A stretch of DNA of 64,000 nucleotides from Citricoccus sp. K5 (GTDB lineage: Bacteria > Actinomycetota > Actinomycetes > Actinomycetales > Micrococcaceae): the NCBI RefSeq assembly GCF_902506195.1, contig NZ_LR732819.1:1-64000 (forward strand), in the 5' to 3' direction. A program made the translations under genes and the position numbers. The stretch's first letter is position 1, and every line of letters begins with the position of its first letter. The notes beneath the pieces were generated by a model, which was not told where the DNA came from, searched no databases, and saw only the letters and a program-made list of their open reading frames with translations. Shown here in pieces: positions 1 through 64,000 of this stretch.

Positions 1-133
1 GCCCGCCCGAGCATCCGGGTTGGCCGCTTGAGCCCGCCGGCAACGGCGGGCCTAGATGGATGGCCGTCGCTGGGAAGCGGGTGACCGCTCCCGGTACAGA
101 ACCCGGCGTACAAGCCAGCCTGTCCCGCTTACC
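1..133 (+). ncRNA. rnpB: RNase P RNA, 3' part (5' part lies before the window)
   Basis: This is the catalytic RNA of RNase P, which matures tRNA 5' ends. The stretch carries the conserved bacterial type-A 3' blocks in order: CTTGAGCC near 28-35, GGCCTAGATGGATGGCCGTC at 49-68, and ACAGAACCCGGCGTA at 96-110, followed by bases that would form the closing P1 strand to about 133. The same order is present at the 3' end of the E. coli RNA. Bases from 96 on are shared exactly with the prophage's own attP at 44581, so the phage supplies the last ~38 bases and the gene stays intact after integration. The exact 3' end is an estimate. Confidence 0.92.
96..133 (+). other. attL core: left prophage boundary inside rnpB
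   Basis: Base 96 is the first position where the left flank agrees with the internal phage junction at 44581; base 95 is t against c at 44580. The identity core therefore starts at 96 and probably ends near the rnpB 3' end. The right limit cannot be fixed because attR lies outside the window. Confidence 0.8.
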
Positions 134-140
134 TCTGCTA

Positions 141-182
141 ACGCCCCTGTATTGCCTCTAGATTGCGGTGATCCAGGGGCGT
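141..182. repeat. Inverted repeat just after rnpB
   Basis: ACGCCCCTG at 141-149 is complementary to CAGGGGCGT at 174-182, a 9 bp stem with a 24-base loop. It follows the rnpB 3' end directly. It could end rnpB transcription or be part of attP; there is no T-run to support a classical terminator. Confidence 0.5.
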
Positions 183-236
183 CGGCATATCGGACAGTCG
201 AACGGATGTACTAGAAGTTGTGGTCCATTCGGGCCC

Positions 237-270
237 TCTGTGGCGGCTCAACCGCCACAGAACCGCCACA
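237..270. repeat. P'-arm integrase arm-type sites (copy 1)
   Basis: Two direct copies of ACCGCCACA start 11 bases apart (251-259, 262-270), and an inverted copy lies at 237-246. The same motif, again as two copies 11 bases apart, sits on the other side of the core at 44526-44545. Paired short repeats on both sides of a tyrosine-integrase core are typical arm-binding sites. Confidence 0.65.
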
Positions 271-274
271 GATT

Positions 275-904
275 TCAGTCCCGCCATCCGGGTAGGTCCC
301 GGTCCAGGGCGCGGCGCTGCTCGGTGGGGAGTTTCCCGGTGCGGTGTCTGGTGCGCTGGTGGCCGATCCAGTCGCTCAGTGGGTCTTCCGGACCGGCAGA
401 CCTCGGCCACCGGTCGTGCTCTCTCCGGAACTGGACGGCGTCGATCAGGCGGAGTCTCCATGCTGCGTCGTGGTGAAGGCTGCGGGTGTCCGTCTTCCAG
501 CCGGGGATCGTCTCGTCGAGCCACCGGGCCCGGTGCACGGCCAGCCGTCCTAGCTTGTGCTCGGAGCGCTGCGTGGACAGCCATTGGGAGAGGGGCCCCT
601 CGGGATCGTCGTAGGAGTTCCGGTACGGGCGCCGGCCGTGCTCCTCAATGAACGCCATCACGCGGGCGTGGGCGGCCTTCCACCGACGGTCGCGATCCAC
701 GACCGTCGTGGGCCGTGGCCGGGGCTGGTCGTGGAGGTACAGGCGGCCGGCCACCATCTCGGGGTACTTGTGTGTGATGCGGCCCAGGTAGTCACGGACC
801 TTCTGCACGGGGTGGTCGTTGAGCTCGGCGATCTTCTCGGGGGTGATGCCCTGCCGGTAGAACAGCACCCACTCCGGGTGGAGTAGGCGGGGGCTGTCGG
901 TCAT
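275..904 (-). CDS. HTH plus two helicase-associated (HA) domains, phage accessory protein
   Basis: A 209-residue protein. Residues ~17-45 look like a helix-turn-helix (GITPEKIAEL...). Two repeated units follow at about 73-136 and 148-208, each with an aromatic-rich pattern ending in LxxxxPGW. These match the helicase-associated domain found at the C-terminus of many actinobacterial helicases, but no helicase motor is present here. Such free-standing HA proteins are presumed nucleic-acid binders. It is the gene closest to attL and reads toward rnpB. Its function is unknown; a DNA-binding role is inferred. Confidence 0.72.
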   Translation of the reverse strand: MTDSPRLLHPEWVLFYRQGITPEKIAELNDHPVQKVRDYLGRITHKYPEMVAGRLYLHDQPRPRPTTVVDRDRRWKAAHARVMAFIEEHGRRPYRNSYDDPEGPLSQWLSTQRSEHKLGRLAVHRARWLDETIPGWKTDTRSLHHDAAWRLRLIDAVQFRREHDRWPRSAGPEDPLSDWIGHQRTRHRTGKLPTEQRRALDRDLPGWRD

Positions 905-960
905 ACGAGTCAGATTAGCTTCTCTAGCATCCGCTGAGATTGACGAATGCTAGCGACTGC

Positions 961-991
961 GGGGACGCGCCGACCGTCCTGGAGCGTCCCC
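961..991 (-). terminator. Hairpin after the Tat-secreted protein gene
   Basis: GGGGACGC at 961-968 pairs with GCGTCCCC at 984-991, an 8 bp GC stem with a 15-base loop just downstream of the stop at 1004 for leftward transcription. A second 7 bp inverted repeat (CTAGCAT/ATGCTAG, 924-953) lies next to it. There is no clear T-run. Confidence 0.5.
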
Positions 992-1003
992 ACGGGGTCG
1001 TGC

Positions 1004-1882
1004 TTATCGGTTCAGTCGAACATCTGTGATGCCGTCGTGCGCGATGTCCAGCCGCTCAACGGTATTACCTTGCCGCAGTTCAATCACACCGGATCGCAAG
1101 ACACTAGAGACGCGCAAGGACAAGTACATCTCCGACTTCCAGGTCACGCGTGGCAAGAACTCAACGCGAGTCACGGAACTACCGAGGTTCACTGGCTGAT
1201 CCGTAGTGAACCGCACAAGACCCTGGAAGTAGGTGAACCCACTTTCGGAGTGATCAGTCTTTGGCTCGGAGAACTCGAGTTTCCCCGACGTCGATTCATT
1301 CGACAGCATCGTCGATTCAATTCGCCCTTGCCACCGACCAACCTCCGGGATGTCAGGAAAGATGTCCTCGCTGCGATCTGGCGTCTCGGCCTTGAGTAAG
1401 AAATCCGAGACGAATTCAGCACCGGGCAACAATTGCGCAGAAACACCGTCTGACGCCCGAGTATGGGACAACCAGAGACCTAAGCTGTCGAGTCCTTCGC
1501 CCCCTGGGAGGGACCCGCTAGGATAGAGCCCCGTTCCACTGGCATTGGAGTAGGCGAAAGGCTCTGTCGGACTCGCGATAGCGGCACGATCACCCCCGAC
1601 GTCCTTATTCTCGGCCCAGTTGTAACGCAAGGCCTCTTTGCTACTGCTTGATCCGGCATTTTTTCTTGCAGCCGCCTGACGGCCAGCGTGGACCGTGCCG
1701 ACGTGCCCGGCATCAACGCCGATGGACACGGTCATCCCCGCCTGAAGCCCCACAAGCAAATCGGACGCCTGTGGGCTCCGGACGGGACTGGCGCTGGCTA
1801 CGCCTTGACCGACCAGGGCAGTCGAAGATACTGATATGAGGGTGCCAAGGAGTACATTTCTTCGCGACAGATTTCGCGCCAT
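1004..1882 (-). CDS. Tat-exported protein of unknown function
   Basis: A 292-residue protein with a twin-arginine signal: residues 6-12 are SRRNVLL, followed by a hydrophobic stretch and a likely cleavage site after ASA near residue 32. The mature part has no family I recognise; it is rich in Ser, Gly and acidic residues, with a beta-rich-looking C-terminus (residues ~200-290). Base composition is visibly lower in GC than the late operon. It lies beyond the late terminator with the second lysin and the HA protein, so it is probably a separately expressed cargo gene that modifies the lysogen's surface or surroundings. Confidence 0.75.
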   Translation of the reverse strand: MARNLSRRNVLLGTLISVSSTALVGQGVASASPVRSPQASDLLVGLQAGMTVSIGVDAGHVGTVHAGRQAAARKNAGSSSSKEALRYNWAENKDVGGDRAAIASPTEPFAYSNASGTGLYPSGSLPGGEGLDSLGLWLSHTRASDGVSAQLLPGAEFVSDFLLKAETPDRSEDIFPDIPEVGRWQGRIESTMLSNESTSGKLEFSEPKTDHSESGFTYFQGLVRFTTDQPVNLGSSVTRVEFLPRVTWKSEMYLSLRVSSVLRSGVIELRQGNTVERLDIAHDGITDVRLNR

Positions 1883-2048
1883 GTGTTTCGCCCGTCTTTT
1901 CGGAACTCGAACTTGCTACGCCTGGCCAATCTCTGCGGTGTCCAGGCCAGCCATCAGGGCGAAGCCCAATGACTTGAGCGCAGTGAATCCCAGACAGAGA
2001 CTCACGCTAAGAGGTGCGATGACCCCACCGAGGAGGTCAGGCGCTAAA

Positions 2049-2873
2049 TCAGGACAGACCGAATGAGGCAACCAAGCTTGCGTGCCCGGCATCGGTGAGC
2101 GAAATGACCGGGATCCCTGCGGCCCGTGCCTGCTCAATTACCGAAACGTGCACCCCGGCGAAGACGCCGCCCGACAGAACTCGACCCTTGCTGGCCCCGT
2201 AAAGAAAAAGCACTTCATCCTCCTGATAGTTACCATATGTGGGATCATCCGGGAAATCACCGGTGTCTCGTAAACGATCACCCGAAAGTGACCAGCCGTA
2301 TTGACTGAGCCATGAAATCGGGTTTCTGTGAGTAGTCTGATCGGTCACCCAAGACTCAAAATGCAAGTGGACATTCGCTGTACCCGTGTTGCCCATCGTT
2401 GCGATTCGCTGACCTCGGCCGACTCTCTGACCCTGAGACACGCGAGGATCACTGATGTGACCGTAGAACGAGAGCGTGCCGTCCGGGTGTCGAATGCCGA
2501 TATGTTGACCATTCCGATTCGGAACAACATAGGAGCCGACGAACTCCACTTGGCCATTAGCTGCGGCGAAAATTGCCGGGCGGGTGTTGGGAGTGACGCC
2601 AGCAATGTCGATCCCGTAATGATACGCATCCAAGTATGGATCCTCGTCACGCCATTCACGATACCCATAAATATCGGTCAATCGGGCGCCATCAATTGTG
2701 GGCATGAAGCGTTCCCATCTAAAAGTTATCCCGTCTAATGCGCCTGGAATCTCCCTTAGATTTTCCTGGCCGTTCCCTGCAAACCGTAGTTCAACGAGCG
2801 CTTCATGAAAACCCCTCACACGAAATTTGCGCCACCTTTTTTCGACGATGGTTCTGCGATGCGATGAATGCAT
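2049..2873 (-). CDS. M23 family peptidoglycan endopeptidase (second lysin)
   Basis: A zinc endopeptidase predicted to cut peptidoglycan cross-links. The M23 signature is complete: H85-x-G-x-D89, H139 in YGH, and H169-x-H171. The Met-57 start (base 2705) begins with MPTIDGARLTDIYG, which parallels the N-terminus of the first lysin at 4261, so the real protein may be 218 residues. Neither start has a good ribosome site. After the catalytic domain both lysins share an NPxSxLxQYGW segment; this one then has its own ~60-residue tail with a GAxxGRVLSGG motif. The gene is lower in GC than the late genes and lies past their terminator. Confidence 0.85.
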   Translation of the reverse strand: MHSSHRRTIVEKRWRKFRVRGFHEALVELRFAGNGQENLREIPGALDGITFRWERFMPTIDGARLTDIYGYREWRDEDPYLDAYHYGIDIAGVTPNTRPAIFAAANGQVEFVGSYVVPNRNGQHIGIRHPDGTLSFYGHISDPRVSQGQRVGRGQRIATMGNTGTANVHLHFESWVTDQTTHRNPISWLSQYGWSLSGDRLRDTGDFPDDPTYGNYQEDEVLFLYGASKGRVLSGGVFAGVHVSVIEQARAAGIPVISLTDAGHASLVASFGLS

Positions 2874-2937
2874 GCTGTCAGGCTCATTGGAGGCGACAAA
2901 AGTGAATAGGCGACGACATGACCATTAACAGACGGAA

Positions 2938-2973
2938 GGGCCCCACCAACCTCGAGTGAGGTGGTGGGGGCCC
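2938..2973 (-). terminator. Strong terminator of the late operon
   Basis: GGGCCCCACCA pairs with TGGTGGGGGCCC across a central CCTC/GAGG stem and a GAGT loop (one bulge), a very stable hairpin 54 bases past the holin stop. Reading leftward it is followed by a T-rich tract (TTCCGTCTGTTAATGG). It separates the late genes from the cargo segment. Confidence 0.85.
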
Positions 2974-3026
2974 GCCGGGGAGGTCGGCCATGTAGGCCGT
3001 CAGGGTTGGCTTTGTGTGACCGGCTA

Positions 3027-3347
3027 TTAGGCGACGTGGCGGCCAGGTTCCTTCTCGACGCCGGTGCCGAGGCCGATGCGCTCGAGCAGCTTGTTGACGC
3101 CGGGGATGGCCATGATGCGGGCGGCGATCGCGCCGATGGCCACGACGACGCCGGAGACGGCCAGGAGCGGGCCGCGGGTCTGCTCGGGCAGGCCCTCCTC
3201 CTGGACGATGGCGTCGATGATCGGCGGGCCGAGGACCACGATGCCGACGGCCACGGCCACGAGGGTCTGCACCACGGTGCGGACCGTGGTCTTCGCCGGG
3301 TGAGCAACCTGAGTCGGCGTGCCGGGTGCGAGCTGGGTGACAGCCAT
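3027..3347 (-). CDS. Holin-like membrane protein
   Basis: A 106-residue protein with two hydrophobic helices (~25-47 and ~59-81) and charged ends, the topology of small actinophage holins that open the membrane for the endolysin. The ATG at 3347 has AGGAGG seven bases upstream, which fixes this start over longer readings. It follows the endolysin stop by two bases and is the last gene before the late terminator. Assignment rests on topology and position; the family is not otherwise recognised. Confidence 0.75.
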   Translation of the reverse strand: MAVTQLAPGTPTQVAHPAKTTVRTVVQTLVAVAVGIVVLGPPIIDAIVQEEGLPEQTRGPLLAVSGVVVAIGAIAARIMAIPGVNKLLERIGLGTGVEKEPGRHVA

Positions 3348-3349
3348 GG

Positions 3350-3724
3350 TCAGGCCTCCTTCACGGTATTGACGGCGGGGGCGAGGGTGCGCACGCGGTC
3401 GGGTTCCACCGTGCCCGCGTTCTCGGCGGACTCCACGAGCGCGGAGAGCTTGCCGTCGATGCGCTGGAGGACGCCGGAGAGGTAGACCTCGACCTGCTGA
3501 CCGGTCTCGGGGTCGATGACCCATGCGGACGTGCGGCTGGTGGTGCCAACGATGGCGCGGAGCTCGTTGACGGTGGAGCGCACCTCGGCGAGGGTGTCAG
3601 CGAGGCTGTCCCCGGCGTCCCGTGCGGCCTCTTCGTCGTGCTTACCGAGCTGCTGGACGTGGCCACCGGAGATCTGAGCTCGGATCTGGGCCAGTTCATG
3701 CATGATCTTGCTGACATCACTCAC
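3350..3724 (-). CDS. Nested in-frame product: C-terminal domain of the endolysin
   Basis: GTG at 3724 is preceded by AAGGAG at an eight-base distance, as good a start as any in the operon, and lies exactly at the junction between linker and C-terminal domain. It would give a 124-residue protein (MSDVSKIMHE...). In several known lysins an internal start makes a free C-terminal domain that assembles with the full-length enzyme. Here the start is seen in the sequence; use of it is inferred. Confidence 0.6.
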   Translation of the reverse strand: MSDVSKIMHELAQIRAQISGGHVQQLGKHDEEAARDAGDSLADTLAEVRSTVNELRAIVGTTSRTSAWVIDPETGQQVEVYLSGVLQRIDGKLSALVESAENAGTVEPDRVRTLAPAVNTVKEA

Positions 3725-4261
3725 GGTGAGTTCTCCTTCTTGGGGTGCTGGTGCTGCGGGGATGATGGCGGACGGCTTATCGGTGGAACTGGACGGGGTG
3801 GCGGTGGCGCGGCCGTCCCATTCGTCGTAGAGCCGACCGTCCTTGATGACCCACCCGTACTGGGCGAGCCTGCTGAGAGGGTTGAACACGCTGCGGTGGT
3901 CGCGGTAGTCGTCCCACCATTCGAAGTGGAGGTGGATGCCGTTGGACAGGGGGATGCCGGTGTGCCATGTCTCGGCGATCACCTCGCCGCGCTTGACCTG
4001 TTGGCCCGGCTTGACCTTGTGGCGGCGGGTGTGGAGGTAGGCGGTCAGTGACCCGTCCGGGTGCCGGATGCCGATGGCCGGGCCGGAGCGCAGTGGGATG
4101 GTCTTGATCCACTCCATGACGCCATCTGCTGCGGCCTTGGCGAACACGGACTCGCCGGGCGTAGGGCCGCCGAAGTCCACGCCCCAGTGGTCTCGTGGCC
4201 CGTTGTCGATGTCACGCTTCCCGAAGGCGCTGGTGAACCGGGATCGGTCTTCTACTGGCAT
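3350..4261 (-). CDS. M23 family endolysin with coiled-coil C-terminal domain
   Basis: A 303-residue phage lysin. The catalytic M23 domain (1-150) has all zinc ligands: H25-W-G-V-D29, H77 and H110-L-H112. A Pro/Ser/Thr linker (~153-176) leads to a C-terminal domain (180-303) with a long predicted coiled coil, probably for oligomerisation or wall binding. The ATG at 4261 is chosen because AGGAG lies eight bases upstream. Valine 180 is a GTG with its own strong ribosome site, so a shorter product is likely (separate entry). The gene is followed directly by the holin. Confidence 0.9.
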   Translation of the reverse strand: MPVEDRSRFTSAFGKRDIDNGPRDHWGVDFGGPTPGESVFAKAAADGVMEWIKTIPLRSGPAIGIRHPDGSLTAYLHTRRHKVKPGQQVKRGEVIAETWHTGIPLSNGIHLHFEWWDDYRDHRSVFNPLSRLAQYGWVIKDGRLYDEWDGRATATPSSSTDKPSAIIPAAPAPQEGELTVSDVSKIMHELAQIRAQISGGHVQQLGKHDEEAARDAGDSLADTLAEVRSTVNELRAIVGTTSRTSAWVIDPETGQQVEVYLSGVLQRIDGKLSALVESAENAGTVEPDRVRTLAPAVNTVKEA

Positions 4262-4263
4262 GG

Positions 4264-4536
4264 TCAGTTCTCCTGGTCTTCGGGGATGGGTGGCAGCTCC
4301 TGGTAGGGGGTTCCCTTGTCGATGAGAAGTCGGCGGACCAGGTGGGCGTGTTCGCGCCAGAGGTACCAGAACCGGCGGGACCTGCCGGCCTCTATTCGGG
4401 CCTCGTCGAGCTTGGTGGCCATCCGCTGGGCTTCGTCCTTCTTGCCGACGCTCCATTGACGGATCCCGTCATAGGCGGCCTTGAGGATGAACCCTCCGGG
4501 TACGGAAATGAGTGCGGTGATGATTGCTGGGTCCAC
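4264..4536 (-). CDS. Small membrane protein of the lysis region
   Basis: A 90-residue protein starting at GTG with GGGAGGGG upstream. Residues ~5-24 form one hydrophobic segment (IITALISVPGGFILKAAY), followed by a charged, Arg/Lys-rich cytosolic tail. It lies two bases upstream of the endolysin start. A single-pass protein here could assist lysis, for example as a second holin or pinholin-like factor, but there is no direct support. Confidence 0.65.
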   Translation of the reverse strand: MDPAIITALISVPGGFILKAAYDGIRQWSVGKKDEAQRMATKLDEARIEAGRSRRFWYLWREHAHLVRRLLIDKGTPYQELPPIPEDQEN

Positions 4537-4560
4537 GCTGGCCCCTCCCTCTCGCTGTGG

Positions 4561-5016
4561 TCAGCGGTTTCGGCGTGCCGGATCGTATGGCCGGTCCCAG
4601 ATGCGGACCATGCGGACGATGACGTGGCCTATCAGTCCGAGCACGACGGACAGCTGCAGCAGCCGGTTGCCGGCTGAGGTGATCTGGAGGGTGCCGATGA
4701 TGACGGCGTAGATGGTGGCCGCGGTGACGATGAGCATGGTGGCGTAGCGCTCGACCCACCACCATCCGGGCAGCACGGCCACCGCCCCGATTGCGCCGCC
4801 GATGGCGAGCATTCCGGCCAGCATGAGCATTGAAATTAGGCCGATCTGTCCGGCGATGGATGTGGGCGGATCCCAGAGGGCGGCGATGCCGCCGCACAGC
4901 AGCACGGTGTACGTGAAGAAGTGGATGAGGGCGACGACACGGGGTTCGTGAATGCGGAGCCAGAGCCGGCGCAGCGCGCCGGTCCCGGCTGGTTCGAGGA
5001 CGTTGGCTTGCGTCAT
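4561..5016 (-). CDS. Four-helix phage membrane protein
   Basis: A 151-residue protein with four predicted membrane spans (about 27-46, 55-82, 91-109 and 120-138) and short charged termini. The start has AAGGAGG close upstream. It lies between the tail fibre gene and the lysis genes, a position where actinophages often carry membrane proteins of unknown role. Confidence 0.7.
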   Translation of the reverse strand: MTQANVLEPAGTGALRRLWLRIHEPRVVALIHFFTYTVLLCGGIAALWDPPTSIAGQIGLISMLMLAGMLAIGGAIGAVAVLPGWWWVERYATMLIVTAATIYAVIIGTLQITSAGNRLLQLSVVLGLIGHVIVRMVRIWDRPYDPARRNR

Positions 5017-5035
5017 CTGCCCTCCTTGAGCATGG

Positions 5036-5068
5036 CAGAGGCCCCGACCGGTGTGGTCAGGGCCTCTG
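5036..5068 (-). terminator. Hairpin between tail and lysis genes
   Basis: CAGAGGCCC (5036-5044) pairs with GGGCCTCTG (5060-5068), with a further four-base stem inside. It lies between the tail protein stop (5147) and the next start (5016). Without a T-run it may attenuate rather than end late transcription, or protect the upstream mRNA. Confidence 0.55.
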
Positions 5069-5146
5069 TTCTGGTTGTGCTCGGATTGTGGTGATCAGGG
5101 CGTGAATGGTGGACCGGATGAGGTCGACCTAGTGGGTGCCGTTGCG

Positions 5147-8100
5147 TCAGTCGATGGGGTAGGTGACGCCGTCCAAGGAGATCCAGGACGGCACGGTGGT
5201 GAGTCCGGTCTGGGACATGGTGCCGTCGGTGGCGATGTTGAGGCGGTAGGGCGCCGTTTGGGCTGTCCATGCGCGGACATTGAGCAGCTGCGGGTATGTC
5301 GGCCGCGCCTCGGCGGGCAGAACCGACATGGCAGTGGTGGCCATGGCACCGCTGAGGACCCCACGCAAGCGAACGGTCTTTCCCTCACGGCGCCACTGCG
5401 GCCCGGCATAGCCCTGACCGAATGCTGTCCAGCCGTTCCGAAGGGGGATGAAAGCCCACTGGCCGCCCGCCTGCTTATCGACGTAGGCCTTCGTGGTGAG
5501 CTGCGCCTCGGACTCGACAGGCTGTGGCATGTTCCAGTTGCCGTCAGCGGCGTAGGAGTAGGCCGGTCCTTCGAGTGCGAGGCCGCCGACCAGCCGGTCG
5601 ATCTGCGCCTCGGCGGCCCACATGTGCCCGTCGCGGGCGGAGACGTACCAGAGCGCGTCGCCGGACTGCGCGCCAGCAGTGCCGACGCTGATGCCGTTCG
5701 TGTTCATGTAGACCGAGTTGTGGGCCCCGACCACATGGTCGGACGGCACGGGCGTGGTCTGGATCTTGCCGCCCTCGATGATGCCGTTAGGCCCGACGAT
5801 GAGCTTGCCCGTCGCGGAGTCGAAGTGCAACATGAGATTGCCATTCGGATCGAATGACCGAATGCCCTGGCCGTCCCACTTCAGTCCCCGGTTCGCTGCG
5901 GCCAGTGTTTCGAACAGCGCGCCCACGAAGCGGCCGCCGGTAAAGGTCTGGCCCTCGAAGGCATTGGCCTTGATCATGCCTGCCGTGATTTCCACGAACT
6001 GGCCCAGCGCCGCCCACAGCGTTTCCGTCACTGTCATCTTGTCAGTGGTGACAGCCCCGTCCTTGAGGAGTGTCCCGCCGATCCAGGCCTCAGTGGCCTG
6101 CAGCCTCTCGATAACAGCCATAGCCGCGTAGAGCTGATCCGCATAGGCGTCGGCAAACTGGGCCTTCTCCGTGACGGAGAGGGTCTTCATGGCTGCCGAG
6201 ATAAGGGTGGCGTTATTGGCAAACAGGCTCCCCTGCACCACCAACTCGTCCTCGATCAGCGCCCGATTGGCCCCGAAGATGTCCGTGATCAGTTCGTCGG
6301 TGACAGTGATCTTAGAGGCGTCGATAGCCCCATCCTTGATGAGGACGCCACTGATCCACGCCTGGATTCCGACCGTGAGGCGGTTGATGATCGCCTGGTT
6401 GGCCAGGAGCTTCTGCGTGACCAGCTCGGCCACCTCGGCGCTGCCGGCGGTCAGCTTGCCCACGTCCAGGTTGGCGATGGCCGCACTGTCGATCGGGGTG
6501 GAGACCCAGGCGTTGTTCACCCGGTTCCACTGGCCAATGACACGACCGGACAGGGTGCTCTGGTGCTGCCACCAGATTGAGCCGTTCGGAGCCGTGCCCG
6601 ACGGGCCGGCCGTGCCGTGCAGCACCTTCGGCAGGCTGTCAGCGTGCTTGATAGCGTCGGACTTCGCCGTCGCGGCGGCATCCATCGCGGCATCGGCGTG
6701 GTTCCACGCCTTGCCGGCCTCGCCGTGTGCGCTGTCGGCCCTGTTCTGCGCGGCCAGCGCAGCTTGCTCAAGCCTCTTCACATCGGTGACGTTCTTCAAC
6801 TCGAGGTCGTCAACCCAGATGTTCTTCTGAGTACTACCCATTGCGAACGCGAAGCGCGCCGCCAAGTGAGTCACATTCGCAGGTACAACGTACTCAACTG
6901 CCTGATGCTTCCAGTCAAGGCTTTCTGTCATGGCCGTAGAGGCCACGTCGGTCAGGACGCCAGCGGCCCCCTTGCCACGCAACCGCAAACCACCAGGAGT
7001 GCCAGAGATGAATCCAGCTTCGGTCTTGTACCACCACGAGTAGCGCCAGATCTGCCCGGCCTGCACGGGGAACTCTGCCTGGCTTGCCGCGCCATTGTTG
7101 TTAGTCCGAAAAGAAGATCCGCCAGAACGGGACACAGAGGTGTCAACAGTGCCACCGGAGTGCTCGCGGTTCCATCCGGTCCAGCCCTGCTCGAACGAGC
7201 CGTTGGCTACCATATTCTCGGTGGACTTGTAGGCCTCGACAGCGGCGGACATGGCGGCATCAAACTTTTCCTGAGCATCAGCAGCGGCAGCACTGATCGC
7301 CCCGCTCTTGGCCGCGTCAGCCTTCGCCGTAGCGTCGAGCTTGGCCAGCCGGAGGGCCTCTGCCTGAGCGGCATCAGCCTTGGTCGTCGCGTCAGCCTTG
7401 GCCTGCTTGATGGCCTCAGCCTGAGCAGCGTCAGCCTTAGCCTTCGCGTCGGCTGCAGCAGCAGCTTTGGCCGCGTTCTCTGCGGCGGTAGCCAGCCGTT
7501 TAGCCTCCGCTTCCGCTGCGGTCTGCGCCGCTCCGGACTTGCTGGTGGCATCGAGCTTGGCGTCGGCAAGGGCCTTGTCGGCTTTGGTCTTGGCGTCGGC
7601 AGCGGCGGTCGCCTCAGCAGCAGACTGGGCGGCAGCGGCCTCCGCTTCGGCGAGTCGTTTGGCCTCAGCCTCAGCGGCGGTGCGAGCGTTGTTGGCCTTG
7701 GTCGTAGCGTCGGAGGCGGCAGCCTGGATGGCGGCATTTTTCGCGGCCGTGTCACCCTGCTGGAACGCCTGCGTGAGGGCGGCGTCCAGATCGGACAGGG
7801 CTTCGGCGGCTTCGCCGGCCACAGCCTCGGTTCGCCCCTCTGCGGCTTCCAGGCGGGTGTCCACGCCGTCCACGCGGAGCTGCAGTGCGGCGGCCGTAGA
7901 CTGGGCATCCGTGCCGGCCTTCTTGGCCTCCTGCGCGGCGATTTCGAGGCGGACCACGTCGGTCACATCACGGAGGACCACGTCGTCAATCAGAAAGTGA
8001 GCCGCCTTGGTTGCCAGACCGGACCGAAAGATCCTAGGGCGCACCATATTTACGTCGGCTGGAAGTGTGTACCGAAGCGCGCCGGAATCCTGCCAGTCCA

Positions 8101-9172
8101 TGGTGGACTCGGTATTCCTCCAGTACCCAGATACATACGCCCCGGATTCGTCCATCAGGGCGGCCACGATCTGCGCCCCGACAGCGGCATCGTTTGCTGC
8201 CTTGAAGTAATACTGCAGCTCCCAGATCTGCCCCTCCACAACGGGCATGAACGACTCTGGCGTGATCCCGTCGCCCACTGAACCGATGAGCGCGGAGTGG
8301 GAGCCGGAATGGCCCTCGTCGGCAAGAACAGCATTGCCGGTCCAGTACTGCAATCCCGCCTCGAAGTTGCCGTTGGCCAGCCGGGTCATCGCCCTGTTGT
8401 TGGCCTCGGTCGCCCGTGCCTCGGCGGCGATGGCGGCGTTGGTCGCGATCTCGACGTTCTTCTCTGCCGCTTCCACCTGACCGGGCAGCGGCTCGAGGAT
8501 GATTTCTAGCTCACCTTGCCGGCTGACAGCGGCGTCGATGTCCGTGCGGGCTTCTGTGGCCTTCTGGTCCAGAGTGACCATGCGGGCGTCGGCCGTCTCC
8601 GCGTACTCCGCCAGTTCCTCACGGGCCGCGGCCAGCACGGCCTTGATGTCGTCCACGTTGACCAGCACGGAGGGGGCCACCCCGTCAGACGCCGGACCAG
8701 GATCGGAACGGTTGCCCGTGGTATCGGCAGCGATGGCACGGAAGAACACCGGCACGTTAGCCTCCCGGCCGGCCACCGGCAGCACGCCGCCGCCACCAAG
8801 GGTGCCTACGGCCTCCCACTCATCGTCAGGCGCGGTGGCTGACAGGGCGGCGTACACGGTGGTGCTGGCAAAGTCGTCCGGCATCGACTGGCCGTCCTCA
8901 CCCAGCCCGTCCCACTGCGGCAACAGGACACCGTACCGCTCTGCCGTCACCAGCTTGGATGGGGCCTGCGGCGGGACGGTATCCACTGGGATGTCCTCTA
9001 GCGGCAGGCCTTCGATGTGGCCACCCGGGCCGATGACCATCACCTCGCCGTCATCCACGGACGAGTTGGCCAGGGAGAACCCTGCCTCAAGAGACCTGGC
9101 ACGGCGGTCCAGTGCCTTCATCGTGGTCACCATCGGACCCTGATCCAGGGTGAGGGGGTTACGGTCTGCCAA
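5147..9172 (-). CDS. Large minor tail / receptor-binding fibre protein
   Basis: A 1341-residue tail-tip protein. A fibronectin-III-like domain is suggested near 64-170. Two jelly-roll-like modules, each opening with the ANG(N/S)FE pattern seen in carbohydrate-binding modules, lie near 260-390 and 655-795. Between them is ~250 residues of Ala/Lys/Asp/Glu repeats, probably a trimeric coiled coil. After ~850 come repeated ITV-type beta-fibre segments, then LTTKAYVD near 1215, a motif common in tail fibres, and a terminal beta domain. The start is TTG with AGGA upstream. Likely role: adhesion to the cell wall of the host. Confidence 0.85.
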   Translation of the reverse strand: MADRNPLTLDQGPMVTTMKALDRRARSLEAGFSLANSSVDDGEVMVIGPGGHIEGLPLEDIPVDTVPPQAPSKLVTAERYGVLLPQWDGLGEDGQSMPDDFASTTVYAALSATAPDDEWEAVGTLGGGGVLPVAGREANVPVFFRAIAADTTGNRSDPGPASDGVAPSVLVNVDDIKAVLAAAREELAEYAETADARMVTLDQKATEARTDIDAAVSRQGELEIILEPLPGQVEAAEKNVEIATNAAIAAEARATEANNRAMTRLANGNFEAGLQYWTGNAVLADEGHSGSHSALIGSVGDGITPESFMPVVEGQIWELQYYFKAANDAAVGAQIVAALMDESGAYVSGYWRNTESTMDWQDSGALRYTLPADVNMVRPRIFRSGLATKAAHFLIDDVVLRDVTDVVRLEIAAQEAKKAGTDAQSTAAALQLRVDGVDTRLEAAEGRTEAVAGEAAEALSDLDAALTQAFQQGDTAAKNAAIQAAASDATTKANNARTAAEAEAKRLAEAEAAAAQSAAEATAAADAKTKADKALADAKLDATSKSGAAQTAAEAEAKRLATAAENAAKAAAAADAKAKADAAQAEAIKQAKADATTKADAAQAEALRLAKLDATAKADAAKSGAISAAAADAQEKFDAAMSAAVEAYKSTENMVANGSFEQGWTGWNREHSGGTVDTSVSRSGGSSFRTNNNGAASQAEFPVQAGQIWRYSWWYKTEAGFISGTPGGLRLRGKGAAGVLTDVASTAMTESLDWKHQAVEYVVPANVTHLAARFAFAMGSTQKNIWVDDLELKNVTDVKRLEQAALAAQNRADSAHGEAGKAWNHADAAMDAAATAKSDAIKHADSLPKVLHGTAGPSGTAPNGSIWWQHQSTLSGRVIGQWNRVNNAWVSTPIDSAAIANLDVGKLTAGSAEVAELVTQKLLANQAIINRLTVGIQAWISGVLIKDGAIDASKITVTDELITDIFGANRALIEDELVVQGSLFANNATLISAAMKTLSVTEKAQFADAYADQLYAAMAVIERLQATEAWIGGTLLKDGAVTTDKMTVTETLWAALGQFVEITAGMIKANAFEGQTFTGGRFVGALFETLAAANRGLKWDGQGIRSFDPNGNLMLHFDSATGKLIVGPNGIIEGGKIQTTPVPSDHVVGAHNSVYMNTNGISVGTAGAQSGDALWYVSARDGHMWAAEAQIDRLVGGLALEGPAYSYAADGNWNMPQPVESEAQLTTKAYVDKQAGGQWAFIPLRNGWTAFGQGYAGPQWRREGKTVRLRGVLSGAMATTAMSVLPAEARPTYPQLLNVRAWTAQTAPYRLNIATDGTMSQTGLTTVPSWISLDGVTYPID

Positions 9173-9178
9173 AGCTGG

Positions 9179-10294
9179 TCATCCTCTCAGATCAAGCTCA
9201 ATGGGGTCTGCGCCGTTCGCGCCGACGGACAGCCGGTAACCGGCCAGCCGGAACGACTTATTGGGGTTGAGGAACGGGTCCGAGTCGTCCGAGATGCGGT
9301 TCACGACCATGCCCGGCACGATCCTCAGCGCGGACTCGTTGTTGTTCAGCAGGCCAGGAAACCCATCCGGGTGGATCGTCATCCGGTGCGTGTAGTTCAT
9401 GTCGGCGTTCCGGCGGACCCGTTCCCCGGCGAAGCGGACGAGATGGTGGCGCTGGTGGGTCTTGCGATCCATCCACGCCCCGTCCAACTGGATGTACTGG
9501 GTCTCGTGGCGGAACTCGGACGCGGACGCGGTCTTGGACCCGTTGCCGACACCGAACACGTACGCCTTGTTCACCACGTTCTCGGCATCGTGCTCGACCT
9601 CGTAGTCCACGCCCGAGCCCACCAGGTTCACGTCGATCTGGTGGTCCATGTTGAGGGCGGCCTCGGACTGCATCCGCCAGTGGAACCGGCCCGTGCTGTC
9701 AGAGGTGTTGCGCTCCGGCTTGAACCAGACATCCGGTCCGCCGGACCAACCGATCACCTGTTCCACCGCGTCGGCCACCGTAATGGCCTGGTACCCCCGG
9801 TAGTTGAGCACCGTGTCGCCAGCCACCGTGTTGGACGGGAAGATGATCGGCAGGTCATCGCGCCAGGTGGCGTCATCCTTGGCGAACTGGACGATCTTCC
9901 ATGCAGCGGTCACCAAGGAGTAGGGCCCGAACTGGAGATGGGACTCGGCAGGCCGGGTGATAGCCCGGATGAGGTAGCGGCGCTTCAGCACCGACCACAG
10001 ATCCTGCATCGTCAGGGTGATCGTGTTCGCGGACTTGGTGTACTTCCGCTTCCACACCACACCGCCCCACACGGCGACACCCTTGTAGGTCACGAACAAG
10101 GACCGGATGGTCGGCAGGGTCAGCGACTCCCAGTACGACTTGCCCGCGTCGCGAACGGACGCCAGTGGGATCGTGACCGATCCGCCGACACCTGTGTTCA
10201 AGGAAATGTCCCCGTTGAACGCCGACGGGTAGATCTCCCGATGGACGACCCCGCTGTTCGTGCTCACGATGAAGAACCGCCAGTCCCGCTCCAC
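9179..10294 (-). CDS. Minor tail protein (tail hub-like)
   Basis: A 371-residue protein directly after the distal tail protein. It starts MERDWRFFIV, with a beta-rich N-terminal half and a conserved-looking block around LTMQDLWSVLKRRY. The GTG start has AGGAGG four bases upstream. Proteins of this length and place in actinophages form the tail hub or baseplate connecting Dit to the fibres. Assigned from position and general resemblance to siphovirus tail hub proteins. Confidence 0.75.
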   Translation of the reverse strand: MERDWRFFIVSTNSGVVHREIYPSAFNGDISLNTGVGGSVTIPLASVRDAGKSYWESLTLPTIRSLFVTYKGVAVWGGVVWKRKYTKSANTITLTMQDLWSVLKRRYLIRAITRPAESHLQFGPYSLVTAAWKIVQFAKDDATWRDDLPIIFPSNTVAGDTVLNYRGYQAITVADAVEQVIGWSGGPDVWFKPERNTSDSTGRFHWRMQSEAALNMDHQIDVNLVGSGVDYEVEHDAENVVNKAYVFGVGNGSKTASASEFRHETQYIQLDGAWMDRKTHQRHHLVRFAGERVRRNADMNYTHRMTIHPDGFPGLLNNNESALRIVPGMVVNRISDDSDPFLNPNKSFRLAGYRLSVGANGADPIELDLRG

Positions 10295-10303
10295 GCGGCC
10301 TCC

Positions 10304-11089
10304 TTAGATGTAGGTGTCGTACAGCCGGACCAGGTACGTGGCCGTGCTGTTCGCCCCGTCGTGGGGGATAACGTTCACCCGGCGGGACTCACTCGGCGCC
10401 ACAGACGTCAGCGTGGACCGTCCGACCGACCCGCCGGGGGCCGGGTTGCCGTTCAGGTAGACCTCGCCTGTGCCGGAGTAGATCGTCACCACATCGCCTG
10501 CGGACTGCCAGATGGCGTCCGTAAACGCAATCGGGGCGGTCGAGGACCCGTACACCGTGAACCCACCGGGGAACGTCCCAGACACCACGAAGATCGGCCA
10601 CGCCTCAGCATTGCCGTCATGGTGGATGTCGATGGCGGTCCCCGGCACGCCGTTGAACTCGTTGCGGATCCCGTACTTGTAGGGGTCTGGGGCCTTCAGC
10701 GTCATCGACAGCCGCGCCAGCTTGTCCGTGATCGGCGTGAACCGGATCGAGGAGGCACGCTCCACGTTGGCGAACTGATACTGACCCGGCCAGTGATCGT
10801 CCACACGGAACGCACCCCGCCCGCCATTGCGGCGGAACATGCCAGTGAAGACCATGCCGATCTTGTGCATGGACTCGTGCGACGGCGCGTGAATGTTGGC
10901 CGCGAATTCGATGAACCGAGCCTCGTCATAGACCGGGGCCTCGAAATCTCCGCCCCGAGCCAGGCGGGGGACTGACTGGGAACGCGTCTCCGGCGAATCC
11001 CACCAGCCGTCCAAGGTCGTGACCGTAGCCCTTACCCCATACGGCAGCGCCGACATGTTCACCCCATCGACGTAGACAATCTGGCTCAT
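10304..11089 (-). CDS. Distal tail protein (Dit-like)
   Basis: A 261-residue protein with the Dit layout: an N-terminal half with the pattern VDGVNM...GWWDSPE and a C-terminal jelly-roll-like half. It follows the tape measure gene with an ATGA overlap at 11086-11089. Dit forms the ring at the tail tip to which the fibre proteins bind. Confidence 0.82.
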   Translation of the reverse strand: MSQIVYVDGVNMSALPYGVRATVTTLDGWWDSPETRSQSVPRLARGGDFEAPVYDEARFIEFAANIHAPSHESMHKIGMVFTGMFRRNGGRGAFRVDDHWPGQYQFANVERASSIRFTPITDKLARLSMTLKAPDPYKYGIRNEFNGVPGTAIDIHHDGNAEAWPIFVVSGTFPGGFTVYGSSTAPIAFTDAIWQSAGDVVTIYSGTGEVYLNGNPAPGGSVGRSTLTSVAPSESRRVNVIPHDGANSTATYLVRLYDTYI

Positions 11090-14000
11090 AGTCCGTTGAC
11101 CTCCAATGCGTGCTGCAGATCCCCCACAGCGACCTTGGCCGCCGCTGTCGGATCAATGGTGTGGATGCCCCCGAGATTGATCTGCGGACCGCCACGCCCA
11201 CCCAGTGACGCCTCCAGTCGTTCGTAGTCGAGGCCGACGTTAATCGAGGACCCCGACCACTCCCGGCCCACCGTGCCCCCGCCCTGCAGTCCGGCGAGGT
11301 GCTGGATGGATGGGTGATCCACCCGGATCGCCTCAAGCACTCCGAGGTATTTCCGCGTCATAGGCTCCGGCTCCACAAATTCGCCATCATCCACAAGGGC
11401 TGTCGGCCTTCCGTGGGACCCAATGCCGAGGATGGTGTCCGTGCCCAACCCGTAGTAGGGCAGGCGCCCGCCATTGGCCAGGCGCGGCAGGCCGAAGTCT
11501 CGACCCACCATGCCGCCTGTGTAGCCACCGAAGCGGTTCATCATCCCGGACAGGGAACTGCTCAGGTTGTTCAGCCCGGACGCCACGAACTTCACTGACC
11601 GGGTCCGGGCCAACTGGGCGAACTCACGCTCAGCAGCCGCGGTCTCGGCATGGGCGCGGGCGACCACGTCGGTGCCCTCGATGTTGTTGATGTCCTGCTG
11701 GGTCCCGTACACGGTGCCGTTGTCATCAACCCAGACGGTGCGTTCGACACCGTTGATGTTCCGGATCTTCGCCTGGACATCGATCGTCGTTCCGTCCTCG
11801 GTGACGAAGATGTGCTCCGTCTTGCCGGTGACCTCGTTGATTTTCTCCTGCACGGAGCCGGCGGTGCCGTCTTCGGACACAGCGACGGTAACGCCCTTGT
11901 ACCCAGGGATGGCTTCGACAGCCTGCCCGGTGAACTCGGCCATACGAGCAGCAGACTCATCCATCCACGTGGACACTTCCACGTCCCGGTCGATGCCAAG
12001 CTGGGCCTTAGCCCATTCCTCGGCGGCCGTGGCATTCATCCCAGAGGCACGCGCTGTCTCGTACAGGGCGGCATACCCGGACTCGAGCTCGGCACGAACA
12101 TCTCCGTGCGCGGCCCCCTGCTCTGCCAGGGCCGCCGCAGCGTCCCACGCGGTCTCGGCGACCTCGCGGGTGGCGGCGCGGTTGGCCGCGGCCTTCTCGG
12201 TGTTCCCTTCGATGGACATGCCGTTCTCCTTGAACGACTCGGCCAGGTCCCGGAGGGACTGCTGGTGAGCATCGGTGGCCGCCTGCGCGTCGCGGTTGAT
12301 GACACCGAGGGTCATCATGGCGTCCACGATGTCCGACAGGGACTCTTCGGTTTCCTCGGCCGCTTCTCCGAGCTCGTTGATTCCTTCGGCGCCGGCCGCG
12401 GCTCCCTCGCCTGCGGCTTCTCCGCCCTCGGCGACGGCCTGCATGTGCGCCGGGAGGTTGCCCATGGCGGCCTGGAACAGGTCCGCCTCGGACGTGGCCT
12501 GCCCGGTGGCGTTGGCCGCGGCCTCCACGCCCTTCGCGTACTCCGGGAATACCCGTTGCAGTTCGGTCCAGGAGGACAGGTCCATGCGGCCAACGGACTC
12601 CGCTTCGATGCGCAGGGCGTTCATCTGTTGCGCTGCCGATTCGGCGTCCATGGTGGCCAGCGCTTGGTCCAGGGACGTGATGGTGTCCCGCACCTGTGAC
12701 ATGACGTTGTCCTGCTGGAAGACGGTGTCGCCGAAGGACTGGACGTGCTTGATCGGGTTGGACAGGTCGATGCGCTTGAGCGCGTCACCGAACCCGTTGA
12801 CGTGGGTGGTGATTCCGGAGAAGTCGAACTTGCTGTCCAGGTCGGCCGAGTCGCCGGCCTCGTTGAGTTTCAGCGTGGCGTTGGCGACTTCCTCCACGCC
12901 AGGTGCAGCGTCTCGTGTGGAGTTGTAGAGGGCGGTCAGGCCGGTCACGAGGGCAGTGATTCCGACCGCGGCACCGGTGGCGATACCACCGATACGGAGT
13001 GCCGACTTTGCCCGGGCGCCGGTGACACCGAGGCCGCGCATGGCGTCGACGGTGTCCACGACTCGGGGGGCGAGGGTAAGGAACCCGCCGGCGGCCAACA
13101 AGGCGATGCCACCGGCACCGGTCAGGGCTCCCAGTCCGGCCTTCACCGGGTCAGGCAGGGCGGAGAACACCTCGGCAATGCCACCGATGGACTCGGTCAC
13201 GGTCGCGACGACGGGCAGGATGGCCCCGCCGGCGTCGATCGCGGAGTCCTTGATCTTGTTCCAGGACACGGCGATGCGGGACTCTGCGGTCTCGTACCGC
13301 TTGGAGGCCTCGTCGGCCAGGGCGGACGCGGACGCGAATGACTCGGCGCCAGTTTCGAAGGACTCGGCGAGCAGATCCCCGGACTGGGCCAGGCGAAGCA
13401 TGGTGTCTGCCTCACGGACACCCTTCACGCCGAGGTCGGCGAGCATGCCGTTCACGTCTCCACCGTTGGCGGCAACGTCTCCCAGCCCGGAGGTGAGCAT
13501 GACCATGGCCTCGGCGGGGCGGTTCTGCCAGGCGTTGGCGAACTCCTCTGCGGAGACACCGGCCGCTTCGGCCCACCCGGTGAGGGAGTCCCCGCCTTCA
13601 CGGACGGAGGTGTCGATCTTCTTCATCACCATGGATATGGCGGTACCGCCAGCCTCAGCTTCGATGCCCACGGAGGACATCGCGGAGGCCAGGGCCATGA
13701 CCTGGTCCTCAGACATGCCCATCTGCTTGCCGACGGCGGCGACGCGCATCCCCATCATGAGGATGTCCTTCTCGGTGCTGGCGCCGTCGTTGCCGAGGGC
13801 CACGAGGGAGGATCCGAGGTTGTCGATGTCGTCCGCGCTGGTGCCCATGATGTTCATGAACTGAGCGAGGGTGGTGGCGGCCTCTTCGGCGGTGAGGTTG
13901 GTGGTCTCGCCGAGGTCGATCATGGTGCGGGTGAACGCGGCCACGTCTTCCCGTGCGATGCCGAGCTGGCCGGCTGCCTCGGCGACGGCCGCGATTTCCG

Positions 14001-14640
14001 TGTGGGTGGCCGGCAGGGTGGTGGCGAGGGTCCGGAGCTCGCCCTCGAGGGCTGCCATTTCTTCGGCTGATCCATCGACGGTCTTATTGACGCCGACCCA
14101 CGCGGTCTCCCAGTCCATGGCGGCTTTACCCATGCCAGCCGCAGCGGCAGTCAGTCCGGCCCCGGCGGCGAGGGCGACGGTACCCACCTGCTCCATGTCG
14201 CCGCGGTGGTCCTTGACGGCCTTGGAGAGACGCTCGAACTTGCCGGTTGACTGCTGTGCGGCGTCCCCGGATCCAGCGAGCTCACGTTGCAGGGCGTCCT
14301 GGGCGGATGCGGCTTCCTGGGCGGTGCGCTCAACGTCGCGCTGTGCCTTGGCCACGCCTTCCTCGGCGGCAACGATGCGGGTGGTGTCGCCGCTGGTGCG
14401 GGCGTCGTTGAGCTTCTGCTGGGCGACGCGGAGGCGGCCGGCGGCGTCAGCGGAACGGTCCTGGGCCTTGGCGGCATTCTGAGCGGCCCGCTCTTGCTTC
14501 TGCGCTGACTGCTCGGTGGCCTTGCCGGCCTTGTCTGCGGAGTCGGCGAACTTGTCGGTGACCTTCGCGGACCGCTCCATCGCCCGGTCGTACCCGGAGG
14601 TTTCGGCCTCGAACCGTGACCGTACGACTTCATCCGCCAC
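11086..14640 (-). CDS. Tape measure protein
   Basis: A 1184-residue protein that sets tail length and is carried to the cell during DNA ejection. Residues ~1-150 are a charged coiled coil; the block near 190-450 matches the TP901-type tape measure core (MDWETAWVGVNKTVDGS, NIMGTSADDIDNLGSS). Hydrophobic segments at about 495-520 and 540-575 would span membranes. The start is GTG with AAGGAGG upstream. It lies right after the frameshifted chaperones, as expected. Confidence 0.93.
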   Translation of the reverse strand: MADEVVRSRFEAETSGYDRAMERSAKVTDKFADSADKAGKATEQSAQKQERAAQNAAKAQDRSADAAGRLRVAQQKLNDARTSGDTTRIVAAEEGVAKAQRDVERTAQEAASAQDALQRELAGSGDAAQQSTGKFERLSKAVKDHRGDMEQVGTVALAAGAGLTAAAAGMGKAAMDWETAWVGVNKTVDGSAEEMAALEGELRTLATTLPATHTEIAAVAEAAGQLGIAREDVAAFTRTMIDLGETTNLTAEEAATTLAQFMNIMGTSADDIDNLGSSLVALGNDGASTEKDILMMGMRVAAVGKQMGMSEDQVMALASAMSSVGIEAEAGGTAISMVMKKIDTSVREGGDSLTGWAEAAGVSAEEFANAWQNRPAEAMVMLTSGLGDVAANGGDVNGMLADLGVKGVREADTMLRLAQSGDLLAESFETGAESFASASALADEASKRYETAESRIAVSWNKIKDSAIDAGGAILPVVATVTESIGGIAEVFSALPDPVKAGLGALTGAGGIALLAAGGFLTLAPRVVDTVDAMRGLGVTGARAKSALRIGGIATGAAVGITALVTGLTALYNSTRDAAPGVEEVANATLKLNEAGDSADLDSKFDFSGITTHVNGFGDALKRIDLSNPIKHVQSFGDTVFQQDNVMSQVRDTITSLDQALATMDAESAAQQMNALRIEAESVGRMDLSSWTELQRVFPEYAKGVEAAANATGQATSEADLFQAAMGNLPAHMQAVAEGGEAAGEGAAAGAEGINELGEAAEETEESLSDIVDAMMTLGVINRDAQAATDAHQQSLRDLAESFKENGMSIEGNTEKAAANRAATREVAETAWDAAAALAEQGAAHGDVRAELESGYAALYETARASGMNATAAEEWAKAQLGIDRDVEVSTWMDESAARMAEFTGQAVEAIPGYKGVTVAVSEDGTAGSVQEKINEVTGKTEHIFVTEDGTTIDVQAKIRNINGVERTVWVDDNGTVYGTQQDINNIEGTDVVARAHAETAAAEREFAQLARTRSVKFVASGLNNLSSSLSGMMNRFGGYTGGMVGRDFGLPRLANGGRLPYYGLGTDTILGIGSHGRPTALVDDGEFVEPEPMTRKYLGVLEAIRVDHPSIQHLAGLQGGGTVGREWSGSSINVGLDYERLEASLGGRGGPQINLGGIHTIDPTAAAKVAVGDLQHALEVNGL

Positions 14641-14652
14641 GGTGGCCTCCTT

Positions 14653-15590
14653 CTATTCGGTTGGGGTTCCGTACTTCTCGCGCCACCAGGCGGGTGCGGA
14701 TGCGACGGTGGGTGAGTCGGCTGCGGCTTCGGAGGGCACGGCGAAGAGGACGATCCCGGGGGCGGGGTCCTTGTTCTCCTTTCGCCAGCGCTGGATGGCG
14801 GCCGACGGCTCACAGATGCGGGTCTGGACGTTGTAGGCGCCGGATCCGCACTCGGTGAGGGTGCGCCCGCAGTCGGGGCAGAGCATCCGTTGGTAGAGGG
14901 TGTGGGCGTGGGTGAGCAGGTGGTCCCGATCCGTCCAAGTCCCGTCCCCGCCCACCCACGCCGACGGGGCCCGCTGGTAACGGACGCTGGTGTCGAGCAG
15001 GGCGAGGGTGGGGCGGGCGTGGTCTCGGGTCAGGACCTCGGCGAGAAAGGGGCCGTGACGCCGCCGGTCGGATCGCCGTAGGTGGCCTCGTTGAAGGCGT
15101 TCACGAGCTGCTGCCACTGGCCCTGGCCGATGGCGGAGTGCAGGGCCTTGAGTCCATCGACGGTGACGCGTTTGCCGTCGACTCGAGCGGAGGCGGCCAG
15201 CAGGGCGTAGGTGCGGCCGGCGGCGTCCTTGCGCTCTATGTCGGCGGTGGCTGCCTCAACTTCGGGGTTGATCATGCCGATGATGGTGATTTCCCGCTTC
15301 GCCTCGTCGACCTGCTCGATGAGCTCGGCCATGCGGGCCTCGATGCGGTTGAGGGCCACCTGGTGAGCGTTGGCGGACGGCTCGGCGACGGAGCGCTGCA
15401 GCTTCTCGGTCTCGGCTCGCTTGACCGCAGCGTCACGGTTGGTGTGCTCCTCGCGGAGGCGGTCGAGCTCGTCCTTGAGGCCGGGCTGGATGAGGTAGAC
15501 GGTGACGGTCTGTCGGGGCCGGTACTCGTCCGGGTCGTGGCCGGCCAGCCATCCGGTGAGGTCGAAGGTATCTGGGTCCAGGTCAGCCAC
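14653..15590 (-). CDS. Tail assembly chaperone, long form by -1 frameshift (G-T)
   Basis: Ribosomes starting at 15590 meet the heptamer CCCTTTC (15051-15045 on the minus strand), read C CCT TTC in the starting frame; slipping back one base gives CCC TTT. Decoding then continues CTC GCC GAG and runs to the stop at 14653, giving a ~312-residue fusion instead of the 186-residue short form. The downstream part has a CxxC...C zinc-like motif (CPDCGRTLTEC). Position just before the tape measure and the -1 direction match the G/G-T chaperones of long-tailed phages. Confidence 0.88.
15030..15590 (-). CDS. Tail assembly chaperone, short form (G)
   Basis: A 186-residue protein made when no frameshift occurs. 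It starts at GTG with AGGAGG six bases upstream and is rich in charged helices (residues ~50-110). It ends 15 bases after the slippery heptamer. With the long form it is thought to load onto the tape measure and recruit tail tube subunits. Confidence 0.88.
   Translation of the reverse strand: MADLDPDTFDLTGWLAGHDPDEYRPRQTVTVYLIQPGLKDELDRLREEHTNRDAAVKRAETEKLQRSVAEPSANAHQVALNRIEARMAELIEQVDEAKREITIIGMINPEVEAATADIERKDAAGRTYALLAASARVDGKRVTVDGLKALHSAIGQGQWQQLVNAFNEATYGDPTGGVTAPFSPRS
15045..15051 (-). other. Slippery heptamer CCCTTTC (programmed -1 frameshift)
   Basis: The heptamer fits X XXY YYZ exactly in the reading frame of the chaperone gene, and the -1 frame is open through it and for 130 codons beyond. 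Confidence 0.85.
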
Positions 15591-15798
15591 GAGCGGCCTC
15601 CTGGATCTGCTTGATGATGTCGTCGGCCTGCTTCGCGAGTGGCACGCCGAGGCGGTCGAGTTGGTAGTTGATCTTGGCCCCGCCGGTCAGGTGGATGATG
15701 ACCACACCTGCGTTCCGTTCGGGTATGAGTTCAGTCTGCAGGTGGGTGATGTGGTCGGCGTTGGCGTGCACCGTCGCGCCGAGGGAGATGAGTCGCAT
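15583..15798 (-). CDS. Small conserved-looking phage protein
   Basis: A 71-residue protein whose end overlaps the chaperone start by eight bases. Its ATG has AAGGAG eight bases upstream. The pattern MRLISLGATVHANADHI looks like a compact alpha/beta fold, and the C-terminal helix is amphipathic. Position between tail tube and chaperone suggests a tail assembly role; none is known to me. Confidence 0.7.
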   Translation of the reverse strand: MRLISLGATVHANADHITHLQTELIPERNAGVVIIHLTGGAKINYQLDRLGVPLAKQADDIIKQIQEAARG

Positions 15799-15846
15799 GA
15801 TGGGTTCTCCTTGATGGGTTTCGATGGGTGATCAGGAGGGGCTGGA

Positions 15847-15886
15847 CCCGGTCCCGGCGGTGACCCATCAGCACGCCGGGACCGGG
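15847..15886 (-). terminator. 13-bp hairpin after the tail tube gene
   Basis: CCCGGTCCCGGCG (15847-15859) and CGCCGGGACCGGG (15874-15886) form a perfect 13 bp stem with a 14-base loop, 12 bases past the tail tube stop. There is no T-run. It may partly end transcription or stabilise the mRNA 3' end of an abundantly made protein. Confidence 0.65.
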
Positions 15887-15897
15887 AGTTCAGTGGG

Positions 15898-16455
15898 TCA
15901 GGCCCCGGCGGTGCCTGCGACGACGCCGTTGAGTTCGGCGTCCTGCACCGTCAGTGGGATCGTGACGTGGATGTACCCGGCGTGAGGGTCGGCCTGGCGC
16001 TGCCAGTTGTCCGTGGTCACGGCGAACACGGAGTACTCGTCGCCGGCCTCCCACTCCTCGTCCCAGTCCTTGCCGGTCAGGGACTCCACCACGTACACGG
16101 GGGTGCCCTTGACCTTGAGGGCCTGGAACAGGACGTCGCCGGTCGGGTCGGCAGCGCCCGGGTTCGTCTCGTCGAAGTACCGGAACACCGCGATGGAGCC
16201 CTCGTAGTTCGAGCGGGCGGGTACGGAAGCCGAGGACGGCTCGCACACGGCGGGCTGGTTCAGTGTCTCCGAGGCGGTGGCCGCGAACCGGGTGCCTTCC
16301 TGGGCGACACGGCAGGCGGCGTCCATGCCGGCCGTCAGGGTGGCGACGGTGAGCGCACCGAGGGGTTCGGTCGGGGGTGCGGTGAGGACGGTGATCTTGC
16401 GGCGCTGCTCGGCGAACGTTCGCGGGGGCAGGGCAGAGATGGGGGTGACGGTCAT
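15898..16455 (-). CDS. Major tail (tube) protein
   Basis: A 185-residue protein in the usual place between the tail completion genes and the chaperones, of typical size for a siphovirus tube subunit. The C-terminal two thirds look beta-rich. ATG is preceded by GGAGT. A strong hairpin follows the gene, as also seen after the capsid gene. Assigned by position, size and composition. Confidence 0.8.
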   Translation of the reverse strand: MTVTPISALPPRTFAEQRRKITVLTAPPTEPLGALTVATLTAGMDAACRVAQEGTRFAATASETLNQPAVCEPSSASVPARSNYEGSIAVFRYFDETNPGAADPTGDVLFQALKVKGTPVYVVESLTGKDWDEEWEAGDEYSVFAVTTDNWQRQADPHAGYIHVTIPLTVQDAELNGVVAGTAGA

Positions 16456-16457
16456 GG

Positions 16458-16700
16458 TCAGGACTCCTTCTGGGTGAGGGGTGTAGTGAACGGGCTCTGC
16501 AGCCCTTCGGGAATGGCGACGCCTGCCTTGAGCAGTGCCTCGACGACAGCGTCTGACAGCCCGATCAGCTCGATTGGGCTGTCCTCGCCGTAGGGGTCGC
16601 GGTCCTGCGCGGCCAGCGCCTTCTCAAGGGCGTCCATGACGATGTCATTGGCTGCGGCGTTCTCAGCGGGCTCGTAGCCCTCTGGAATCTCGTTGCTCAT
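16458..16700 (-). CDS. Small acidic phage protein
   Basis: An 80-residue acidic protein (MSNEIPEGYEPAEN...) two bases upstream of the tail tube gene, with an AAGGA site. There are no recognisable motifs. It is part of the tail module by position. Confidence 0.65.
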   Translation of the reverse strand: MSNEIPEGYEPAENAAANDIVMDALEKALAAQDRDPYGEDSPIELIGLSDAVVEALLKAGVAIPEGLQSPFTTPLTQKES

Positions 16701-16702
16701 GG

Positions 16703-16909
16703 TCAGGCGTCCTTCGGCTCGGCCACGCGGCTGGCCTTGGGGGTGGTGTTCGGTTCGGGCTCAGTGACGCGGCGCCGGTTCTTCTCCGAGGGGGCGAAGT
16801 CGAGGTTGTCGTCGAGCTCGACGAGGTGGGCGGGCCACCGGAACTTCTGCTTGGTGGCGTCGTTCTTTCGGATGGCCCACACACGGCCATCAGGGGACTG
16901 CTTCGGCAC
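16703..16909 (-). CDS. Small basic phage protein
   Basis: A 68-residue protein starting at GTG with TAGGAGG five bases upstream. The N-terminal half has alternating charged and aromatic residues (KFRWPAHLVELDD); the C-terminus is polar and probably unfolded. Function unknown. Confidence 0.65.
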   Translation of the reverse strand: MPKQSPDGRVWAIRKNDATKQKFRWPAHLVELDDNLDFAPSEKNRRRVTEPEPNTTPKASRVAEPKDA

Positions 16910-16918
16910 GGGGGCCTC

Positions 16919-17365
16919 CTACTGTTCGGGGTTGCGGGTGGTGGTCAGGGTCCAGGAGAGGGGAAGGAATGGGCGGGCCGGGGAGATGTCGGTGTCCGTG
17001 AGGACGGTCGCGGCTTGCTGGGAAAGGGCCGGCCGGATGATGCCGGAGCCGACCCGGGCGCCGGTGAGGGCCGCTTTGAGTTCGCCGGTGGCACCGAGGA
17101 CCGCCCATGTCTCTGTGGCGGCCACGGTGGTGTTGAACCGGAACTCCTGGCCCTGCAGGTCCGGGCCGCCAGCCACGGGCTCCTGGTCGTAGGGGGATCC
17201 GGCTCCGGGCCAGAGCACGCAGTACGGCAGGATGTGGCCGCCCACGGTGGTGATCCCGGCGGGGACTTTGCCGGTGTCGACGCGGGTCGGGCCGAATGAC
17301 CGGACCGTCTTGATCAGGGCTTCGATGTGCTTAAAGATCGGGTGAGCGTCAGGGATGCCTGCCAT
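16919..17365 (-). CDS. Tail terminator-like protein
   Basis: A 148-residue protein. The ATG at 17365 overlaps the preceding stop (ATGA), which excludes the longer in-frame extension upstream. It lies after the HK97 gp10-like protein and two genes before the tail tube, the place of the tail terminator or tail completion protein that caps the tube. No motif proves this. Confidence 0.7.
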   Translation of the reverse strand: MAGIPDAHPIFKHIEALIKTVRSFGPTRVDTGKVPAGITTVGGHILPYCVLWPGAGSPYDQEPVAGGPDLQGQEFRFNTTVAATETWAVLGATGELKAALTGARVGSGIIRPALSQQAATVLTDTDISPARPFLPLSWTLTTTRNPEQ

Positions 17366-17718
17366 CAGGTGACCGCCTTCCCGCCGAGCTGGCCGAGGGC
17401 TTCCAACCACTTCGCGCTGTTCTTCTCGAATGCCGGGGACATATAGGGCTGGGGTGCCATGCGGGACGTGCCGTGCTCGACGTACGCGGCATAGTTCACG
17501 CCGGCCTCTACCTGGCCATAGACGGCGCTGCCGTCGGTTCCGGTCTCCGTGGTGATGGAACCCTTGAGCATGCCTGTGTCCACCGGCGCCAGTTCCCGGG
17601 CTCCGTTGGCGGTGTCGATCGTGGCCTTCACGGTGGCGGCCACGACCATGGGCCGGAGTTTCCCCGGGGCGGTCTGTAGCCGGTTGGCGTGGGCCCGAAT
17701 GTCGTCGCCTGCACCCAT
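17365..17718 (-). CDS. HK97 gp10-like tail completion protein
   Basis: A 117-residue protein with the family's typical middle: LAPVDTGMLKGSI followed by YAAYVEHGTS and a C-terminal PAFEKN block. HK97 gp10-like proteins act at the head-tail joint. ATGA overlaps join it to both neighbours. Confidence 0.88.
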   Translation of the reverse strand: MGAGDDIRAHANRLQTAPGKLRPMVVAATVKATIDTANGARELAPVDTGMLKGSITTETGTDGSAVYGQVEAGVNYAAYVEHGTSRMAPQPYMSPAFEKNSAKWLEALGQLGGKAVT

Positions 17719-18167
17719 CAGCCACCGCCCTGGGTGAGGTCGTCCAGGCAGGTGAGGTCACGCTCCCAGACGAGAGTTCCGCGCTGGATGGACGTGACCT
17801 TGAGGCGGCGTCCGATCAGGTGCGGGTCACCGTCGTGGCCGGGCTTGTACCCGGTGACGGTGATGTACGGGCCTGAGCCCGTGACGGTCAAGTCCGGCAT
17901 CCGTGAAAGTGGCAGGGTCACGAGGTACTCACGGGTGCTCACGTCTTGAGAGACGACCTCGGCCTCGCGTTCGCCGGTGCGTTGCTGCACACGGCAGGGC
18001 ACGTCACTGGCGTACGCAGGACCGGGGCTGGGCTCTACGTCCGGCCATACCGGCGGGGCGTCGGCACCATGAACCCGACAAAGCCCTGTCATGGTGGACT
18101 CGGCAACAGGCCTATGGTGTTGTTGCCACTCCGGTGGGATGACCTGGTGATTCGGGAGGCCTACCAT
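17718..18167 (-). CDS. Head-tail connector protein (DUF6093-like)
   Basis: A 149-residue protein with the IPPEWQQHHRPVAES opening seen in DUF6093-type actinophage connector proteins. It overlaps the previous gene by ATGGTAG and the next by ATGA. Position between the adaptor and the gp10-like protein supports a neck role. Confidence 0.72.
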   Translation of the reverse strand: MVGLPNHQVIPPEWQQHHRPVAESTMTGLCRVHGADAPPVWPDVEPSPGPAYASDVPCRVQQRTGEREAEVVSQDVSTREYLVTLPLSRMPDLTVTGSGPYITVTGYKPGHDGDPHLIGRRLKVTSIQRGTLVWERDLTCLDDLTQGGG

Positions 18168-18529
18168 GGCCAGCGTCCGTACTCTTCGGCTTCATGACGG
18201 CCAGACAGCCCGGGGGCCACGTAGCCGATGAACGAGGCTTCACCGTCCTCAGTGTTGGCGTGGCCGTCGTACTCGTCAGCCTGCGCCCGGAGCTCAGCGG
18301 CCACCGCCGGCCCATCCGACGAGAGGTCCTGGGTGCGGATCTTCTTTGCGACCAGCACCTCAGAGGTGGCGATGATGCGCAGCGCCCGGGCGGTTGCTCG
18401 GTTCACGTTCTCATCGGAAGCCACCAGCAGGCCGGTGATCATGTCATCCGAGAGCAGCGGGGCATTCTCGTCCAGGTCCGTGATGTTCAGACGGACGAGT
18501 CCAACCGGGGTAGTGAAGTTGATGGGCAC
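18161..18529 (-). CDS. Head-tail adaptor protein
   Basis: A 122-residue, mostly helical protein (DENAPLLSDDMITGLL...). The GTG at 18529 is preferred because GGGAGG lies seven bases upstream; a longer reading would run through the hairpin behind the capsid gene. Its place right after the capsid and the helix-rich composition fit the gp6/gp15-type adaptor ring under the portal. Confidence 0.75.
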   Translation of the reverse strand: MPINFTTPVGLVRLNITDLDENAPLLSDDMITGLLVASDENVNRATARALRIIATSEVLVAKKIRTQDLSSDGPAVAAELRAQADEYDGHANTEDGEASFIGYVAPGLSGRHEAEEYGRWPW

Positions 18530-18565
18530 GGCAGTACCTCCCGGCGCTATGAAGTTGAAGGGGGC

Positions 18566-18617
18566 GGGTGGGGCAGAGGTGCCAGCTATTGGCGCTGGGT
18601 GCTCACATGCCCCACCC
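18566..18617 (-). terminator. Hairpin after the capsid gene
   Basis: GGGTGGGGCA (18566-18575) pairs with TGCCCCACCC (18608-18617), 16 bases past the capsid stop, with a smaller stem (GCCAG/TTGGC) in the loop. It probably reduces downstream transcription or stabilises capsid mRNA. Confidence 0.6.
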
Positions 18618-18632
18618 ATTCAGAGGGGAAGA

Positions 18633-19742
18633 TCAGGAACCGGTGGACGCGTACGTCAGCATCGGATCCAGGGTGCCGGCGCCCACGACGTGGCGGCCGC
18701 GGTAGGCGATCGTGTCATCGCCGAACGAGCCTTCCTCCGGGGAGATGGCCCCACCAGTGAGGCGCTGGCCCTGGTCGGCCTTGACCCGGATGTCCGGGTT
18801 CTCCTGGCCGCGGAGCTTGGCGACCACGAGGGCCGGACGCGACGCCGTCGGAGCGGGCAGCAGGTACCAGGTGGTGTCCGCCTTGGCCGAGGTGTTCACC
18901 ACAGTCAGGTAGTCCGACACCACGACGGTGAACTTGCCGGCCAGCGGGTTCGGAATCATCCCGGACCCGCCCTCGGGGTTCGGGATCGTCGGGGTGGACA
19001 CCAGCTGCTCGGCCTCGAACATCAGGGCAGCGGGGACAACCAGCTGCATCTTGGAGTTGGCCACCCGGGACGGGTTGCCGTTCTTGTCCTTGCGCTTGCT
19101 GATCGCCACGTAGGCGGCCTGCAGGTTGGCGCGGGTGAGCGGCTTGTTGTCCACGGCGTTGCCGTTGGCGGACTTGAAGAAGTCTGCCTTCGGACCGGCG
19201 GCGGACACGAATGCCTCGAAGGCGGCCTTGTCCTCGGTCTCGATTGCGCCCTGGGCCAGGTCGGCCGGCAGCTGAGTCAGGCCGTCGAGGTCATCGTTGA
19301 CGATGAGCTCCCAGGTCAGCTTGAACAGGTTGCCGAACTTCTTCACGGCCAGTTCGTACTTGGCCGCGTCCTTGTTCCGCTCCTTGTACTCGGCACCCTC
19401 CTTGACCTCATCGAGGGCACCACGGCCGCCGAACAGGTCGACAAAGGTCTTCGGCTTGAAGTCCTTCACGGTGGTGGCCCGGGCGAGCTTCTGCCACTCC
19501 GGGGTCAGATCCTCGTACTTGGCAAGCATCTCCCGGTCGAAGGCGGCGCCGAGGTAGATGTTGAAGTCACCCCGGGTGAGCGCCTCAGACAGCATGGCCT
19601 TCTTGAAGGGGTTGCCCCGCTTCATGCCGTCGTTGAATAGCTTGGCGGCCTCGACCATGTTGGTGAGGAAGCCCTGCGAGGGGGCGTTGCGCTTCTCCCA
19701 GCCTTCGGCCAGGAGGAGTTCTTCGGTGTTGAGAATGGTCAT
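18633..19742 (-). CDS. Major capsid protein
   Basis: A 369-residue protein with the profile of the Mu gpT / HK97-fold capsid group: an N-terminal helical arm, a long central block with FGNLFKLTWELIVNDDLDGL, and a C-terminal part with the conserved-looking VVVSDYLT and WYLLPAP segments. It follows the DUF2190 protein, and the ATG has AAGGAG upstream. Confidence 0.9.
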   Translation of the reverse strand: MTILNTEELLLAEGWEKRNAPSQGFLTNMVEAAKLFNDGMKRGNPFKKAMLSEALTRGDFNIYLGAAFDREMLAKYEDLTPEWQKLARATTVKDFKPKTFVDLFGGRGALDEVKEGAEYKERNKDAAKYELAVKKFGNLFKLTWELIVNDDLDGLTQLPADLAQGAIETEDKAAFEAFVSAAGPKADFFKSANGNAVDNKPLTRANLQAAYVAISKRKDKNGNPSRVANSKMQLVVPAALMFEAEQLVSTPTIPNPEGGSGMIPNPLAGKFTVVVSDYLTVVNTSAKADTTWYLLPAPTASRPALVVAKLRGQENPDIRVKADQGQRLTGGAISPEEGSFGDDTIAYRGRHVVGAGTLDPMLTYASTGS

Positions 19743-19756
19743 GGTGTTTCTCTCCT

Positions 19757-20098
19757 TCAGGCCTGTGCCGGGCCGTTGAGCAGGGAGACTTCGACCGGTC
19801 CGGCAGCGGCGGCCTTGGTGGCCAGTGCGAAGCCGAACAGGAGGTTGTCCGTGGCGGTGGTGGTGAGTGCGCCGGTGGCGGCGGTGATGTACACCGGGTC
19901 TCCGACGTTGGCGACGGCGCCGGTGACGGTGACGTCAGCGGAGCCGTTGAGCCACACGGTGGCGGTGCCGTCGGGGAATCGTTCGGTCTGGGCGATGCCG
20001 CGGAAGGCGCCGACGGCCACAGGGGAACCGGGGACGACGTAGGCGGGGACGGGCAGGGAGATGTGCAGTGCCTCGGGGAGGCGCATGTTCTTGGCCAC
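19757..20098 (-). CDS. DUF2190-type capsid decoration protein
   Basis: A 113-residue beta-rich protein of DUF2190 type: GSPVAVGAFRGIAQT, then alternating Val/Thr/Gly strands. Members bind the outer capsid surface as cement. The GTG start has GGAGG upstream. It lies between scaffold and capsid genes, the normal place. Confidence 0.85.
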   Translation of the reverse strand: MAKNMRLPEALHISLPVPAYVVPGSPVAVGAFRGIAQTERFPDGTATVWLNGSADVTVTGAVANVGDPVYITAATGALTTTATDNLLFGFALATKAAAAGPVEVSLLNGPAQA

Positions 20099-20100
20099 GG

Positions 20101-20523
20101 TCAGGCCTCCTTCACGTTGCGGCCGAACGCCTCAGCGACGGCCTTGCTGGCGGACTCGGGGGTGATGTCCTCGGAGCCGGTGGCGGCGGTGTCGCCGACG
20201 CCGGAGGGGGTGCCGGCGCCGTTGGCGGACTCACGGGCGGCTGCGGCCTCGGTGACCATGGCGGCGAACGCGTCGTGGTCGTAGTCGTCGTCCTTCGCGG
20301 CCGACTCGGCGGCGGTCACGTAGAACTTCGGGGCGTCCTTGCCGAACGCCTCGGTGACGGCGGCCAGGGCCTTGTCCTTGCGGGCCTCGGCTGCTTCCTT
20401 GGCGGCCTTGCGAGCGTCTTCCTCGCGGGCGTCGCGTTCGTCCTTCAGTTCCTTCTCCAGCGCGGTGACCCGGCCGGCGGACTCGCGCAGGTCGGCGAGT
20501 TCCTTGTCATCGATGGTCGCCAT
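20101..20523 (-). CDS. Scaffold protein from nested in-frame start
   Basis: ATG at 20523 (residue 273 of the protease) is preceded by AGGAGG with an eight-base spacer. It gives a 140-residue, highly charged coiled-coil protein (MATIDDKELADLRES...). This is the same arrangement as phage lambda C/Nu3, where the scaffold is the C-terminal part of the protease translated on its own. Confidence 0.75.
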   Translation of the reverse strand: MATIDDKELADLRESAGRVTALEKELKDERDAREEDARKAAKEAAEARKDKALAAVTEAFGKDAPKFYVTAAESAAKDDDYDHDAFAAMVTEAAAARESANGAGTPSGVGDTAATGSEDITPESASKAVAEAFGRNVKEA

Positions 20524-21339
20524 GGTGGCGCCCTCCTTTTTCTCGTTGACCCCGGCCGGACCGGACGGGGAATCTGTGGGGGTAATGGGGTCGAACTCGG
20601 TGCGGCGGCGCACCGGCTCCGGGCCGCCCTCGAGCGTCACGGTGGACCCGTCGACGGTGTACGTCTGCCGGTAGGTGCGAGTCGTGTACCGCTCATCGGT
20701 GGAGTAGTAGACGTAGTCGTCGTCGAAGTCCTCGAACCAGACGTACGAGCCGTCCGTGCCGTGGGTGTCGTAGACGGCCTTCGCCAGCCACCCGTTGCGG
20801 TCACCGTTCGTGGTCTCAGTGGCCCGCATCGAGCGGGACTCGATGACTCGGGCCGCTTCCAGGACCTCGGCGATGCGTCCCCCGCGGCCGGCGACGGTCA
20901 CTAGGTCCACGCGGTTGAAGGGGTCCGGGATGAGGCGGTTCACGGTGCCGTCCTCGGAGATCTCGGCGGCCGCACTGATGGAGACCCCGATGAACTCGCC
21001 GAACTCGGTCACGAAGTCACGCCACGCGGACCCGACACGGGCCTCGGCGACGAGGGCATCGCCGGTCCACCGGGCGTCCTCTGTCAGGACGAGGGCAAGG
21101 TTCCGGAGGTCACCCTCCGGGCGCTCCATGTCTTCCATGGCGGTCGTGTGGTTCACGTGGCCCTGGGTGCCTCGGGGGAACGCCTTGTCCTTGGCGGCCC
21201 GCTCGAGCATCTCTGCTGAGTATTGGCCGGACGATCCTTGGCCAGGGGTGATGATGGTCAGGAGAACACGGCCCGGACCGGTGTTGGCCGGCGCCGTGGT
21301 CGTGGCCTCATGGATGCGCTGCTGTAGCAGAGTCGCCAC
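20101..21339 (-). CDS. Capsid maturation protease fused to scaffold
   Basis: A 412-residue protein. The N-terminal ~200 residues form the protease; H61/H64 (GTQGHVNHTT) and S120/S122 (GVSISA) are likely catalytic residues of an assemblin-type His/Ser phage protease. The C-terminal ~140 residues are a charged coiled coil that serves as scaffold. GTG at 21339 with AGGAGG four bases upstream is chosen as start; readings extended to 21510 add an Arg/Pro-rich stretch that looks non-coding. A strong internal start (20523) makes the scaffold alone. Confidence 0.87.
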   Translation of the reverse strand: MATLLQQRIHEATTTAPANTGPGRVLLTIITPGQGSSGQYSAEMLERAAKDKAFPRGTQGHVNHTTAMEDMERPEGDLRNLALVLTEDARWTGDALVAEARVGSAWRDFVTEFGEFIGVSISAAAEISEDGTVNRLIPDPFNRVDLVTVAGRGGRIAEVLEAARVIESRSMRATETTNGDRNGWLAKAVYDTHGTDGSYVWFEDFDDDYVYYSTDERYTTRTYRQTYTVDGSTVTLEGGPEPVRRRTEFDPITPTDSPSGPAGVNEKKEGATMATIDDKELADLRESAGRVTALEKELKDERDAREEDARKAAKEAAEARKDKALAAVTEAFGKDAPKFYVTAAESAAKDDDYDHDAFAAMVTEAAAARESANGAGTPSGVGDTAATGSEDITPESASKAVAEAFGRNVKEA

Positions 21340-21360
21340 GATGCCTCCTAGGCTGTTGGG

Positions 21361-21525
21361 GTGGATGATGACGCGAACGTGTGCACCCCGGATGGGCACC
21401 AGTGGGTGCTTGACGGTGTGCATTTGGCGTCGTTCGGTGGGGCGATGTGGGTGAAGTGCCGGTTTTGCGGGGCGGTGGAGCACCGGCCCGCGGCGAACTA
21501 CCGGGCGCACCTACTGGGGGAGTAG
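21361..21525 (+). CDS. Possible 54-residue zinc-ribbon protein, antisense within the head operon
   Basis: The minus strand has no convincing gene between the MuF stop (21511) and the protease start (21339). The plus strand has an open frame from GTG 21361 to TAG 21525 with strongly G/C-biased third positions. Its product has C8...H13-x-W15 and C33-R-F-C36-G, a zinc-ribbon pattern typical of small actinophage proteins. The ribosome site is weak (AGG nine bases upstream). Orientation against the operon is unusual, so this remains a candidate. Confidence 0.45.
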   Translation: MDDDANVCTPDGHQWVLDGVHLASFGGAMWVKCRFCGAVEHRPAANYRAHLLGE

Positions 21526-22554
21526 GTCTTTCACTGGGGTGAGGCTGTAGGACGGCCGCCAGTCGGGGCTCTCGTGGCGAGTGGATAGGTCCGCCCAGGT
21601 GACATCCCCGTTGCGGAGTAGGTCGGCCCGGGTCTTGCCGAGGGCGCGGTCCTGGGTCTCTTCGGTGAGGCTGTTCCACCAGTCGTCTCGCTCGGCAGGC
21701 CGGTCGGGCTCGTCGTCCTCAATGCCGGTGAAGCCGAGCTCCGCCCAGGTCTTGGTCTTGTCCACGAACGTGCACCGGCCCTGCTGGTGGTCCTCGGGGC
21801 CGAACTGATCGACCGGCCATTCCGTGCCGTGCTGGGCGAGACAGGATCCGCAGGTCCGGGAGTCGAGTGATGCGATCCAGATGCGGGCGGTGATGAGGTC
21901 CCGGTTGACTTGTGCACTGGCACGGCTGGCGGCCCGGCCGGCGTCGAGCATTTCGGTTCGGGCGATGCGGGCGGCCCGGGCGAGGCCACCGTTGAACGCT
22001 CCCTCGGTGCGGGTCATGATGCGTCGGGCCACCGTGTTCGGGTTGTCCCCGACGGTGATGCCGCGGATGAGCTCGGCGCGCATGGCTGCCTCAGCGGCCG
22101 GGGCGAGTGCTGCGGTGGTGGATGCGATCTGCTGGGTGGAGCGGGCCACGATGGCGTCCAGGGTGTCATCGTTCAGGGTGCCGAGCGTGACCCCGGGGGC
22201 CTCGGGCGGGAGTTGGGCTTGCAGTGAGGCGAGGTGCGCGTCTACGGCGTCCAGGACTGCGGTGCCGAGGTCGTTGGTGATGGTCACCTTGGTCAGGGCG
22301 GCGAGCTCGTCCAGGCGGGACCGAGCGGCGGCCAGGGCTTGGGCGAGGCGCCGGTCTTTCGCGATCACGCTGGCTGGGATGGTGTCGGCGTCCGTGGCCA
22401 GCAAGACGGTGAGAGCGTCGGCAAACTTGGGGGTGAGCTCGTCCCAGGCATCGACCCATCCTCGGGTGATGGCGACGACCTGCTGGTCGGTGAGTTCTAC
22501 GGTCCGGTCACGGGATGCCCGCACCAGCTGCACAACCTCATCGGTTACAGCCAT
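21511..22554 (-). CDS. MuF-like minor head protein
   Basis: A 347-residue protein of the Mu F / SPP1 gp7 group, which binds the portal and acts in head assembly and DNA ejection. The C-terminal half holds the typical RTEMLDAGRAAS, then SRTCGSCLAQHGTEW and HQQGRCTF, a cluster of Cys and His residues. It follows the portal module. Confidence 0.9.
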   Translation of the reverse strand: MAVTDEVVQLVRASRDRTVELTDQQVVAITRGWVDAWDELTPKFADALTVLLATDADTIPASVIAKDRRLAQALAAARSRLDELAALTKVTITNDLGTAVLDAVDAHLASLQAQLPPEAPGVTLGTLNDDTLDAIVARSTQQIASTTAALAPAAEAAMRAELIRGITVGDNPNTVARRIMTRTEGAFNGGLARAARIARTEMLDAGRAASRASAQVNRDLITARIWIASLDSRTCGSCLAQHGTEWPVDQFGPEDHQQGRCTFVDKTKTWAELGFTGIEDDEPDRPAERDDWWNSLTEETQDRALGKTRADLLRNGDVTWADLSTRHESPDWRPSYSLTPVKDLLPQ

Positions 22555-22566
22555 GCGGGCACCCCC

Positions 22567-22743
22567 TCAGAGTGTTCCTCGGTGCGACGAGCTCCCCGGG
22601 TCGGTCGGCGGCGCGGGCGGCTTCCTCGGTGGGTCCTCCGGCCGATACCCGCCGACCTTGCCCGTGGGCTGGTAGGTGATGGCCAGCAGCAGGACCGCAA
22701 TGACGACGAACAGCAGTAGCCAACCGGCGGCGTGGACCCACAT
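22567..22743 (-). CDS. 58-residue single-pass membrane protein
   Basis: Its ATG shares one base with the portal stop (TGATG), and it ends 12 bases before the MuF start. Residues 7-23 form a clean membrane span (GWLLLFVVIAVLLLAIT); the tail is Pro/Arg-rich. Third positions are GC-biased, so it is very likely a real gene. A membrane protein between portal and MuF is unusual; function unknown. Confidence 0.72.
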   Translation of the reverse strand: MWVHAAGWLLLFVVIAVLLLAITYQPTGKVGGYRPEDPPRKPPAPPTDPGSSSHRGTL

Positions 22744-24338
22744 CACAGGACGTCCGCCGGGTTTCCGCCGTTGCGTAGGGCATTGGCCGCGGCCTGCCCT
22801 GCGGCGTCGGCTGCGGTCTGGTTGGGGTCGATCCAGTTGCCGTCATCGTCAAGAGCGTCATCAATGATGTCGTCAGCGTTCTCAACGTTGAACGCCCGCA
22901 GGATGAGCCGCAGGATCTCCACCGGCGGCATCTTGCCCGTCTCGTCAGCGATCTTCACGGCATCCATGAGGATGGTGAGGTTGTCATCCTCGATTGGCGG
23001 GAAGTCCACCGTGACCGTCTGGTCCGTCTCGTCCGCAAACACCACCTGAGTGCGGTCCCGGACCTGTTCGATGCGGCCCTTCAACTCCCCGCGGGGAGCC
23101 TTCACGGACTGCTTGATCCGGTACCCAACGGAGGCGCGGATGAACTCGGCCCACAGCTTCTGCCGGTTCTCGAACGTGAGCCGCATGGGCTTGTCCAGGG
23201 TCTCGGCGACAGCACGGGCACCTTCCTGGCCGGGGTCGGCGGTGAGGATGGTGACGGCTACACCGGTGGCCGCGGCGACCATGGACGCGAACGGGCGGCC
23301 CTTGACCGGCTCAATTCCGGAGTAGGACGGGGTGTTCGCCTGCAGGTCGGAACCGTACAGGGTGCCACCCGCCGGGCCGTTGGTGGCTTGTGCAGCGGCG
23401 CGGGCCGTCTGGGTCTTGTCGGTCTTCGAGCTGATCACACGGGCGATCTTCGACAGCGCCTTGTACAGGTTCCAGCAGTCCTCCAAGAACTCCTTGTACA
23501 TGCGGGCGTACGGGATCGCGGGGAAGCCGTCACCGACACCCCACTTGCGGGATCGGCCGGCCCCGTTGACCTTCACGTGGCAGATCGCAGCGCCGCCACC
23601 GTACCCGGGGGTGGTCTTGCCCGGCCACAGAACGGGCTTCCCCTTGATGACCGAGGGCTTGTTGATCGGGTCGAAGTCGATGTCCGGGTACCAGGCCGCC
23701 ATCCGGCGAGGCGTGCCCTCGGTGTTCAGTTGCTCGGTCCACTCACGAAGGTAGTAGTGGGTGGTGGCCCGGTCTCCCGGGGCGGTGAGCTTGTCGGTGA
23801 CCTCATCGAACGGGATGACGCGGGCCATGACGGTCCCCAACAGAGGGTCTACCCAGTGGCCGACGAACACGTTGCCGTCGTCGAACAAGTCGCCCTCGAG
23901 GTCCATGCGGGCCTGTTCACCGAACACGGCCGCCTTGTTCCCGGCGTCCTTCACGTAGGCGTCCACGATGGCGGACACGTCCTGGGAGCGGCGCCCCTCG
24001 ATCTGCCCGTTGTCGGGAGCGGTGATGGTGCAGCCGGCGCCCCACACGTAGGCGCCACGGATGGCCTTGGCCCGCACCATGAGCGGGTTCATCCCGGAGA
24101 AGGCCCGTACGAGGTTGGCGTTGGACACGAGGGTGGAGTGATCCACTTCCACGGTCTCGGCTCCGATGCGGGCCCAGCCGGCGTTGTCCCGCTGCAGGTC
24201 CGCGATGGCCTCCTGCGCCTTCTCCAACTTGAACGTCAGAGAATCCACCTCCGCCACCACGACCGGGTCCGGCCCGGCAGTAAGAGCTTCACGGACGGCG
24301 GGGGACTGGCGGAGACCAAGCGTCTGCAGAATGCCCAC
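22743..24338 (-). CDS. Portal protein
   Basis: A 531-residue protein of phage portal type. Landmarks are ANLVRAFSGMNPLMVRAKAIRG near the N-terminus, a conserved helical stem/wing region around 250-400 (LSKIARVISSKTDKTQ, RPFASMVAAATGV), and an acidic C-terminus (DDALDDDGNW). GTG at 24338 with AAGGAGG six bases upstream is the start. It follows the large terminase. Confidence 0.9.
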   Translation of the reverse strand: MGILQTLGLRQSPAVREALTAGPDPVVVAEVDSLTFKLEKAQEAIADLQRDNAGWARIGAETVEVDHSTLVSNANLVRAFSGMNPLMVRAKAIRGAYVWGAGCTITAPDNGQIEGRRSQDVSAIVDAYVKDAGNKAAVFGEQARMDLEGDLFDDGNVFVGHWVDPLLGTVMARVIPFDEVTDKLTAPGDRATTHYYLREWTEQLNTEGTPRRMAAWYPDIDFDPINKPSVIKGKPVLWPGKTTPGYGGGAAICHVKVNGAGRSRKWGVGDGFPAIPYARMYKEFLEDCWNLYKALSKIARVISSKTDKTQTARAAAQATNGPAGGTLYGSDLQANTPSYSGIEPVKGRPFASMVAAATGVAVTILTADPGQEGARAVAETLDKPMRLTFENRQKLWAEFIRASVGYRIKQSVKAPRGELKGRIEQVRDRTQVVFADETDQTVTVDFPPIEDDNLTILMDAVKIADETGKMPPVEILRLILRAFNVENADDIIDDALDDDGNWIDPNQTAADAAGQAAANALRNGGNPADVL

Positions 24339-24354
24339 GGGCGGCCTCCTTCGG

Positions 24355-25833
24355 TCAGTAGGGGGAGAGGGACCAATCCATCTCTGTGTCGGGGACCAGT
24401 TCATCCAGGTCTTGCGGGCCGCCGGTGAGCGGGCGCAGGAGTAGCTGGTTGACTGCCTGGGTCATGCCGTCGATCGTGTCGTCGTGGGCGGCGTTCGGGA
24501 AGTTGAGGGCCTCGTCCCGGAGGTCCTGGACGTTGGACAGCAGGGCCGCGGCTGGCAGGTGGATGTTCTTGGCGTGCGCGAACGGGCTGATGGCGTTGGC
24601 GCGGGCCACCTTGCCGCCCTCGGGTTCCACCGGGATTATCCCGGGGATGGACTGGGACAGACTGTTGATCACCGCGGGGCCGTTCGCTTTGTCCTCGATG
24701 AACTTCGCGCCGGCCTGTGGCCACTTCGCGGTCATGTCCTTCACGGCCTGGAGGGTTCGGTTGAAGTCCATGCGGCCACGGATCTGGTCCAGCAGGTACA
24801 CGTCGGCTCCGACTCGCAACCAGACCTGTCCGACTACGAAGTCCGACCGGTCGCCGCCCTTGAATGCGAGGTCCCACGACTGGATGAGCTCGTGGTCTTC
24901 ACGGTCGATTCCGGGGACGGTTCGGCGCCCGTCGTCGTGCTGCACCCAGATGGGCGTGTCGTAGGTCGGCCAGTCGGTGGGGAAGATCCCACCCTCAGCC
25001 GGGGAAGGCCGGCCCTGGTAGAGACTGGCCCAGGTGACGGGGCCGGATGAGCGCTTGCGGGCTTCCCACTGGGCGGTGGTGCGGCCACGGGCGGAGATCA
25101 TGAACTCGTCAGGATCACGGCCGAGGGGGTCGTTGTCGCCTTCGGCTTGGGCTGGGATGTTGAGGAACTCCCACACGTCCGGCTCATCGTCGAGGAGCTT
25201 CCCTGCGAGGTCGTTCTCGGACCAGCGGGTCAAGATGAGGATGACCGGGGCGCCGGGGGCGAGGCGGGTCAGGACGGTGTCGGTCCACCATGTCCAGGTC
25301 TTCTCCTGGATGGTGGGGGAGTCGGCCTGCTCGCGGCCCTTCACGGGGTCGTCGATGATCATGAGGTCCACGGGGCGGCCGGTCATGGCCCCACCGACAC
25401 CAGCAGTGAAGACGCCGCCCTCTTGGTTGGCCAGCTGCCATTCGGCCTGTGAGGCCAGGTCGGGGCGGACGCGGAGGCCCAGCCGGTCGGTGTACTGGTT
25501 GAGGTCGTCGCGGATGACGCGGCCCCAGCGGCGGGCGATGTTGGCCTCGTAGGAGGCGATGGCCACGCGCAGATCGGGGTTCTGGGTCAGGGCCCAGAGG
25601 GGGAAGCGGCGGGAGCCGAGCTGGCTCTTGCCCTCCTGGGGTGGCATGGAGATGATGAGCCGGCCGTCCGGCTTGTTCATGGTCTCCACGAGGCGCTGGT
25701 TGATGAGGTCCAGTGCTGGGGTGCGGACCACTCGAGGGTCGAGGGCGGTGGCCATGTCCAAGGGGCTGGCGTACTCGGGCGCCGTCTTCTCGAACTTCTG
25801 GGCCGCCAGCTCCCACACGGATGCCGCTGCCAT
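24355..25833 (-). CDS. terL: Large terminase subunit
   Basis: A 492-residue packaging motor. ATPase domain: Walker A-like PPQEGKS at 64-70 and Walker B LMIIDD at 157-162, with coupling motif LILTRW near 198-204. Nuclease domain: first acidic residue D321 in QSWDLAFKGG, and HDDTIDGM near the C-terminus. ATG at 25833 has GGAGG seven bases upstream; longer readings cross the intergenic region. It drives DNA into the prohead through the portal encoded next. Confidence 0.93.
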   Translation of the reverse strand: MAAASVWELAAQKFEKTAPEYASPLDMATALDPRVVRTPALDLINQRLVETMNKPDGRLIISMPPQEGKSQLGSRRFPLWALTQNPDLRVAIASYEANIARRWGRVIRDDLNQYTDRLGLRVRPDLASQAEWQLANQEGGVFTAGVGGAMTGRPVDLMIIDDPVKGREQADSPTIQEKTWTWWTDTVLTRLAPGAPVILILTRWSENDLAGKLLDDEPDVWEFLNIPAQAEGDNDPLGRDPDEFMISARGRTTAQWEARKRSSGPVTWASLYQGRPSPAEGGIFPTDWPTYDTPIWVQHDDGRRTVPGIDREDHELIQSWDLAFKGGDRSDFVVGQVWLRVGADVYLLDQIRGRMDFNRTLQAVKDMTAKWPQAGAKFIEDKANGPAVINSLSQSIPGIIPVEPEGGKVARANAISPFAHAKNIHLPAAALLSNVQDLRDEALNFPNAAHDDTIDGMTQAVNQLLLRPLTGGPQDLDELVPDTEMDWSLSPY

Positions 25834-26172
25834 GGTGCGGCCTCCGTCCTCCGATCCTCGGTGTTGAAGTTGGTTGACAGTGGCGGGCCCGCCGGCGTCC
25901 CAGCGTTTGGGGTAGCCCGTTCGCACCTTGACGCATATGCATTGCGTCCGGGTCGCCCCCTGCCAGACAACGGGGCTGTTGAAGTGTTCACGGTGTGTTC
26001 TAGCTGCCGGCGGTTCTCGTCGATGCTCGGTCCGGGCTGTCCACACCGTGAAGTGGGGGCCGATGGTGGGGAGTATCTAGCGCGAACAGGACCCTCAACC
26101 CACCACCGGCGGTCTTTGTGGGGACGGCAAACGTCCCTGCTGTTACCCAACTATACAGCAATCACGCCTCAA
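25834..26172. other. 339-base non-coding region ahead of the large terminase
   Basis: I find no convincing gene here. Reading leftward it contains TTGAGGT and TTGAGGC 11 bases apart (26166-26183), a good -10 element TATAGT (26150-26155) and a small hairpin GGGACG/CGTCCC (26121-26137) in the presumed leader. It could hold a late promoter and possibly the packaging site, since it lies next to the terminase gene. Confidence 0.45.
26150..26155 (-). promoter_or_regulatory. Candidate -10 element of a late promoter
   Basis: TATAGT matches five of six consensus bases, upstream of the large terminase. No good -35 lies 16-18 bases away, but two TTGAGG motifs are nearby and could bind an activator. Weakly supported. 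Confidence 0.3.
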
Positions 26173-26808
26173 CTACACCTCAATGAGTGCTTCTGGGTCG
26201 CGTGTCGGGTGGAGGGCGGCGACGATGGCGGCTGGCGTGTAGAGCGCGGTCCCGGTGTGGTCCCTGCCGTTGGGGTGGAGCTTGCCGCGGGCGGCCCACA
26301 TGCCCACTCGCTTCTTGTCGACGTAGATGCCGTACCTGGCGAGCCAGGCGGTGGCGGTGCCGACGAGCATGGGCACGTAGGCGCCTTCTTGCTTGACCCG
26401 GTGGCGGACGCCAGCGAGGTCCGGCGCCGTCTCCTTCTCTCCTTCGACCATGTCCACGGCCATCTGCACGCGGGCTTGCACCCAGTGGTGCCACCATCCC
26501 GGGTTCTCGACTTGGGACCAGTCCGCGGCGGTCAGCTGCCGCCATGCTCGGAGGTCTTGGAGGATGGCCAGGGCGGTGAGGTTCATGGGTTCGGTGGGGC
26601 CGTAGGCGGGCCGGGTGGTGGCTTCGGTGCGGAGTAGCTGGGGGGCCATCTCCCGACGGCTGATGGCCAGTAGTCCATCAGATACAGACCAGCCCCGCTC
26701 GACTGCCCGCACGATGTCGTCCACGCAGTCCCAGCACATGAGGGTCGACGGGGCGGGGCGGGCGCACCCGGTCTCGCACAGGTGGATCTCGGTCTCGGTC
26801 ATGGTCAT
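26173..26808 (-). CDS. Zinc-finger plus HTH DNA-binding protein
   Basis: A 211-residue protein. The N-terminus has C11...C15...C25-x-x-C28, a likely zinc site. The C-terminal ~60 residues (ATAWLARYGIYVDKKRVGMWAARGKL) look like a MerR-type helix-turn-helix. It overlaps the previous gene by ATGA and is the last gene before the terminase gap. A role in packaging recognition or late regulation is possible but not shown. Confidence 0.68.
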   Translation of the reverse strand: MTMTETEIHLCETGCARPAPSTLMCWDCVDDIVRAVERGWSVSDGLLAISRREMAPQLLRTEATTRPAYGPTEPMNLTALAILQDLRAWRQLTAADWSQVENPGWWHHWVQARVQMAVDMVEGEKETAPDLAGVRHRVKQEGAYVPMLVGTATAWLARYGIYVDKKRVGMWAARGKLHPNGRDHTGTALYTPAAIVAALHPTRDPEALIEV

Positions 26809-27098
26809 CCTCGAATCGTGGGTGCGTCAGGGTGTCCGGTGCCGCCGGGCTGGCAGCGAGACTCGTGCCAGATGGGTAGGGAGCAGTCATCCAGGTGGTA
26901 ACCGAAGGTCTCGCCCCAGGGCCGCATGGACCACGACGGGGATCCACACTGGCCGCACTGACCCATGTCCTCGTTCGGCCCCTCGGGGCCGCGGTGTGGT
27001 GCCTTGGAGCAGTCGGACGGGGCGCACAGGTACGGCCAGAATGAGCTCGCTCTCAGTGCTTCGGCGTGTGCCTGCAAACGTTCCTTGGCAGTGGTCAT
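26805..27098 (-). CDS. Small Cys-rich phage protein
   Basis: A 97-residue protein with about seven Cys, including C-G-Q-C and paired outer Cys, consistent with zinc binding. ATGA overlaps at both ends place it in the coupled operon. Function unknown. Confidence 0.65.
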   Translation of the reverse strand: MTTAKERLQAHAEALRASSFWPYLCAPSDCSKAPHRGPEGPNEDMGQCGQCGSPSWSMRPWGETFGYHLDDCSLPIWHESRCQPGGTGHPDAPTIRG

Positions 27099-27337
27099 AC
27101 GGCCCGTCCTTCCCAGTCGTCGGGGGTTAGGTCGTCCCAGTCCTTGAGGGAGTGCCCGGCGAAGATGACCCGGTCGAAGGCGGCGACGTCCACGCGGGCT
27201 TCGTCCAGCAACTTCTGCCAGATCCGGACGGTGCCGTGATCTGTGACGAGTGTGCTCCCATTGCGGAGGTCCCGCACCTCGGTGTAGGCGCGGCCGTCGC
27301 GGATGGTCAGGCCGGCGCGTGCCTTTCGCTGTCTCAT
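27095..27337 (-). CDS. Small phage protein
   Basis: An 80-residue protein. The ATG at 27337 overlaps the small terminase stop (ATGA), so the much longer Arg/Pro-rich reading upstream is a shadow. The C-terminus is acidic (DDLTPDDWEG). No family recognised. Confidence 0.68.
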   Translation of the reverse strand: MRQRKARAGLTIRDGRAYTEVRDLRNGSTLVTDHGTVRIWQKLLDEARVDVAAFDRVIFAGHSLKDWDDLTPDDWEGRAV

Positions 27338-28005
27338 GCGGTCCTGCCTTCGAGTGCCCGTAGTGCCTGAGGCACGATGGTGGGGACGAGCTGCTGTTGC
27401 TCGGTGGTGAGCTGCAATGCGGTGAGGATGGAGTTGATGGCTCCGACGAAGATCAGCGCTTCGGCTTCGCGGATATCCAACTGGCGTTGTTCGACGCCCG
27501 CCTTGAGCGCGGCGGACGCGTACCGGGCGAGTTGGTCTTCGGCGGTGTGGAGCCAGCGCACGTAGATGTTCAGGTCCGACGACTCTGTGGTCTTGTCGAT
27601 GGGGCCGTCGGGTCCGACGCCGAATTCGTGGCCGGTGACGCCCCAGACGAGGGGCGTGGTGCCGCCGGGGTTGTTGCCCGCTTGGATGTGGTCGACTTGC
27701 ATGCGGAGCCAGGCGACTTCCCGGTACTTGTCGGACACGAGCCGTAGGAGGGCTTCGGCGGGGTTGATGTTCTCGGCCTCGGAGTCGTAGCCGAGGTTCC
27801 GGAGGGCACGGCCGGCCTTCTCCGTGGTGACCCGGGCTTTGGCCTTCCCCTTCGCCTGTGGCGTGTTCCCGCCATGCCGCCGGCACCGAGTGGCACCCTT
27901 CGCTGGGGATGCACCGCATGGGTTGCCGTCCTTCTTCTTAGCCCCACAGATCGGCCGCCCGTTCTCCGCCGTCTGGCCGGGGGTGTAGGGGTCAGGCTCG
28001 GTCAT
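27334..28005 (-). CDS. Small terminase-like protein
   Basis: A 223-residue protein. The N-terminus has a C...C...C..H cluster (ICGAKKKDGNPCG, RCRRHGG) followed by a basic segment, as seen in small terminase proteins of many actinophages; the rest is helical and suited to oligomerise. The ATG at 28005 has AAAGGAG nine bases upstream. It would recognise phage DNA and hand it to the large subunit, four genes downstream. Confidence 0.75.
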   Translation of the reverse strand: MTEPDPYTPGQTAENGRPICGAKKKDGNPCGASPAKGATRCRRHGGNTPQAKGKAKARVTTEKAGRALRNLGYDSEAENINPAEALLRLVSDKYREVAWLRMQVDHIQAGNNPGGTTPLVWGVTGHEFGVGPDGPIDKTTESSDLNIYVRWLHTAEDQLARYASAALKAGVEQRQLDIREAEALIFVGAINSILTALQLTTEQQQLVPTIVPQALRALEGRTA

Positions 28006-28633
28006 ACGGCTGTGCTCCTTTCGCCAGCATTCGTTCAACGTCGTCCAGCAATGCTTGAGCGTTGGCTTCCTTGTTCCAAGACAACTGCCAAGCCTGAACA
28101 CCCACGACGAGTGCCACAGCGGCGCTTATCCACGCCATGTGGTCCTGTCGGCCCCGGGGTATCTCTGGAAACGCCTTCACGATGGCTGACTCAGCTCGGT
28201 ATAAAGGAAAGGTGGCCTTGAACTCGCTTCTATGGAGCATCCGCCAGATGTCGCCCGCGACTTGCAAGTCCCGCTCCAAGTTCCCATGAGATTGGACTTG
28301 ATCACGGGCGGCGCGCTGTTTCGTCTCGTCGGGGCGAGTTCCCGAACCTTCAAGCCAGGCCACGTCGCTTTTGCTCATGGGCTCGGTCATTGCGTATCTC
28401 CGGAGCAGGTCGAGATACTTGGCCAGCGCTTCAACTTGCCGCCCCCAGGTCTGGTCCTCTACTTGCTCCGCGGCGGCCTTGGCGGTGGCCTTCTCCTGAT
28501 CGCGCATGATGCCGAGCGACTTTGCAGAGGCTCGCCATGCGAGTAACGCGAAGAGCGCCAACAGCAGAGTGAAGAGTGCGGTTCCGGCGGTGCCAATCAT
28601 GGTCCAGAGAAGGAGGGTTTGCTCGGTGGTCAT
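27992..28633 (-). CDS. Two-span membrane protein, accessory
   Basis: A 213-residue protein with one N-terminal membrane span (~10-33), a long charged helical domain on one side of the membrane, and a second hydrophobic segment (~172-190). The end overlaps the small terminase start by 14 bases. It is lower in GC than its downstream neighbours. With 28786-29508 and 29601-30059 it forms a block of three membrane proteins that looks like inserted cargo; superinfection exclusion is a guess. Confidence 0.65.
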   Translation of the reverse strand: MTTEQTLLLWTMIGTAGTALFTLLLALFALLAWRASAKSLGIMRDQEKATAKAAAEQVEDQTWGRQVEALAKYLDLLRRYAMTEPMSKSDVAWLEGSGTRPDETKQRAARDQVQSHGNLERDLQVAGDIWRMLHRSEFKATFPLYRAESAIVKAFPEIPRGRQDHMAWISAAVALVVGVQAWQLSWNKEANAQALLDDVERMLAKGAQPYDRA

Positions 28634-28785
28634 GTGCCTGCACCTTGACTCTCCGACGCGACAAACGCACAGCTTGGCCTTTCTCCAACCAATTTCTGGC
28701 TGGGCGGGGTCCTCCCATAATTGATCAAGTTTGCACACACTTCCTCGGGTCGCTTCTTACGGGTCGATTCCGTTTGGATTCCGTC

Positions 28786-29508
28786 TCAGAGGCGTAGCTG
28801 ATTGATTGATTGCACGATCTCGGCGAGCTTCTTCGCAGTTACACCGTCTTCGGAGGAAACAGTCCTGCCAGACCATCCGAGTGGCGTCATGCCAAGTACG
28901 TCGGCGTCCAGCAAGTACTCGTCCGTGTACTCCTTGAACTTCTTCTTCTTGGCGTTGCGGTCATCGGTGTAGGCCAGTTGGATACTCGTGGGGTCCACGA
29001 AGCCTTCTGCTCCGTGACCGTTTCTCTTCCGGCCCGGGTTGAGGTTCCACATAACTCGGATGTGCGTCTCGGGCGGGAGCGTGAGGTATTCCTTGAACAT
29101 CTCTCGGACGTGGTCGACTAGCATGTCGCCCTCGACGTTCGGCCACTTTTTGAGATCGAGCTTCAATTCTCGTGCTGTGGACTTCCCGGTGTTCGCGATG
29201 ACAAGATCCCAGGACGCTCCGGCCACGCTGGGCTCGAGCCGGGCGTGGACATACGGGCGAGTCTGCGCGTGGCTATCACGCTTCATTTGTCTCAGCGTGC
29301 GCCACGCAGCCACAAAGGTGAGAATGGCACCCCCGACCAACAGCAGAGTCGCACCGGCGGTCCACCACGCTGCGTGCATCGCAGCTTCGGCGATGGACTC
29401 CGGTTCTCCCAACACTTCTGAGATGAGATCGAGGTGGTCATTCATGCGCTCGAGTTCGGTGACGCCCTCTTCGAGCTCAGGGCGGGGTGCGGGCGATGGT
29501 GTAGTCAT
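28786..29508 (-). CDS. Membrane-anchored protein with beta-rich domain, accessory
   Basis: A 240-residue protein with a single span at about 47-69, a short N-terminal segment, and a C-terminal domain (residues ~85-200) whose strands resemble the generic membrane-anchored Ig-like domain of many small bacterial proteins (LDLVIANTGKSTAREL-type region). No ribosome site precedes the ATG. It is divergent from 29601 and shares its promoter region. Function unknown. Confidence 0.65.
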   Translation of the reverse strand: MTTPSPAPRPELEEGVTELERMNDHLDLISEVLGEPESIAEAAMHAAWWTAGATLLLVGGAILTFVAAWRTLRQMKRDSHAQTRPYVHARLEPSVAGASWDLVIANTGKSTARELKLDLKKWPNVEGDMLVDHVREMFKEYLTLPPETHIRVMWNLNPGRKRNGHGAEGFVDPTSIQLAYTDDRNAKKKKFKEYTDEYLLDADVLGMTPLGWSGRTVSSEDGVTAKKLAEIVQSINQLRL

Positions 29509-29541
29509 GCGCTTGATCCTAGGGATTCGCAGCTGGGGGAC

Positions 29542-29569
29542 TTGGTAACTCTCGTCGCCGGGTTAGAGT
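29542..29569 (+). promoter_or_regulatory. Candidate promoter for the plus-strand membrane gene
   Basis: TTGGTA (29542-29547) and TAGAGT (29564-29569) are 16 bases apart, each matching four of six sigma-70 consensus bases, 31 bases ahead of the TTG start at 29601. Confidence 0.45.
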
Positions 29570-29600
29570 TTTGCTTGATTTCTATCCTCAGGAGTGATCG

Positions 29601-30059
29601 TTGGATATTGGTTCGTGGTTGCCCACCCTGTTGCCTGCCGTCCCGGCCATTCTTGCCTACGGGGGAAGCGCTTTTTTTATGCGCCGGAACCGGAGTATGA
29701 GTGACTTGGAGAAGCTTGTTGACCTCCGTGACAAACTTCCAGAGGACAGTGTTGAGCGAGAGCATCTGAATAAGGCACTCGAATACAGGTCGGACCAACT
29801 GAGCTTGCAGCTGCGGCGCCGGGTGGATGGCGCCGGTGTCGCGGCCATGTGGTTTATCGGTGTGATCCTGTTTGTCGGTCTCTATTTCTCTTGGTTCTGG
29901 GTGATAGAGACAGGTATCTGGGTTGCATGGATCGTGGCCGTCCTGGCAACGGCGATTGTTCCGACCATTATGTTGGCTGGCGTACCCAGCATGTTCGAGA
30001 AGCATGATGACGGCCATGGACCTGAAGCGTCCGCTACTTCGTCGGCAAGTAAGCGTTGA
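29601..30059 (+). CDS. Three-span membrane protein, plus-strand cargo
   Basis: A 152-residue protein starting at TTG with AGGAG seven bases upstream. Membrane spans lie near 8-27, 80-100 and 104-126; between the first two is a charged helical loop. It is the only plus-strand gene in this part of the leftward operon and has its own promoter candidate. It is therefore likely to be expressed in the lysogen. It covers the end of a disrupted minus-strand gene (30113). Function unknown. Confidence 0.7.
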   Translation: MDIGSWLPTLLPAVPAILAYGGSAFFMRRNRSMSDLEKLVDLRDKLPEDSVEREHLNKALEYRSDQLSLQLRRRVDGAGVAAMWFIGVILFVGLYFSWFWVIETGIWVAWIVAVLATAIVPTIMLAGVPSMFEKHDDGHGPEASATSSASKR

Positions 30060-30113
30060 CACCGGCGCGGCCTTCCCTTCGGCCAGTAGTACGCCCGTGT
30101 AGGTGGTGATCAT
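30060..30113 (-). pseudogene. Start of a minus-strand gene cut off by inserted cargo
   Basis: ATG at 30113 overlaps the upstream stop (ATGA) and has AGGAG six bases upstream, the normal signals of this operon. The reading frame (MITTYTGVLLAEGKAAPVS...) looks genuine only for about 18 codons, then runs antisense to the plus-strand membrane gene. The original gene was probably truncated when that gene arrived. Confidence 0.5.
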
Positions 30114-30223
30114 CGTTGGCTCCTGGTGATGCGACGGTAGATGTATTCGAGGGCGGCGATCATGAGGCCGCCGACGACGGCGTATCCGGTGGCGATGAGT
30201 AGGCCGAATGCGAGGGGGCTCAT
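30110..30223 (-). CDS. 37-residue membrane protein
   Basis: Residues ~3-26 form one membrane span (LAFGLLIATGYAVVGGLMIAAL), with a basic C-terminus. GAGGAG lies eight bases ahead of the ATG, and ATGA overlaps join both neighbours. Too short for a family assignment. Confidence 0.68.
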   Translation of the reverse strand: MSPLAFGLLIATGYAVVGGLMIAALEYIYRRITRSQR

Positions 30224-30441
30224 GGGGTGAGCTCCTCTTCTGGTTCTGGCCACAGGATTGACTCGCCGTTCTGGTACCAGAGAGCGCCGCACTTGTGGCA
30301 CTGGTAGACCATCTGCTCGTCGTCCCGCTCTTGCACCCATTTGGGGGCCATGGTCAGCGCAACGATTCCGGTCGTGCATCCACGGGCCACGCACTGGTAT
30401 CTGCCAGTCAGCTTGTCGATGATCTTCCCGGCGTTGCTCAT
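30220..30441 (-). CDS. Small zinc-ribbon protein
   Basis: A 73-residue protein with C17...C22 and a CHKCG pair near residue 50, a zinc-ribbon pattern. The ATG at 30441 overlaps the preceding stop by ATGA, excluding the longer Arg-rich reading. Confidence 0.68.
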   Translation of the reverse strand: MSNAGKIIDKLTGRYQCVARGCTTGIVALTMAPKWVQERDDEQMVYQCHKCGALWYQNGESILWPEPEEELTP

Positions 30442-30662
30442 GCGGTCACCTCGTGGCGTGCGCACGTCGGGTCGGGGACGGCCACGGTTGCCGGGGTCGT
30501 CACGTCGCGGATGCAGGTGCACACAGCGGGGGCGTGGCAGTGGCAGGCGCAGGTCTCGCAACCACCGTGGACACCGGCCCTGCAGTCGAGGGTGGTGTAG
30601 TCCTTGGGTTCGAGGGTGGCGACCAGCTTGTCGAGGAACGCGGCGATACTCGGGCGGTTCAT
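30438..30662 (-). CDS. Small Cys-rich protein
   Basis: A 74-residue protein with a dense block of six Cys and two His in residues 27-50 (CETCACHCHA, CTC). It probably binds metal. ATGA overlaps at both ends. Confidence 0.66.
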   Translation of the reverse strand: MNRPSIAAFLDKLVATLEPKDYTTLDCRAGVHGGCETCACHCHAPAVCTCIRDVTTPATVAVPDPTCARHEVTA

Positions 30663-30859
30663 GACCGGCCTCCCTCGAGGGAGTGGAGGATGCGGCGTCC
30701 GAAGCCGACGGCAGCGATGGCCAGGCCGACGAGGATGAGGGCCATCGCGGCGGTCATCCCCAGGACGGTGAGGACTAGGCCGAGGACTGCGAGACCTAGG
30801 CCGATGGCGGTGATCGTTGAGCCGGGCTTGTCGGTGTTCTGGTTCGTGGTGGTGCTCAT
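30659..30859 (-). CDS. Small two-span membrane protein
   Basis: A 66-residue protein with two close hydrophobic helices (~16-34, 36-54), a polar N-terminus and a basic C-terminus. Coupled by ATGA overlaps. No known role. Confidence 0.68.
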   Translation of the reverse strand: MSTTTNQNTDKPGSTITAIGLGLAVLGLVLTVLGMTAAMALILVGLAIAAVGFGRRILHSLEGGRS

Positions 30860-31326
30860 GTGTCGGCTCCGATCATGCGGGTGAGTTGTTCGTGGCGGCG
30901 GGTGAGGGCGGCCATTTTCTGGATGCGTGTGTCGGACATGAAGGCACGGCGCTGCTTGGTGATGCTGGGGTGGACCTGGCCCCCGATGGCGGCGCGGTCG
31001 TAGTCGGCTGGGCGGGGTGGGTCCAGCCGGTTGATTTCGGCTTCCACGCGGGCGAGCTCGGCCTTCCAGCCGGGCAGGTTCCGGGCCCGGTCGGCTGTGC
31101 GCTTCTCACGCTTCACGGCCTCCCGCTCCACATGCTTCTCCCACCGGCGCCGGGCCACTGTCTCGTGCCGCCCGCACAGGTAGCCGGGGGCGTCCCGGCC
31201 ACACCGGCGGTCGGACTTCTCGACCCACGCCACGCAGCCGAGGGCACTGGTCCAGTGGTTGAGGATGGGGTCCAAGGTTCCAAGGCCAACCATTTCGGCC
31301 AACTGCTCCGGGGTCGGGGTGGTCAT
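30856..31326 (-). CDS. Phage protein with N-terminal metal-binding motif
   Basis: A 156-residue protein. Residues ~31-55 contain C...C...C-G-R-H, a likely zinc site; the rest is basic and helical, suited to nucleic-acid binding. Coupled by ATGA overlaps to both neighbours. Confidence 0.65.
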   Translation of the reverse strand: MTTPTPEQLAEMVGLGTLDPILNHWTSALGCVAWVEKSDRRCGRDAPGYLCGRHETVARRRWEKHVEREAVKREKRTADRARNLPGWKAELARVEAEINRLDPPRPADYDRAAIGGQVHPSITKQRRAFMSDTRIQKMAALTRRHEQLTRMIGADT

Positions 31327-31610
31327 GCGAGGTATCCCTCCAAGTGCTCGATGAGGTCCCGCGCCATTTCGCGTTGGCCCTTCTTCTCCATGAGTACTTG
31401 CGCAACCGGGTATCGGCCGGTCAGTTCATCGAGGGGGGAGCCGAGGATGTCGGCGATCTTGACTGCCTTCTCGATCCCGACTGACCCTTCGTTCTCGATT
31501 CGAATGATCGCCTGGTGACCGCCGTAGCCGGCTCTCTCGGCAAGCTCGGTCAACGTCATGCCCAGTTCTTCGCGTCGCTCGCGCACGCGGTCGTCAAAGT
31601 GCTTGCTCAT
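31323..31610 (-). CDS. XRE-family HTH regulator
   Basis: A 95-residue protein with a Cro/CI-type helix-turn-helix at ~8-62 (RREELGMTLTELAERAGYGG...IIRIENE). The C-terminal helix may dimerise. ATGA overlap with the larger HTH protein upstream suggests the two act in the same switch, perhaps early-to-late control. Confidence 0.8.
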   Translation of the reverse strand: MSKHFDDRVRERREELGMTLTELAERAGYGGHQAIIRIENEGSVGIEKAVKIADILGSPLDELTGRYPVAQVLMEKKGQREMARDLIEHLEGYLA

Positions 31611-32122
31611 CGGTCGTCACCTGCCTCGACCTGCTCCTGCTCCCAGGCTTCGACGTCCTCGATGCGGTAGCGGACGTGTTTCCCGACCCGGAATCCCTTG
31701 GGGCCGGAGCCGTTGGTGCGCCATACGTAGAGAGTCTTCTCCGGGATGGCGAACCGTTCAGCCAAGTCCTGCAGCGAGAGGTGTTGCTTGGCGGAGACAG
31801 CGAGATTCATGTCAGCCAATAGGTCAACGAGTGACCGGAGATGGAAGTCAAAGCGGTCGCCGTCCGTGACCTGGATGCGATTGGGGTCTTGATCCGCAAC
31901 GCCAGCGAGGTGGTCCAGGGTGACGCCGAGGGTGGAGCAAAGGGCCGGCGATTCGTGGAGCCGCAGTTCACGGACTCCTGATTCGATCTTGGAGAGCGTG
32001 CCCTGTGAGATGGTCAAGCCGTTCTTGGCGAGTCGGATGCGGAACATGTCCTGGTTCAGTCCGAGCGTTTCGCGGGCCTTCCGGATTCGGGAGCCGATCG
32101 TGCCGGGGAGTGGGTTGGCCAT
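31607..32122 (-). CDS. Regulator with XRE HTH fused to an excisionase-type HTH
   Basis: A 171-residue protein with two DNA-binding domains: an XRE helix-turn-helix at ~10-70 (IRKARETLGLNQDMF, GTLSKIESG) and, after a linker, a MerR/excisionase-like winged helix at ~115-165 (LSLQDLAERFAIPEKTLYVWRTNG, ending DVEAWEQEQ). The ATG has AAGGAGG upstream. Paired TTGAGG motifs lie 56-84 bases ahead of it. It could control early/late timing or take part in excision. Confidence 0.8.
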   Translation of the reverse strand: MANPLPGTIGSRIRKARETLGLNQDMFRIRLAKNGLTISQGTLSKIESGVRELRLHESPALCSTLGVTLDHLAGVADQDPNRIQVTDGDRFDFHLRSLVDLLADMNLAVSAKQHLSLQDLAERFAIPEKTLYVWRTNGSGPKGFRVGKHVRYRIEDVEAWEQEQVEAGDDR

Positions 32123-32177
32123 GGTGGGCCTCCTTGATGTTGGTCGTGTTCGCGTACCGCAAGCCTACATCAACCAT

Positions 32178-32206
32178 GCCTCAATCCGGTAGTACCGACA
32201 CCTCAA
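32178..32206 (-). promoter_or_regulatory. Paired TTGAGG motifs ahead of the double-HTH regulator
   Basis: On the minus strand TTGAGGT (32200-32206) and TTGAGGC (32178-32184) are 22 bases apart, two helical turns. The same pair 11 bases apart occurs at 26166-26183, and an inverted pair occurs ahead of the repressor (41361-41386). Confidence 0.4.
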
Positions 32207-32553
32207 CCCTGTCCACGCAACTCAGCCAGCACCCGACCCGACGCAAGGTCAGCCGGCCGCCACACGTCGGCGTCTTCCCCAGCCGCCACGAGGTCTGCCA
32301 ACCACACCTTCTGGTCGGGGGACACCCGGCCCTTCGCCGTCTTCAACTCCCGCCACAGTGTCCGCCCCTGCCCCGGATGAACCAGCACCAAATCCGGGAA
32401 GCCTGCAGGTGAGCGTCGGGAATCGTGCACATGGAACCAGCGCCAGCCGAGCAGGGTGGCCATGTCGGTGATGGTGCCTTGGAGTTGCTTCTCGGTGAGG
32501 GTGTGGATGGGGTGTCCTGCGGGGAGTCGGCCGGTGGCGCTAAGGGTGGTCAT
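32203..32553 (-). CDS. VRR-NUC domain nuclease
   Basis: A small PD-(D/E)xK nuclease (116 residues from the ATG at 32553; a GTG at 32574 would add seven). The core reads GWRWFHVHDSRRSPAGFPDLVLV followed by LWRELKTAKGRVS, giving the D...E-x-K triad, and QxxWLxxLxxAG after it. Phage VRR-NUC proteins are thought to cut branched DNA during recombination or packaging. It overlaps the upstream gene's end. Confidence 0.88.
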   Translation of the reverse strand: MTTLSATGRLPAGHPIHTLTEKQLQGTITDMATLLGWRWFHVHDSRRSPAGFPDLVLVHPGQGRTLWRELKTAKGRVSPDQKVWLADLVAAGEDADVWRPADLASGRVLAELRGQG

Positions 32554-33100
32554 GGGTGTCTTTGGGGGTTGCACCTACGGTGGGGGTCGCTCCGGGGTCC
32601 TGTGTGCCGTTCTCCGGGCTGTTCGCGGGGTCGCCTTGATCATTCCTCAAGGTTGATGTGTTCGGCTGTCCTGGGCCGGGTTTTGTGCGTCCTGCGTAGG
32701 GTTCCGGCTCTGGGTCGTGACGCTTGCCGAGTCGGTCTGCTGGTCGCTGTCCGAGTTTGATGTCGGAGATGCAGCACCGGCAGGTGTGGGCGGGTTCCCA
32801 GTCGTGCTCCTCGCACGGGGTCCGGGGCGCTGCGGCCCGGTCGGGTTTGGCGGCTGCGGGCCAGTGGGGTCCGGGGTACTGGATGACGGCCGGTGTGCGG
32901 TTGGCGGGGTTGCTGGCGGCCTGGATGGATGCGATGGCGACGGCTGCTGGGTCGGTGCTGGCGCGTGCTGCGTGGCCGATGCCGGTGGTGAGTCCGGTGG
33001 GGTGCCAGTCGGGGCGGATGGTCTGGTGGATGTAGAGGGCCAGGGCTTGGGCGGCGGTCTGTGGGATGCAGGGCTGCGGGGTGTTGGCGGGGGTGGTCAT
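32540..33100 (-). CDS. Phage protein with Cys-rich centre and disordered tail
   Basis: A 186-residue protein. Residues 1-60 are helical; around 97-112 is CEEHDWEPAHTCRCC, a zinc-binding pattern; the last ~70 residues are Pro/Gly/Asn-rich and probably unfolded. The ATG has GAGGAG upstream. Function unknown. Confidence 0.65.
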   Translation of the reverse strand: MTTPANTPQPCIPQTAAQALALYIHQTIRPDWHPTGLTTGIGHAARASTDPAAVAIASIQAASNPANRTPAVIQYPGPHWPAAAKPDRAAAPRTPCEEHDWEPAHTCRCCISDIKLGQRPADRLGKRHDPEPEPYAGRTKPGPGQPNTSTLRNDQGDPANSPENGTQDPGATPTVGATPKDTHDHP

Positions 33101-33210
33101 CGGCGGTCGCTCCTCGCGTGCGTTGGGTAACGAATGATGATGATTTTTCGATCATCAATTTCTGGACCAGAGTCAAAGGCGAGATGGATGTGGGAGGTGA
33201 GTTAAAGACC

Positions 33211-33234
33211 TTGGTCTTGGTCTTGGTCTTGGTC
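33211..33234 (+). repeat. Hexanucleotide microsatellite (TTGGTC)x4
   Basis: Four perfect tandem copies lie in the 222-base stretch between the replication-initiator-like gene and the next gene. Such repeats are prone to slippage. Confidence 0.85.
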
Positions 33235-33322
33235 TCGTGTTCCACTCGCGTTCTGTCTCCGTTCGGCATGTGTGCGGGGACCGCTCTCCTTCCGTGTGGA
33301 ACGCATTCGGAACGCCGTTCTG

Positions 33323-33679
33323 TCACCGTTCGTCCGGGTTGCGGTCACCGCTCTTCCCCTGCTTCGCGAGCCAGTTCGCTTTGCGTTCTGCGGCCTTGGC
33401 CTTGTCGCGTTCCACCTGTGTTCGGGTGCGCTGGTATTCGGCCCAGGAGAGGAACTGCCAGCCCTCCTCAGCCACTTCCCAGAGGTTGGCCTTGACCAGG
33501 CGTCCGGCCAGGGACTTGCCCTTGGGCCAGGAGTCCACGAACCAGGCGGGTACGTGGCCGTCGGTGAGGTAGTCGGTGCAGTATGTGCCGGCCACCGTCC
33601 AGAGTCCGATGGCTTCGAGTCCTGCGGACCGGACCTTGGGGTGTGAGTGCATTTTGTCGTCGGCGTTGAACCAAGCCAT
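33323..33679 (-). CDS. Replication-initiator-like protein, short
   Basis: A 118-residue protein matching the N-terminal domain of actinophage replication initiator / DnaT-like proteins: WFNADDKMHSHPKVRSAG, then GLWTVAGTYC, LTDGHVPAWF and a basic segment (YQRTRTQVERDKAKAAERK). The ATG at 33679 has GAGG seven bases upstream. The family usually continues with a low-complexity segment and a C-terminal part; here a TGA at 33323 ends it early, so it may be truncated. Confidence 0.7.
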   Translation of the reverse strand: MAWFNADDKMHSHPKVRSAGLEAIGLWTVAGTYCTDYLTDGHVPAWFVDSWPKGKSLAGRLVKANLWEVAEEGWQFLSWAEYQRTRTQVERDKAKAAERKANWLAKQGKSGDRNPDER

Positions 33680-33720
33680 GATTATCCTCGTCATATTCGT
33701 CAGAATCTTTAAGGGGAAAA

Positions 33721-34023
33721 GTGAACGATCTGGTTACTGCGGGGGCATTCATCGGAGGAATATGGGTTTTGTCCCTGATCGGGTTGAAAGCGATTCGCGA
33801 CTCGAAATACGCCAGTGTTGCAACTCAGGATTCGGCAGCAGTGGCCATAGTCGCGATGAGCATCATTGGAGCCGGCAGCGGAGCGTACTTGCTTGCCGAA
33901 GAACAACTCAGCGAGGGCCAGGGATGGGTTGGGATCGTCGCTTTCTTGATTCCGTTTGTGGCCATGGGCGTGGTTTACCTTTGCAAGGACAAGTCCCGAG
34001 TCGTTCCGCCTGCTACGGAGTAG
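33721..34023 (+). CDS. Three-span membrane protein, plus-strand cargo
   Basis: A 100-residue protein starting at GTG with AAGGGG upstream. Spans lie near 6-24, 42-60 and 69-88; the C-terminus is basic. It interrupts the leftward early operon and is lower in GC than its neighbours. It is likely lysogen-expressed cargo; function unknown. Confidence 0.68.
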   Translation: MNDLVTAGAFIGGIWVLSLIGLKAIRDSKYASVATQDSAAVAIVAMSIIGAGSGAYLLAEEQLSEGQGWVGIVAFLIPFVAMGVVYLCKDKSRVVPPATE

Positions 34024-34045
34024 CGGGGACGGCAAACGCTTTAGT

Positions 34046-34261
34046 TCATGCGGCAGGTACCCAAGCGGGCCTCCTGTCGATTCGTCGTGTCCAGTGCCAG
34101 CCACCGTGGGGGCATTCGTAGAACCTCACGTGGTGGTGGGAGTGCTTGTAGGTTTCGATGTCACGGCGCAGGCGCCGGGCGTCGGCCTTCGTGGGGGAGT
34201 ACGCCTTGCCGCAGAGACAGGTGACGACGTGCGGGGGGAGTGTGGTCGGCTGGTGCCTCAC
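34046..34261 (-). CDS. Small Cys/His protein of actinophage type
   Basis: A 71-residue protein with C-L-C-G-K near residue 15 and a downstream C-PHGGWHWT block, a common small actinophage zinc protein pattern. The GTG start overlaps the upstream stop (GTGA), excluding the longer reading. Confidence 0.72.
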   Translation of the reverse strand: MRHQPTTLPPHVVTCLCGKAYSPTKADARRLRRDIETYKHSHHHVRFYECPHGGWHWTRRIDRRPAWVPAA

Positions 34262-34644
34262 AGCAGGACTCCCTGCCCGGTTTCCCATGACCCGTCGGGT
34301 GCGTAGTCGGACTCGTCGAGGTCCCAGGTGCGCCACTCGTTGGAGTGATCCCATTCGGTGACGGTGTCGTGTCCGCAGGCTCGGCAGCGCATGGCGTAGA
34401 GCTTCCTCGGGGTGAGGGAGTGGCCCTTGATGACGCCGCGGGCCGCGTCGTGCCCGTGGAGCCCGCCGCACTTCTGGCAGGCCCATTCCTCGGGTGGTGC
34501 GTGGTGCACGAACGTGGTCAGGTCGCTGGACCATTCGCCCCAGGTGACCGGTTTGCCGTCCCACTTCGCCGGCAGTGGGCGCACCTGCACCTCGGGAAGG
34601 TCAGGGACCACTCGGAGGTGGGCGCGGGACCTCATGAGACGCAC
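34258..34644 (-). CDS. Phage zinc-ribbon protein
   Basis: A protein of up to 128 residues with two CxxC pairs (CQKCGG and CRACG), consistent with one zinc ribbon. Starts at GTG 34644 or ATG 34635 are both possible. Coupled to the next gene by GTGA. Confidence 0.65.
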   Translation of the reverse strand: MRLMRSRAHLRVVPDLPEVQVRPLPAKWDGKPVTWGEWSSDLTTFVHHAPPEEWACQKCGGLHGHDAARGVIKGHSLTPRKLYAMRCRACGHDTVTEWDHSNEWRTWDLDESDYAPDGSWETGQGVLL

Positions 34645-34706
34645 CCGACCGGTTGTGCAGAACCTCCGGCAGAATGGTCAAAGCGACGGAACAACCAGGA
34701 GGAACA

Positions 34707-35387
34707 ATGGCGGCTTGGAAATGCGGATGGTGCGGGGAGAAAGCGTCGATGCAACCAGCAGGATCTGGACACGCAGTTTCGAAGGTCGCTCCTGCGGAAT
34801 ACCGAATCGAAAGAATGCACTCCGCGGTGCTTTACGCGCCGATGAAGTGTTCCAACTGCAGCGGCCTGTCGGTCGCTCGGACGGACACGCACATCGAATC
34901 CCACCTGCATGAAGCTTCGCTGGCTGATCCAGTTGAGTTTTGGCGCTTCAGAGATCCGGACACTTGGGAGCCGAAGTGGGTCGAAGGCCAAGCCTTTCCG
35001 GACGTGCCCGACCACATTGGTCGAGCAGCTTCGGAAGCTCACAAATCCAACAGCATCGAAAACTTCATGTCCGCGATACTGATGGCGCGAACGGTGATCG
35101 AAGCCTCGGCCAAAGAGAAGGGCATCACTTCCGGCCGCTTGGTTCAGAAGATCGATGCGATGCGGGCGGCTGATTTGATCCGTGAGGACACGAAGGATGC
35201 TGCCCATGAAATCCGTGAGTTCGGGAACGATATGGCTCACGGAGACATTGCTGTCCAGGTGAATGCTGAAGACGCGGCCGAGATCCTTGCTCTGATGGAC
35301 GAGATTCTGCAAGAGGTTTTCCAAGGACCAGCGAGAACGGCCAGGGTTCGACAACGTCGCGTGGAGAGGGAGAACCAGACTCCCTGA
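34707..35387 (+). CDS. Zinc-ribbon plus DUF4145 protein, plus-strand cargo
   Basis: A 226-residue protein. Residues 1-55 form a zinc ribbon (C6-x-x-C9 and C48-x-x-C51). Residues ~115-205 match DUF4145: a run of helices with ARTVIEASAKEKGI, then AHEIREFGNDMAHGD, and a final ILALMDEILQEVF helix. DUF4145 is an all-helical, HEPN-like domain found in stand-alone and defence-linked proteins. ATG has AGGAGG four bases upstream. It faces against the early operon, suggesting its own promoter and a role in the lysogen. Confidence 0.8.
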   Translation: MAAWKCGWCGEKASMQPAGSGHAVSKVAPAEYRIERMHSAVLYAPMKCSNCSGLSVARTDTHIESHLHEASLADPVEFWRFRDPDTWEPKWVEGQAFPDVPDHIGRAASEAHKSNSIENFMSAILMARTVIEASAKEKGITSGRLVQKIDAMRAADLIREDTKDAAHEIREFGNDMAHGDIAVQVNAEDAAEILALMDEILQEVFQGPARTARVRQRRVERENQTP

Positions 35388-35398
35388 GGCGTATTCGA

Positions 35399-35557
35399 TC
35401 ATGACTTCTCCTTGTCGTGGTCAGCACAGGGCAGTGGTCGCCAGCAGGGGCCCGTGTATCCGGGGTGGCCGATCGCGGGGATCGGGGCCATGTCCACGTG
35501 CGCGAGGCATTGGCCGGTGGCGCCGATGGGCCCCTGTAGGGCGCGTGGCGTTTTCAT
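35399..35557 (-). CDS. Small phage protein
   Basis: A 52-residue protein with three Cys and several His (CADHDKEKS at the end). The ATG at 35557 has GAGG about ten bases upstream. It lies between two plus-strand cargo genes and is convergent with 34707. Function unknown. Confidence 0.55.
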   Translation of the reverse strand: MKTPRALQGPIGATGQCLAHVDMAPIPAIGHPGYTGPCWRPLPCADHDKEKS

Positions 35558-35674
35558 GGAATGGGTACCTCTATCGGGCTGCGGTGGTTGTCGGGCTTGC
35601 GTGGGAATGGGATCGTGATTCGGCATAGGCCCCGTCAGAGTGATGGGGTGTCGAGAACGACTCTTGGAGGGGTT

Positions 35675-35944
35675 ATGAAGACGATCGCGAAGCGCATTGC
35701 GGGGGCTGCCTTGGCTGTAGGCATGATCGGCGGTGCAGGCATTGTGGGGGCTGCACCGGCACAGGCGGATGTGATCGACAGGTTCTATACGTCCAAGACG
35801 ACGTGCCTGATCCACTTCGCGGATCTTCGGTCGAGCCTCGATATGCAGGGCGTCTCGTACACGATTCTGAGGAACTGTGATTACGTGGTGGACACGTCAG
35901 GGCCCACGCCGATCTATGGGTACGAGTGGAAGATTCGCCGCTAA
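35675..35944 (+). CDS. Secreted small protein, plus-strand cargo
   Basis: An 89-residue precursor with a classical Sec signal: basic start (MKTIAKR), hydrophobic core, cleavage after AQA near residue 32. The ~57-residue mature part has two Cys about 27 residues apart that could form a disulfide, and ends in a basic cluster. The ATG has GGAGGGG upstream. It is likely exported by the lysogen; function unknown. Confidence 0.72.
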   Translation: MKTIAKRIAGAALAVGMIGGAGIVGAAPAQADVIDRFYTSKTTCLIHFADLRSSLDMQGVSYTILRNCDYVVDTSGPTPIYGYEWKIRR

Positions 35945-35998
35945 CCAGTCGTGTTCCGTGACGGACGCTGATGACCGTCGTTCTGGCCGCTGTGCCGC

Positions 35999-36079
35999 TC
36001 ACGCTGCTACCCCGAGTGAGTCGGCGCCGATGGTGATGAGGTCGCGTGCTGCTGGTGGGGTGACGGCGTTGCCGGTCAT
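35999..36079 (-). pseudogene. C-terminal relic of a DNA cytosine methyltransferase
   Basis: A 26-codon frame (MTGNAVTPPAARDLI...) starting with an ATGA overlap. The GNAVTPPAARDL stretch is the conserved end of C5-cytosine methyltransferases (motif X region). All catalytic motifs are missing; a small zinc protein gene occupies the space upstream. It is probably what remains after replacement of a former methyltransferase gene. Confidence 0.6.
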
Positions 36080-36375
36080 GGCTTCCATTCGGGGTCTCCT
36101 TCGATCTGCCACGTGTCCTGTGGTGGCGGGCTCCATTGGCCGGGGATGTGGGCGCAGGTCTTGCAGATGGACCAGCAGAGCGCTCCGGGGGCGGTGCTGA
36201 CGCGGCCGTTCCAGGTGGCGAGCATCGCCCCCGTGTGGGGGCCGGTCTGCGCTCCGCACCATCCGCACCGGTAGCCGAACGTGCCTGCGTAGTAGTAGGC
36301 CGTGAACGTCTTGACCGGGGGTGCGTCTTCCAGCAGGTCGAACAAGTCCTCCTGCCCGTCGATGTCGTCGCTCAT
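36076..36375 (-). CDS. Small Cys-rich phage protein
   Basis: A 99-residue protein with CGWCG and a later C...C-K-T-C-A cluster, a likely zinc site, behind an acidic N-terminus (MSDDIDGQEDLFDLLED). Coupled by ATGA to both sides. Confidence 0.68.
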   Translation of the reverse strand: MSDDIDGQEDLFDLLEDAPPVKTFTAYYYAGTFGYRCGWCGAQTGPHTGAMLATWNGRVSTAPGALCWSICKTCAHIPGQWSPPPQDTWQIEGDPEWKP

Positions 36376-36779
36376 GCAGCCGCCCTGCCCTGCTGGTGGT
36401 ATTGGTCGACTTCGGCGGCTGCGGCTGCCAGGCGTTCCCGGCCGAGGCGTTCGTCTGCTGGCCGGCGGGGCATGCCGTCGGGTTCGTACATGTGCTTGAG
36501 GCGTTGAATCTCGCGGACGTGGACAGCGGCCTCGGCTTCGAGGGTGCGGACCCGCTCGGTGGCCTTGTTGACTTCTTCAGCAGCCACCTGCTGGGCCTTC
36601 TCTGTGGCCGTCCGCGCCCTCTTCTCGTAGTAGTCGGCGCGTCGTTGAGCCTGGGCAATCTGGGCGTCTTGGCGTCCGGCTCGCGCTTCGGCGACCTCTG
36701 CGCGTTGCCTCCATGCCATGAGCTCGTGAGCCACCCGGGTGTGCGCGTGGACCTCGGGCCGGTGCTGGTATCCGCTCAT
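36372..36779 (-). CDS. Coiled-coil phage protein
   Basis: A 135-residue protein that is almost wholly a charged coiled coil (residues ~15-100). ATGA overlaps join it to the small Cys-rich gene upstream and to the next gene. Function unknown. Confidence 0.66.
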   Translation of the reverse strand: MSGYQHRPEVHAHTRVAHELMAWRQRAEVAEARAGRQDAQIAQAQRRADYYEKRARTATEKAQQVAAEEVNKATERVRTLEAEAAVHVREIQRLKHMYEPDGMPRRPADERLGRERLAAAAAEVDQYHQQGRAAA

Positions 36780-36949
36780 GCTCGCCTCACCCCGGTCAGT
36801 GACCCGGCCTCAGCGAGCAGGGCGCGGAGGGCCGGAGCTGTGCCGCTCGGCGGCTTCTGCTTGGATTCCATGTGGCAAGGGCACGCCCATTTGCGCACGC
36901 AGGTTCCAGGGATGGCTCGGCACTTCATGCAGCAGCGATCGCCTTTCAT
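36776..36949 (-). CDS. 57-residue Cys-rich protein
   Basis: Its ATG overlaps the redoxin stop (ATGA) and its stop overlaps the next start (ATGA). Residues 6-26 hold six Cys and a His (CCMKC...C...CPCH), surely a metal site. It fills an otherwise empty 170-base gap exactly. Confidence 0.75.
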   Translation of the reverse strand: MKGDRCCMKCRAIPGTCVRKWACPCHMESKQKPPSGTAPALRALLAEAGSLTGVRRA

Positions 36950-37224
36950 GCCACCTTCTCCTCGAAGTCAGCGGCGCAGAACGCTTCGAGCTTGTCGGGC
37001 CGGAACCCGTGCCAGTGCTCGTCCGGGACTCCGTCGCGGGACACGATGGTCACCGGGACACCCTTGTAGCCGAGGGCCTTGATGGCGGCGATGTCCCGTT
37101 CGGCCGAGGCCAGGGGAAGGTCAACCTGTTTGACCTCGTAGGGGGTGCCGGCTTTGGTGAGCCACCGCTTCGTGGCGGTGCACTGCTGGCAGTTGGTCTT
37201 GGAGTAGACGGTGATGGTGCGCAT
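36946..37224 (-). CDS. NrdH/glutaredoxin-like redoxin
   Basis: A 92-residue thioredoxin-fold protein with the active pair C12-Q-Q-C15, the cis-proline segment GVPVTIV, and HWHGFRPDKL at the C-terminus, as in NrdH-type redoxins that reduce ribonucleotide reductase. GAGAGG precedes the ATG. In a phage it would support dNTP supply during replication. Confidence 0.9.
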   Translation of the reverse strand: MRTITVYSKTNCQQCTATKRWLTKAGTPYEVKQVDLPLASAERDIAAIKALGYKGVPVTIVSRDGVPDEHWHGFRPDKLEAFCAADFEEKVA

Positions 37225-37311
37225 GGCGCGGTCCTCTCATCGGTGTTGGGGGAGTGCGTGCCCGGCCTGTTGCATTCCGGGGGGCCGCTGGATCGGCTCA
37301 CGCTGGTGTGG

Positions 37312-37788
37312 CTAGAACGGGGGTTCTTGGTCGGCCGCTGGGGTGTTCCAGCTGCCGCCGGTGGACCCGCCCCACGCGCCGGCGTCCGATGCCGGGGCGC
37401 TCCCGCCGAAACCGCTGCTCGAACGGCTGGCCTTCTCGACACGGGCCGTGGACCACCGGAGGTCCGGGCCCATGGCCTCGATGCGAGCCTCGGTGACCGT
37501 CCTCTTCTCGCCCTCACGCGTCTCGTAGGAGCGGGCCTCGAGCTCGGCCAGTGCGATGACGGCCGACCCCTTCACCAGTGAGGCTGCGATGTTCTCGCCG
37601 AGGTCCTTCCATGCGGTGCACCGCCAGAAGATGGCTTCGCCGTCCTTCCACTCATTCGACTGCTTGTCGAACTTCCGGGGGTTCGCCGCGATTGTGAAGT
37701 TGGCGACTGCCGCGCCGGACGGAGTGAACCTCAGTTCCGGATCGGCGGTGAGTCGACCGCGGATGGTGATCATCTGTTCGCTGCTCAT
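37312..37788 (-). CDS. ssb: Single-stranded DNA-binding protein
   Basis: A 158-residue protein with an SSB OB-fold (residues ~3-110: ITIRGRLTADPELRFTPSG, ANFTIAANPRKF, FWRCTAWKDLGENIA), a Gly/Ser-rich linker and the end QEPPF in place of the usual acidic DDDIPF. The ATG at 37788 overlaps the Bet stop. It protects ssDNA for the annealing protein next door. Confidence 0.93.
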   Translation of the reverse strand: MSSEQMITIRGRLTADPELRFTPSGAAVANFTIAANPRKFDKQSNEWKDGEAIFWRCTAWKDLGENIAASLVKGSAVIALAELEARSYETREGEKRTVTEARIEAMGPDLRWSTARVEKASRSSSGFGGSAPASDAGAWGGSTGGSWNTPAADQEPPF

Positions 37789-38765
37789 GCCGCGTCCGCC
37801 TCGTCCACGATTTCGGCTTCCACTGCGTCGTCCTGGCCAACGGTGGGGTCGAGTTTGGAGAGCACGCCGTGCGCTTCGGCTGCGGTCATTTCCCCGCCGC
37901 GGGTGATCCGGCGGCCGAGCATGTCGGACACGGCGGCTAGCTTGTCGTCGGGGGTGGTGACGTCGAGCCCGTCGAGTGCCTTGCTGATGTGGTTCCACAG
38001 GTCGCGGTCGCACATCGGCTCCGAGGGCTCGTCGGCTGGGGCCTCTGGTTCGGCAGCCTGGGCAGGGGAGGGCGCGGAGGGCGCCTTGCCCTGGGACTGT
38101 GCACGCTGGCGGGCCTGAGCGATCCGAGAGCCGCCACCCTGGGATGCCGGGGCGTCAGGGCGAGCAGGGCCGGACGGACCCTGGTAGTCGGCCTGCTGCA
38201 TCTCGTCGGAGGTGTACAGGCCGGACAGATCCTGCGGGAACGCCTTGCGCAGGGCCAGAGCCTCGGCGCACTTGGCGAGCATCAGGGCGCCCTTGGTAGC
38301 CCACATCTGCATGAGGCCGCCATCTCGCTTGCGTCCGGCGTATTCATCGAAAAGGGCCACAGCCGGGAACCGCTCACCGTTGCGGACCACGGTCACCTTG
38401 GCAGCGGCGGGCTGATCCTTGGACAGCCACACATCCGTCCACTGACCGTCCGGCCCGCACCACAGAGTGTCCTCGTACCCGAACGTCTCACGGGAGTTGT
38501 TCACCGCACGGCGGGCGATCAGGCGGAACCCGTCGATGCCGGTCTGGATGGTCTGCTTGCCCTGCCGTTCGATCATGTAGATCTGACGGGCGAAGGGGTC
38601 AAGCCCTGTTCGGACTGCCTGGTGGAAGAACACGGCGAGGTCGCCACGATTGGCCCGGTCCATGCCGAGCTGCGCCAGGGTGGCTACCTGCGCTTCGTTG
38701 AACTCGGTCTGCCCGGGGTGGATGGTCAGGGCGGTATCGCCTCGGGTTGCTACTGCGTTGCTCAT
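37785..38765 (-). CDS. bet: Bet/RecT-type single-strand annealing protein
   Basis: A 326-residue protein. Residues ~15-200 carry the Bet core (LAQLGMDRANRGDLAVFFHQAVRTGLDPFARQIYMIERQGK-type block split over the region, then GIDGFRLIARR and LMLAKCAEALALRKAFP). The remainder is a Pro/Ala-rich linker and a small helical end. The ATG at 38765 has GGAAGG upstream. With the exonuclease it forms the phage's recombination pair. Confidence 0.92.
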   Translation of the reverse strand: MSNAVATRGDTALTIHPGQTEFNEAQVATLAQLGMDRANRGDLAVFFHQAVRTGLDPFARQIYMIERQGKQTIQTGIDGFRLIARRAVNNSRETFGYEDTLWCGPDGQWTDVWLSKDQPAAAKVTVVRNGERFPAVALFDEYAGRKRDGGLMQMWATKGALMLAKCAEALALRKAFPQDLSGLYTSDEMQQADYQGPSGPARPDAPASQGGGSRIAQARQRAQSQGKAPSAPSPAQAAEPEAPADEPSEPMCDRDLWNHISKALDGLDVTTPDDKLAAVSDMLGRRITRGGEMTAAEAHGVLSKLDPTVGQDDAVEAEIVDEADAA

Positions 38766-39193
38766 GCTGATGCCTTCCGTTTCTGATGTCGCTTGCGGTC
38801 GTATTCGCTCTTGCAGGTCCTGCACTGGGGCCGGCGGACGCCGGGAGCGGTCTTGGGTGGGAGTTCGTGCCCTCGCGGGCAATGGGTGTGGTTCTCGAAG
38901 GCGCGGCGGTTGTTCTCCGCCTGCGTGACTGGCTCAAGGTGGTCCGGGTTGACGCACCTTCTCGACGCGCACCCCTTGTTCCTGACGTGGTCGATGTGGA
39001 GGCCCTCCGGAATAGGTCCGACGAGGAGTTCGTAGGCAAGCCGGTGGACTCTCAGGAGGCGCCCTTCACGGCCACCGGTGCTGATGACGCCATAGCCGTT
39101 GTCGTTGACTGGCCCGGTCCAGATCCAGCAGGTGCCGGTCTTGTCCACGCGCTCCCAGAGGCGTTCGCCAATGGGGCGCCGGGTGATCGTCAT
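38762..39193 (-). CDS. HNH endonuclease
   Basis: A 143-residue protein of the HNH_3-like group: H50-R-L-AYELLVG, then H66-I-D-H69, C75...C80-x-N-P-x-H85-L, and ENNRR. A second zinc motif (HCPRGHE...CRTC) ends the protein. It lies between exonuclease and annealing protein; it may be a homing-type nuclease or work with them. The ATG overlaps the next gene by ATGA at the other end. Confidence 0.9.
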   Translation of the reverse strand: MTITRRPIGERLWERVDKTGTCWIWTGPVNDNGYGVISTGGREGRLLRVHRLAYELLVGPIPEGLHIDHVRNKGCASRRCVNPDHLEPVTQAENNRRAFENHTHCPRGHELPPKTAPGVRRPQCRTCKSEYDRKRHQKRKASA

Positions 39194-39210
39194 GATGGGT
39201 GGTCCTTCGT

Positions 39211-40128
39211 TCAGGCCGCGATGGTCGCGGGGGTGTACTTGGCTGGGGTGAGGTAGGGAGTGCCGCCGTTCTTGGCGGAGCGGGTGCCGGCCTTGCGGCC
39301 GTCTTCGGTCACGATGGCCCGGGCGTTGCCGGCGGAGCCGAGGATCCGGGACTTGCACCGCTTGGTCTCCGCGACGGCGGTCTTCTCGGCGTCGATTGCT
39401 GCCCAGAGCTCGAGGGCCCACCACTCCGGGATGACGGCTTCGGCTTCCGGGTCGATGTCCGGGTGCATGCGGCGCACCGCGGCGAGGGTGGCGTCCGACC
39501 CGTCCCAGTCGGGGGCGATGTCCTTGGCCACGTGGTGTTCCCACACGGCGACCATCGCGAGGATGTCGTCCATGTCGGCGGCCACGTCCTCCCAGTGGAT
39601 GACGTAGAGACGGAACTCCATGTTCACGAGGGCGGCCACGTAGACGGTGCGGGCGCCGGTGATCCACATCTGCCACGCCACCTGGGCCATGTAGTCCGCC
39701 GGGACGTCGCAGGTGCCGGCCTTGCCCCACTCGTCGCCGTTGTAGGCGGTCTTGACCTCACCGAGCGCCCAGGGGGTGCGACGGCGGCCCTCGTAGATCA
39801 GGGCGTCAGGGGTGGCGATGTGGGCGGGGTTGTCCGGGTGGACGAAGGTGGCGCCCTCGGTGACTCGGTTGCCGGGCAGCTGGTCGGCGAGCCACTGACG
39901 GATGGCCGGCTCGAGGTAGGTGCCGCGCTCGGTGGCCTTGTTGCCTTCCTCGTTCTCGAGGCGGCCGGTGGCTCGGGCCCACAAGCTGTAGGCGGAGTCC
40001 CACTTGCTGATGCCGAGGATCGCGGGGACCTTCGATGCGGACACGGTGCGCGCCCATTCATCAGAGCCGGGGGTGAGGGGTTCGGTCTGCGTGGCAAGGA
40101 ACGTGGTGTGTTCGTATTTGGTGCTCAT
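39211..40128 (-). CDS. YqaJ-family (lambda exonuclease-like) recombinase nuclease
   Basis: A 305-residue protein of the YqaJ viral recombinase family. Motifs: VSASKVPAILGIS near 30-42, E73 in YLEPAI, D108 in ATPDALI, and E124-V-K126. It digests dsDNA ends to give ssDNA for the Bet protein. The ATG at 40128 was chosen because upstream residues belong to other small genes. Confidence 0.92.
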   Translation of the reverse strand: MSTKYEHTTFLATQTEPLTPGSDEWARTVSASKVPAILGISKWDSAYSLWARATGRLENEEGNKATERGTYLEPAIRQWLADQLPGNRVTEGATFVHPDNPAHIATPDALIYEGRRRTPWALGEVKTAYNGDEWGKAGTCDVPADYMAQVAWQMWITGARTVYVAALVNMEFRLYVIHWEDVAADMDDILAMVAVWEHHVAKDIAPDWDGSDATLAAVRRMHPDIDPEAEAVIPEWWALELWAAIDAEKTAVAETKRCKSRILGSAGNARAIVTEDGRKAGTRSAKNGGTPYLTPAKYTPATIAA

Positions 40129-40142
40129 GATGGGTGTCGCTT

Positions 40143-40247
40143 TCAGGAGAGGCCGGACTGGCCGAAGATCAGGAAGGGGAGGCTGGCGGAGAAGAAGATC
40201 GCCACGAGCAGGAGCAGGTCGGTGGCGTCTCGGATCAGGCGGCCCAT
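40143..40247 (-). CDS. 34-residue membrane peptide
   Basis: The frame MGRLIRDATDLLLLVAIFF... has one hydrophobic span at ~9-27. GAGGTGG lies seven bases ahead of its ATG, and it fills the gap between 40235 and the exonuclease start. Too small for further claims. Confidence 0.58.
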   Translation of the reverse strand: MGRLIRDATDLLLLVAIFFSASLPFLIFGQSGLS

Positions 40248-40411
40248 GCGTGGTCCACCTCTTCCGGGTCGGCGGCGTTGATGTCCGGGCCGCCGTGCTC
40301 GGGGCAGAGGTCATGCCAAGGGGCAGTGTCGGCCGCGCAGTACTCGGCCGGTTCCGGGTCGATGTAGTTGGAGGCCGGGCTGACCTCGATGTCACACATG
40401 CCGTACTTCAC
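40235..40411 (-). CDS. Small Cys-containing phage protein
   Basis: A 58-residue protein starting at GTG with GAGGAG six bases upstream and a GTGA overlap with the previous stop. It has MCDIEV, EYCAAD and LCPEHGG, a possible metal site, and an acidic C-terminus. Confidence 0.66.
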   Translation of the reverse strand: MKYGMCDIEVSPASNYIDPEPAEYCAADTAPWHDLCPEHGGPDINAADPEEVDHAWAA

Positions 40412-40584
40412 TTGGTGCTCCTCTTGATGAGATGTTCGACGGCGGCTTCGGTGACCTTCCACGCGCCGCGCTTCGAGAACCGGGTGCCCTTGAGCTCACC
40501 GGCCCGGAGCCGGGCCCGGGTCGTGTCGGGGTGTTCGTTGAGGCGCTCAGCGGCCTGCTTCACAGACAGGAGAACGGTCGGCAT
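40408..40584 (-). CDS. Excisionase-like HTH protein
   Basis: A 58-residue protein with the excisionase/MerR-type winged helix: VLLSVKQAAERLNEHPDTTRARLRAGEL, then a wing and VTEAAVEHLIKR. The ATG at 40584 shares a base with the upstream stop (TGATG). Placed early in the leftward lytic transcript, it is the best candidate for the directionality factor of the integrase, though a plain regulator is possible. Confidence 0.75.
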   Translation of the reverse strand: MPTVLLSVKQAAERLNEHPDTTRARLRAGELKGTRFSKRGAWKVTEAAVEHLIKRSTK

Positions 40585-40871
40585 CAGGCGGCCCTCACCA
40601 TCTGTGACTCGTGGAGGCCCCAAGCCCAGGAGCCGCCGCCGTGACGGGAGCGGGTGGTGGAGTTGACCGGGCGCACCTTGGTGATGAGGTTGCGGCTGGA
40701 TGCGATGCCGAAGGCCCGGCCCACCGCGTTCGGGTGGTGCGGTTCGGGGAGATCCCGGCGCAGGTCGTCGGCGGTCACAGTGCCCACGGCGTTGGCGCGG
40801 CGAACGATGTAGTCGATCGCGTCAGCCATCCATGCGCCCGGGTCCTGCTCGAGGACTGCGGGGCGGCTCAT
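40584..40871 (-). CDS. Small early protein, winged-helix-like
   Basis: A 95-residue protein (WMADAIDYIVRRANAVGTVTADDLRRDLPEPHHPNA...) with the helix pattern of a winged-helix domain, resembling small early proteins of related actinophages. ATGA overlap with the Cro-like gene. Confidence 0.66.
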   Translation of the reverse strand: MSRPAVLEQDPGAWMADAIDYIVRRANAVGTVTADDLRRDLPEPHHPNAVGRAFGIASSRNLITKVRPVNSTTRSRHGGGSWAWGLHESQMVRAA

Positions 40872-41194
40872 GCCGGCACCCCGTGGATGCGAGGCGAGAG
40901 CCCGCGTCGTGCGGTCGGGGTGAGGAGATCGACGTCGATGCCGTACATGGCGGCGATGTCCTGAATCACCCAGTCGGGGATGTTTCGGGATCCACGTTCG
41001 TAGTGAGCGACGGTTGCTCGGCCGATCTGCAGGGCGTTGGCGATGTCCTGCTGTCCGACAGGGCGGCCGAAAAGGTCGTTGCGGATGAGGTGGATATTGG
41101 AACGGATGAAGCGCAGCCGCTTGCCGACGGCGATTCGTTCGTCATCTGTGGTTTCTGGTGCCCCTATTGCGAAGGGGAGGGTTGCGGTGTTCAT
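40868..41194 (-). CDS. Cro-like XRE regulator, first gene of the early operon
   Basis: A 108-residue protein with an XRE helix-turn-helix at ~47-95 (QQDIANALQIGRATVAHYERGSRNIP). The ATG at 41194 has no clear ribosome site and lies ~16 bases from the predicted transcript start, so it may be nearly leaderless. It is divergent from the repressor across a 193-base operator region, the classical Cro position. Confidence 0.82.
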   Translation of the reverse strand: MNTATLPFAIGAPETTDDERIAVGKRLRFIRSNIHLIRNDLFGRPVGQQDIANALQIGRATVAHYERGSRNIPDWVIQDIAAMYGIDVDLLTPTARRGLSPRIHGVPA

Positions 41195-41216
41195 GCATGA
41201 ACCGTACCGCAACGTT

Positions 41217-41245
41217 GTTACATCTGTCCAGCAATCGCACCGCAA
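41217..41245 (-). promoter_or_regulatory. Candidate early leftward promoter
   Basis: On the minus strand TTGCGG (41245-41240) and TGTAAC (41222-41217) are 17 bases apart, upstream of the Cro-like gene. Repeats CCGCAAC overlap both elements, so a repressor bound there would block it. Confidence 0.45.
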
Positions 41246-41251
41246 CATGGA

Positions 41252-41386
41252 GGTGCAACACGCATAACCGCACGTCAATCACGCATCCACGTACATGAAT
41301 CACATGCGTGTCTCACACTCAAATGGCGCAACCCATGACATGTTCCATTCTTGGTGTTGCACCTCAATCGGCCCCAAACTTGAGGT
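41252..41386. promoter_or_regulatory. Immunity operator region with three repeat types
   Basis: Between Cro-like gene and repressor: (a) GGTGCAACAC at 41252-41261 and its complement GTGTTGCACC at 41354-41363; (b) CACGCAT at 41259-41265 and 41280-41286 (21 bases apart) with the inverse ATGCGTG at 41304-41310; (c) ACCTCAA at 41361-41367 and TTGAGGT at 41380-41386, an inverted pair next to the repressor start. At least one set is probably the repressor operator. Confidence 0.55.
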
Positions 41387-41387
41387 C

Positions 41388-41933
41388 ATGAGCGAACAGG
41401 ACACCTACCAACGACTCGGCGCACTCGCCGACCAGCAACTCAAACTGAGCCATGAATCTCGCAGGCAGTTCATCCTCCGCATCGGAGCATCCGAGAACAC
41501 CGTCTCCGACTTCATCAAGGGCAAGCGCATCCCCACCACCAGAATCCTCCGGGCCGTGGCCGAAGGCCTCGAGTGGGACTGGTCGAAAGTCACCCAGGCC
41601 ATCGCCTCAGACTCCGACCCTGCTGACCTTCAGCTAACCGACCTTCAGTCCGACCCTTGGACCAGCGCCAGCACCAGCACCGTCTCGAGCGAGATCTTCG
41701 ACGCGTCCGATGACGCCCTCCTCGTAGAGCTCACTCGACGGCTCGCTGACCGGAATGCCACCATCCGAGAATTGCAAGCACGTCTCCAGAACGCCCAATC
41801 TGCGCCCGACGACGCCGAACCCGGCCTTCCGCCCAACGTCTACGAGTTGGCGGCCGACAAGGACCGGTCCGGTCATGGCCGAGCCATCCGGGACGAGATT
41901 GACAGTGCAGGGGAGGAGTCGCAGGACAGCTAA
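41388..41933 (+). CDS. Immunity repressor
   Basis: A 181-residue protein. Residues ~18-58 form an XRE-like helix-turn-helix (RRQFILRIGASENTVSDFIKGKRIP), followed by an acidic linker, a short coiled coil (~115-130) and a polar tail. The ATG at 41388 lies two bases after the TTGAGGT half-site, so the repressor likely controls itself. Position, orientation and the ImmA-like gene directly after it support the assignment. Confidence 0.82.
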   Translation: MSEQDTYQRLGALADQQLKLSHESRRQFILRIGASENTVSDFIKGKRIPTTRILRAVAEGLEWDWSKVTQAIASDSDPADLQLTDLQSDPWTSASTSTVSSEIFDASDDALLVELTRRLADRNATIRELQARLQNAQSAPDDAEPGLPPNVYELAADKDRSGHGRAIRDEIDSAGEESQDS

Positions 41934-41980
41934 CGCGTCCGGGCTGCTCAGTACCGTCCATCGAATGGAGGTGTTGCGAA

Positions 41981-42364
41981 GTGCCCGAACGAATCGCGGC
42001 GGCCCTGGGCATCCCCGTCCTTGCCGCTCGACTCCCCATCAACCTCGCCGGCGTCACCGACGGCTCACGGATCTGGGTCGATGACCGACTCACCGAAGTG
42101 GAACGGCGGTGCGCCATCGCCCACGAGCTCGTCCACATCGACGCCGGGCACACCCATCACCAGCCCCCGAAGATCGAAACATGGGTACGGCGCCAGGCCG
42201 CCGAGTGGCTCATCCCATGGGAAGCCCTGTGGCGGCACCGCCACGTGGTCAACCTCCACGAACTCGCCGACCACCTCGAGGTGACCCACCCAGTCCTCCT
42301 CGACCGGCTCCACCACCTCACCGACCACCAGAAGCACCAACTCGCAGAAGGACTCGCACCATGA
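41981..42364 (+). CDS. ImmA/IrrE-type metallopeptidase
   Basis: A 127-residue protein with the zinc motif H48-E-L-V-H52 in AIAHELVHIDAGH and the WLIPW segment common in phage ImmA proteins. The GTG start has GGAGG upstream. In ICEBs1 and related elements such a protease cleaves the partner repressor; here it most likely cleaves the repressor encoded 47 bases upstream and so triggers induction. Confidence 0.88.
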   Translation: MPERIAAALGIPVLAARLPINLAGVTDGSRIWVDDRLTEVERRCAIAHELVHIDAGHTHHQPPKIETWVRRQAAEWLIPWEALWRHRHVVNLHELADHLEVTHPVLLDRLHHLTDHQKHQLAEGLAP

Positions 42365-42366
42365 AG
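42346..42366 (+). repeat. 21-base direct repeat around a start codon, copy A
   Basis: AGAAGGACTCGCACC plus ATGAAG, the ribosome-site and start region of the membrane protein gene, recurs exactly at 42975-42995 around the lipoprotein start. Confidence 0.85.
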
Positions 42367-42960
42367 AAGAAGTTCACCGCCACAGTCCTGCCCCTGCGGG
42401 AGGAGCTGGTGGACAACGACGGCAAACCGTCCACCATCAGTTATCGACCCATCCTCATCGAAGATTCCAGCGGCAAAGAGGTTCGCAAGGATCTCCGTGC
42501 CGCCGACAACCGTGAGGACATTGAGGCCAAGATCGACGGCGCCGGCTACAAGGTGGACCGCTGGGACGGTGACGTAGCCCTGCTGTCGTACAAGCCCATG
42601 GATGGCGCGCAGAAGACGCTCGTCGGATGCTTCGCGGCGTTCATGGTCGGGCTCCTGCTGCTACTCGGCGGATGTATGGCGCTAATGAACGGAGCATTCA
42701 GTGATGACGACAGCGACGAGCCGCACGAGGGCCTGGCGATCGTCTCGTGTGAACGACTCGTGAAGGACAAGCTCAAGGCCCCATCCACAGCGAAGTTTTC
42801 GGGGCAGTCAGCGACCGGCTCTGGGAACTCGTGGACCTCGACCGGCACCGTTGAGTCGCAGAACAGCTTCGGGGCGATGGTCGCCAACCGCTACACATGC
42901 TCGGTGAAGTTTGATTCAGACGGCACCTACACGGGTACAGCTTCAGTCACCAGCCGATGA
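42361..42960 (+). CDS. Membrane-anchored protein of the lysogeny operon
   Basis: A 199-residue protein. Residues 1-84 are a cytosolic beta-rich domain; a span lies at about 86-110 (LVGCFAAFMVGLLLLLGGCMALM); the outer part contains SCERLVKDKLKAPSTAKFSG and ESQNSFGAMV, a pattern seen in small exported proteins of many actinobacteria. It overlaps the ImmA gene by ATGA, so it is made in the lysogen. A role in superinfection exclusion or host-surface change is inferred from position only. Confidence 0.72.
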   Translation: MKKKFTATVLPLREELVDNDGKPSTISYRPILIEDSSGKEVRKDLRAADNREDIEAKIDGAGYKVDRWDGDVALLSYKPMDGAQKTLVGCFAAFMVGLLLLLGGCMALMNGAFSDDDSDEPHEGLAIVSCERLVKDKLKAPSTAKFSGQSATGSGNSWTSTGTVESQNSFGAMVANRYTCSVKFDSDGTYTGTASVTSR

Positions 42961-42974
42961 TTCCAATTTCACGT

Positions 42975-42995
42975 AGAAGGACTCGCACCATGAAG
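42975..42995 (+). repeat. 21-base direct repeat around a start codon, copy B
   Basis: An exact copy of 42346-42366, containing AGAAGG and the ATG of the lipoprotein gene. It suggests that one of the two genes was added by recombination at a shared leader. Confidence 0.85.
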
Positions 42996-43454
42996 CACCG
43001 TCTCGCACCCTTTGCACTCGCCACCGCGGCTACCCTGCTCGCACTGACAGGGTGCGGAGACCCGGAACCTGAGGCCCGGGAATCAGCGTCACAGCAAGCT
43101 GAGATGAAGGCCGCACTCGAAGCTATGGGCCCACGGGATGTGCTGATCGAAGTGGAAGCCGTGAAGCCGCATGAGTTCAACTCGGCCACTGGCAAGGATC
43201 CGTCGGCCATGGTCACCCTGACGGGCGTCGATGGGACCGAACAGGGGACCTACACACTGCCCCTCCAGAACAAGACGGGGACGTCTGGGGTTACGCGCAA
43301 GATGGACGCTGGGGAGATCGTCTCAATGAGCGCCCAGCTGCAGGAGGGGGCGGCAGGGGTCCTGTGCCGGATCAGTGTTGACGATGAGGTCGTGGCGGAA
43401 AAGTCCTCATCTGGTCGCTACTCGGTAGCGTCCTGCGTGGCCACCATCGAATGA
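42990..43454 (+). CDS. Lipoprotein of the lysogeny operon
   Basis: A 154-residue precursor with a lipoprotein signal: MKHRLAPFALATAATLLALTGC with lipobox LTGC (Cys-22). The mature part (residues 23-154) has an acidic helical start and a beta-rich domain with two Cys near the end (VLCRI, ASCVA). AAGGA lies nine bases ahead of the ATG. It lies between the membrane protein and the integrase and is probably co-expressed with the repressor; prophage lipoproteins often block superinfection, but this is inference. Confidence 0.78.
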   Translation: MKHRLAPFALATAATLLALTGCGDPEPEARESASQQAEMKAALEAMGPRDVLIEVEAVKPHEFNSATGKDPSAMVTLTGVDGTEQGTYTLPLQNKTGTSGVTRKMDAGEIVSMSAQLQEGAAGVLCRISVDDEVVAEKSSSGRYSVASCVATIE

Positions 43455-44566
43455 GCCGCGTCGTCGACCTCTGGATGCGGAAGGACAAGAGCCGGACCGC
43501 CCGGTACGGGAAGGGCAAGCGCTGGCAGGCGATCCGCACGAACGGCCGCGGCGCCGAGGAGAAGAAGTCCTTCGATCTGAAGGACGAAGCAATCGAATGG
43601 GCTCACGACAAGAGCAAGCGGGGCGCCGCAGATCCGATTTCGGTCACCGAGTACGCCGCACAGTGGGAGGCTCGTCAGATCCATCAGCGGAAGTCATCGC
43701 GGGACACGATCGCGTCCACGGTTCGGCTCAGCATCGTGCCAGCACTGGGGGACAAGGTCATGGACGAGGTCACGCGGGCCGAGGTCCAGGATGCCGTGCT
43801 GGCCTGGTCTCAGGACTACAAGCTGGCCCCGTCCACCGTCCGACGGACGTACTCGTACCTCAGTGGGATCTTCACGGAAGCCGCACTGGATGGCGTGGTG
43901 GAGAAGTCGCCGTGCGTGAAGATCAGGTTGCCCCCACTCTCTTCGGAACGGATCGTGCCGCTCACGGTCGAGCAGGTCCAGACGATCGCGGACACCATCC
44001 TGCCGCGGTACCGGGAGGTCGTCCTCGTGGTTGCGGCCACCGGTTTGCGCCCGGGGGAGTGGCGTGGCCTGACCGCGGACCGCGTTGACCTGAAGAACGG
44101 CTTCATCACCGTGGACCGCCAGAACCGAGGGGACTCTCCGATGCCGACCTTCGGGCCCCTCAAGACACCGTTCTCACGCCGGGTTCTGAGCGTTGGACCA
44201 GCCACACTTGAGGTGTTGCGCCCTCTGGTCGAGAACCCGGGGCCGGAGGGTCTCGTCTTCCATTACGGCGGTGAGGGATTCTCCCGAAACCGAGCCTCCG
44301 GCGTCTGGTCGAGAATGCGCACCAAGCTGCCATGGGCGGGCCCGGGGTTCCATCAGCTGCGGCATCACCACGCGTCGGTGCTCCTGTCCCAGGGTGCATC
44401 GGTGGTGGCAGTCGCCCGCCGGCTGGGGCACAAGGACGGCACGGAGACGCTGCAGACCTACGCTCACGTGATGCCCGAGGACGACTCCATGCTGGTGGGT
44501 CTGTCGGACGGTCTGATCAAGCTCAACCGCCACAAAACCGCCACAGACCCGGCGAAGGTCGCGTAA
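43451..44566 (+). CDS. int: Tyrosine integrase
   Basis: A 371-residue tyrosine recombinase. N-terminal arm-binding region (~1-60), core-binding SAM-like domain (~65-155) and catalytic domain with R200 (ATGLRPGE), K238, H301-x-x-R304, H327 (LGHKDG) and nucleophile Y337 (LQTYAH). Its start overlaps the lipoprotein stop (ATGA) and its stop is 14 bases from the attP core. The last codons (LNRHKTATD) also contain two ACCGCCACA arm sites. It joins attP to the rnpB 3' end. Confidence 0.94.
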   Translation: MSRVVDLWMRKDKSRTARYGKGKRWQAIRTNGRGAEEKKSFDLKDEAIEWAHDKSKRGAADPISVTEYAAQWEARQIHQRKSSRDTIASTVRLSIVPALGDKVMDEVTRAEVQDAVLAWSQDYKLAPSTVRRTYSYLSGIFTEAALDGVVEKSPCVKIRLPPLSSERIVPLTVEQVQTIADTILPRYREVVLVVAATGLRPGEWRGLTADRVDLKNGFITVDRQNRGDSPMPTFGPLKTPFSRRVLSVGPATLEVLRPLVENPGPEGLVFHYGGEGFSRNRASGVWSRMRTKLPWAGPGFHQLRHHHASVLLSQGASVVAVARRLGHKDGTETLQTYAHVMPEDDSMLVGLSDGLIKLNRHKTATDPAKVA

Positions 44567-44755
44567 ACACTGGTCGGCTCACAGAACCCGGCGTACAAGC
44601 CAGCCTGTCCCGCTTACCTCTGCTAACGCCCCTGTATTGCCTCTAGATTGCGGTGATCCAGGGGCGTCGGCATATCGGACAGTCGAACGGATGTACTAGA
44701 AGTTGTGGTCCATTCGGGCCCTCTGTGGCGGCTCAACCGCCACAGAACCGCCACA
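44526..44755. other. attP at the centre of the tandem (P arm, core, P' arm)
   Basis: The P arm has ACCGCCACA at 44526-44534 and 44537-44545. The core starts at 44581 and copies the rnpB 3' end to about 44618. The P' arm has an inverted copy (44722-44731) and direct copies at 44736-44744 and 44747-44755. This is the complete phage site expected between two tandem prophages or in the excised circle. Confidence 0.72.
44581..44618 (+). pseudogene. rnpB 3'-end fragment carried in attP
   Basis: It contains only the last ~38 bases of the RNase P RNA (ACAGAACCCGGCGTA onward), preceded by phage integrase sequence, so it cannot make a working RNA. Confidence 0.8.
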
Positions 44756-44759
44756 GATT

Positions 44760-45389
44760 TCAGTCCCGCCATCCGGGTAGGTCCCGGTCCAGGGCGCGGC
44801 GCTGCTCGGTGGGGAGTTTCCCGGTGCGGTGTCTGGTGCGCTGGTGGCCGATCCAGTCGCTCAGTGGGTCTTCCGGACCGGCAGACCTCGGCCACCGGTC
44901 GTGCTCTCTCCGGAACTGGACGGCGTCGATCAGGCGGAGTCTCCATGCTGCGTCGTGGTGAAGGCTGCGGGTGTCCGTCTTCCAGCCGGGGATCGTCTCG
45001 TCGAGCCACCGGGCCCGGTGCACGGCCAGCCGTCCTAGCTTGTGCTCGGAGCGCTGCGTGGACAGCCATTGGGAGAGGGGCCCCTCGGGATCGTCGTAGG
45101 AGTTCCGGTACGGGCGCCGGCCGTGCTCCTCAATGAACGCCATCACGCGGGCGTGGGCGGCCTTCCACCGACGGTCGCGATCCACGACCGTCGTGGGCCG
45201 TGGCCGGGGCTGGTCGTGGAGGTACAGGCGGCCGGCCACCATCTCGGGGTACTTGTGTGTGATGCGGCCCAGGTAGTCACGGACCTTCTGCACGGGGTGG
45301 TCGTTGAGCTCGGCGATCTTCTCGGGGGTGATGCCCTGCCGGTAGAACAGCACCCACTCCGGGTGGAGTAGGCGGGGGCTGTCGGTCAT
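44760..45389 (-). CDS. HTH plus two HA domains protein (copy 2)
   Basis: Repeat of 275-904, with the same 209-residue protein. In this copy the gene lies next to the central attP instead of rnpB. Confidence 0.72.
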   Translation of the reverse strand: MTDSPRLLHPEWVLFYRQGITPEKIAELNDHPVQKVRDYLGRITHKYPEMVAGRLYLHDQPRPRPTTVVDRDRRWKAAHARVMAFIEEHGRRPYRNSYDDPEGPLSQWLSTQRSEHKLGRLAVHRARWLDETIPGWKTDTRSLHHDAAWRLRLIDAVQFRREHDRWPRSAGPEDPLSDWIGHQRTRHRTGKLPTEQRRALDRDLPGWRD

Positions 45390-45445
45390 ACGAGTCAGAT
45401 TAGCTTCTCTAGCATCCGCTGAGATTGACGAATGCTAGCGACTGC

Positions 45446-45476
45446 GGGGACGCGCCGACCGTCCTGGAGCGTCCCC
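45446..45476 (-). terminator. Hairpin after the Tat-secreted protein gene (copy 2)
   Basis: Repeat of 961-991. Confidence 0.5.
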
Positions 45477-45488
45477 ACGGGGTCGTGC

Positions 45489-46367
45489 TTATCGGTTCAG
45501 TCGAACATCTGTGATGCCGTCGTGCGCGATGTCCAGCCGCTCAACGGTATTACCTTGCCGCAGTTCAATCACACCGGATCGCAAGACACTAGAGACGCGC
45601 AAGGACAAGTACATCTCCGACTTCCAGGTCACGCGTGGCAAGAACTCAACGCGAGTCACGGAACTACCGAGGTTCACTGGCTGATCCGTAGTGAACCGCA
45701 CAAGACCCTGGAAGTAGGTGAACCCACTTTCGGAGTGATCAGTCTTTGGCTCGGAGAACTCGAGTTTCCCCGACGTCGATTCATTCGACAGCATCGTCGA
45801 TTCAATTCGCCCTTGCCACCGACCAACCTCCGGGATGTCAGGAAAGATGTCCTCGCTGCGATCTGGCGTCTCGGCCTTGAGTAAGAAATCCGAGACGAAT
45901 TCAGCACCGGGCAACAATTGCGCAGAAACACCGTCTGACGCCCGAGTATGGGACAACCAGAGACCTAAGCTGTCGAGTCCTTCGCCCCCTGGGAGGGACC
46001 CGCTAGGATAGAGCCCCGTTCCACTGGCATTGGAGTAGGCGAAAGGCTCTGTCGGACTCGCGATAGCGGCACGATCACCCCCGACGTCCTTATTCTCGGC
46101 CCAGTTGTAACGCAAGGCCTCTTTGCTACTGCTTGATCCGGCATTTTTTCTTGCAGCCGCCTGACGGCCAGCGTGGACCGTGCCGACGTGCCCGGCATCA
46201 ACGCCGATGGACACGGTCATCCCCGCCTGAAGCCCCACAAGCAAATCGGACGCCTGTGGGCTCCGGACGGGACTGGCGCTGGCTACGCCTTGACCGACCA
46301 GGGCAGTCGAAGATACTGATATGAGGGTGCCAAGGAGTACATTTCTTCGCGACAGATTTCGCGCCAT
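45489..46367 (-). CDS. Tat-exported protein of unknown function (copy 2)
   Basis: Repeat of 1004-1882; 292 residues with the same twin-arginine signal. Confidence 0.75.
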   Translation of the reverse strand: MARNLSRRNVLLGTLISVSSTALVGQGVASASPVRSPQASDLLVGLQAGMTVSIGVDAGHVGTVHAGRQAAARKNAGSSSSKEALRYNWAENKDVGGDRAAIASPTEPFAYSNASGTGLYPSGSLPGGEGLDSLGLWLSHTRASDGVSAQLLPGAEFVSDFLLKAETPDRSEDIFPDIPEVGRWQGRIESTMLSNESTSGKLEFSEPKTDHSESGFTYFQGLVRFTTDQPVNLGSSVTRVEFLPRVTWKSEMYLSLRVSSVLRSGVIELRQGNTVERLDIAHDGITDVRLNR

Positions 46368-46533
46368 GTGTTTCGCCCGTCTTTTCGGAACTCGAACTTG
46401 CTACGCCTGGCCAATCTCTGCGGTGTCCAGGCCAGCCATCAGGGCGAAGCCCAATGACTTGAGCGCAGTGAATCCCAGACAGAGACTCACGCTAAGAGGT
46501 GCGATGACCCCACCGAGGAGGTCAGGCGCTAAA

Positions 46534-47358
46534 TCAGGACAGACCGAATGAGGCAACCAAGCTTGCGTGCCCGGCATCGGTGAGCGAAATGACCGGGATC
46601 CCTGCGGCCCGTGCCTGCTCAATTACCGAAACGTGCACCCCGGCGAAGACGCCGCCCGACAGAACTCGACCCTTGCTGGCCCCGTAAAGAAAAAGCACTT
46701 CATCCTCCTGATAGTTACCATATGTGGGATCATCCGGGAAATCACCGGTGTCTCGTAAACGATCACCCGAAAGTGACCAGCCGTATTGACTGAGCCATGA
46801 AATCGGGTTTCTGTGAGTAGTCTGATCGGTCACCCAAGACTCAAAATGCAAGTGGACATTCGCTGTACCCGTGTTGCCCATCGTTGCGATTCGCTGACCT
46901 CGGCCGACTCTCTGACCCTGAGACACGCGAGGATCACTGATGTGACCGTAGAACGAGAGCGTGCCGTCCGGGTGTCGAATGCCGATATGTTGACCATTCC
47001 GATTCGGAACAACATAGGAGCCGACGAACTCCACTTGGCCATTAGCTGCGGCGAAAATTGCCGGGCGGGTGTTGGGAGTGACGCCAGCAATGTCGATCCC
47101 GTAATGATACGCATCCAAGTATGGATCCTCGTCACGCCATTCACGATACCCATAAATATCGGTCAATCGGGCGCCATCAATTGTGGGCATGAAGCGTTCC
47201 CATCTAAAAGTTATCCCGTCTAATGCGCCTGGAATCTCCCTTAGATTTTCCTGGCCGTTCCCTGCAAACCGTAGTTCAACGAGCGCTTCATGAAAACCCC
47301 TCACACGAAATTTGCGCCACCTTTTTTCGACGATGGTTCTGCGATGCGATGAATGCAT
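46534..47358 (-). CDS. M23 endopeptidase, second lysin (copy 2)
   Basis: Repeat of 2049-2873; the same alternative start (here base 47190) applies. Confidence 0.85.
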   Translation of the reverse strand: MHSSHRRTIVEKRWRKFRVRGFHEALVELRFAGNGQENLREIPGALDGITFRWERFMPTIDGARLTDIYGYREWRDEDPYLDAYHYGIDIAGVTPNTRPAIFAAANGQVEFVGSYVVPNRNGQHIGIRHPDGTLSFYGHISDPRVSQGQRVGRGQRIATMGNTGTANVHLHFESWVTDQTTHRNPISWLSQYGWSLSGDRLRDTGDFPDDPTYGNYQEDEVLFLYGASKGRVLSGGVFAGVHVSVIEQARAAGIPVISLTDAGHASLVASFGLS

Positions 47359-47422
47359 GCTGTCAGGCTCATTGGAGGCGACAAAAGTGAATAGGCGACG
47401 ACATGACCATTAACAGACGGAA

Positions 47423-47458
47423 GGGCCCCACCAACCTCGAGTGAGGTGGTGGGGGCCC
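47423..47458 (-). terminator. Late operon terminator (copy 2)
   Basis: Repeat of 2938-2973. Confidence 0.85.
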
Positions 47459-47511
47459 GCCGGGGAGGTCGGCCATGTAGGCCGTCAGGGTTGGCTTTGT
47501 GTGACCGGCTA

Positions 47512-47832
47512 TTAGGCGACGTGGCGGCCAGGTTCCTTCTCGACGCCGGTGCCGAGGCCGATGCGCTCGAGCAGCTTGTTGACGCCGGGGATGGCCATGA
47601 TGCGGGCGGCGATCGCGCCGATGGCCACGACGACGCCGGAGACGGCCAGGAGCGGGCCGCGGGTCTGCTCGGGCAGGCCCTCCTCCTGGACGATGGCGTC
47701 GATGATCGGCGGGCCGAGGACCACGATGCCGACGGCCACGGCCACGAGGGTCTGCACCACGGTGCGGACCGTGGTCTTCGCCGGGTGAGCAACCTGAGTC
47801 GGCGTGCCGGGTGCGAGCTGGGTGACAGCCAT
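47512..47832 (-). CDS. Holin-like protein (copy 2)
   Basis: Repeat of 3027-3347; 106 residues, two spans. Confidence 0.75.
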   Translation of the reverse strand: MAVTQLAPGTPTQVAHPAKTTVRTVVQTLVAVAVGIVVLGPPIIDAIVQEEGLPEQTRGPLLAVSGVVVAIGAIAARIMAIPGVNKLLERIGLGTGVEKEPGRHVA

Positions 47833-47834
47833 GG

Positions 47835-48209
47835 TCAGGCCTCCTTCACGGTATTGACGGCGGGGGCGAGGGTGCGCACGCGGTCGGGTTCCACCGTGCC
47901 CGCGTTCTCGGCGGACTCCACGAGCGCGGAGAGCTTGCCGTCGATGCGCTGGAGGACGCCGGAGAGGTAGACCTCGACCTGCTGACCGGTCTCGGGGTCG
48001 ATGACCCATGCGGACGTGCGGCTGGTGGTGCCAACGATGGCGCGGAGCTCGTTGACGGTGGAGCGCACCTCGGCGAGGGTGTCAGCGAGGCTGTCCCCGG
48101 CGTCCCGTGCGGCCTCTTCGTCGTGCTTACCGAGCTGCTGGACGTGGCCACCGGAGATCTGAGCTCGGATCTGGGCCAGTTCATGCATGATCTTGCTGAC
48201 ATCACTCAC
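47835..48209 (-). CDS. Nested endolysin C-terminal product (copy 2)
   Basis: Repeat of the internal start at 3724 with its AAGGAG site. Confidence 0.6.
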   Translation of the reverse strand: MSDVSKIMHELAQIRAQISGGHVQQLGKHDEEAARDAGDSLADTLAEVRSTVNELRAIVGTTSRTSAWVIDPETGQQVEVYLSGVLQRIDGKLSALVESAENAGTVEPDRVRTLAPAVNTVKEA

Positions 48210-48746
48210 GGTGAGTTCTCCTTCTTGGGGTGCTGGTGCTGCGGGGATGATGGCGGACGGCTTATCGGTGGAACTGGACGGGGTGGCGGTGGCGCGGCCG
48301 TCCCATTCGTCGTAGAGCCGACCGTCCTTGATGACCCACCCGTACTGGGCGAGCCTGCTGAGAGGGTTGAACACGCTGCGGTGGTCGCGGTAGTCGTCCC
48401 ACCATTCGAAGTGGAGGTGGATGCCGTTGGACAGGGGGATGCCGGTGTGCCATGTCTCGGCGATCACCTCGCCGCGCTTGACCTGTTGGCCCGGCTTGAC
48501 CTTGTGGCGGCGGGTGTGGAGGTAGGCGGTCAGTGACCCGTCCGGGTGCCGGATGCCGATGGCCGGGCCGGAGCGCAGTGGGATGGTCTTGATCCACTCC
48601 ATGACGCCATCTGCTGCGGCCTTGGCGAACACGGACTCGCCGGGCGTAGGGCCGCCGAAGTCCACGCCCCAGTGGTCTCGTGGCCCGTTGTCGATGTCAC
48701 GCTTCCCGAAGGCGCTGGTGAACCGGGATCGGTCTTCTACTGGCAT
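47835..48746 (-). CDS. M23 endolysin (copy 2)
   Basis: Repeat of 3350-4261; the internal GTG start is at 48209. Confidence 0.9.
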   Translation of the reverse strand: MPVEDRSRFTSAFGKRDIDNGPRDHWGVDFGGPTPGESVFAKAAADGVMEWIKTIPLRSGPAIGIRHPDGSLTAYLHTRRHKVKPGQQVKRGEVIAETWHTGIPLSNGIHLHFEWWDDYRDHRSVFNPLSRLAQYGWVIKDGRLYDEWDGRATATPSSSTDKPSAIIPAAPAPQEGELTVSDVSKIMHELAQIRAQISGGHVQQLGKHDEEAARDAGDSLADTLAEVRSTVNELRAIVGTTSRTSAWVIDPETGQQVEVYLSGVLQRIDGKLSALVESAENAGTVEPDRVRTLAPAVNTVKEA

Positions 48747-48748
48747 GG

Positions 48749-49021
48749 TCAGTTCTCCTGGTCTTCGGGGATGGGTGGCAGCTCCTGGTAGGGGGTTCCC
48801 TTGTCGATGAGAAGTCGGCGGACCAGGTGGGCGTGTTCGCGCCAGAGGTACCAGAACCGGCGGGACCTGCCGGCCTCTATTCGGGCCTCGTCGAGCTTGG
48901 TGGCCATCCGCTGGGCTTCGTCCTTCTTGCCGACGCTCCATTGACGGATCCCGTCATAGGCGGCCTTGAGGATGAACCCTCCGGGTACGGAAATGAGTGC
49001 GGTGATGATTGCTGGGTCCAC
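48749..49021 (-). CDS. Small membrane protein of the lysis region (copy 2)
   Basis: Repeat of 4264-4536. Confidence 0.65.
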   Translation of the reverse strand: MDPAIITALISVPGGFILKAAYDGIRQWSVGKKDEAQRMATKLDEARIEAGRSRRFWYLWREHAHLVRRLLIDKGTPYQELPPIPEDQEN

Positions 49022-49045
49022 GCTGGCCCCTCCCTCTCGCTGTGG

Positions 49046-49501
49046 TCAGCGGTTTCGGCGTGCCGGATCGTATGGCCGGTCCCAGATGCGGACCATGCGG
49101 ACGATGACGTGGCCTATCAGTCCGAGCACGACGGACAGCTGCAGCAGCCGGTTGCCGGCTGAGGTGATCTGGAGGGTGCCGATGATGACGGCGTAGATGG
49201 TGGCCGCGGTGACGATGAGCATGGTGGCGTAGCGCTCGACCCACCACCATCCGGGCAGCACGGCCACCGCCCCGATTGCGCCGCCGATGGCGAGCATTCC
49301 GGCCAGCATGAGCATTGAAATTAGGCCGATCTGTCCGGCGATGGATGTGGGCGGATCCCAGAGGGCGGCGATGCCGCCGCACAGCAGCACGGTGTACGTG
49401 AAGAAGTGGATGAGGGCGACGACACGGGGTTCGTGAATGCGGAGCCAGAGCCGGCGCAGCGCGCCGGTCCCGGCTGGTTCGAGGACGTTGGCTTGCGTCA
49501 T
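49046..49501 (-). CDS. Four-helix membrane protein (copy 2)
   Basis: Repeat of 4561-5016. Confidence 0.7.
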   Translation of the reverse strand: MTQANVLEPAGTGALRRLWLRIHEPRVVALIHFFTYTVLLCGGIAALWDPPTSIAGQIGLISMLMLAGMLAIGGAIGAVAVLPGWWWVERYATMLIVTAATIYAVIIGTLQITSAGNRLLQLSVVLGLIGHVIVRMVRIWDRPYDPARRNR

Positions 49502-49520
49502 CTGCCCTCCTTGAGCATGG

Positions 49521-49553
49521 CAGAGGCCCCGACCGGTGTGGTCAGGGCCTCTG
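49521..49553 (-). terminator. Hairpin between tail and lysis genes (copy 2)
   Basis: Repeat of 5036-5068. Confidence 0.55.
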
Positions 49554-49631
49554 TTCTGGTTGTGCTCGGATTGTGGTGATCAGGGCGTGAATGGTGGACC
49601 GGATGAGGTCGACCTAGTGGGTGCCGTTGCG

Positions 49632-52600
49632 TCAGTCGATGGGGTAGGTGACGCCGTCCAAGGAGATCCAGGACGGCACGGTGGTGAGTCCGGTCTGGGA
49701 CATGGTGCCGTCGGTGGCGATGTTGAGGCGGTAGGGCGCCGTTTGGGCTGTCCATGCGCGGACATTGAGCAGCTGCGGGTATGTCGGCCGCGCCTCGGCG
49801 GGCAGAACCGACATGGCAGTGGTGGCCATGGCACCGCTGAGGACCCCACGCAAGCGAACGGTCTTTCCCTCACGGCGCCACTGCGGCCCGGCATAGCCCT
49901 GACCGAATGCTGTCCAGCCGTTCCGAAGGGGGATGAAAGCCCACTGGCCGCCCGCCTGCTTATCGACGTAGGCCTTCGTGGTGAGCTGCGCCTCGGACTC
50001 GACAGGCTGTGGCATGTTCCAGTTGCCGTCAGCGGCGTAGGAGTAGGCCGGTCCTTCGAGTGCGAGGCCGCCGACCAGCCGGTCGATCTGCGCCTCGGCG
50101 GCCCACATGTGCCCGTCGCGGGCGGAGACGTACCAGAGCGCGTCGCCGGACTGCGCGCCAGCAGTGCCGACGCTGATGCCGTTCGTGTTCATGTAGACCG
50201 AGTTGTGGGCCCCGACCACATGGTCGGACGGCACGGGCGTGGTCTGGATCTTGCCGCCCTCGATGATGCCGTTAGGCCCGACGATGAGCTTGCCCGTCGC
50301 GGAGTCGAAGTGCAACATGAGATTGCCATTCGGATCGAATGACCGAATGCCCTGGCCGTCCCACTTCAGTCCCCGGTTCGCTGCGGCCAGTGTTTCGAAC
50401 AGCGCGCCCACGAAGCGGCCGCCGGTAAAGGTCTGGCCCTCGAAGGCATTGGCCTTGATCATGCCTGCCGTGATTTCCACGAACTGGCCCAGCGCCGCCC
50501 ACAGCGTTTCCGTCACTGTCATCTTGTCAGTGGTGACAGCCCCGTCCTTGAGGAGTGTCCCGCCGATCCAGGCCTCAGTGGCCTGCAGCCTCTCGATAAC
50601 AGCCATAGCCGCGTAGAGCTGATCCGCATAGGCGTCGGCAAACTGGGCCTTCTCCGTGACGGAGAGGGTCTTCATGGCTGCCGAGATAAGGGTGGCGTTA
50701 TTGGCAAACAGGCTCCCCTGCACCACCAACTCGTCCTCGATCAGCGCCCGATTGGCCCCGAAGATGTCCGTGATCAGTTCGTCGGTGACAGTGATCTTAG
50801 AGGCGTCGATAGCCCCATCCTTGATGAGGACGCCACTGATCCACGCCTGGATTCCGACCGTGAGGCGGTTGATGATCGCCTGGTTGGCCAGGAGCTTCTG
50901 CGTGACCAGCTCGGCCACCTCGGCGCTGCCGGCGGTCAGCTTGCCCACGTCCAGGTTGGCGATGGCCGCACTGTCGATCGGGGTGGAGACCCAGGCGTTG
51001 TTCACCCGGTTCCACTGGCCAATGACACGACCGGACAGGGTGCTCTGGTGCTGCCACCAGATTGAGCCGTTCGGAGCCGTGCCCGACGGGCCGGCCGTGC
51101 CGTGCAGCACCTTCGGCAGGCTGTCAGCGTGCTTGATAGCGTCGGACTTCGCCGTCGCGGCGGCATCCATCGCGGCATCGGCGTGGTTCCACGCCTTGCC
51201 GGCCTCGCCGTGTGCGCTGTCGGCCCTGTTCTGCGCGGCCAGCGCAGCTTGCTCAAGCCTCTTCACATCGGTGACGTTCTTCAACTCGAGGTCGTCAACC
51301 CAGATGTTCTTCTGAGTACTACCCATTGCGAACGCGAAGCGCGCCGCCAAGTGAGTCACATTCGCAGGTACAACGTACTCAACTGCCTGATGCTTCCAGT
51401 CAAGGCTTTCTGTCATGGCCGTAGAGGCCACGTCGGTCAGGACGCCAGCGGCCCCCTTGCCACGCAACCGCAAACCACCAGGAGTGCCAGAGATGAATCC
51501 AGCTTCGGTCTTGTACCACCACGAGTAGCGCCAGATCTGCCCGGCCTGCACGGGGAACTCTGCCTGGCTTGCCGCGCCATTGTTGTTAGTCCGAAAAGAA
51601 GATCCGCCAGAACGGGACACAGAGGTGTCAACAGTGCCACCGGAGTGCTCGCGGTTCCATCCGGTCCAGCCCTGCTCGAACGAGCCGTTGGCTACCATAT
51701 TCTCGGTGGACTTGTAGGCCTCGACAGCGGCGGACATGGCGGCATCAAACTTTTCCTGAGCATCAGCAGCGGCAGCACTGATCGCCCCGCTCTTGGCCGC
51801 GTCAGCCTTCGCCGTAGCGTCGAGCTTGGCCAGCCGGAGGGCCTCTGCCTGAGCGGCATCAGCCTTGGTCGTCGCGTCAGCCTTGGCCTGCTTGATGGCC
51901 TCAGCCTGAGCAGCGTCAGCCTTAGCCTTCGCGTCGGCTGCAGCAGCAGCTTTGGCCGCGTTCTCTGCGGCGGTAGCCAGCCGTTTAGCCTCCGCTTCCG
52001 CTGCGGTCTGCGCCGCTCCGGACTTGCTGGTGGCATCGAGCTTGGCGTCGGCAAGGGCCTTGTCGGCTTTGGTCTTGGCGTCGGCAGCGGCGGTCGCCTC
52101 AGCAGCAGACTGGGCGGCAGCGGCCTCCGCTTCGGCGAGTCGTTTGGCCTCAGCCTCAGCGGCGGTGCGAGCGTTGTTGGCCTTGGTCGTAGCGTCGGAG
52201 GCGGCAGCCTGGATGGCGGCATTTTTCGCGGCCGTGTCACCCTGCTGGAACGCCTGCGTGAGGGCGGCGTCCAGATCGGACAGGGCTTCGGCGGCTTCGC
52301 CGGCCACAGCCTCGGTTCGCCCCTCTGCGGCTTCCAGGCGGGTGTCCACGCCGTCCACGCGGAGCTGCAGTGCGGCGGCCGTAGACTGGGCATCCGTGCC
52401 GGCCTTCTTGGCCTCCTGCGCGGCGATTTCGAGGCGGACCACGTCGGTCACATCACGGAGGACCACGTCGTCAATCAGAAAGTGAGCCGCCTTGGTTGCC
52501 AGACCGGACCGAAAGATCCTAGGGCGCACCATATTTACGTCGGCTGGAAGTGTGTACCGAAGCGCGCCGGAATCCTGCCAGTCCATGGTGGACTCGGTAT

Positions 52601-53657
52601 TCCTCCAGTACCCAGATACATACGCCCCGGATTCGTCCATCAGGGCGGCCACGATCTGCGCCCCGACAGCGGCATCGTTTGCTGCCTTGAAGTAATACTG
52701 CAGCTCCCAGATCTGCCCCTCCACAACGGGCATGAACGACTCTGGCGTGATCCCGTCGCCCACTGAACCGATGAGCGCGGAGTGGGAGCCGGAATGGCCC
52801 TCGTCGGCAAGAACAGCATTGCCGGTCCAGTACTGCAATCCCGCCTCGAAGTTGCCGTTGGCCAGCCGGGTCATCGCCCTGTTGTTGGCCTCGGTCGCCC
52901 GTGCCTCGGCGGCGATGGCGGCGTTGGTCGCGATCTCGACGTTCTTCTCTGCCGCTTCCACCTGACCGGGCAGCGGCTCGAGGATGATTTCTAGCTCACC
53001 TTGCCGGCTGACAGCGGCGTCGATGTCCGTGCGGGCTTCTGTGGCCTTCTGGTCCAGAGTGACCATGCGGGCGTCGGCCGTCTCCGCGTACTCCGCCAGT
53101 TCCTCACGGGCCGCGGCCAGCACGGCCTTGATGTCGTCCACGTTGACCAGCACGGAGGGGGCCACCCCGTCAGACGCCGGACCAGGATCGGAACGGTTGC
53201 CCGTGGTATCGGCAGCGATGGCACGGAAGAACACCGGCACGTTAGCCTCCCGGCCGGCCACCGGCAGCACGCCGCCGCCACCAAGGGTGCCTACGGCCTC
53301 CCACTCATCGTCAGGCGCGGTGGCTGACAGGGCGGCGTACACGGTGGTGCTGGCAAAGTCGTCCGGCATCGACTGGCCGTCCTCACCCAGCCCGTCCCAC
53401 TGCGGCAACAGGACACCGTACCGCTCTGCCGTCACCAGCTTGGATGGGGCCTGCGGCGGGACGGTATCCACTGGGATGTCCTCTAGCGGCAGGCCTTCGA
53501 TGTGGCCACCCGGGCCGATGACCATCACCTCGCCGTCATCCACGGACGAGTTGGCCAGGGAGAACCCTGCCTCAAGAGACCTGGCACGGCGGTCCAGTGC
53601 CTTCATCGTGGTCACCATCGGACCCTGATCCAGGGTGAGGGGGTTACGGTCTGCCAA
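49632..53657 (-). CDS. Large minor tail / fibre protein (copy 2)
   Basis: Repeat of 5147-9172; also 1341 residues, so the Ala-rich repeat block has not changed length between copies. Confidence 0.85.
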   Translation of the reverse strand: MADRNPLTLDQGPMVTTMKALDRRARSLEAGFSLANSSVDDGEVMVIGPGGHIEGLPLEDIPVDTVPPQAPSKLVTAERYGVLLPQWDGLGEDGQSMPDDFASTTVYAALSATAPDDEWEAVGTLGGGGVLPVAGREANVPVFFRAIAADTTGNRSDPGPASDGVAPSVLVNVDDIKAVLAAAREELAEYAETADARMVTLDQKATEARTDIDAAVSRQGELEIILEPLPGQVEAAEKNVEIATNAAIAAEARATEANNRAMTRLANGNFEAGLQYWTGNAVLADEGHSGSHSALIGSVGDGITPESFMPVVEGQIWELQYYFKAANDAAVGAQIVAALMDESGAYVSGYWRNTESTMDWQDSGALRYTLPADVNMVRPRIFRSGLATKAAHFLIDDVVLRDVTDVVRLEIAAQEAKKAGTDAQSTAAALQLRVDGVDTRLEAAEGRTEAVAGEAAEALSDLDAALTQAFQQGDTAAKNAAIQAAASDATTKANNARTAAEAEAKRLAEAEAAAAQSAAEATAAADAKTKADKALADAKLDATSKSGAAQTAAEAEAKRLATAAENAAKAAAAADAKAKADAAQAEAIKQAKADATTKADAAQAEALRLAKLDATAKADAAKSGAISAAAADAQEKFDAAMSAAVEAYKSTENMVANGSFEQGWTGWNREHSGGTVDTSVSRSGGSSFRTNNNGAASQAEFPVQAGQIWRYSWWYKTEAGFISGTPGGLRLRGKGAAGVLTDVASTAMTESLDWKHQAVEYVVPANVTHLAARFAFAMGSTQKNIWVDDLELKNVTDVKRLEQAALAAQNRADSAHGEAGKAWNHADAAMDAAATAKSDAIKHADSLPKVLHGTAGPSGTAPNGSIWWQHQSTLSGRVIGQWNRVNNAWVSTPIDSAAIANLDVGKLTAGSAEVAELVTQKLLANQAIINRLTVGIQAWISGVLIKDGAIDASKITVTDELITDIFGANRALIEDELVVQGSLFANNATLISAAMKTLSVTEKAQFADAYADQLYAAMAVIERLQATEAWIGGTLLKDGAVTTDKMTVTETLWAALGQFVEITAGMIKANAFEGQTFTGGRFVGALFETLAAANRGLKWDGQGIRSFDPNGNLMLHFDSATGKLIVGPNGIIEGGKIQTTPVPSDHVVGAHNSVYMNTNGISVGTAGAQSGDALWYVSARDGHMWAAEAQIDRLVGGLALEGPAYSYAADGNWNMPQPVESEAQLTTKAYVDKQAGGQWAFIPLRNGWTAFGQGYAGPQWRREGKTVRLRGVLSGAMATTAMSVLPAEARPTYPQLLNVRAWTAQTAPYRLNIATDGTMSQTGLTTVPSWISLDGVTYPID

Positions 53658-53663
53658 AGCTGG

Positions 53664-54779
53664 TCATCCTCTCAGATCAAGCTCAATGGGGTCTGCGCCG
53701 TTCGCGCCGACGGACAGCCGGTAACCGGCCAGCCGGAACGACTTATTGGGGTTGAGGAACGGGTCCGAGTCGTCCGAGATGCGGTTCACGACCATGCCCG
53801 GCACGATCCTCAGCGCGGACTCGTTGTTGTTCAGCAGGCCAGGAAACCCATCCGGGTGGATCGTCATCCGGTGCGTGTAGTTCATGTCGGCGTTCCGGCG
53901 GACCCGTTCCCCGGCGAAGCGGACGAGATGGTGGCGCTGGTGGGTCTTGCGATCCATCCACGCCCCGTCCAACTGGATGTACTGGGTCTCGTGGCGGAAC
54001 TCGGACGCGGACGCGGTCTTGGACCCGTTGCCGACACCGAACACGTACGCCTTGTTCACCACGTTCTCGGCATCGTGCTCGACCTCGTAGTCCACGCCCG
54101 AGCCCACCAGGTTCACGTCGATCTGGTGGTCCATGTTGAGGGCGGCCTCGGACTGCATCCGCCAGTGGAACCGGCCCGTGCTGTCAGAGGTGTTGCGCTC
54201 CGGCTTGAACCAGACATCCGGTCCGCCGGACCAACCGATCACCTGTTCCACCGCGTCGGCCACCGTAATGGCCTGGTACCCCCGGTAGTTGAGCACCGTG
54301 TCGCCAGCCACCGTGTTGGACGGGAAGATGATCGGCAGGTCATCGCGCCAGGTGGCGTCATCCTTGGCGAACTGGACGATCTTCCATGCAGCGGTCACCA
54401 AGGAGTAGGGCCCGAACTGGAGATGGGACTCGGCAGGCCGGGTGATAGCCCGGATGAGGTAGCGGCGCTTCAGCACCGACCACAGATCCTGCATCGTCAG
54501 GGTGATCGTGTTCGCGGACTTGGTGTACTTCCGCTTCCACACCACACCGCCCCACACGGCGACACCCTTGTAGGTCACGAACAAGGACCGGATGGTCGGC
54601 AGGGTCAGCGACTCCCAGTACGACTTGCCCGCGTCGCGAACGGACGCCAGTGGGATCGTGACCGATCCGCCGACACCTGTGTTCAAGGAAATGTCCCCGT
54701 TGAACGCCGACGGGTAGATCTCCCGATGGACGACCCCGCTGTTCGTGCTCACGATGAAGAACCGCCAGTCCCGCTCCAC
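53664..54779 (-). CDS. Minor tail protein, hub-like (copy 2)
   Basis: Repeat of 9179-10294. Confidence 0.75.
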   Translation of the reverse strand: MERDWRFFIVSTNSGVVHREIYPSAFNGDISLNTGVGGSVTIPLASVRDAGKSYWESLTLPTIRSLFVTYKGVAVWGGVVWKRKYTKSANTITLTMQDLWSVLKRRYLIRAITRPAESHLQFGPYSLVTAAWKIVQFAKDDATWRDDLPIIFPSNTVAGDTVLNYRGYQAITVADAVEQVIGWSGGPDVWFKPERNTSDSTGRFHWRMQSEAALNMDHQIDVNLVGSGVDYEVEHDAENVVNKAYVFGVGNGSKTASASEFRHETQYIQLDGAWMDRKTHQRHHLVRFAGERVRRNADMNYTHRMTIHPDGFPGLLNNNESALRIVPGMVVNRISDDSDPFLNPNKSFRLAGYRLSVGANGADPIELDLRG

Positions 54780-54788
54780 GCGGCCTCC

Positions 54789-55574
54789 TTAGATGTAGGT
54801 GTCGTACAGCCGGACCAGGTACGTGGCCGTGCTGTTCGCCCCGTCGTGGGGGATAACGTTCACCCGGCGGGACTCACTCGGCGCCACAGACGTCAGCGTG
54901 GACCGTCCGACCGACCCGCCGGGGGCCGGGTTGCCGTTCAGGTAGACCTCGCCTGTGCCGGAGTAGATCGTCACCACATCGCCTGCGGACTGCCAGATGG
55001 CGTCCGTAAACGCAATCGGGGCGGTCGAGGACCCGTACACCGTGAACCCACCGGGGAACGTCCCAGACACCACGAAGATCGGCCACGCCTCAGCATTGCC
55101 GTCATGGTGGATGTCGATGGCGGTCCCCGGCACGCCGTTGAACTCGTTGCGGATCCCGTACTTGTAGGGGTCTGGGGCCTTCAGCGTCATCGACAGCCGC
55201 GCCAGCTTGTCCGTGATCGGCGTGAACCGGATCGAGGAGGCACGCTCCACGTTGGCGAACTGATACTGACCCGGCCAGTGATCGTCCACACGGAACGCAC
55301 CCCGCCCGCCATTGCGGCGGAACATGCCAGTGAAGACCATGCCGATCTTGTGCATGGACTCGTGCGACGGCGCGTGAATGTTGGCCGCGAATTCGATGAA
55401 CCGAGCCTCGTCATAGACCGGGGCCTCGAAATCTCCGCCCCGAGCCAGGCGGGGGACTGACTGGGAACGCGTCTCCGGCGAATCCCACCAGCCGTCCAAG
55501 GTCGTGACCGTAGCCCTTACCCCATACGGCAGCGCCGACATGTTCACCCCATCGACGTAGACAATCTGGCTCAT
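54789..55574 (-). CDS. Distal tail protein (copy 2)
   Basis: Repeat of 10304-11089. Confidence 0.82.
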   Translation of the reverse strand: MSQIVYVDGVNMSALPYGVRATVTTLDGWWDSPETRSQSVPRLARGGDFEAPVYDEARFIEFAANIHAPSHESMHKIGMVFTGMFRRNGGRGAFRVDDHWPGQYQFANVERASSIRFTPITDKLARLSMTLKAPDPYKYGIRNEFNGVPGTAIDIHHDGNAEAWPIFVVSGTFPGGFTVYGSSTAPIAFTDAIWQSAGDVVTIYSGTGEVYLNGNPAPGGSVGRSTLTSVAPSESRRVNVIPHDGANSTATYLVRLYDTYI

Positions 55575-58500
55575 AGTCCGTTGACCTCCAATGCGTGCTG
55601 CAGATCCCCCACAGCGACCTTGGCCGCCGCTGTCGGATCAATGGTGTGGATGCCCCCGAGATTGATCTGCGGACCGCCACGCCCACCCAGTGACGCCTCC
55701 AGTCGTTCGTAGTCGAGGCCGACGTTAATCGAGGACCCCGACCACTCCCGGCCCACCGTGCCCCCGCCCTGCAGTCCGGCGAGGTGCTGGATGGATGGGT
55801 GATCCACCCGGATCGCCTCAAGCACTCCGAGGTATTTCCGCGTCATAGGCTCCGGCTCCACAAATTCGCCATCATCCACAAGGGCTGTCGGCCTTCCGTG
55901 GGACCCAATGCCGAGGATGGTGTCCGTGCCCAACCCGTAGTAGGGCAGGCGCCCGCCATTGGCCAGGCGCGGCAGGCCGAAGTCTCGACCCACCATGCCG
56001 CCTGTGTAGCCACCGAAGCGGTTCATCATCCCGGACAGGGAACTGCTCAGGTTGTTCAGCCCGGACGCCACGAACTTCACTGACCGGGTCCGGGCCAACT
56101 GGGCGAACTCACGCTCAGCAGCCGCGGTCTCGGCATGGGCGCGGGCGACCACGTCGGTGCCCTCGATGTTGTTGATGTCCTGCTGGGTCCCGTACACGGT
56201 GCCGTTGTCATCAACCCAGACGGTGCGTTCGACACCGTTGATGTTCCGGATCTTCGCCTGGACATCGATCGTCGTTCCGTCCTCGGTGACGAAGATGTGC
56301 TCCGTCTTGCCGGTGACCTCGTTGATTTTCTCCTGCACGGAGCCGGCGGTGCCGTCTTCGGACACAGCGACGGTAACGCCCTTGTACCCAGGGATGGCTT
56401 CGACAGCCTGCCCGGTGAACTCGGCCATACGAGCAGCAGACTCATCCATCCACGTGGACACTTCCACGTCCCGGTCGATGCCAAGCTGGGCCTTAGCCCA
56501 TTCCTCGGCGGCCGTGGCATTCATCCCAGAGGCACGCGCTGTCTCGTACAGGGCGGCATACCCGGACTCGAGCTCGGCACGAACATCTCCGTGCGCGGCC
56601 CCCTGCTCTGCCAGGGCCGCCGCAGCGTCCCACGCGGTCTCGGCGACCTCGCGGGTGGCGGCGCGGTTGGCCGCGGCCTTCTCGGTGTTCCCTTCGATGG
56701 ACATGCCGTTCTCCTTGAACGACTCGGCCAGGTCCCGGAGGGACTGCTGGTGAGCATCGGTGGCCGCCTGCGCGTCGCGGTTGATGACACCGAGGGTCAT
56801 CATGGCGTCCACGATGTCCGACAGGGACTCTTCGGTTTCCTCGGCCGCTTCTCCGAGCTCGTTGATTCCTTCGGCGCCGGCCGCGGCTCCCTCGCCTGCG
56901 GCTTCTCCGCCCTCGGCGACGGCCTGCATGTGCGCCGGGAGGTTGCCCATGGCGGCCTGGAACAGGTCCGCCTCGGACGTGGCCTGCCCGGTGGCGTTGG
57001 CCGCGGCCTCCACGCCCTTCGCGTACTCCGGGAATACCCGTTGCAGTTCGGTCCAGGAGGACAGGTCCATGCGGCCAACGGACTCCGCTTCGATGCGCAG
57101 GGCGTTCATCTGTTGCGCTGCCGATTCGGCGTCCATGGTGGCCAGCGCTTGGTCCAGGGACGTGATGGTGTCCCGCACCTGTGACATGACGTTGTCCTGC
57201 TGGAAGACGGTGTCGCCGAAGGACTGGACGTGCTTGATCGGGTTGGACAGGTCGATGCGCTTGAGCGCGTCACCGAACCCGTTGACGTGGGTGGTGATTC
57301 CGGAGAAGTCGAACTTGCTGTCCAGGTCGGCCGAGTCGCCGGCCTCGTTGAGTTTCAGCGTGGCGTTGGCGACTTCCTCCACGCCAGGTGCAGCGTCTCG
57401 TGTGGAGTTGTAGAGGGCGGTCAGGCCGGTCACGAGGGCAGTGATTCCGACCGCGGCACCGGTGGCGATACCACCGATACGGAGTGCCGACTTTGCCCGG
57501 GCGCCGGTGACACCGAGGCCGCGCATGGCGTCGACGGTGTCCACGACTCGGGGGGCGAGGGTAAGGAACCCGCCGGCGGCCAACAAGGCGATGCCACCGG
57601 CACCGGTCAGGGCTCCCAGTCCGGCCTTCACCGGGTCAGGCAGGGCGGAGAACACCTCGGCAATGCCACCGATGGACTCGGTCACGGTCGCGACGACGGG
57701 CAGGATGGCCCCGCCGGCGTCGATCGCGGAGTCCTTGATCTTGTTCCAGGACACGGCGATGCGGGACTCTGCGGTCTCGTACCGCTTGGAGGCCTCGTCG
57801 GCCAGGGCGGACGCGGACGCGAATGACTCGGCGCCAGTTTCGAAGGACTCGGCGAGCAGATCCCCGGACTGGGCCAGGCGAAGCATGGTGTCTGCCTCAC
57901 GGACACCCTTCACGCCGAGGTCGGCGAGCATGCCGTTCACGTCTCCACCGTTGGCGGCAACGTCTCCCAGCCCGGAGGTGAGCATGACCATGGCCTCGGC
58001 GGGGCGGTTCTGCCAGGCGTTGGCGAACTCCTCTGCGGAGACACCGGCCGCTTCGGCCCACCCGGTGAGGGAGTCCCCGCCTTCACGGACGGAGGTGTCG
58101 ATCTTCTTCATCACCATGGATATGGCGGTACCGCCAGCCTCAGCTTCGATGCCCACGGAGGACATCGCGGAGGCCAGGGCCATGACCTGGTCCTCAGACA
58201 TGCCCATCTGCTTGCCGACGGCGGCGACGCGCATCCCCATCATGAGGATGTCCTTCTCGGTGCTGGCGCCGTCGTTGCCGAGGGCCACGAGGGAGGATCC
58301 GAGGTTGTCGATGTCGTCCGCGCTGGTGCCCATGATGTTCATGAACTGAGCGAGGGTGGTGGCGGCCTCTTCGGCGGTGAGGTTGGTGGTCTCGCCGAGG
58401 TCGATCATGGTGCGGGTGAACGCGGCCACGTCTTCCCGTGCGATGCCGAGCTGGCCGGCTGCCTCGGCGACGGCCGCGATTTCCGTGTGGGTGGCCGGCA

Positions 58501-59125
58501 GGGTGGTGGCGAGGGTCCGGAGCTCGCCCTCGAGGGCTGCCATTTCTTCGGCTGATCCATCGACGGTCTTATTGACGCCGACCCACGCGGTCTCCCAGTC
58601 CATGGCGGCTTTACCCATGCCAGCCGCAGCGGCAGTCAGTCCGGCCCCGGCGGCGAGGGCGACGGTACCCACCTGCTCCATGTCGCCGCGGTGGTCCTTG
58701 ACGGCCTTGGAGAGACGCTCGAACTTGCCGGTTGACTGCTGTGCGGCGTCCCCGGATCCAGCGAGCTCACGTTGCAGGGCGTCCTGGGCGGATGCGGCTT
58801 CCTGGGCGGTGCGCTCAACGTCGCGCTGTGCCTTGGCCACGCCTTCCTCGGCGGCAACGATGCGGGTGGTGTCGCCGCTGGTGCGGGCGTCGTTGAGCTT
58901 CTGCTGGGCGACGCGGAGGCGGCCGGCGGCGTCAGCGGAACGGTCCTGGGCCTTGGCGGCATTCTGAGCGGCCCGCTCTTGCTTCTGCGCTGACTGCTCG
59001 GTGGCCTTGCCGGCCTTGTCTGCGGAGTCGGCGAACTTGTCGGTGACCTTCGCGGACCGCTCCATCGCCCGGTCGTACCCGGAGGTTTCGGCCTCGAACC
59101 GTGACCGTACGACTTCATCCGCCAC
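55571..59125 (-). CDS. Tape measure protein (copy 2)
   Basis: Repeat of 11086-14640; 1184 residues in both. Confidence 0.93.
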   Translation of the reverse strand: MADEVVRSRFEAETSGYDRAMERSAKVTDKFADSADKAGKATEQSAQKQERAAQNAAKAQDRSADAAGRLRVAQQKLNDARTSGDTTRIVAAEEGVAKAQRDVERTAQEAASAQDALQRELAGSGDAAQQSTGKFERLSKAVKDHRGDMEQVGTVALAAGAGLTAAAAGMGKAAMDWETAWVGVNKTVDGSAEEMAALEGELRTLATTLPATHTEIAAVAEAAGQLGIAREDVAAFTRTMIDLGETTNLTAEEAATTLAQFMNIMGTSADDIDNLGSSLVALGNDGASTEKDILMMGMRVAAVGKQMGMSEDQVMALASAMSSVGIEAEAGGTAISMVMKKIDTSVREGGDSLTGWAEAAGVSAEEFANAWQNRPAEAMVMLTSGLGDVAANGGDVNGMLADLGVKGVREADTMLRLAQSGDLLAESFETGAESFASASALADEASKRYETAESRIAVSWNKIKDSAIDAGGAILPVVATVTESIGGIAEVFSALPDPVKAGLGALTGAGGIALLAAGGFLTLAPRVVDTVDAMRGLGVTGARAKSALRIGGIATGAAVGITALVTGLTALYNSTRDAAPGVEEVANATLKLNEAGDSADLDSKFDFSGITTHVNGFGDALKRIDLSNPIKHVQSFGDTVFQQDNVMSQVRDTITSLDQALATMDAESAAQQMNALRIEAESVGRMDLSSWTELQRVFPEYAKGVEAAANATGQATSEADLFQAAMGNLPAHMQAVAEGGEAAGEGAAAGAEGINELGEAAEETEESLSDIVDAMMTLGVINRDAQAATDAHQQSLRDLAESFKENGMSIEGNTEKAAANRAATREVAETAWDAAAALAEQGAAHGDVRAELESGYAALYETARASGMNATAAEEWAKAQLGIDRDVEVSTWMDESAARMAEFTGQAVEAIPGYKGVTVAVSEDGTAGSVQEKINEVTGKTEHIFVTEDGTTIDVQAKIRNINGVERTVWVDDNGTVYGTQQDINNIEGTDVVARAHAETAAAEREFAQLARTRSVKFVASGLNNLSSSLSGMMNRFGGYTGGMVGRDFGLPRLANGGRLPYYGLGTDTILGIGSHGRPTALVDDGEFVEPEPMTRKYLGVLEAIRVDHPSIQHLAGLQGGGTVGREWSGSSINVGLDYERLEASLGGRGGPQINLGGIHTIDPTAAAKVAVGDLQHALEVNGL

Positions 59126-59137
59126 GGTGGCCTCCTT

Positions 59138-60075
59138 CTATTCGGTTGGGGTTCCGTACTTCTCGCGCCACCAGGCGGGTGCGGATGCGACGGTGGGTGA
59201 GTCGGCTGCGGCTTCGGAGGGCACGGCGAAGAGGACGATCCCGGGGGCGGGGTCCTTGTTCTCCTTTCGCCAGCGCTGGATGGCGGCCGACGGCTCACAG
59301 ATGCGGGTCTGGACGTTGTAGGCGCCGGATCCGCACTCGGTGAGGGTGCGCCCGCAGTCGGGGCAGAGCATCCGTTGGTAGAGGGTGTGGGCGTGGGTGA
59401 GCAGGTGGTCCCGATCCGTCCAAGTCCCGTCCCCGCCCACCCACGCCGACGGGGCCCGCTGGTAACGGACGCTGGTGTCGAGCAGGGCGAGGGTGGGGCG
59501 GGCGTGGTCTCGGGTCAGGACCTCGGCGAGAAAGGGGCCGTGACGCCGCCGGTCGGATCGCCGTAGGTGGCCTCGTTGAAGGCGTTCACGAGCTGCTGCC
59601 ACTGGCCCTGGCCGATGGCGGAGTGCAGGGCCTTGAGTCCATCGACGGTGACGCGTTTGCCGTCGACTCGAGCGGAGGCGGCCAGCAGGGCGTAGGTGCG
59701 GCCGGCGGCGTCCTTGCGCTCTATGTCGGCGGTGGCTGCCTCAACTTCGGGGTTGATCATGCCGATGATGGTGATTTCCCGCTTCGCCTCGTCGACCTGC
59801 TCGATGAGCTCGGCCATGCGGGCCTCGATGCGGTTGAGGGCCACCTGGTGAGCGTTGGCGGACGGCTCGGCGACGGAGCGCTGCAGCTTCTCGGTCTCGG
59901 CTCGCTTGACCGCAGCGTCACGGTTGGTGTGCTCCTCGCGGAGGCGGTCGAGCTCGTCCTTGAGGCCGGGCTGGATGAGGTAGACGGTGACGGTCTGTCG
60001 GGGCCGGTACTCGTCCGGGTCGTGGCCGGCCAGCCATCCGGTGAGGTCGAAGGTATCTGGGTCCAGGTCAGCCAC
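59138..60075 (-). CDS. Tail assembly chaperone G-T by -1 frameshift (copy 2)
   Basis: Repeat of 14653-15590; the slippery heptamer is at 59530-59536. Confidence 0.88.
59515..60075 (-). CDS. Tail assembly chaperone G (copy 2)
   Basis: Repeat of 15030-15590. Confidence 0.88.
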   Translation of the reverse strand: MADLDPDTFDLTGWLAGHDPDEYRPRQTVTVYLIQPGLKDELDRLREEHTNRDAAVKRAETEKLQRSVAEPSANAHQVALNRIEARMAELIEQVDEAKREITIIGMINPEVEAATADIERKDAAGRTYALLAASARVDGKRVTVDGLKALHSAIGQGQWQQLVNAFNEATYGDPTGGVTAPFSPRS

Positions 60076-60283
60076 GAGCGGCCTCCTGGATCTGCTTGAT
60101 GATGTCGTCGGCCTGCTTCGCGAGTGGCACGCCGAGGCGGTCGAGTTGGTAGTTGATCTTGGCCCCGCCGGTCAGGTGGATGATGACCACACCTGCGTTC
60201 CGTTCGGGTATGAGTTCAGTCTGCAGGTGGGTGATGTGGTCGGCGTTGGCGTGCACCGTCGCGCCGAGGGAGATGAGTCGCAT
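60068..60283 (-). CDS. Small phage protein (copy 2)
   Basis: Repeat of 15583-15798. Confidence 0.7.
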   Translation of the reverse strand: MRLISLGATVHANADHITHLQTELIPERNAGVVIIHLTGGAKINYQLDRLGVPLAKQADDIIKQIQEAARG

Positions 60284-60331
60284 GATGGGTTCTCCTTGAT
60301 GGGTTTCGATGGGTGATCAGGAGGGGCTGGA

Positions 60332-60371
60332 CCCGGTCCCGGCGGTGACCCATCAGCACGCCGGGACCGGG
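60332..60371 (-). terminator. Hairpin after the tail tube gene (copy 2)
   Basis: Repeat of 15847-15886. Confidence 0.65.
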
Positions 60372-60382
60372 AGTTCAGTGGG

Positions 60383-60940
60383 TCAGGCCCCGGCGGTGCC
60401 TGCGACGACGCCGTTGAGTTCGGCGTCCTGCACCGTCAGTGGGATCGTGACGTGGATGTACCCGGCGTGAGGGTCGGCCTGGCGCTGCCAGTTGTCCGTG
60501 GTCACGGCGAACACGGAGTACTCGTCGCCGGCCTCCCACTCCTCGTCCCAGTCCTTGCCGGTCAGGGACTCCACCACGTACACGGGGGTGCCCTTGACCT
60601 TGAGGGCCTGGAACAGGACGTCGCCGGTCGGGTCGGCAGCGCCCGGGTTCGTCTCGTCGAAGTACCGGAACACCGCGATGGAGCCCTCGTAGTTCGAGCG
60701 GGCGGGTACGGAAGCCGAGGACGGCTCGCACACGGCGGGCTGGTTCAGTGTCTCCGAGGCGGTGGCCGCGAACCGGGTGCCTTCCTGGGCGACACGGCAG
60801 GCGGCGTCCATGCCGGCCGTCAGGGTGGCGACGGTGAGCGCACCGAGGGGTTCGGTCGGGGGTGCGGTGAGGACGGTGATCTTGCGGCGCTGCTCGGCGA
60901 ACGTTCGCGGGGGCAGGGCAGAGATGGGGGTGACGGTCAT
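60383..60940 (-). CDS. Major tail protein (copy 2)
   Basis: Repeat of 15898-16455. Confidence 0.8.
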   Translation of the reverse strand: MTVTPISALPPRTFAEQRRKITVLTAPPTEPLGALTVATLTAGMDAACRVAQEGTRFAATASETLNQPAVCEPSSASVPARSNYEGSIAVFRYFDETNPGAADPTGDVLFQALKVKGTPVYVVESLTGKDWDEEWEAGDEYSVFAVTTDNWQRQADPHAGYIHVTIPLTVQDAELNGVVAGTAGA

Positions 60941-60942
60941 GG

Positions 60943-61185
60943 TCAGGACTCCTTCTGGGTGAGGGGTGTAGTGAACGGGCTCTGCAGCCCTTCGGGAATG
61001 GCGACGCCTGCCTTGAGCAGTGCCTCGACGACAGCGTCTGACAGCCCGATCAGCTCGATTGGGCTGTCCTCGCCGTAGGGGTCGCGGTCCTGCGCGGCCA
61101 GCGCCTTCTCAAGGGCGTCCATGACGATGTCATTGGCTGCGGCGTTCTCAGCGGGCTCGTAGCCCTCTGGAATCTCGTTGCTCAT
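60943..61185 (-). CDS. Small acidic phage protein (copy 2)
   Basis: Repeat of 16458-16700. Confidence 0.65.
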   Translation of the reverse strand: MSNEIPEGYEPAENAAANDIVMDALEKALAAQDRDPYGEDSPIELIGLSDAVVEALLKAGVAIPEGLQSPFTTPLTQKES

Positions 61186-61187
61186 GG

Positions 61188-61394
61188 TCAGGCGTCCTTC
61201 GGCTCGGCCACGCGGCTGGCCTTGGGGGTGGTGTTCGGTTCGGGCTCAGTGACGCGGCGCCGGTTCTTCTCCGAGGGGGCGAAGTCGAGGTTGTCGTCGA
61301 GCTCGACGAGGTGGGCGGGCCACCGGAACTTCTGCTTGGTGGCGTCGTTCTTTCGGATGGCCCACACACGGCCATCAGGGGACTGCTTCGGCAC
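61188..61394 (-). CDS. Small basic phage protein (copy 2)
   Basis: Repeat of 16703-16909. Confidence 0.65.
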   Translation of the reverse strand: MPKQSPDGRVWAIRKNDATKQKFRWPAHLVELDDNLDFAPSEKNRRRVTEPEPNTTPKASRVAEPKDA

Positions 61395-61403
61395 GGGGGC
61401 CTC

Positions 61404-61850
61404 CTACTGTTCGGGGTTGCGGGTGGTGGTCAGGGTCCAGGAGAGGGGAAGGAATGGGCGGGCCGGGGAGATGTCGGTGTCCGTGAGGACGGTCGCGGCT
61501 TGCTGGGAAAGGGCCGGCCGGATGATGCCGGAGCCGACCCGGGCGCCGGTGAGGGCCGCTTTGAGTTCGCCGGTGGCACCGAGGACCGCCCATGTCTCTG
61601 TGGCGGCCACGGTGGTGTTGAACCGGAACTCCTGGCCCTGCAGGTCCGGGCCGCCAGCCACGGGCTCCTGGTCGTAGGGGGATCCGGCTCCGGGCCAGAG
61701 CACGCAGTACGGCAGGATGTGGCCGCCCACGGTGGTGATCCCGGCGGGGACTTTGCCGGTGTCGACGCGGGTCGGGCCGAATGACCGGACCGTCTTGATC
61801 AGGGCTTCGATGTGCTTAAAGATCGGGTGAGCGTCAGGGATGCCTGCCAT
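61404..61850 (-). CDS. Tail terminator-like protein (copy 2)
   Basis: Repeat of 16919-17365. Confidence 0.7.
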   Translation of the reverse strand: MAGIPDAHPIFKHIEALIKTVRSFGPTRVDTGKVPAGITTVGGHILPYCVLWPGAGSPYDQEPVAGGPDLQGQEFRFNTTVAATETWAVLGATGELKAALTGARVGSGIIRPALSQQAATVLTDTDISPARPFLPLSWTLTTTRNPEQ

Positions 61851-62203
61851 CAGGTGACCGCCTTCCCGCCGAGCTGGCCGAGGGCTTCCAACCACTTCGC
61901 GCTGTTCTTCTCGAATGCCGGGGACATATAGGGCTGGGGTGCCATGCGGGACGTGCCGTGCTCGACGTACGCGGCATAGTTCACGCCGGCCTCTACCTGG
62001 CCATAGACGGCGCTGCCGTCGGTTCCGGTCTCCGTGGTGATGGAACCCTTGAGCATGCCTGTGTCCACCGGCGCCAGTTCCCGGGCTCCGTTGGCGGTGT
62101 CGATCGTGGCCTTCACGGTGGCGGCCACGACCATGGGCCGGAGTTTCCCCGGGGCGGTCTGTAGCCGGTTGGCGTGGGCCCGAATGTCGTCGCCTGCACC
62201 CAT
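61850..62203 (-). CDS. HK97 gp10-like protein (copy 2)
   Basis: Repeat of 17365-17718. Confidence 0.88.
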   Translation of the reverse strand: MGAGDDIRAHANRLQTAPGKLRPMVVAATVKATIDTANGARELAPVDTGMLKGSITTETGTDGSAVYGQVEAGVNYAAYVEHGTSRMAPQPYMSPAFEKNSAKWLEALGQLGGKAVT

Positions 62204-62652
62204 CAGCCACCGCCCTGGGTGAGGTCGTCCAGGCAGGTGAGGTCACGCTCCCAGACGAGAGTTCCGCGCTGGATGGACGTGACCTTGAGGCGGCGTCCGA
62301 TCAGGTGCGGGTCACCGTCGTGGCCGGGCTTGTACCCGGTGACGGTGATGTACGGGCCTGAGCCCGTGACGGTCAAGTCCGGCATCCGTGAAAGTGGCAG
62401 GGTCACGAGGTACTCACGGGTGCTCACGTCTTGAGAGACGACCTCGGCCTCGCGTTCGCCGGTGCGTTGCTGCACACGGCAGGGCACGTCACTGGCGTAC
62501 GCAGGACCGGGGCTGGGCTCTACGTCCGGCCATACCGGCGGGGCGTCGGCACCATGAACCCGACAAAGCCCTGTCATGGTGGACTCGGCAACAGGCCTAT
62601 GGTGTTGTTGCCACTCCGGTGGGATGACCTGGTGATTCGGGAGGCCTACCAT
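62203..62652 (-). CDS. Head-tail connector, DUF6093-like (copy 2)
   Basis: Repeat of 17718-18167. Confidence 0.72.
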   Translation of the reverse strand: MVGLPNHQVIPPEWQQHHRPVAESTMTGLCRVHGADAPPVWPDVEPSPGPAYASDVPCRVQQRTGEREAEVVSQDVSTREYLVTLPLSRMPDLTVTGSGPYITVTGYKPGHDGDPHLIGRRLKVTSIQRGTLVWERDLTCLDDLTQGGG

Positions 62653-63014
62653 GGCCAGCGTCCGTACTCTTCGGCTTCATGACGGCCAGACAGCCCGGGG
62701 GCCACGTAGCCGATGAACGAGGCTTCACCGTCCTCAGTGTTGGCGTGGCCGTCGTACTCGTCAGCCTGCGCCCGGAGCTCAGCGGCCACCGCCGGCCCAT
62801 CCGACGAGAGGTCCTGGGTGCGGATCTTCTTTGCGACCAGCACCTCAGAGGTGGCGATGATGCGCAGCGCCCGGGCGGTTGCTCGGTTCACGTTCTCATC
62901 GGAAGCCACCAGCAGGCCGGTGATCATGTCATCCGAGAGCAGCGGGGCATTCTCGTCCAGGTCCGTGATGTTCAGACGGACGAGTCCAACCGGGGTAGTG
63001 AAGTTGATGGGCAC
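62646..63014 (-). CDS. Head-tail adaptor protein (copy 2)
   Basis: Repeat of 18161-18529, with the same GTG start and GGGAGG site. Confidence 0.75.
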   Translation of the reverse strand: MPINFTTPVGLVRLNITDLDENAPLLSDDMITGLLVASDENVNRATARALRIIATSEVLVAKKIRTQDLSSDGPAVAAELRAQADEYDGHANTEDGEASFIGYVAPGLSGRHEAEEYGRWPW

Positions 63015-63050
63015 GGCAGTACCTCCCGGCGCTATGAAGTTGAAGGGGGC

Positions 63051-63102
63051 GGGTGGGGCAGAGGTGCCAGCTATTGGCGCTGGGTGCTCACATGCCCCAC
63101 CC
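63051..63102 (-). terminator. Hairpin after the capsid gene (copy 2)
   Basis: Repeat of 18566-18617. Confidence 0.6.
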
Positions 63103-63117
63103 ATTCAGAGGGGAAGA

Positions 63118-64000
63118 TCAGGAACCGGTGGACGCGTACGTCAGCATCGGATCCAGGGTGCCGGCGCCCACGACGTGGCGGCCGCGGTAGGCGATCGTGT
63201 CATCGCCGAACGAGCCTTCCTCCGGGGAGATGGCCCCACCAGTGAGGCGCTGGCCCTGGTCGGCCTTGACCCGGATGTCCGGGTTCTCCTGGCCGCGGAG
63301 CTTGGCGACCACGAGGGCCGGACGCGACGCCGTCGGAGCGGGCAGCAGGTACCAGGTGGTGTCCGCCTTGGCCGAGGTGTTCACCACAGTCAGGTAGTCC
63401 GACACCACGACGGTGAACTTGCCGGCCAGCGGGTTCGGAATCATCCCGGACCCGCCCTCGGGGTTCGGGATCGTCGGGGTGGACACCAGCTGCTCGGCCT
63501 CGAACATCAGGGCAGCGGGGACAACCAGCTGCATCTTGGAGTTGGCCACCCGGGACGGGTTGCCGTTCTTGTCCTTGCGCTTGCTGATCGCCACGTAGGC
63601 GGCCTGCAGGTTGGCGCGGGTGAGCGGCTTGTTGTCCACGGCGTTGCCGTTGGCGGACTTGAAGAAGTCTGCCTTCGGACCGGCGGCGGACACGAATGCC
63701 TCGAAGGCGGCCTTGTCCTCGGTCTCGATTGCGCCCTGGGCCAGGTCGGCCGGCAGCTGAGTCAGGCCGTCGAGGTCATCGTTGACGATGAGCTCCCAGG
63801 TCAGCTTGAACAGGTTGCCGAACTTCTTCACGGCCAGTTCGTACTTGGCCGCGTCCTTGTTCCGCTCCTTGTACTCGGCACCCTCCTTGACCTCATCGAG
63901 GGCACCACGGCCGCCGAACAGGTCGACAAAGGTCTTCGGCTTGAAGTCCTTCACGGTGGTGGCCCGGGCGAGCTTCTGCCACTCCGGGGTCAGATCCTCG
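63118..64000 (-). CDS. Major capsid protein (copy 2, N-terminus beyond the window)
   Basis: Repeat of 18633-19515. The window ends inside the gene, so the first ~75 codons are missing; this is a window edge, not a truncation. Confidence 0.88.
   Translation of the reverse strand, partial: EDLTPEWQKLARATTVKDFKPKTFVDLFGGRGALDEVKEGAEYKERNKDAAKYELAVKKFGNLFKLTWELIVNDDLDGLTQLPADLAQGAIETEDKAAFEAFVSAAGPKADFFKSANGNAVDNKPLTRANLQAAYVAISKRKDKNGNPSRVANSKMQLVVPAALMFEAEQLVSTPTIPNPEGGSGMIPNPLAGKFTVVVSDYLTVVNTSAKADTTWYLLPAPTASRPALVVAKLRGQENPDIRVKADQGQRLTGGAISPEEGSFGDDTIAYRGRHVVGAGTLDPMLTYASTGS

Follow-up and report, generated by a model that had tools for sequence, protein, structure and literature searches.

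Evidence for prophage integration at the 3′ end of the RNase P RNA gene in Citricoccus sp. K5

Introduction

Phages that encode tyrosine integrases commonly use the 3′ ends of tRNA or tmRNA genes as integration sites. The gene rnpB, which encodes the RNase P RNA, is in general an uncommon target; it is essential, and its 3′ end includes some of the most highly conserved sequence in bacteria.

A Gordonia phage study describes 13 attB sites, 10 of which overlap tRNA genes, and neither rnpB nor RNase P is mentioned in its main text (PMC5559632). Putative tRNA-Met attB sites are described for Arthrobacter phage Galaxy (PMC5513430), and the main text of a Microbacterium phage survey contains none of the terms attB, attP, rnpB or RNase P (PMC7302621). 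In other papers the rnpB promoter is used in a construct (PMC8776855), rnpB serves for a tree (PMC2705793) or rnpB phylogenies stand in the reference lists (PMC2516327, PMC4256840, PMC3541175). No report of rnpB as attB was found in the full-text papers searched, which cover the field incompletely (most subscription papers lie outside them), and an earlier listing is possible.

The closest integrases in the phage collection searched are those of the Arthrobacter phages TripleJ (Triplejayvirus) and Kukla, with 48% identity to the integrase studied here. Like our element, both carry rnpB 3′ sequence right after the integrase gene and in the same orientation. However, they are free phage genomes, and the stretches of their records that were viewed hold no att annotation. 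An Rfam scan of the TripleJ region gave no RNase P match up to an E-value of 5, because only the 3′ tail of rnpB is present there; direct comparison found this tail. The same integrase clade also includes an element in Arthrobacter sp. MYb214 (G075, L027 and L055), whose target is again the 3′ end of an essential gene, but in this case the protein gene rpsD (ribosomal protein S4; L027, 2653-3276).

Here we analysed the first 64,000 bp (the window) of contig C3 of Citricoccus sp. K5 (Micrococcaceae), a contig of 89,192 bp in a genome of 3.88 Mb and nine contigs. As in phages that target tRNA or tmRNA genes, the phage core copies the 3′ end of a gene and the RNA is restored, but the gene in question is that of the RNase P RNA. 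The mechanism is classical, namely site-specific integration at the 3′ end of an RNA gene, whereas the target is unusual, essential and recurrent in one integrase clade.

Results and discussion

The left border lies in rnpB

When window positions 1-200 were searched with cmscan, positions 1-126 matched positions 253-367 of the Rfam model RF00010, up to the 3′ end of the model (69.3 bits, E 1.8e-21). The match is incomplete at its 5′ side because C3 starts there. A default Rfam scan of the whole window listed no RNase P entry, since the 5′-shortened gene scores under the RF00010 gathering score of 100 bits. The complete, uninterrupted gene was found at C1:1100629-1101020, where it reaches 296.1 bits, above the gathering score (class A). 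These matches confirm the original prediction, made from the letters alone, that the 3′ blocks of an RNase P RNA read across the left border. Window positions 1-127 are identical to C1:1100895-1101021 and the first difference occurs at the next base. The rnpB gene of the lysogen is thus unaltered over the reach of C3; the gene ends at C1:1101020, and its 5′ part at attL lies outside C3. No tRNA or tmRNA gene was found within the window and attB lies in rnpB, which sets the element apart from phages with tRNA or tmRNA targets.

Four junctions share a 32-bp core

The following features define the attachment sites (window coordinates unless a contig is named):

1-126, plus strand: 3′ part of host rnpB, RNase P RNA class A, by RF00010 and identity to C1:1100895-1101020; bases 1-95 are host only
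96-127, plus strand: attL core, 32 bp, including the conserved ACAGAACCCGGC block and the gene 3′ end
44581-44612, plus strand: attP core, where the right end of copy 1 is joined to the left end of copy 2
C3:89066-89097: attR core, past the window
C1:1100990-1101021: attB, uninterrupted, within the rnpB 3′ end
250-270, plus strand: two AACCGCCACA direct repeats from a pattern listing, matching between the arms; candidate arm-type sites
44525-44545, plus strand: two AACCGCCACA direct repeats across the core from the first pair, within the final part of the integrase gene; candidate arm-type sites

The 32-bp core is common to attB, attL, attP and attR, and attP and attB mismatch directly on either side of it. 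It consists of the terminal 31 bases of rnpB and one base beyond the gene, and because the phage core copies these bases the gene is restored at attL. The last 127 bases of C3 are identical to C1:1100990-1101116, and C3 overlaps C1 by 127 bases at each of its two ends. Both borders of the prophage therefore carry the gene 3′ end as a direct repeat of 32 bp, and the uninterrupted attB is present in the same assembly, as in integrations that restore their target gene. The expectation that attB would lie inside rnpB and that a displaced rnpB 3′ end would be found at attR was borne out (the displaced end also occurs at attP). The phage does carry an rnpB end, although it is 32 bp long and not about 38 bases as first thought.

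The comparison with prophage-free relatives was informative in part. All 8 of 8 same-genus genomes (own included) matched the 3′ end of the gene, but besides our genome only G133 aligned the whole query (70%). The attB site was placed from its own genome because the sequence downstream in the genus is too divergent to show an empty site.

We consider it nearly certain that the element is a prophage integrated at the 3′ end of rnpB via the 32-bp core. The tyrosine integrase would recombine the attP core with the identical rnpB 3′ end of the host, leaving rnpB restored unchanged at attL and a 32-bp rnpB fragment at attR behind the integrase gene. Alternatively, the rnpB 3′ end of the phage could be a chance or captured fragment and integration could have occurred elsewhere. 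Such fragments can stand alone: a genome of the same genus carries a 31-base fragment of the rnpB 3′ end (97%; G102:C12:10877-10908, L260 / L271) on a contig other than that of its rnpB, and no integrase was found in the first 20 kb of this contig. In Citricoccus, however, the core marks the exact point where host sequence gives way to phage sequence at either border, and the same assembly holds the uninterrupted site, which makes a captured fragment extremely improbable.

A complete-looking prophage with a tyrosine integrase

PHROG profiles were run on 17 open frames and the integrase was also searched against Pfam; the genes beside attL were scanned in their identical second copy:

275-904, minus strand: helicase-associated-domain protein
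1004-1882, minus strand: protein without Pfam match
2049-2873, minus strand: M23 peptidase
11089-14640, minus strand: tape measure (PHROG)
18636-19742, minus strand: head/maturation protease (PHROG)
22746-24404, minus strand: portal (PHROG)
24358-26046, minus strand: large terminase (PHROG)
37788-38882, minus strand: RecT-like (PHROG)
39214-40395, minus strand: RecE-like (PHROG)
41295-41930, plus strand: repressor, weak match (PHROG)
43451-44566, plus strand: tyrosine integrase of 371 aa, reading toward the attP core (PF00589, E 3.9e-19; phrog_1 integrase, E 3.1e-65)

The element is a complete-looking temperate tailed-phage prophage. The stop codon of the integrase gene lies 14 bases ahead of the attP core. 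R200, K238, H301, R304, H327 and Y337 are invariant in an alignment of 8 sequences, and we take them to be the catalytic R-K-H-R-H-Y columns. Residues 67-159, the putative core-binding part, reached 24.6 bits with PF22022, below the cut-off of 27 bits. This integrase would be the one to perform the reaction, and the AACCGCCACA pairs that flank the core would be candidates for its arm-type sites. The left-arm genes beside attL (minus strand, window 275-2873) converge on rnpB.

Two phage copies in series

The original prediction overlooked that C3 contains two identical phage copies:

96-44580, plus strand: first phage copy, 44,485 bp (exact period of 44,485; PHROG matches)
44581-64000, plus strand: start of the second phage copy, identical to 96-19515 and running on to C3:89065

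Starting at base 96, base i equals base i+44485 with zero mismatches for as long as the two copies overlap within the window, and all 66 mismatches fall in bases 1-95. Beyond the window the second copy is also identical to the first (0 mismatches in overlapping stretches of 20,000, 9,001 and 1,593 bases). The tandem may be real or it may be a path through the assembly graph. The total length and the 127-base overlaps at the ends suggest a path through a de Bruijn graph with a word length of 127. An integrated phage together with excised circles, or a true tandem, would either way yield the structure of C3.

A physical tandem, that is two prophages in series at rnpB and not one prophage and an excised circle read twice, is a real possibility to which we give somewhat less than an even chance. 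It would agree with the length of C3 (2 x 44,485 + 222) and with the attP-type junction at which the copies meet. Serial copies of another rnpB element occur in G512, where two integrase copies lie 9,752 bp apart with an rnpB core before each. On the other hand, the 127-base overlaps, the uninterrupted attB and the full identity of the copies fit a graph path through integrated and circular forms equally well, and the G512 copies match at 6,408 of 7,000 positions in an ungapped comparison, so they are related copies and not one copy read twice. This question concerns copy number only, and a physical tandem is compatible with integration at rnpB as set out above. The G512 locus (L274, G512:C1:75000-94000) holds a second kind of rnpB element, whose two serial copies have a period of 9,752 bp and are each preceded by the rnpB core and a T-run hairpin.

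The uninterrupted attB in C1 suggests that the sequenced culture contained prophage-free chromosomes; much less probably, the C1 junction reflects a second, collapsed copy of rnpB.

The same assembly features bear on whether the junction at rnpB is a chimera in which an unrelated phage and the host were joined through a short shared repeat. C3 begins and ends in host sequence with exact 127-base overlaps to C1 and traverses the phage twice without a difference, and for this reason at least part of C3 may be an assembly-graph path. However, the 32-bp core is far shorter than 127 bases, and if 127 was indeed the word length, there must have been words that ran across the junctions. In addition, the left and right host flanks together make up a single attB, and other genomes have rnpB and integrase on the same contig at distances of 4 to 55 kb, some of these contigs being several Mb long. 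We therefore regard a chimera as very unlikely and retain integration at rnpB.

Relatives of the integrase adjoin rnpB

We searched for the integrase in 295 genomes of the host family and found it at E ≤ 1e-40 in 14, our own included. Each of the 13 other genomes has one rnpB over the cut-off. In six of them (G022, G072, G274, G106, G031 and G083) the integrase is followed by an exact repeat, 27-37 bp long, of the rnpB 3′ end of the same genome, and a seventh, G239, has a partial repeat with 16 bp exact. No rnpB core was found beside the integrase in G016, G075, G011 (two integrases), G040 and G210. G108 was counted neither way; its rnpB contig stops at the core.

At the level of the order, the integrase was present in 12 of 396 genomes, nine of them new, the rest being our own genome, G031 and G106. 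The rnpB 3′ motif stands beside the integrase in eight of these nine (decayed in G570, 17 of 23) and was not found there in G397. Intact rnpB was present in the same locus in 6 of the 9 order-level loci scanned. A survey of genome contigs gave 48 loci, the best 22 of which (L048-L069) were scored for the core: 15 have it in the orientation of the window, one has it in the opposite orientation (L065) and six have none. The family and genome-contig counts must not be summed because the loci overlap (L048 = G022, L051 = G106, L057 = G083). Among 78 loci on viral contigs, 11 have the core in the same orientation as the window and score 19 or more, L099 being TripleJ itself and L123 the Arachnia prophage of L061; L127 and L097 carry it in the opposite orientation, L097 lying at a contig end and having been judged by eye. 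Many of the viral contigs break off at the integrase, and these were left unclassified.

As a background for the motif, 56 of 58 upstream control stretches scored 12-14 of 18, with one at 16 and one at 18. Both high controls are rnpB sequence, namely a second rnpB 3′ end upstream in L066 and the real core itself in L118. In a later scan with a maximum of 23, unrelated rows reached 18 and one (L081) reached 19. A score of 18 was therefore accepted only with other support (16 bp exact in G239, 27 bp in L062). In the L066 locus (about 112-2900), from a Cellulomonas MAG, one rnpB 3′ end follows the integrase and the second lies some 2 kb upstream of where the integrase ends.

Attachment pairs were aligned for the window and 18 further genomes or records, which were chosen because the core had already been seen. 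In all of them both copies align at the same position of the gene. In 16 of the 19 pairs the alignment runs without a break for 25 bp or more; it is interrupted in G300 and G308 and spans 20 bp in G304. In 8 of the 18 further pairs (G106, G295, G300, G301, G302, G303, G304 and G305) insertion is inferred from the repeat alone because rnpB and the integrase were assembled into separate contigs.

In these assemblies, relatives of the phage integrase recurrently adjoin the rnpB 3′ end, across a range of actinobacteria. The view of rnpB as a rare target thus needs to be qualified: it holds for phages in general but not among the relatives of this integrase.

The core occurs in both orientations relative to the integrase

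Both orientations of the core relative to the integrase gene occur among the relatives. In the group of the window the integrase gene points at the core and has the same direction as rnpB, so that in a lysogen the integrase lies at the end remote from rnpB. In the opposite group the integrase converges on rnpB and adjoins it where the intact gene is present. Elements of the latter kind were seen in Cellulomonas sp. B6, in G512, G357, G603, G337, G475 and G542, and in the viral contigs L127, L175, L176, L181, L182, L191 and L197. Like our element they have the same rnpB 3′ end beside related integrases, but their core points the other way with respect to the integrase gene.

In a tree of 74 integrases the nearest rows to the window were L020 and L097, and L097 appears to be of the opposite orientation. 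The window-orientation group clusters in one part of the tree, where it accounts for 31 of 54 rows and the other orientation for one. The opposite group makes up 7 of the 20 rows of the other part, and the deep split between the parts is weakly supported (65/88). Changes of label along the tree are not a count of target switches; many rows labelled "x" come from contigs that end at the integrase.

A phage-borne hairpin may replace the rnpB terminator

At attB, rnpB is followed by a perfect hairpin of 21 bp (60-nt fold -50.4 kcal/mol, z -11.5). Integration separates this host hairpin from rnpB by at least 44.5 kb and places it at attR, past the integrase gene. The phage brings a hairpin of its own:

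141-182, plus strand: phage-borne hairpin, candidate replacement terminator, separated from the core by 13 bases (60-nt fold -31.5 kcal/mol, z -6.9)

The z-score of the phage hairpin was calculated on 60 nt against dinucleotide shuffles; for the flanks compared below, a version with single-base shuffles and 55 nt gave the same picture.

In the same-orientation group, flanks facing rnpB had z ≤ -2 in 8 of 18 cases, compared with 1 of 18 controls, and on the host side this was the case for 5 of 14, compared with 1 of 14 controls. The flanks of G106, G295, G300, G301 and G305 may not be phage sequence, because rnpB and the integrase are on different contigs, and when they were set aside 6 of 13 clearly phage flanks remained at z ≤ -2 (control 1). 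The opposite-orientation group had 4 of 14 at z ≤ -2, with 2 controls, or 1 when L181 is corrected (z 0.8, control 1.3). A T-run follows the hairpin in some relatives, namely G022, G072, G296, G298 and G512.

The phage hairpin at 141-182 may plausibly take over termination from the displaced host hairpin, here and in some of the relatives. This idea is weaker than the claim of integration at rnpB. A universal replacement terminator is not claimed; hairpins are found in some relatives and not in all.

Possible significance of the site

A broader reading is that the rnpB 3′ end is the habitual docking site of a whole actinobacterial integrase clade, chosen for its near-constant sequence across hosts, and that part of the clade carries a terminator that ends the rnpB transcript in place of the host's own, with the possible effect that lysogeny alters the amount of RNase P RNA. 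We put this forward tentatively and think it rather unlikely to hold in full. An integrase clade that uses rnpB would be a natural source of integration vectors for many actinobacteria. The prophage would also offer a clean test case of how an essential ribozyme gene is kept working after its terminator has been cut off. Prophage-finding pipelines limited to tRNA and tmRNA genes would miss borders in rnpB.

Complete RF00010 genes of 182-280 bits were found among tRNA genes in eight putatively viral contigs of 20-463 kb (L189, L192, L194, L199, L203, L206, L209 and L210), six of which exceed 100 kb. These genes look like phage-encoded RNase P RNA.
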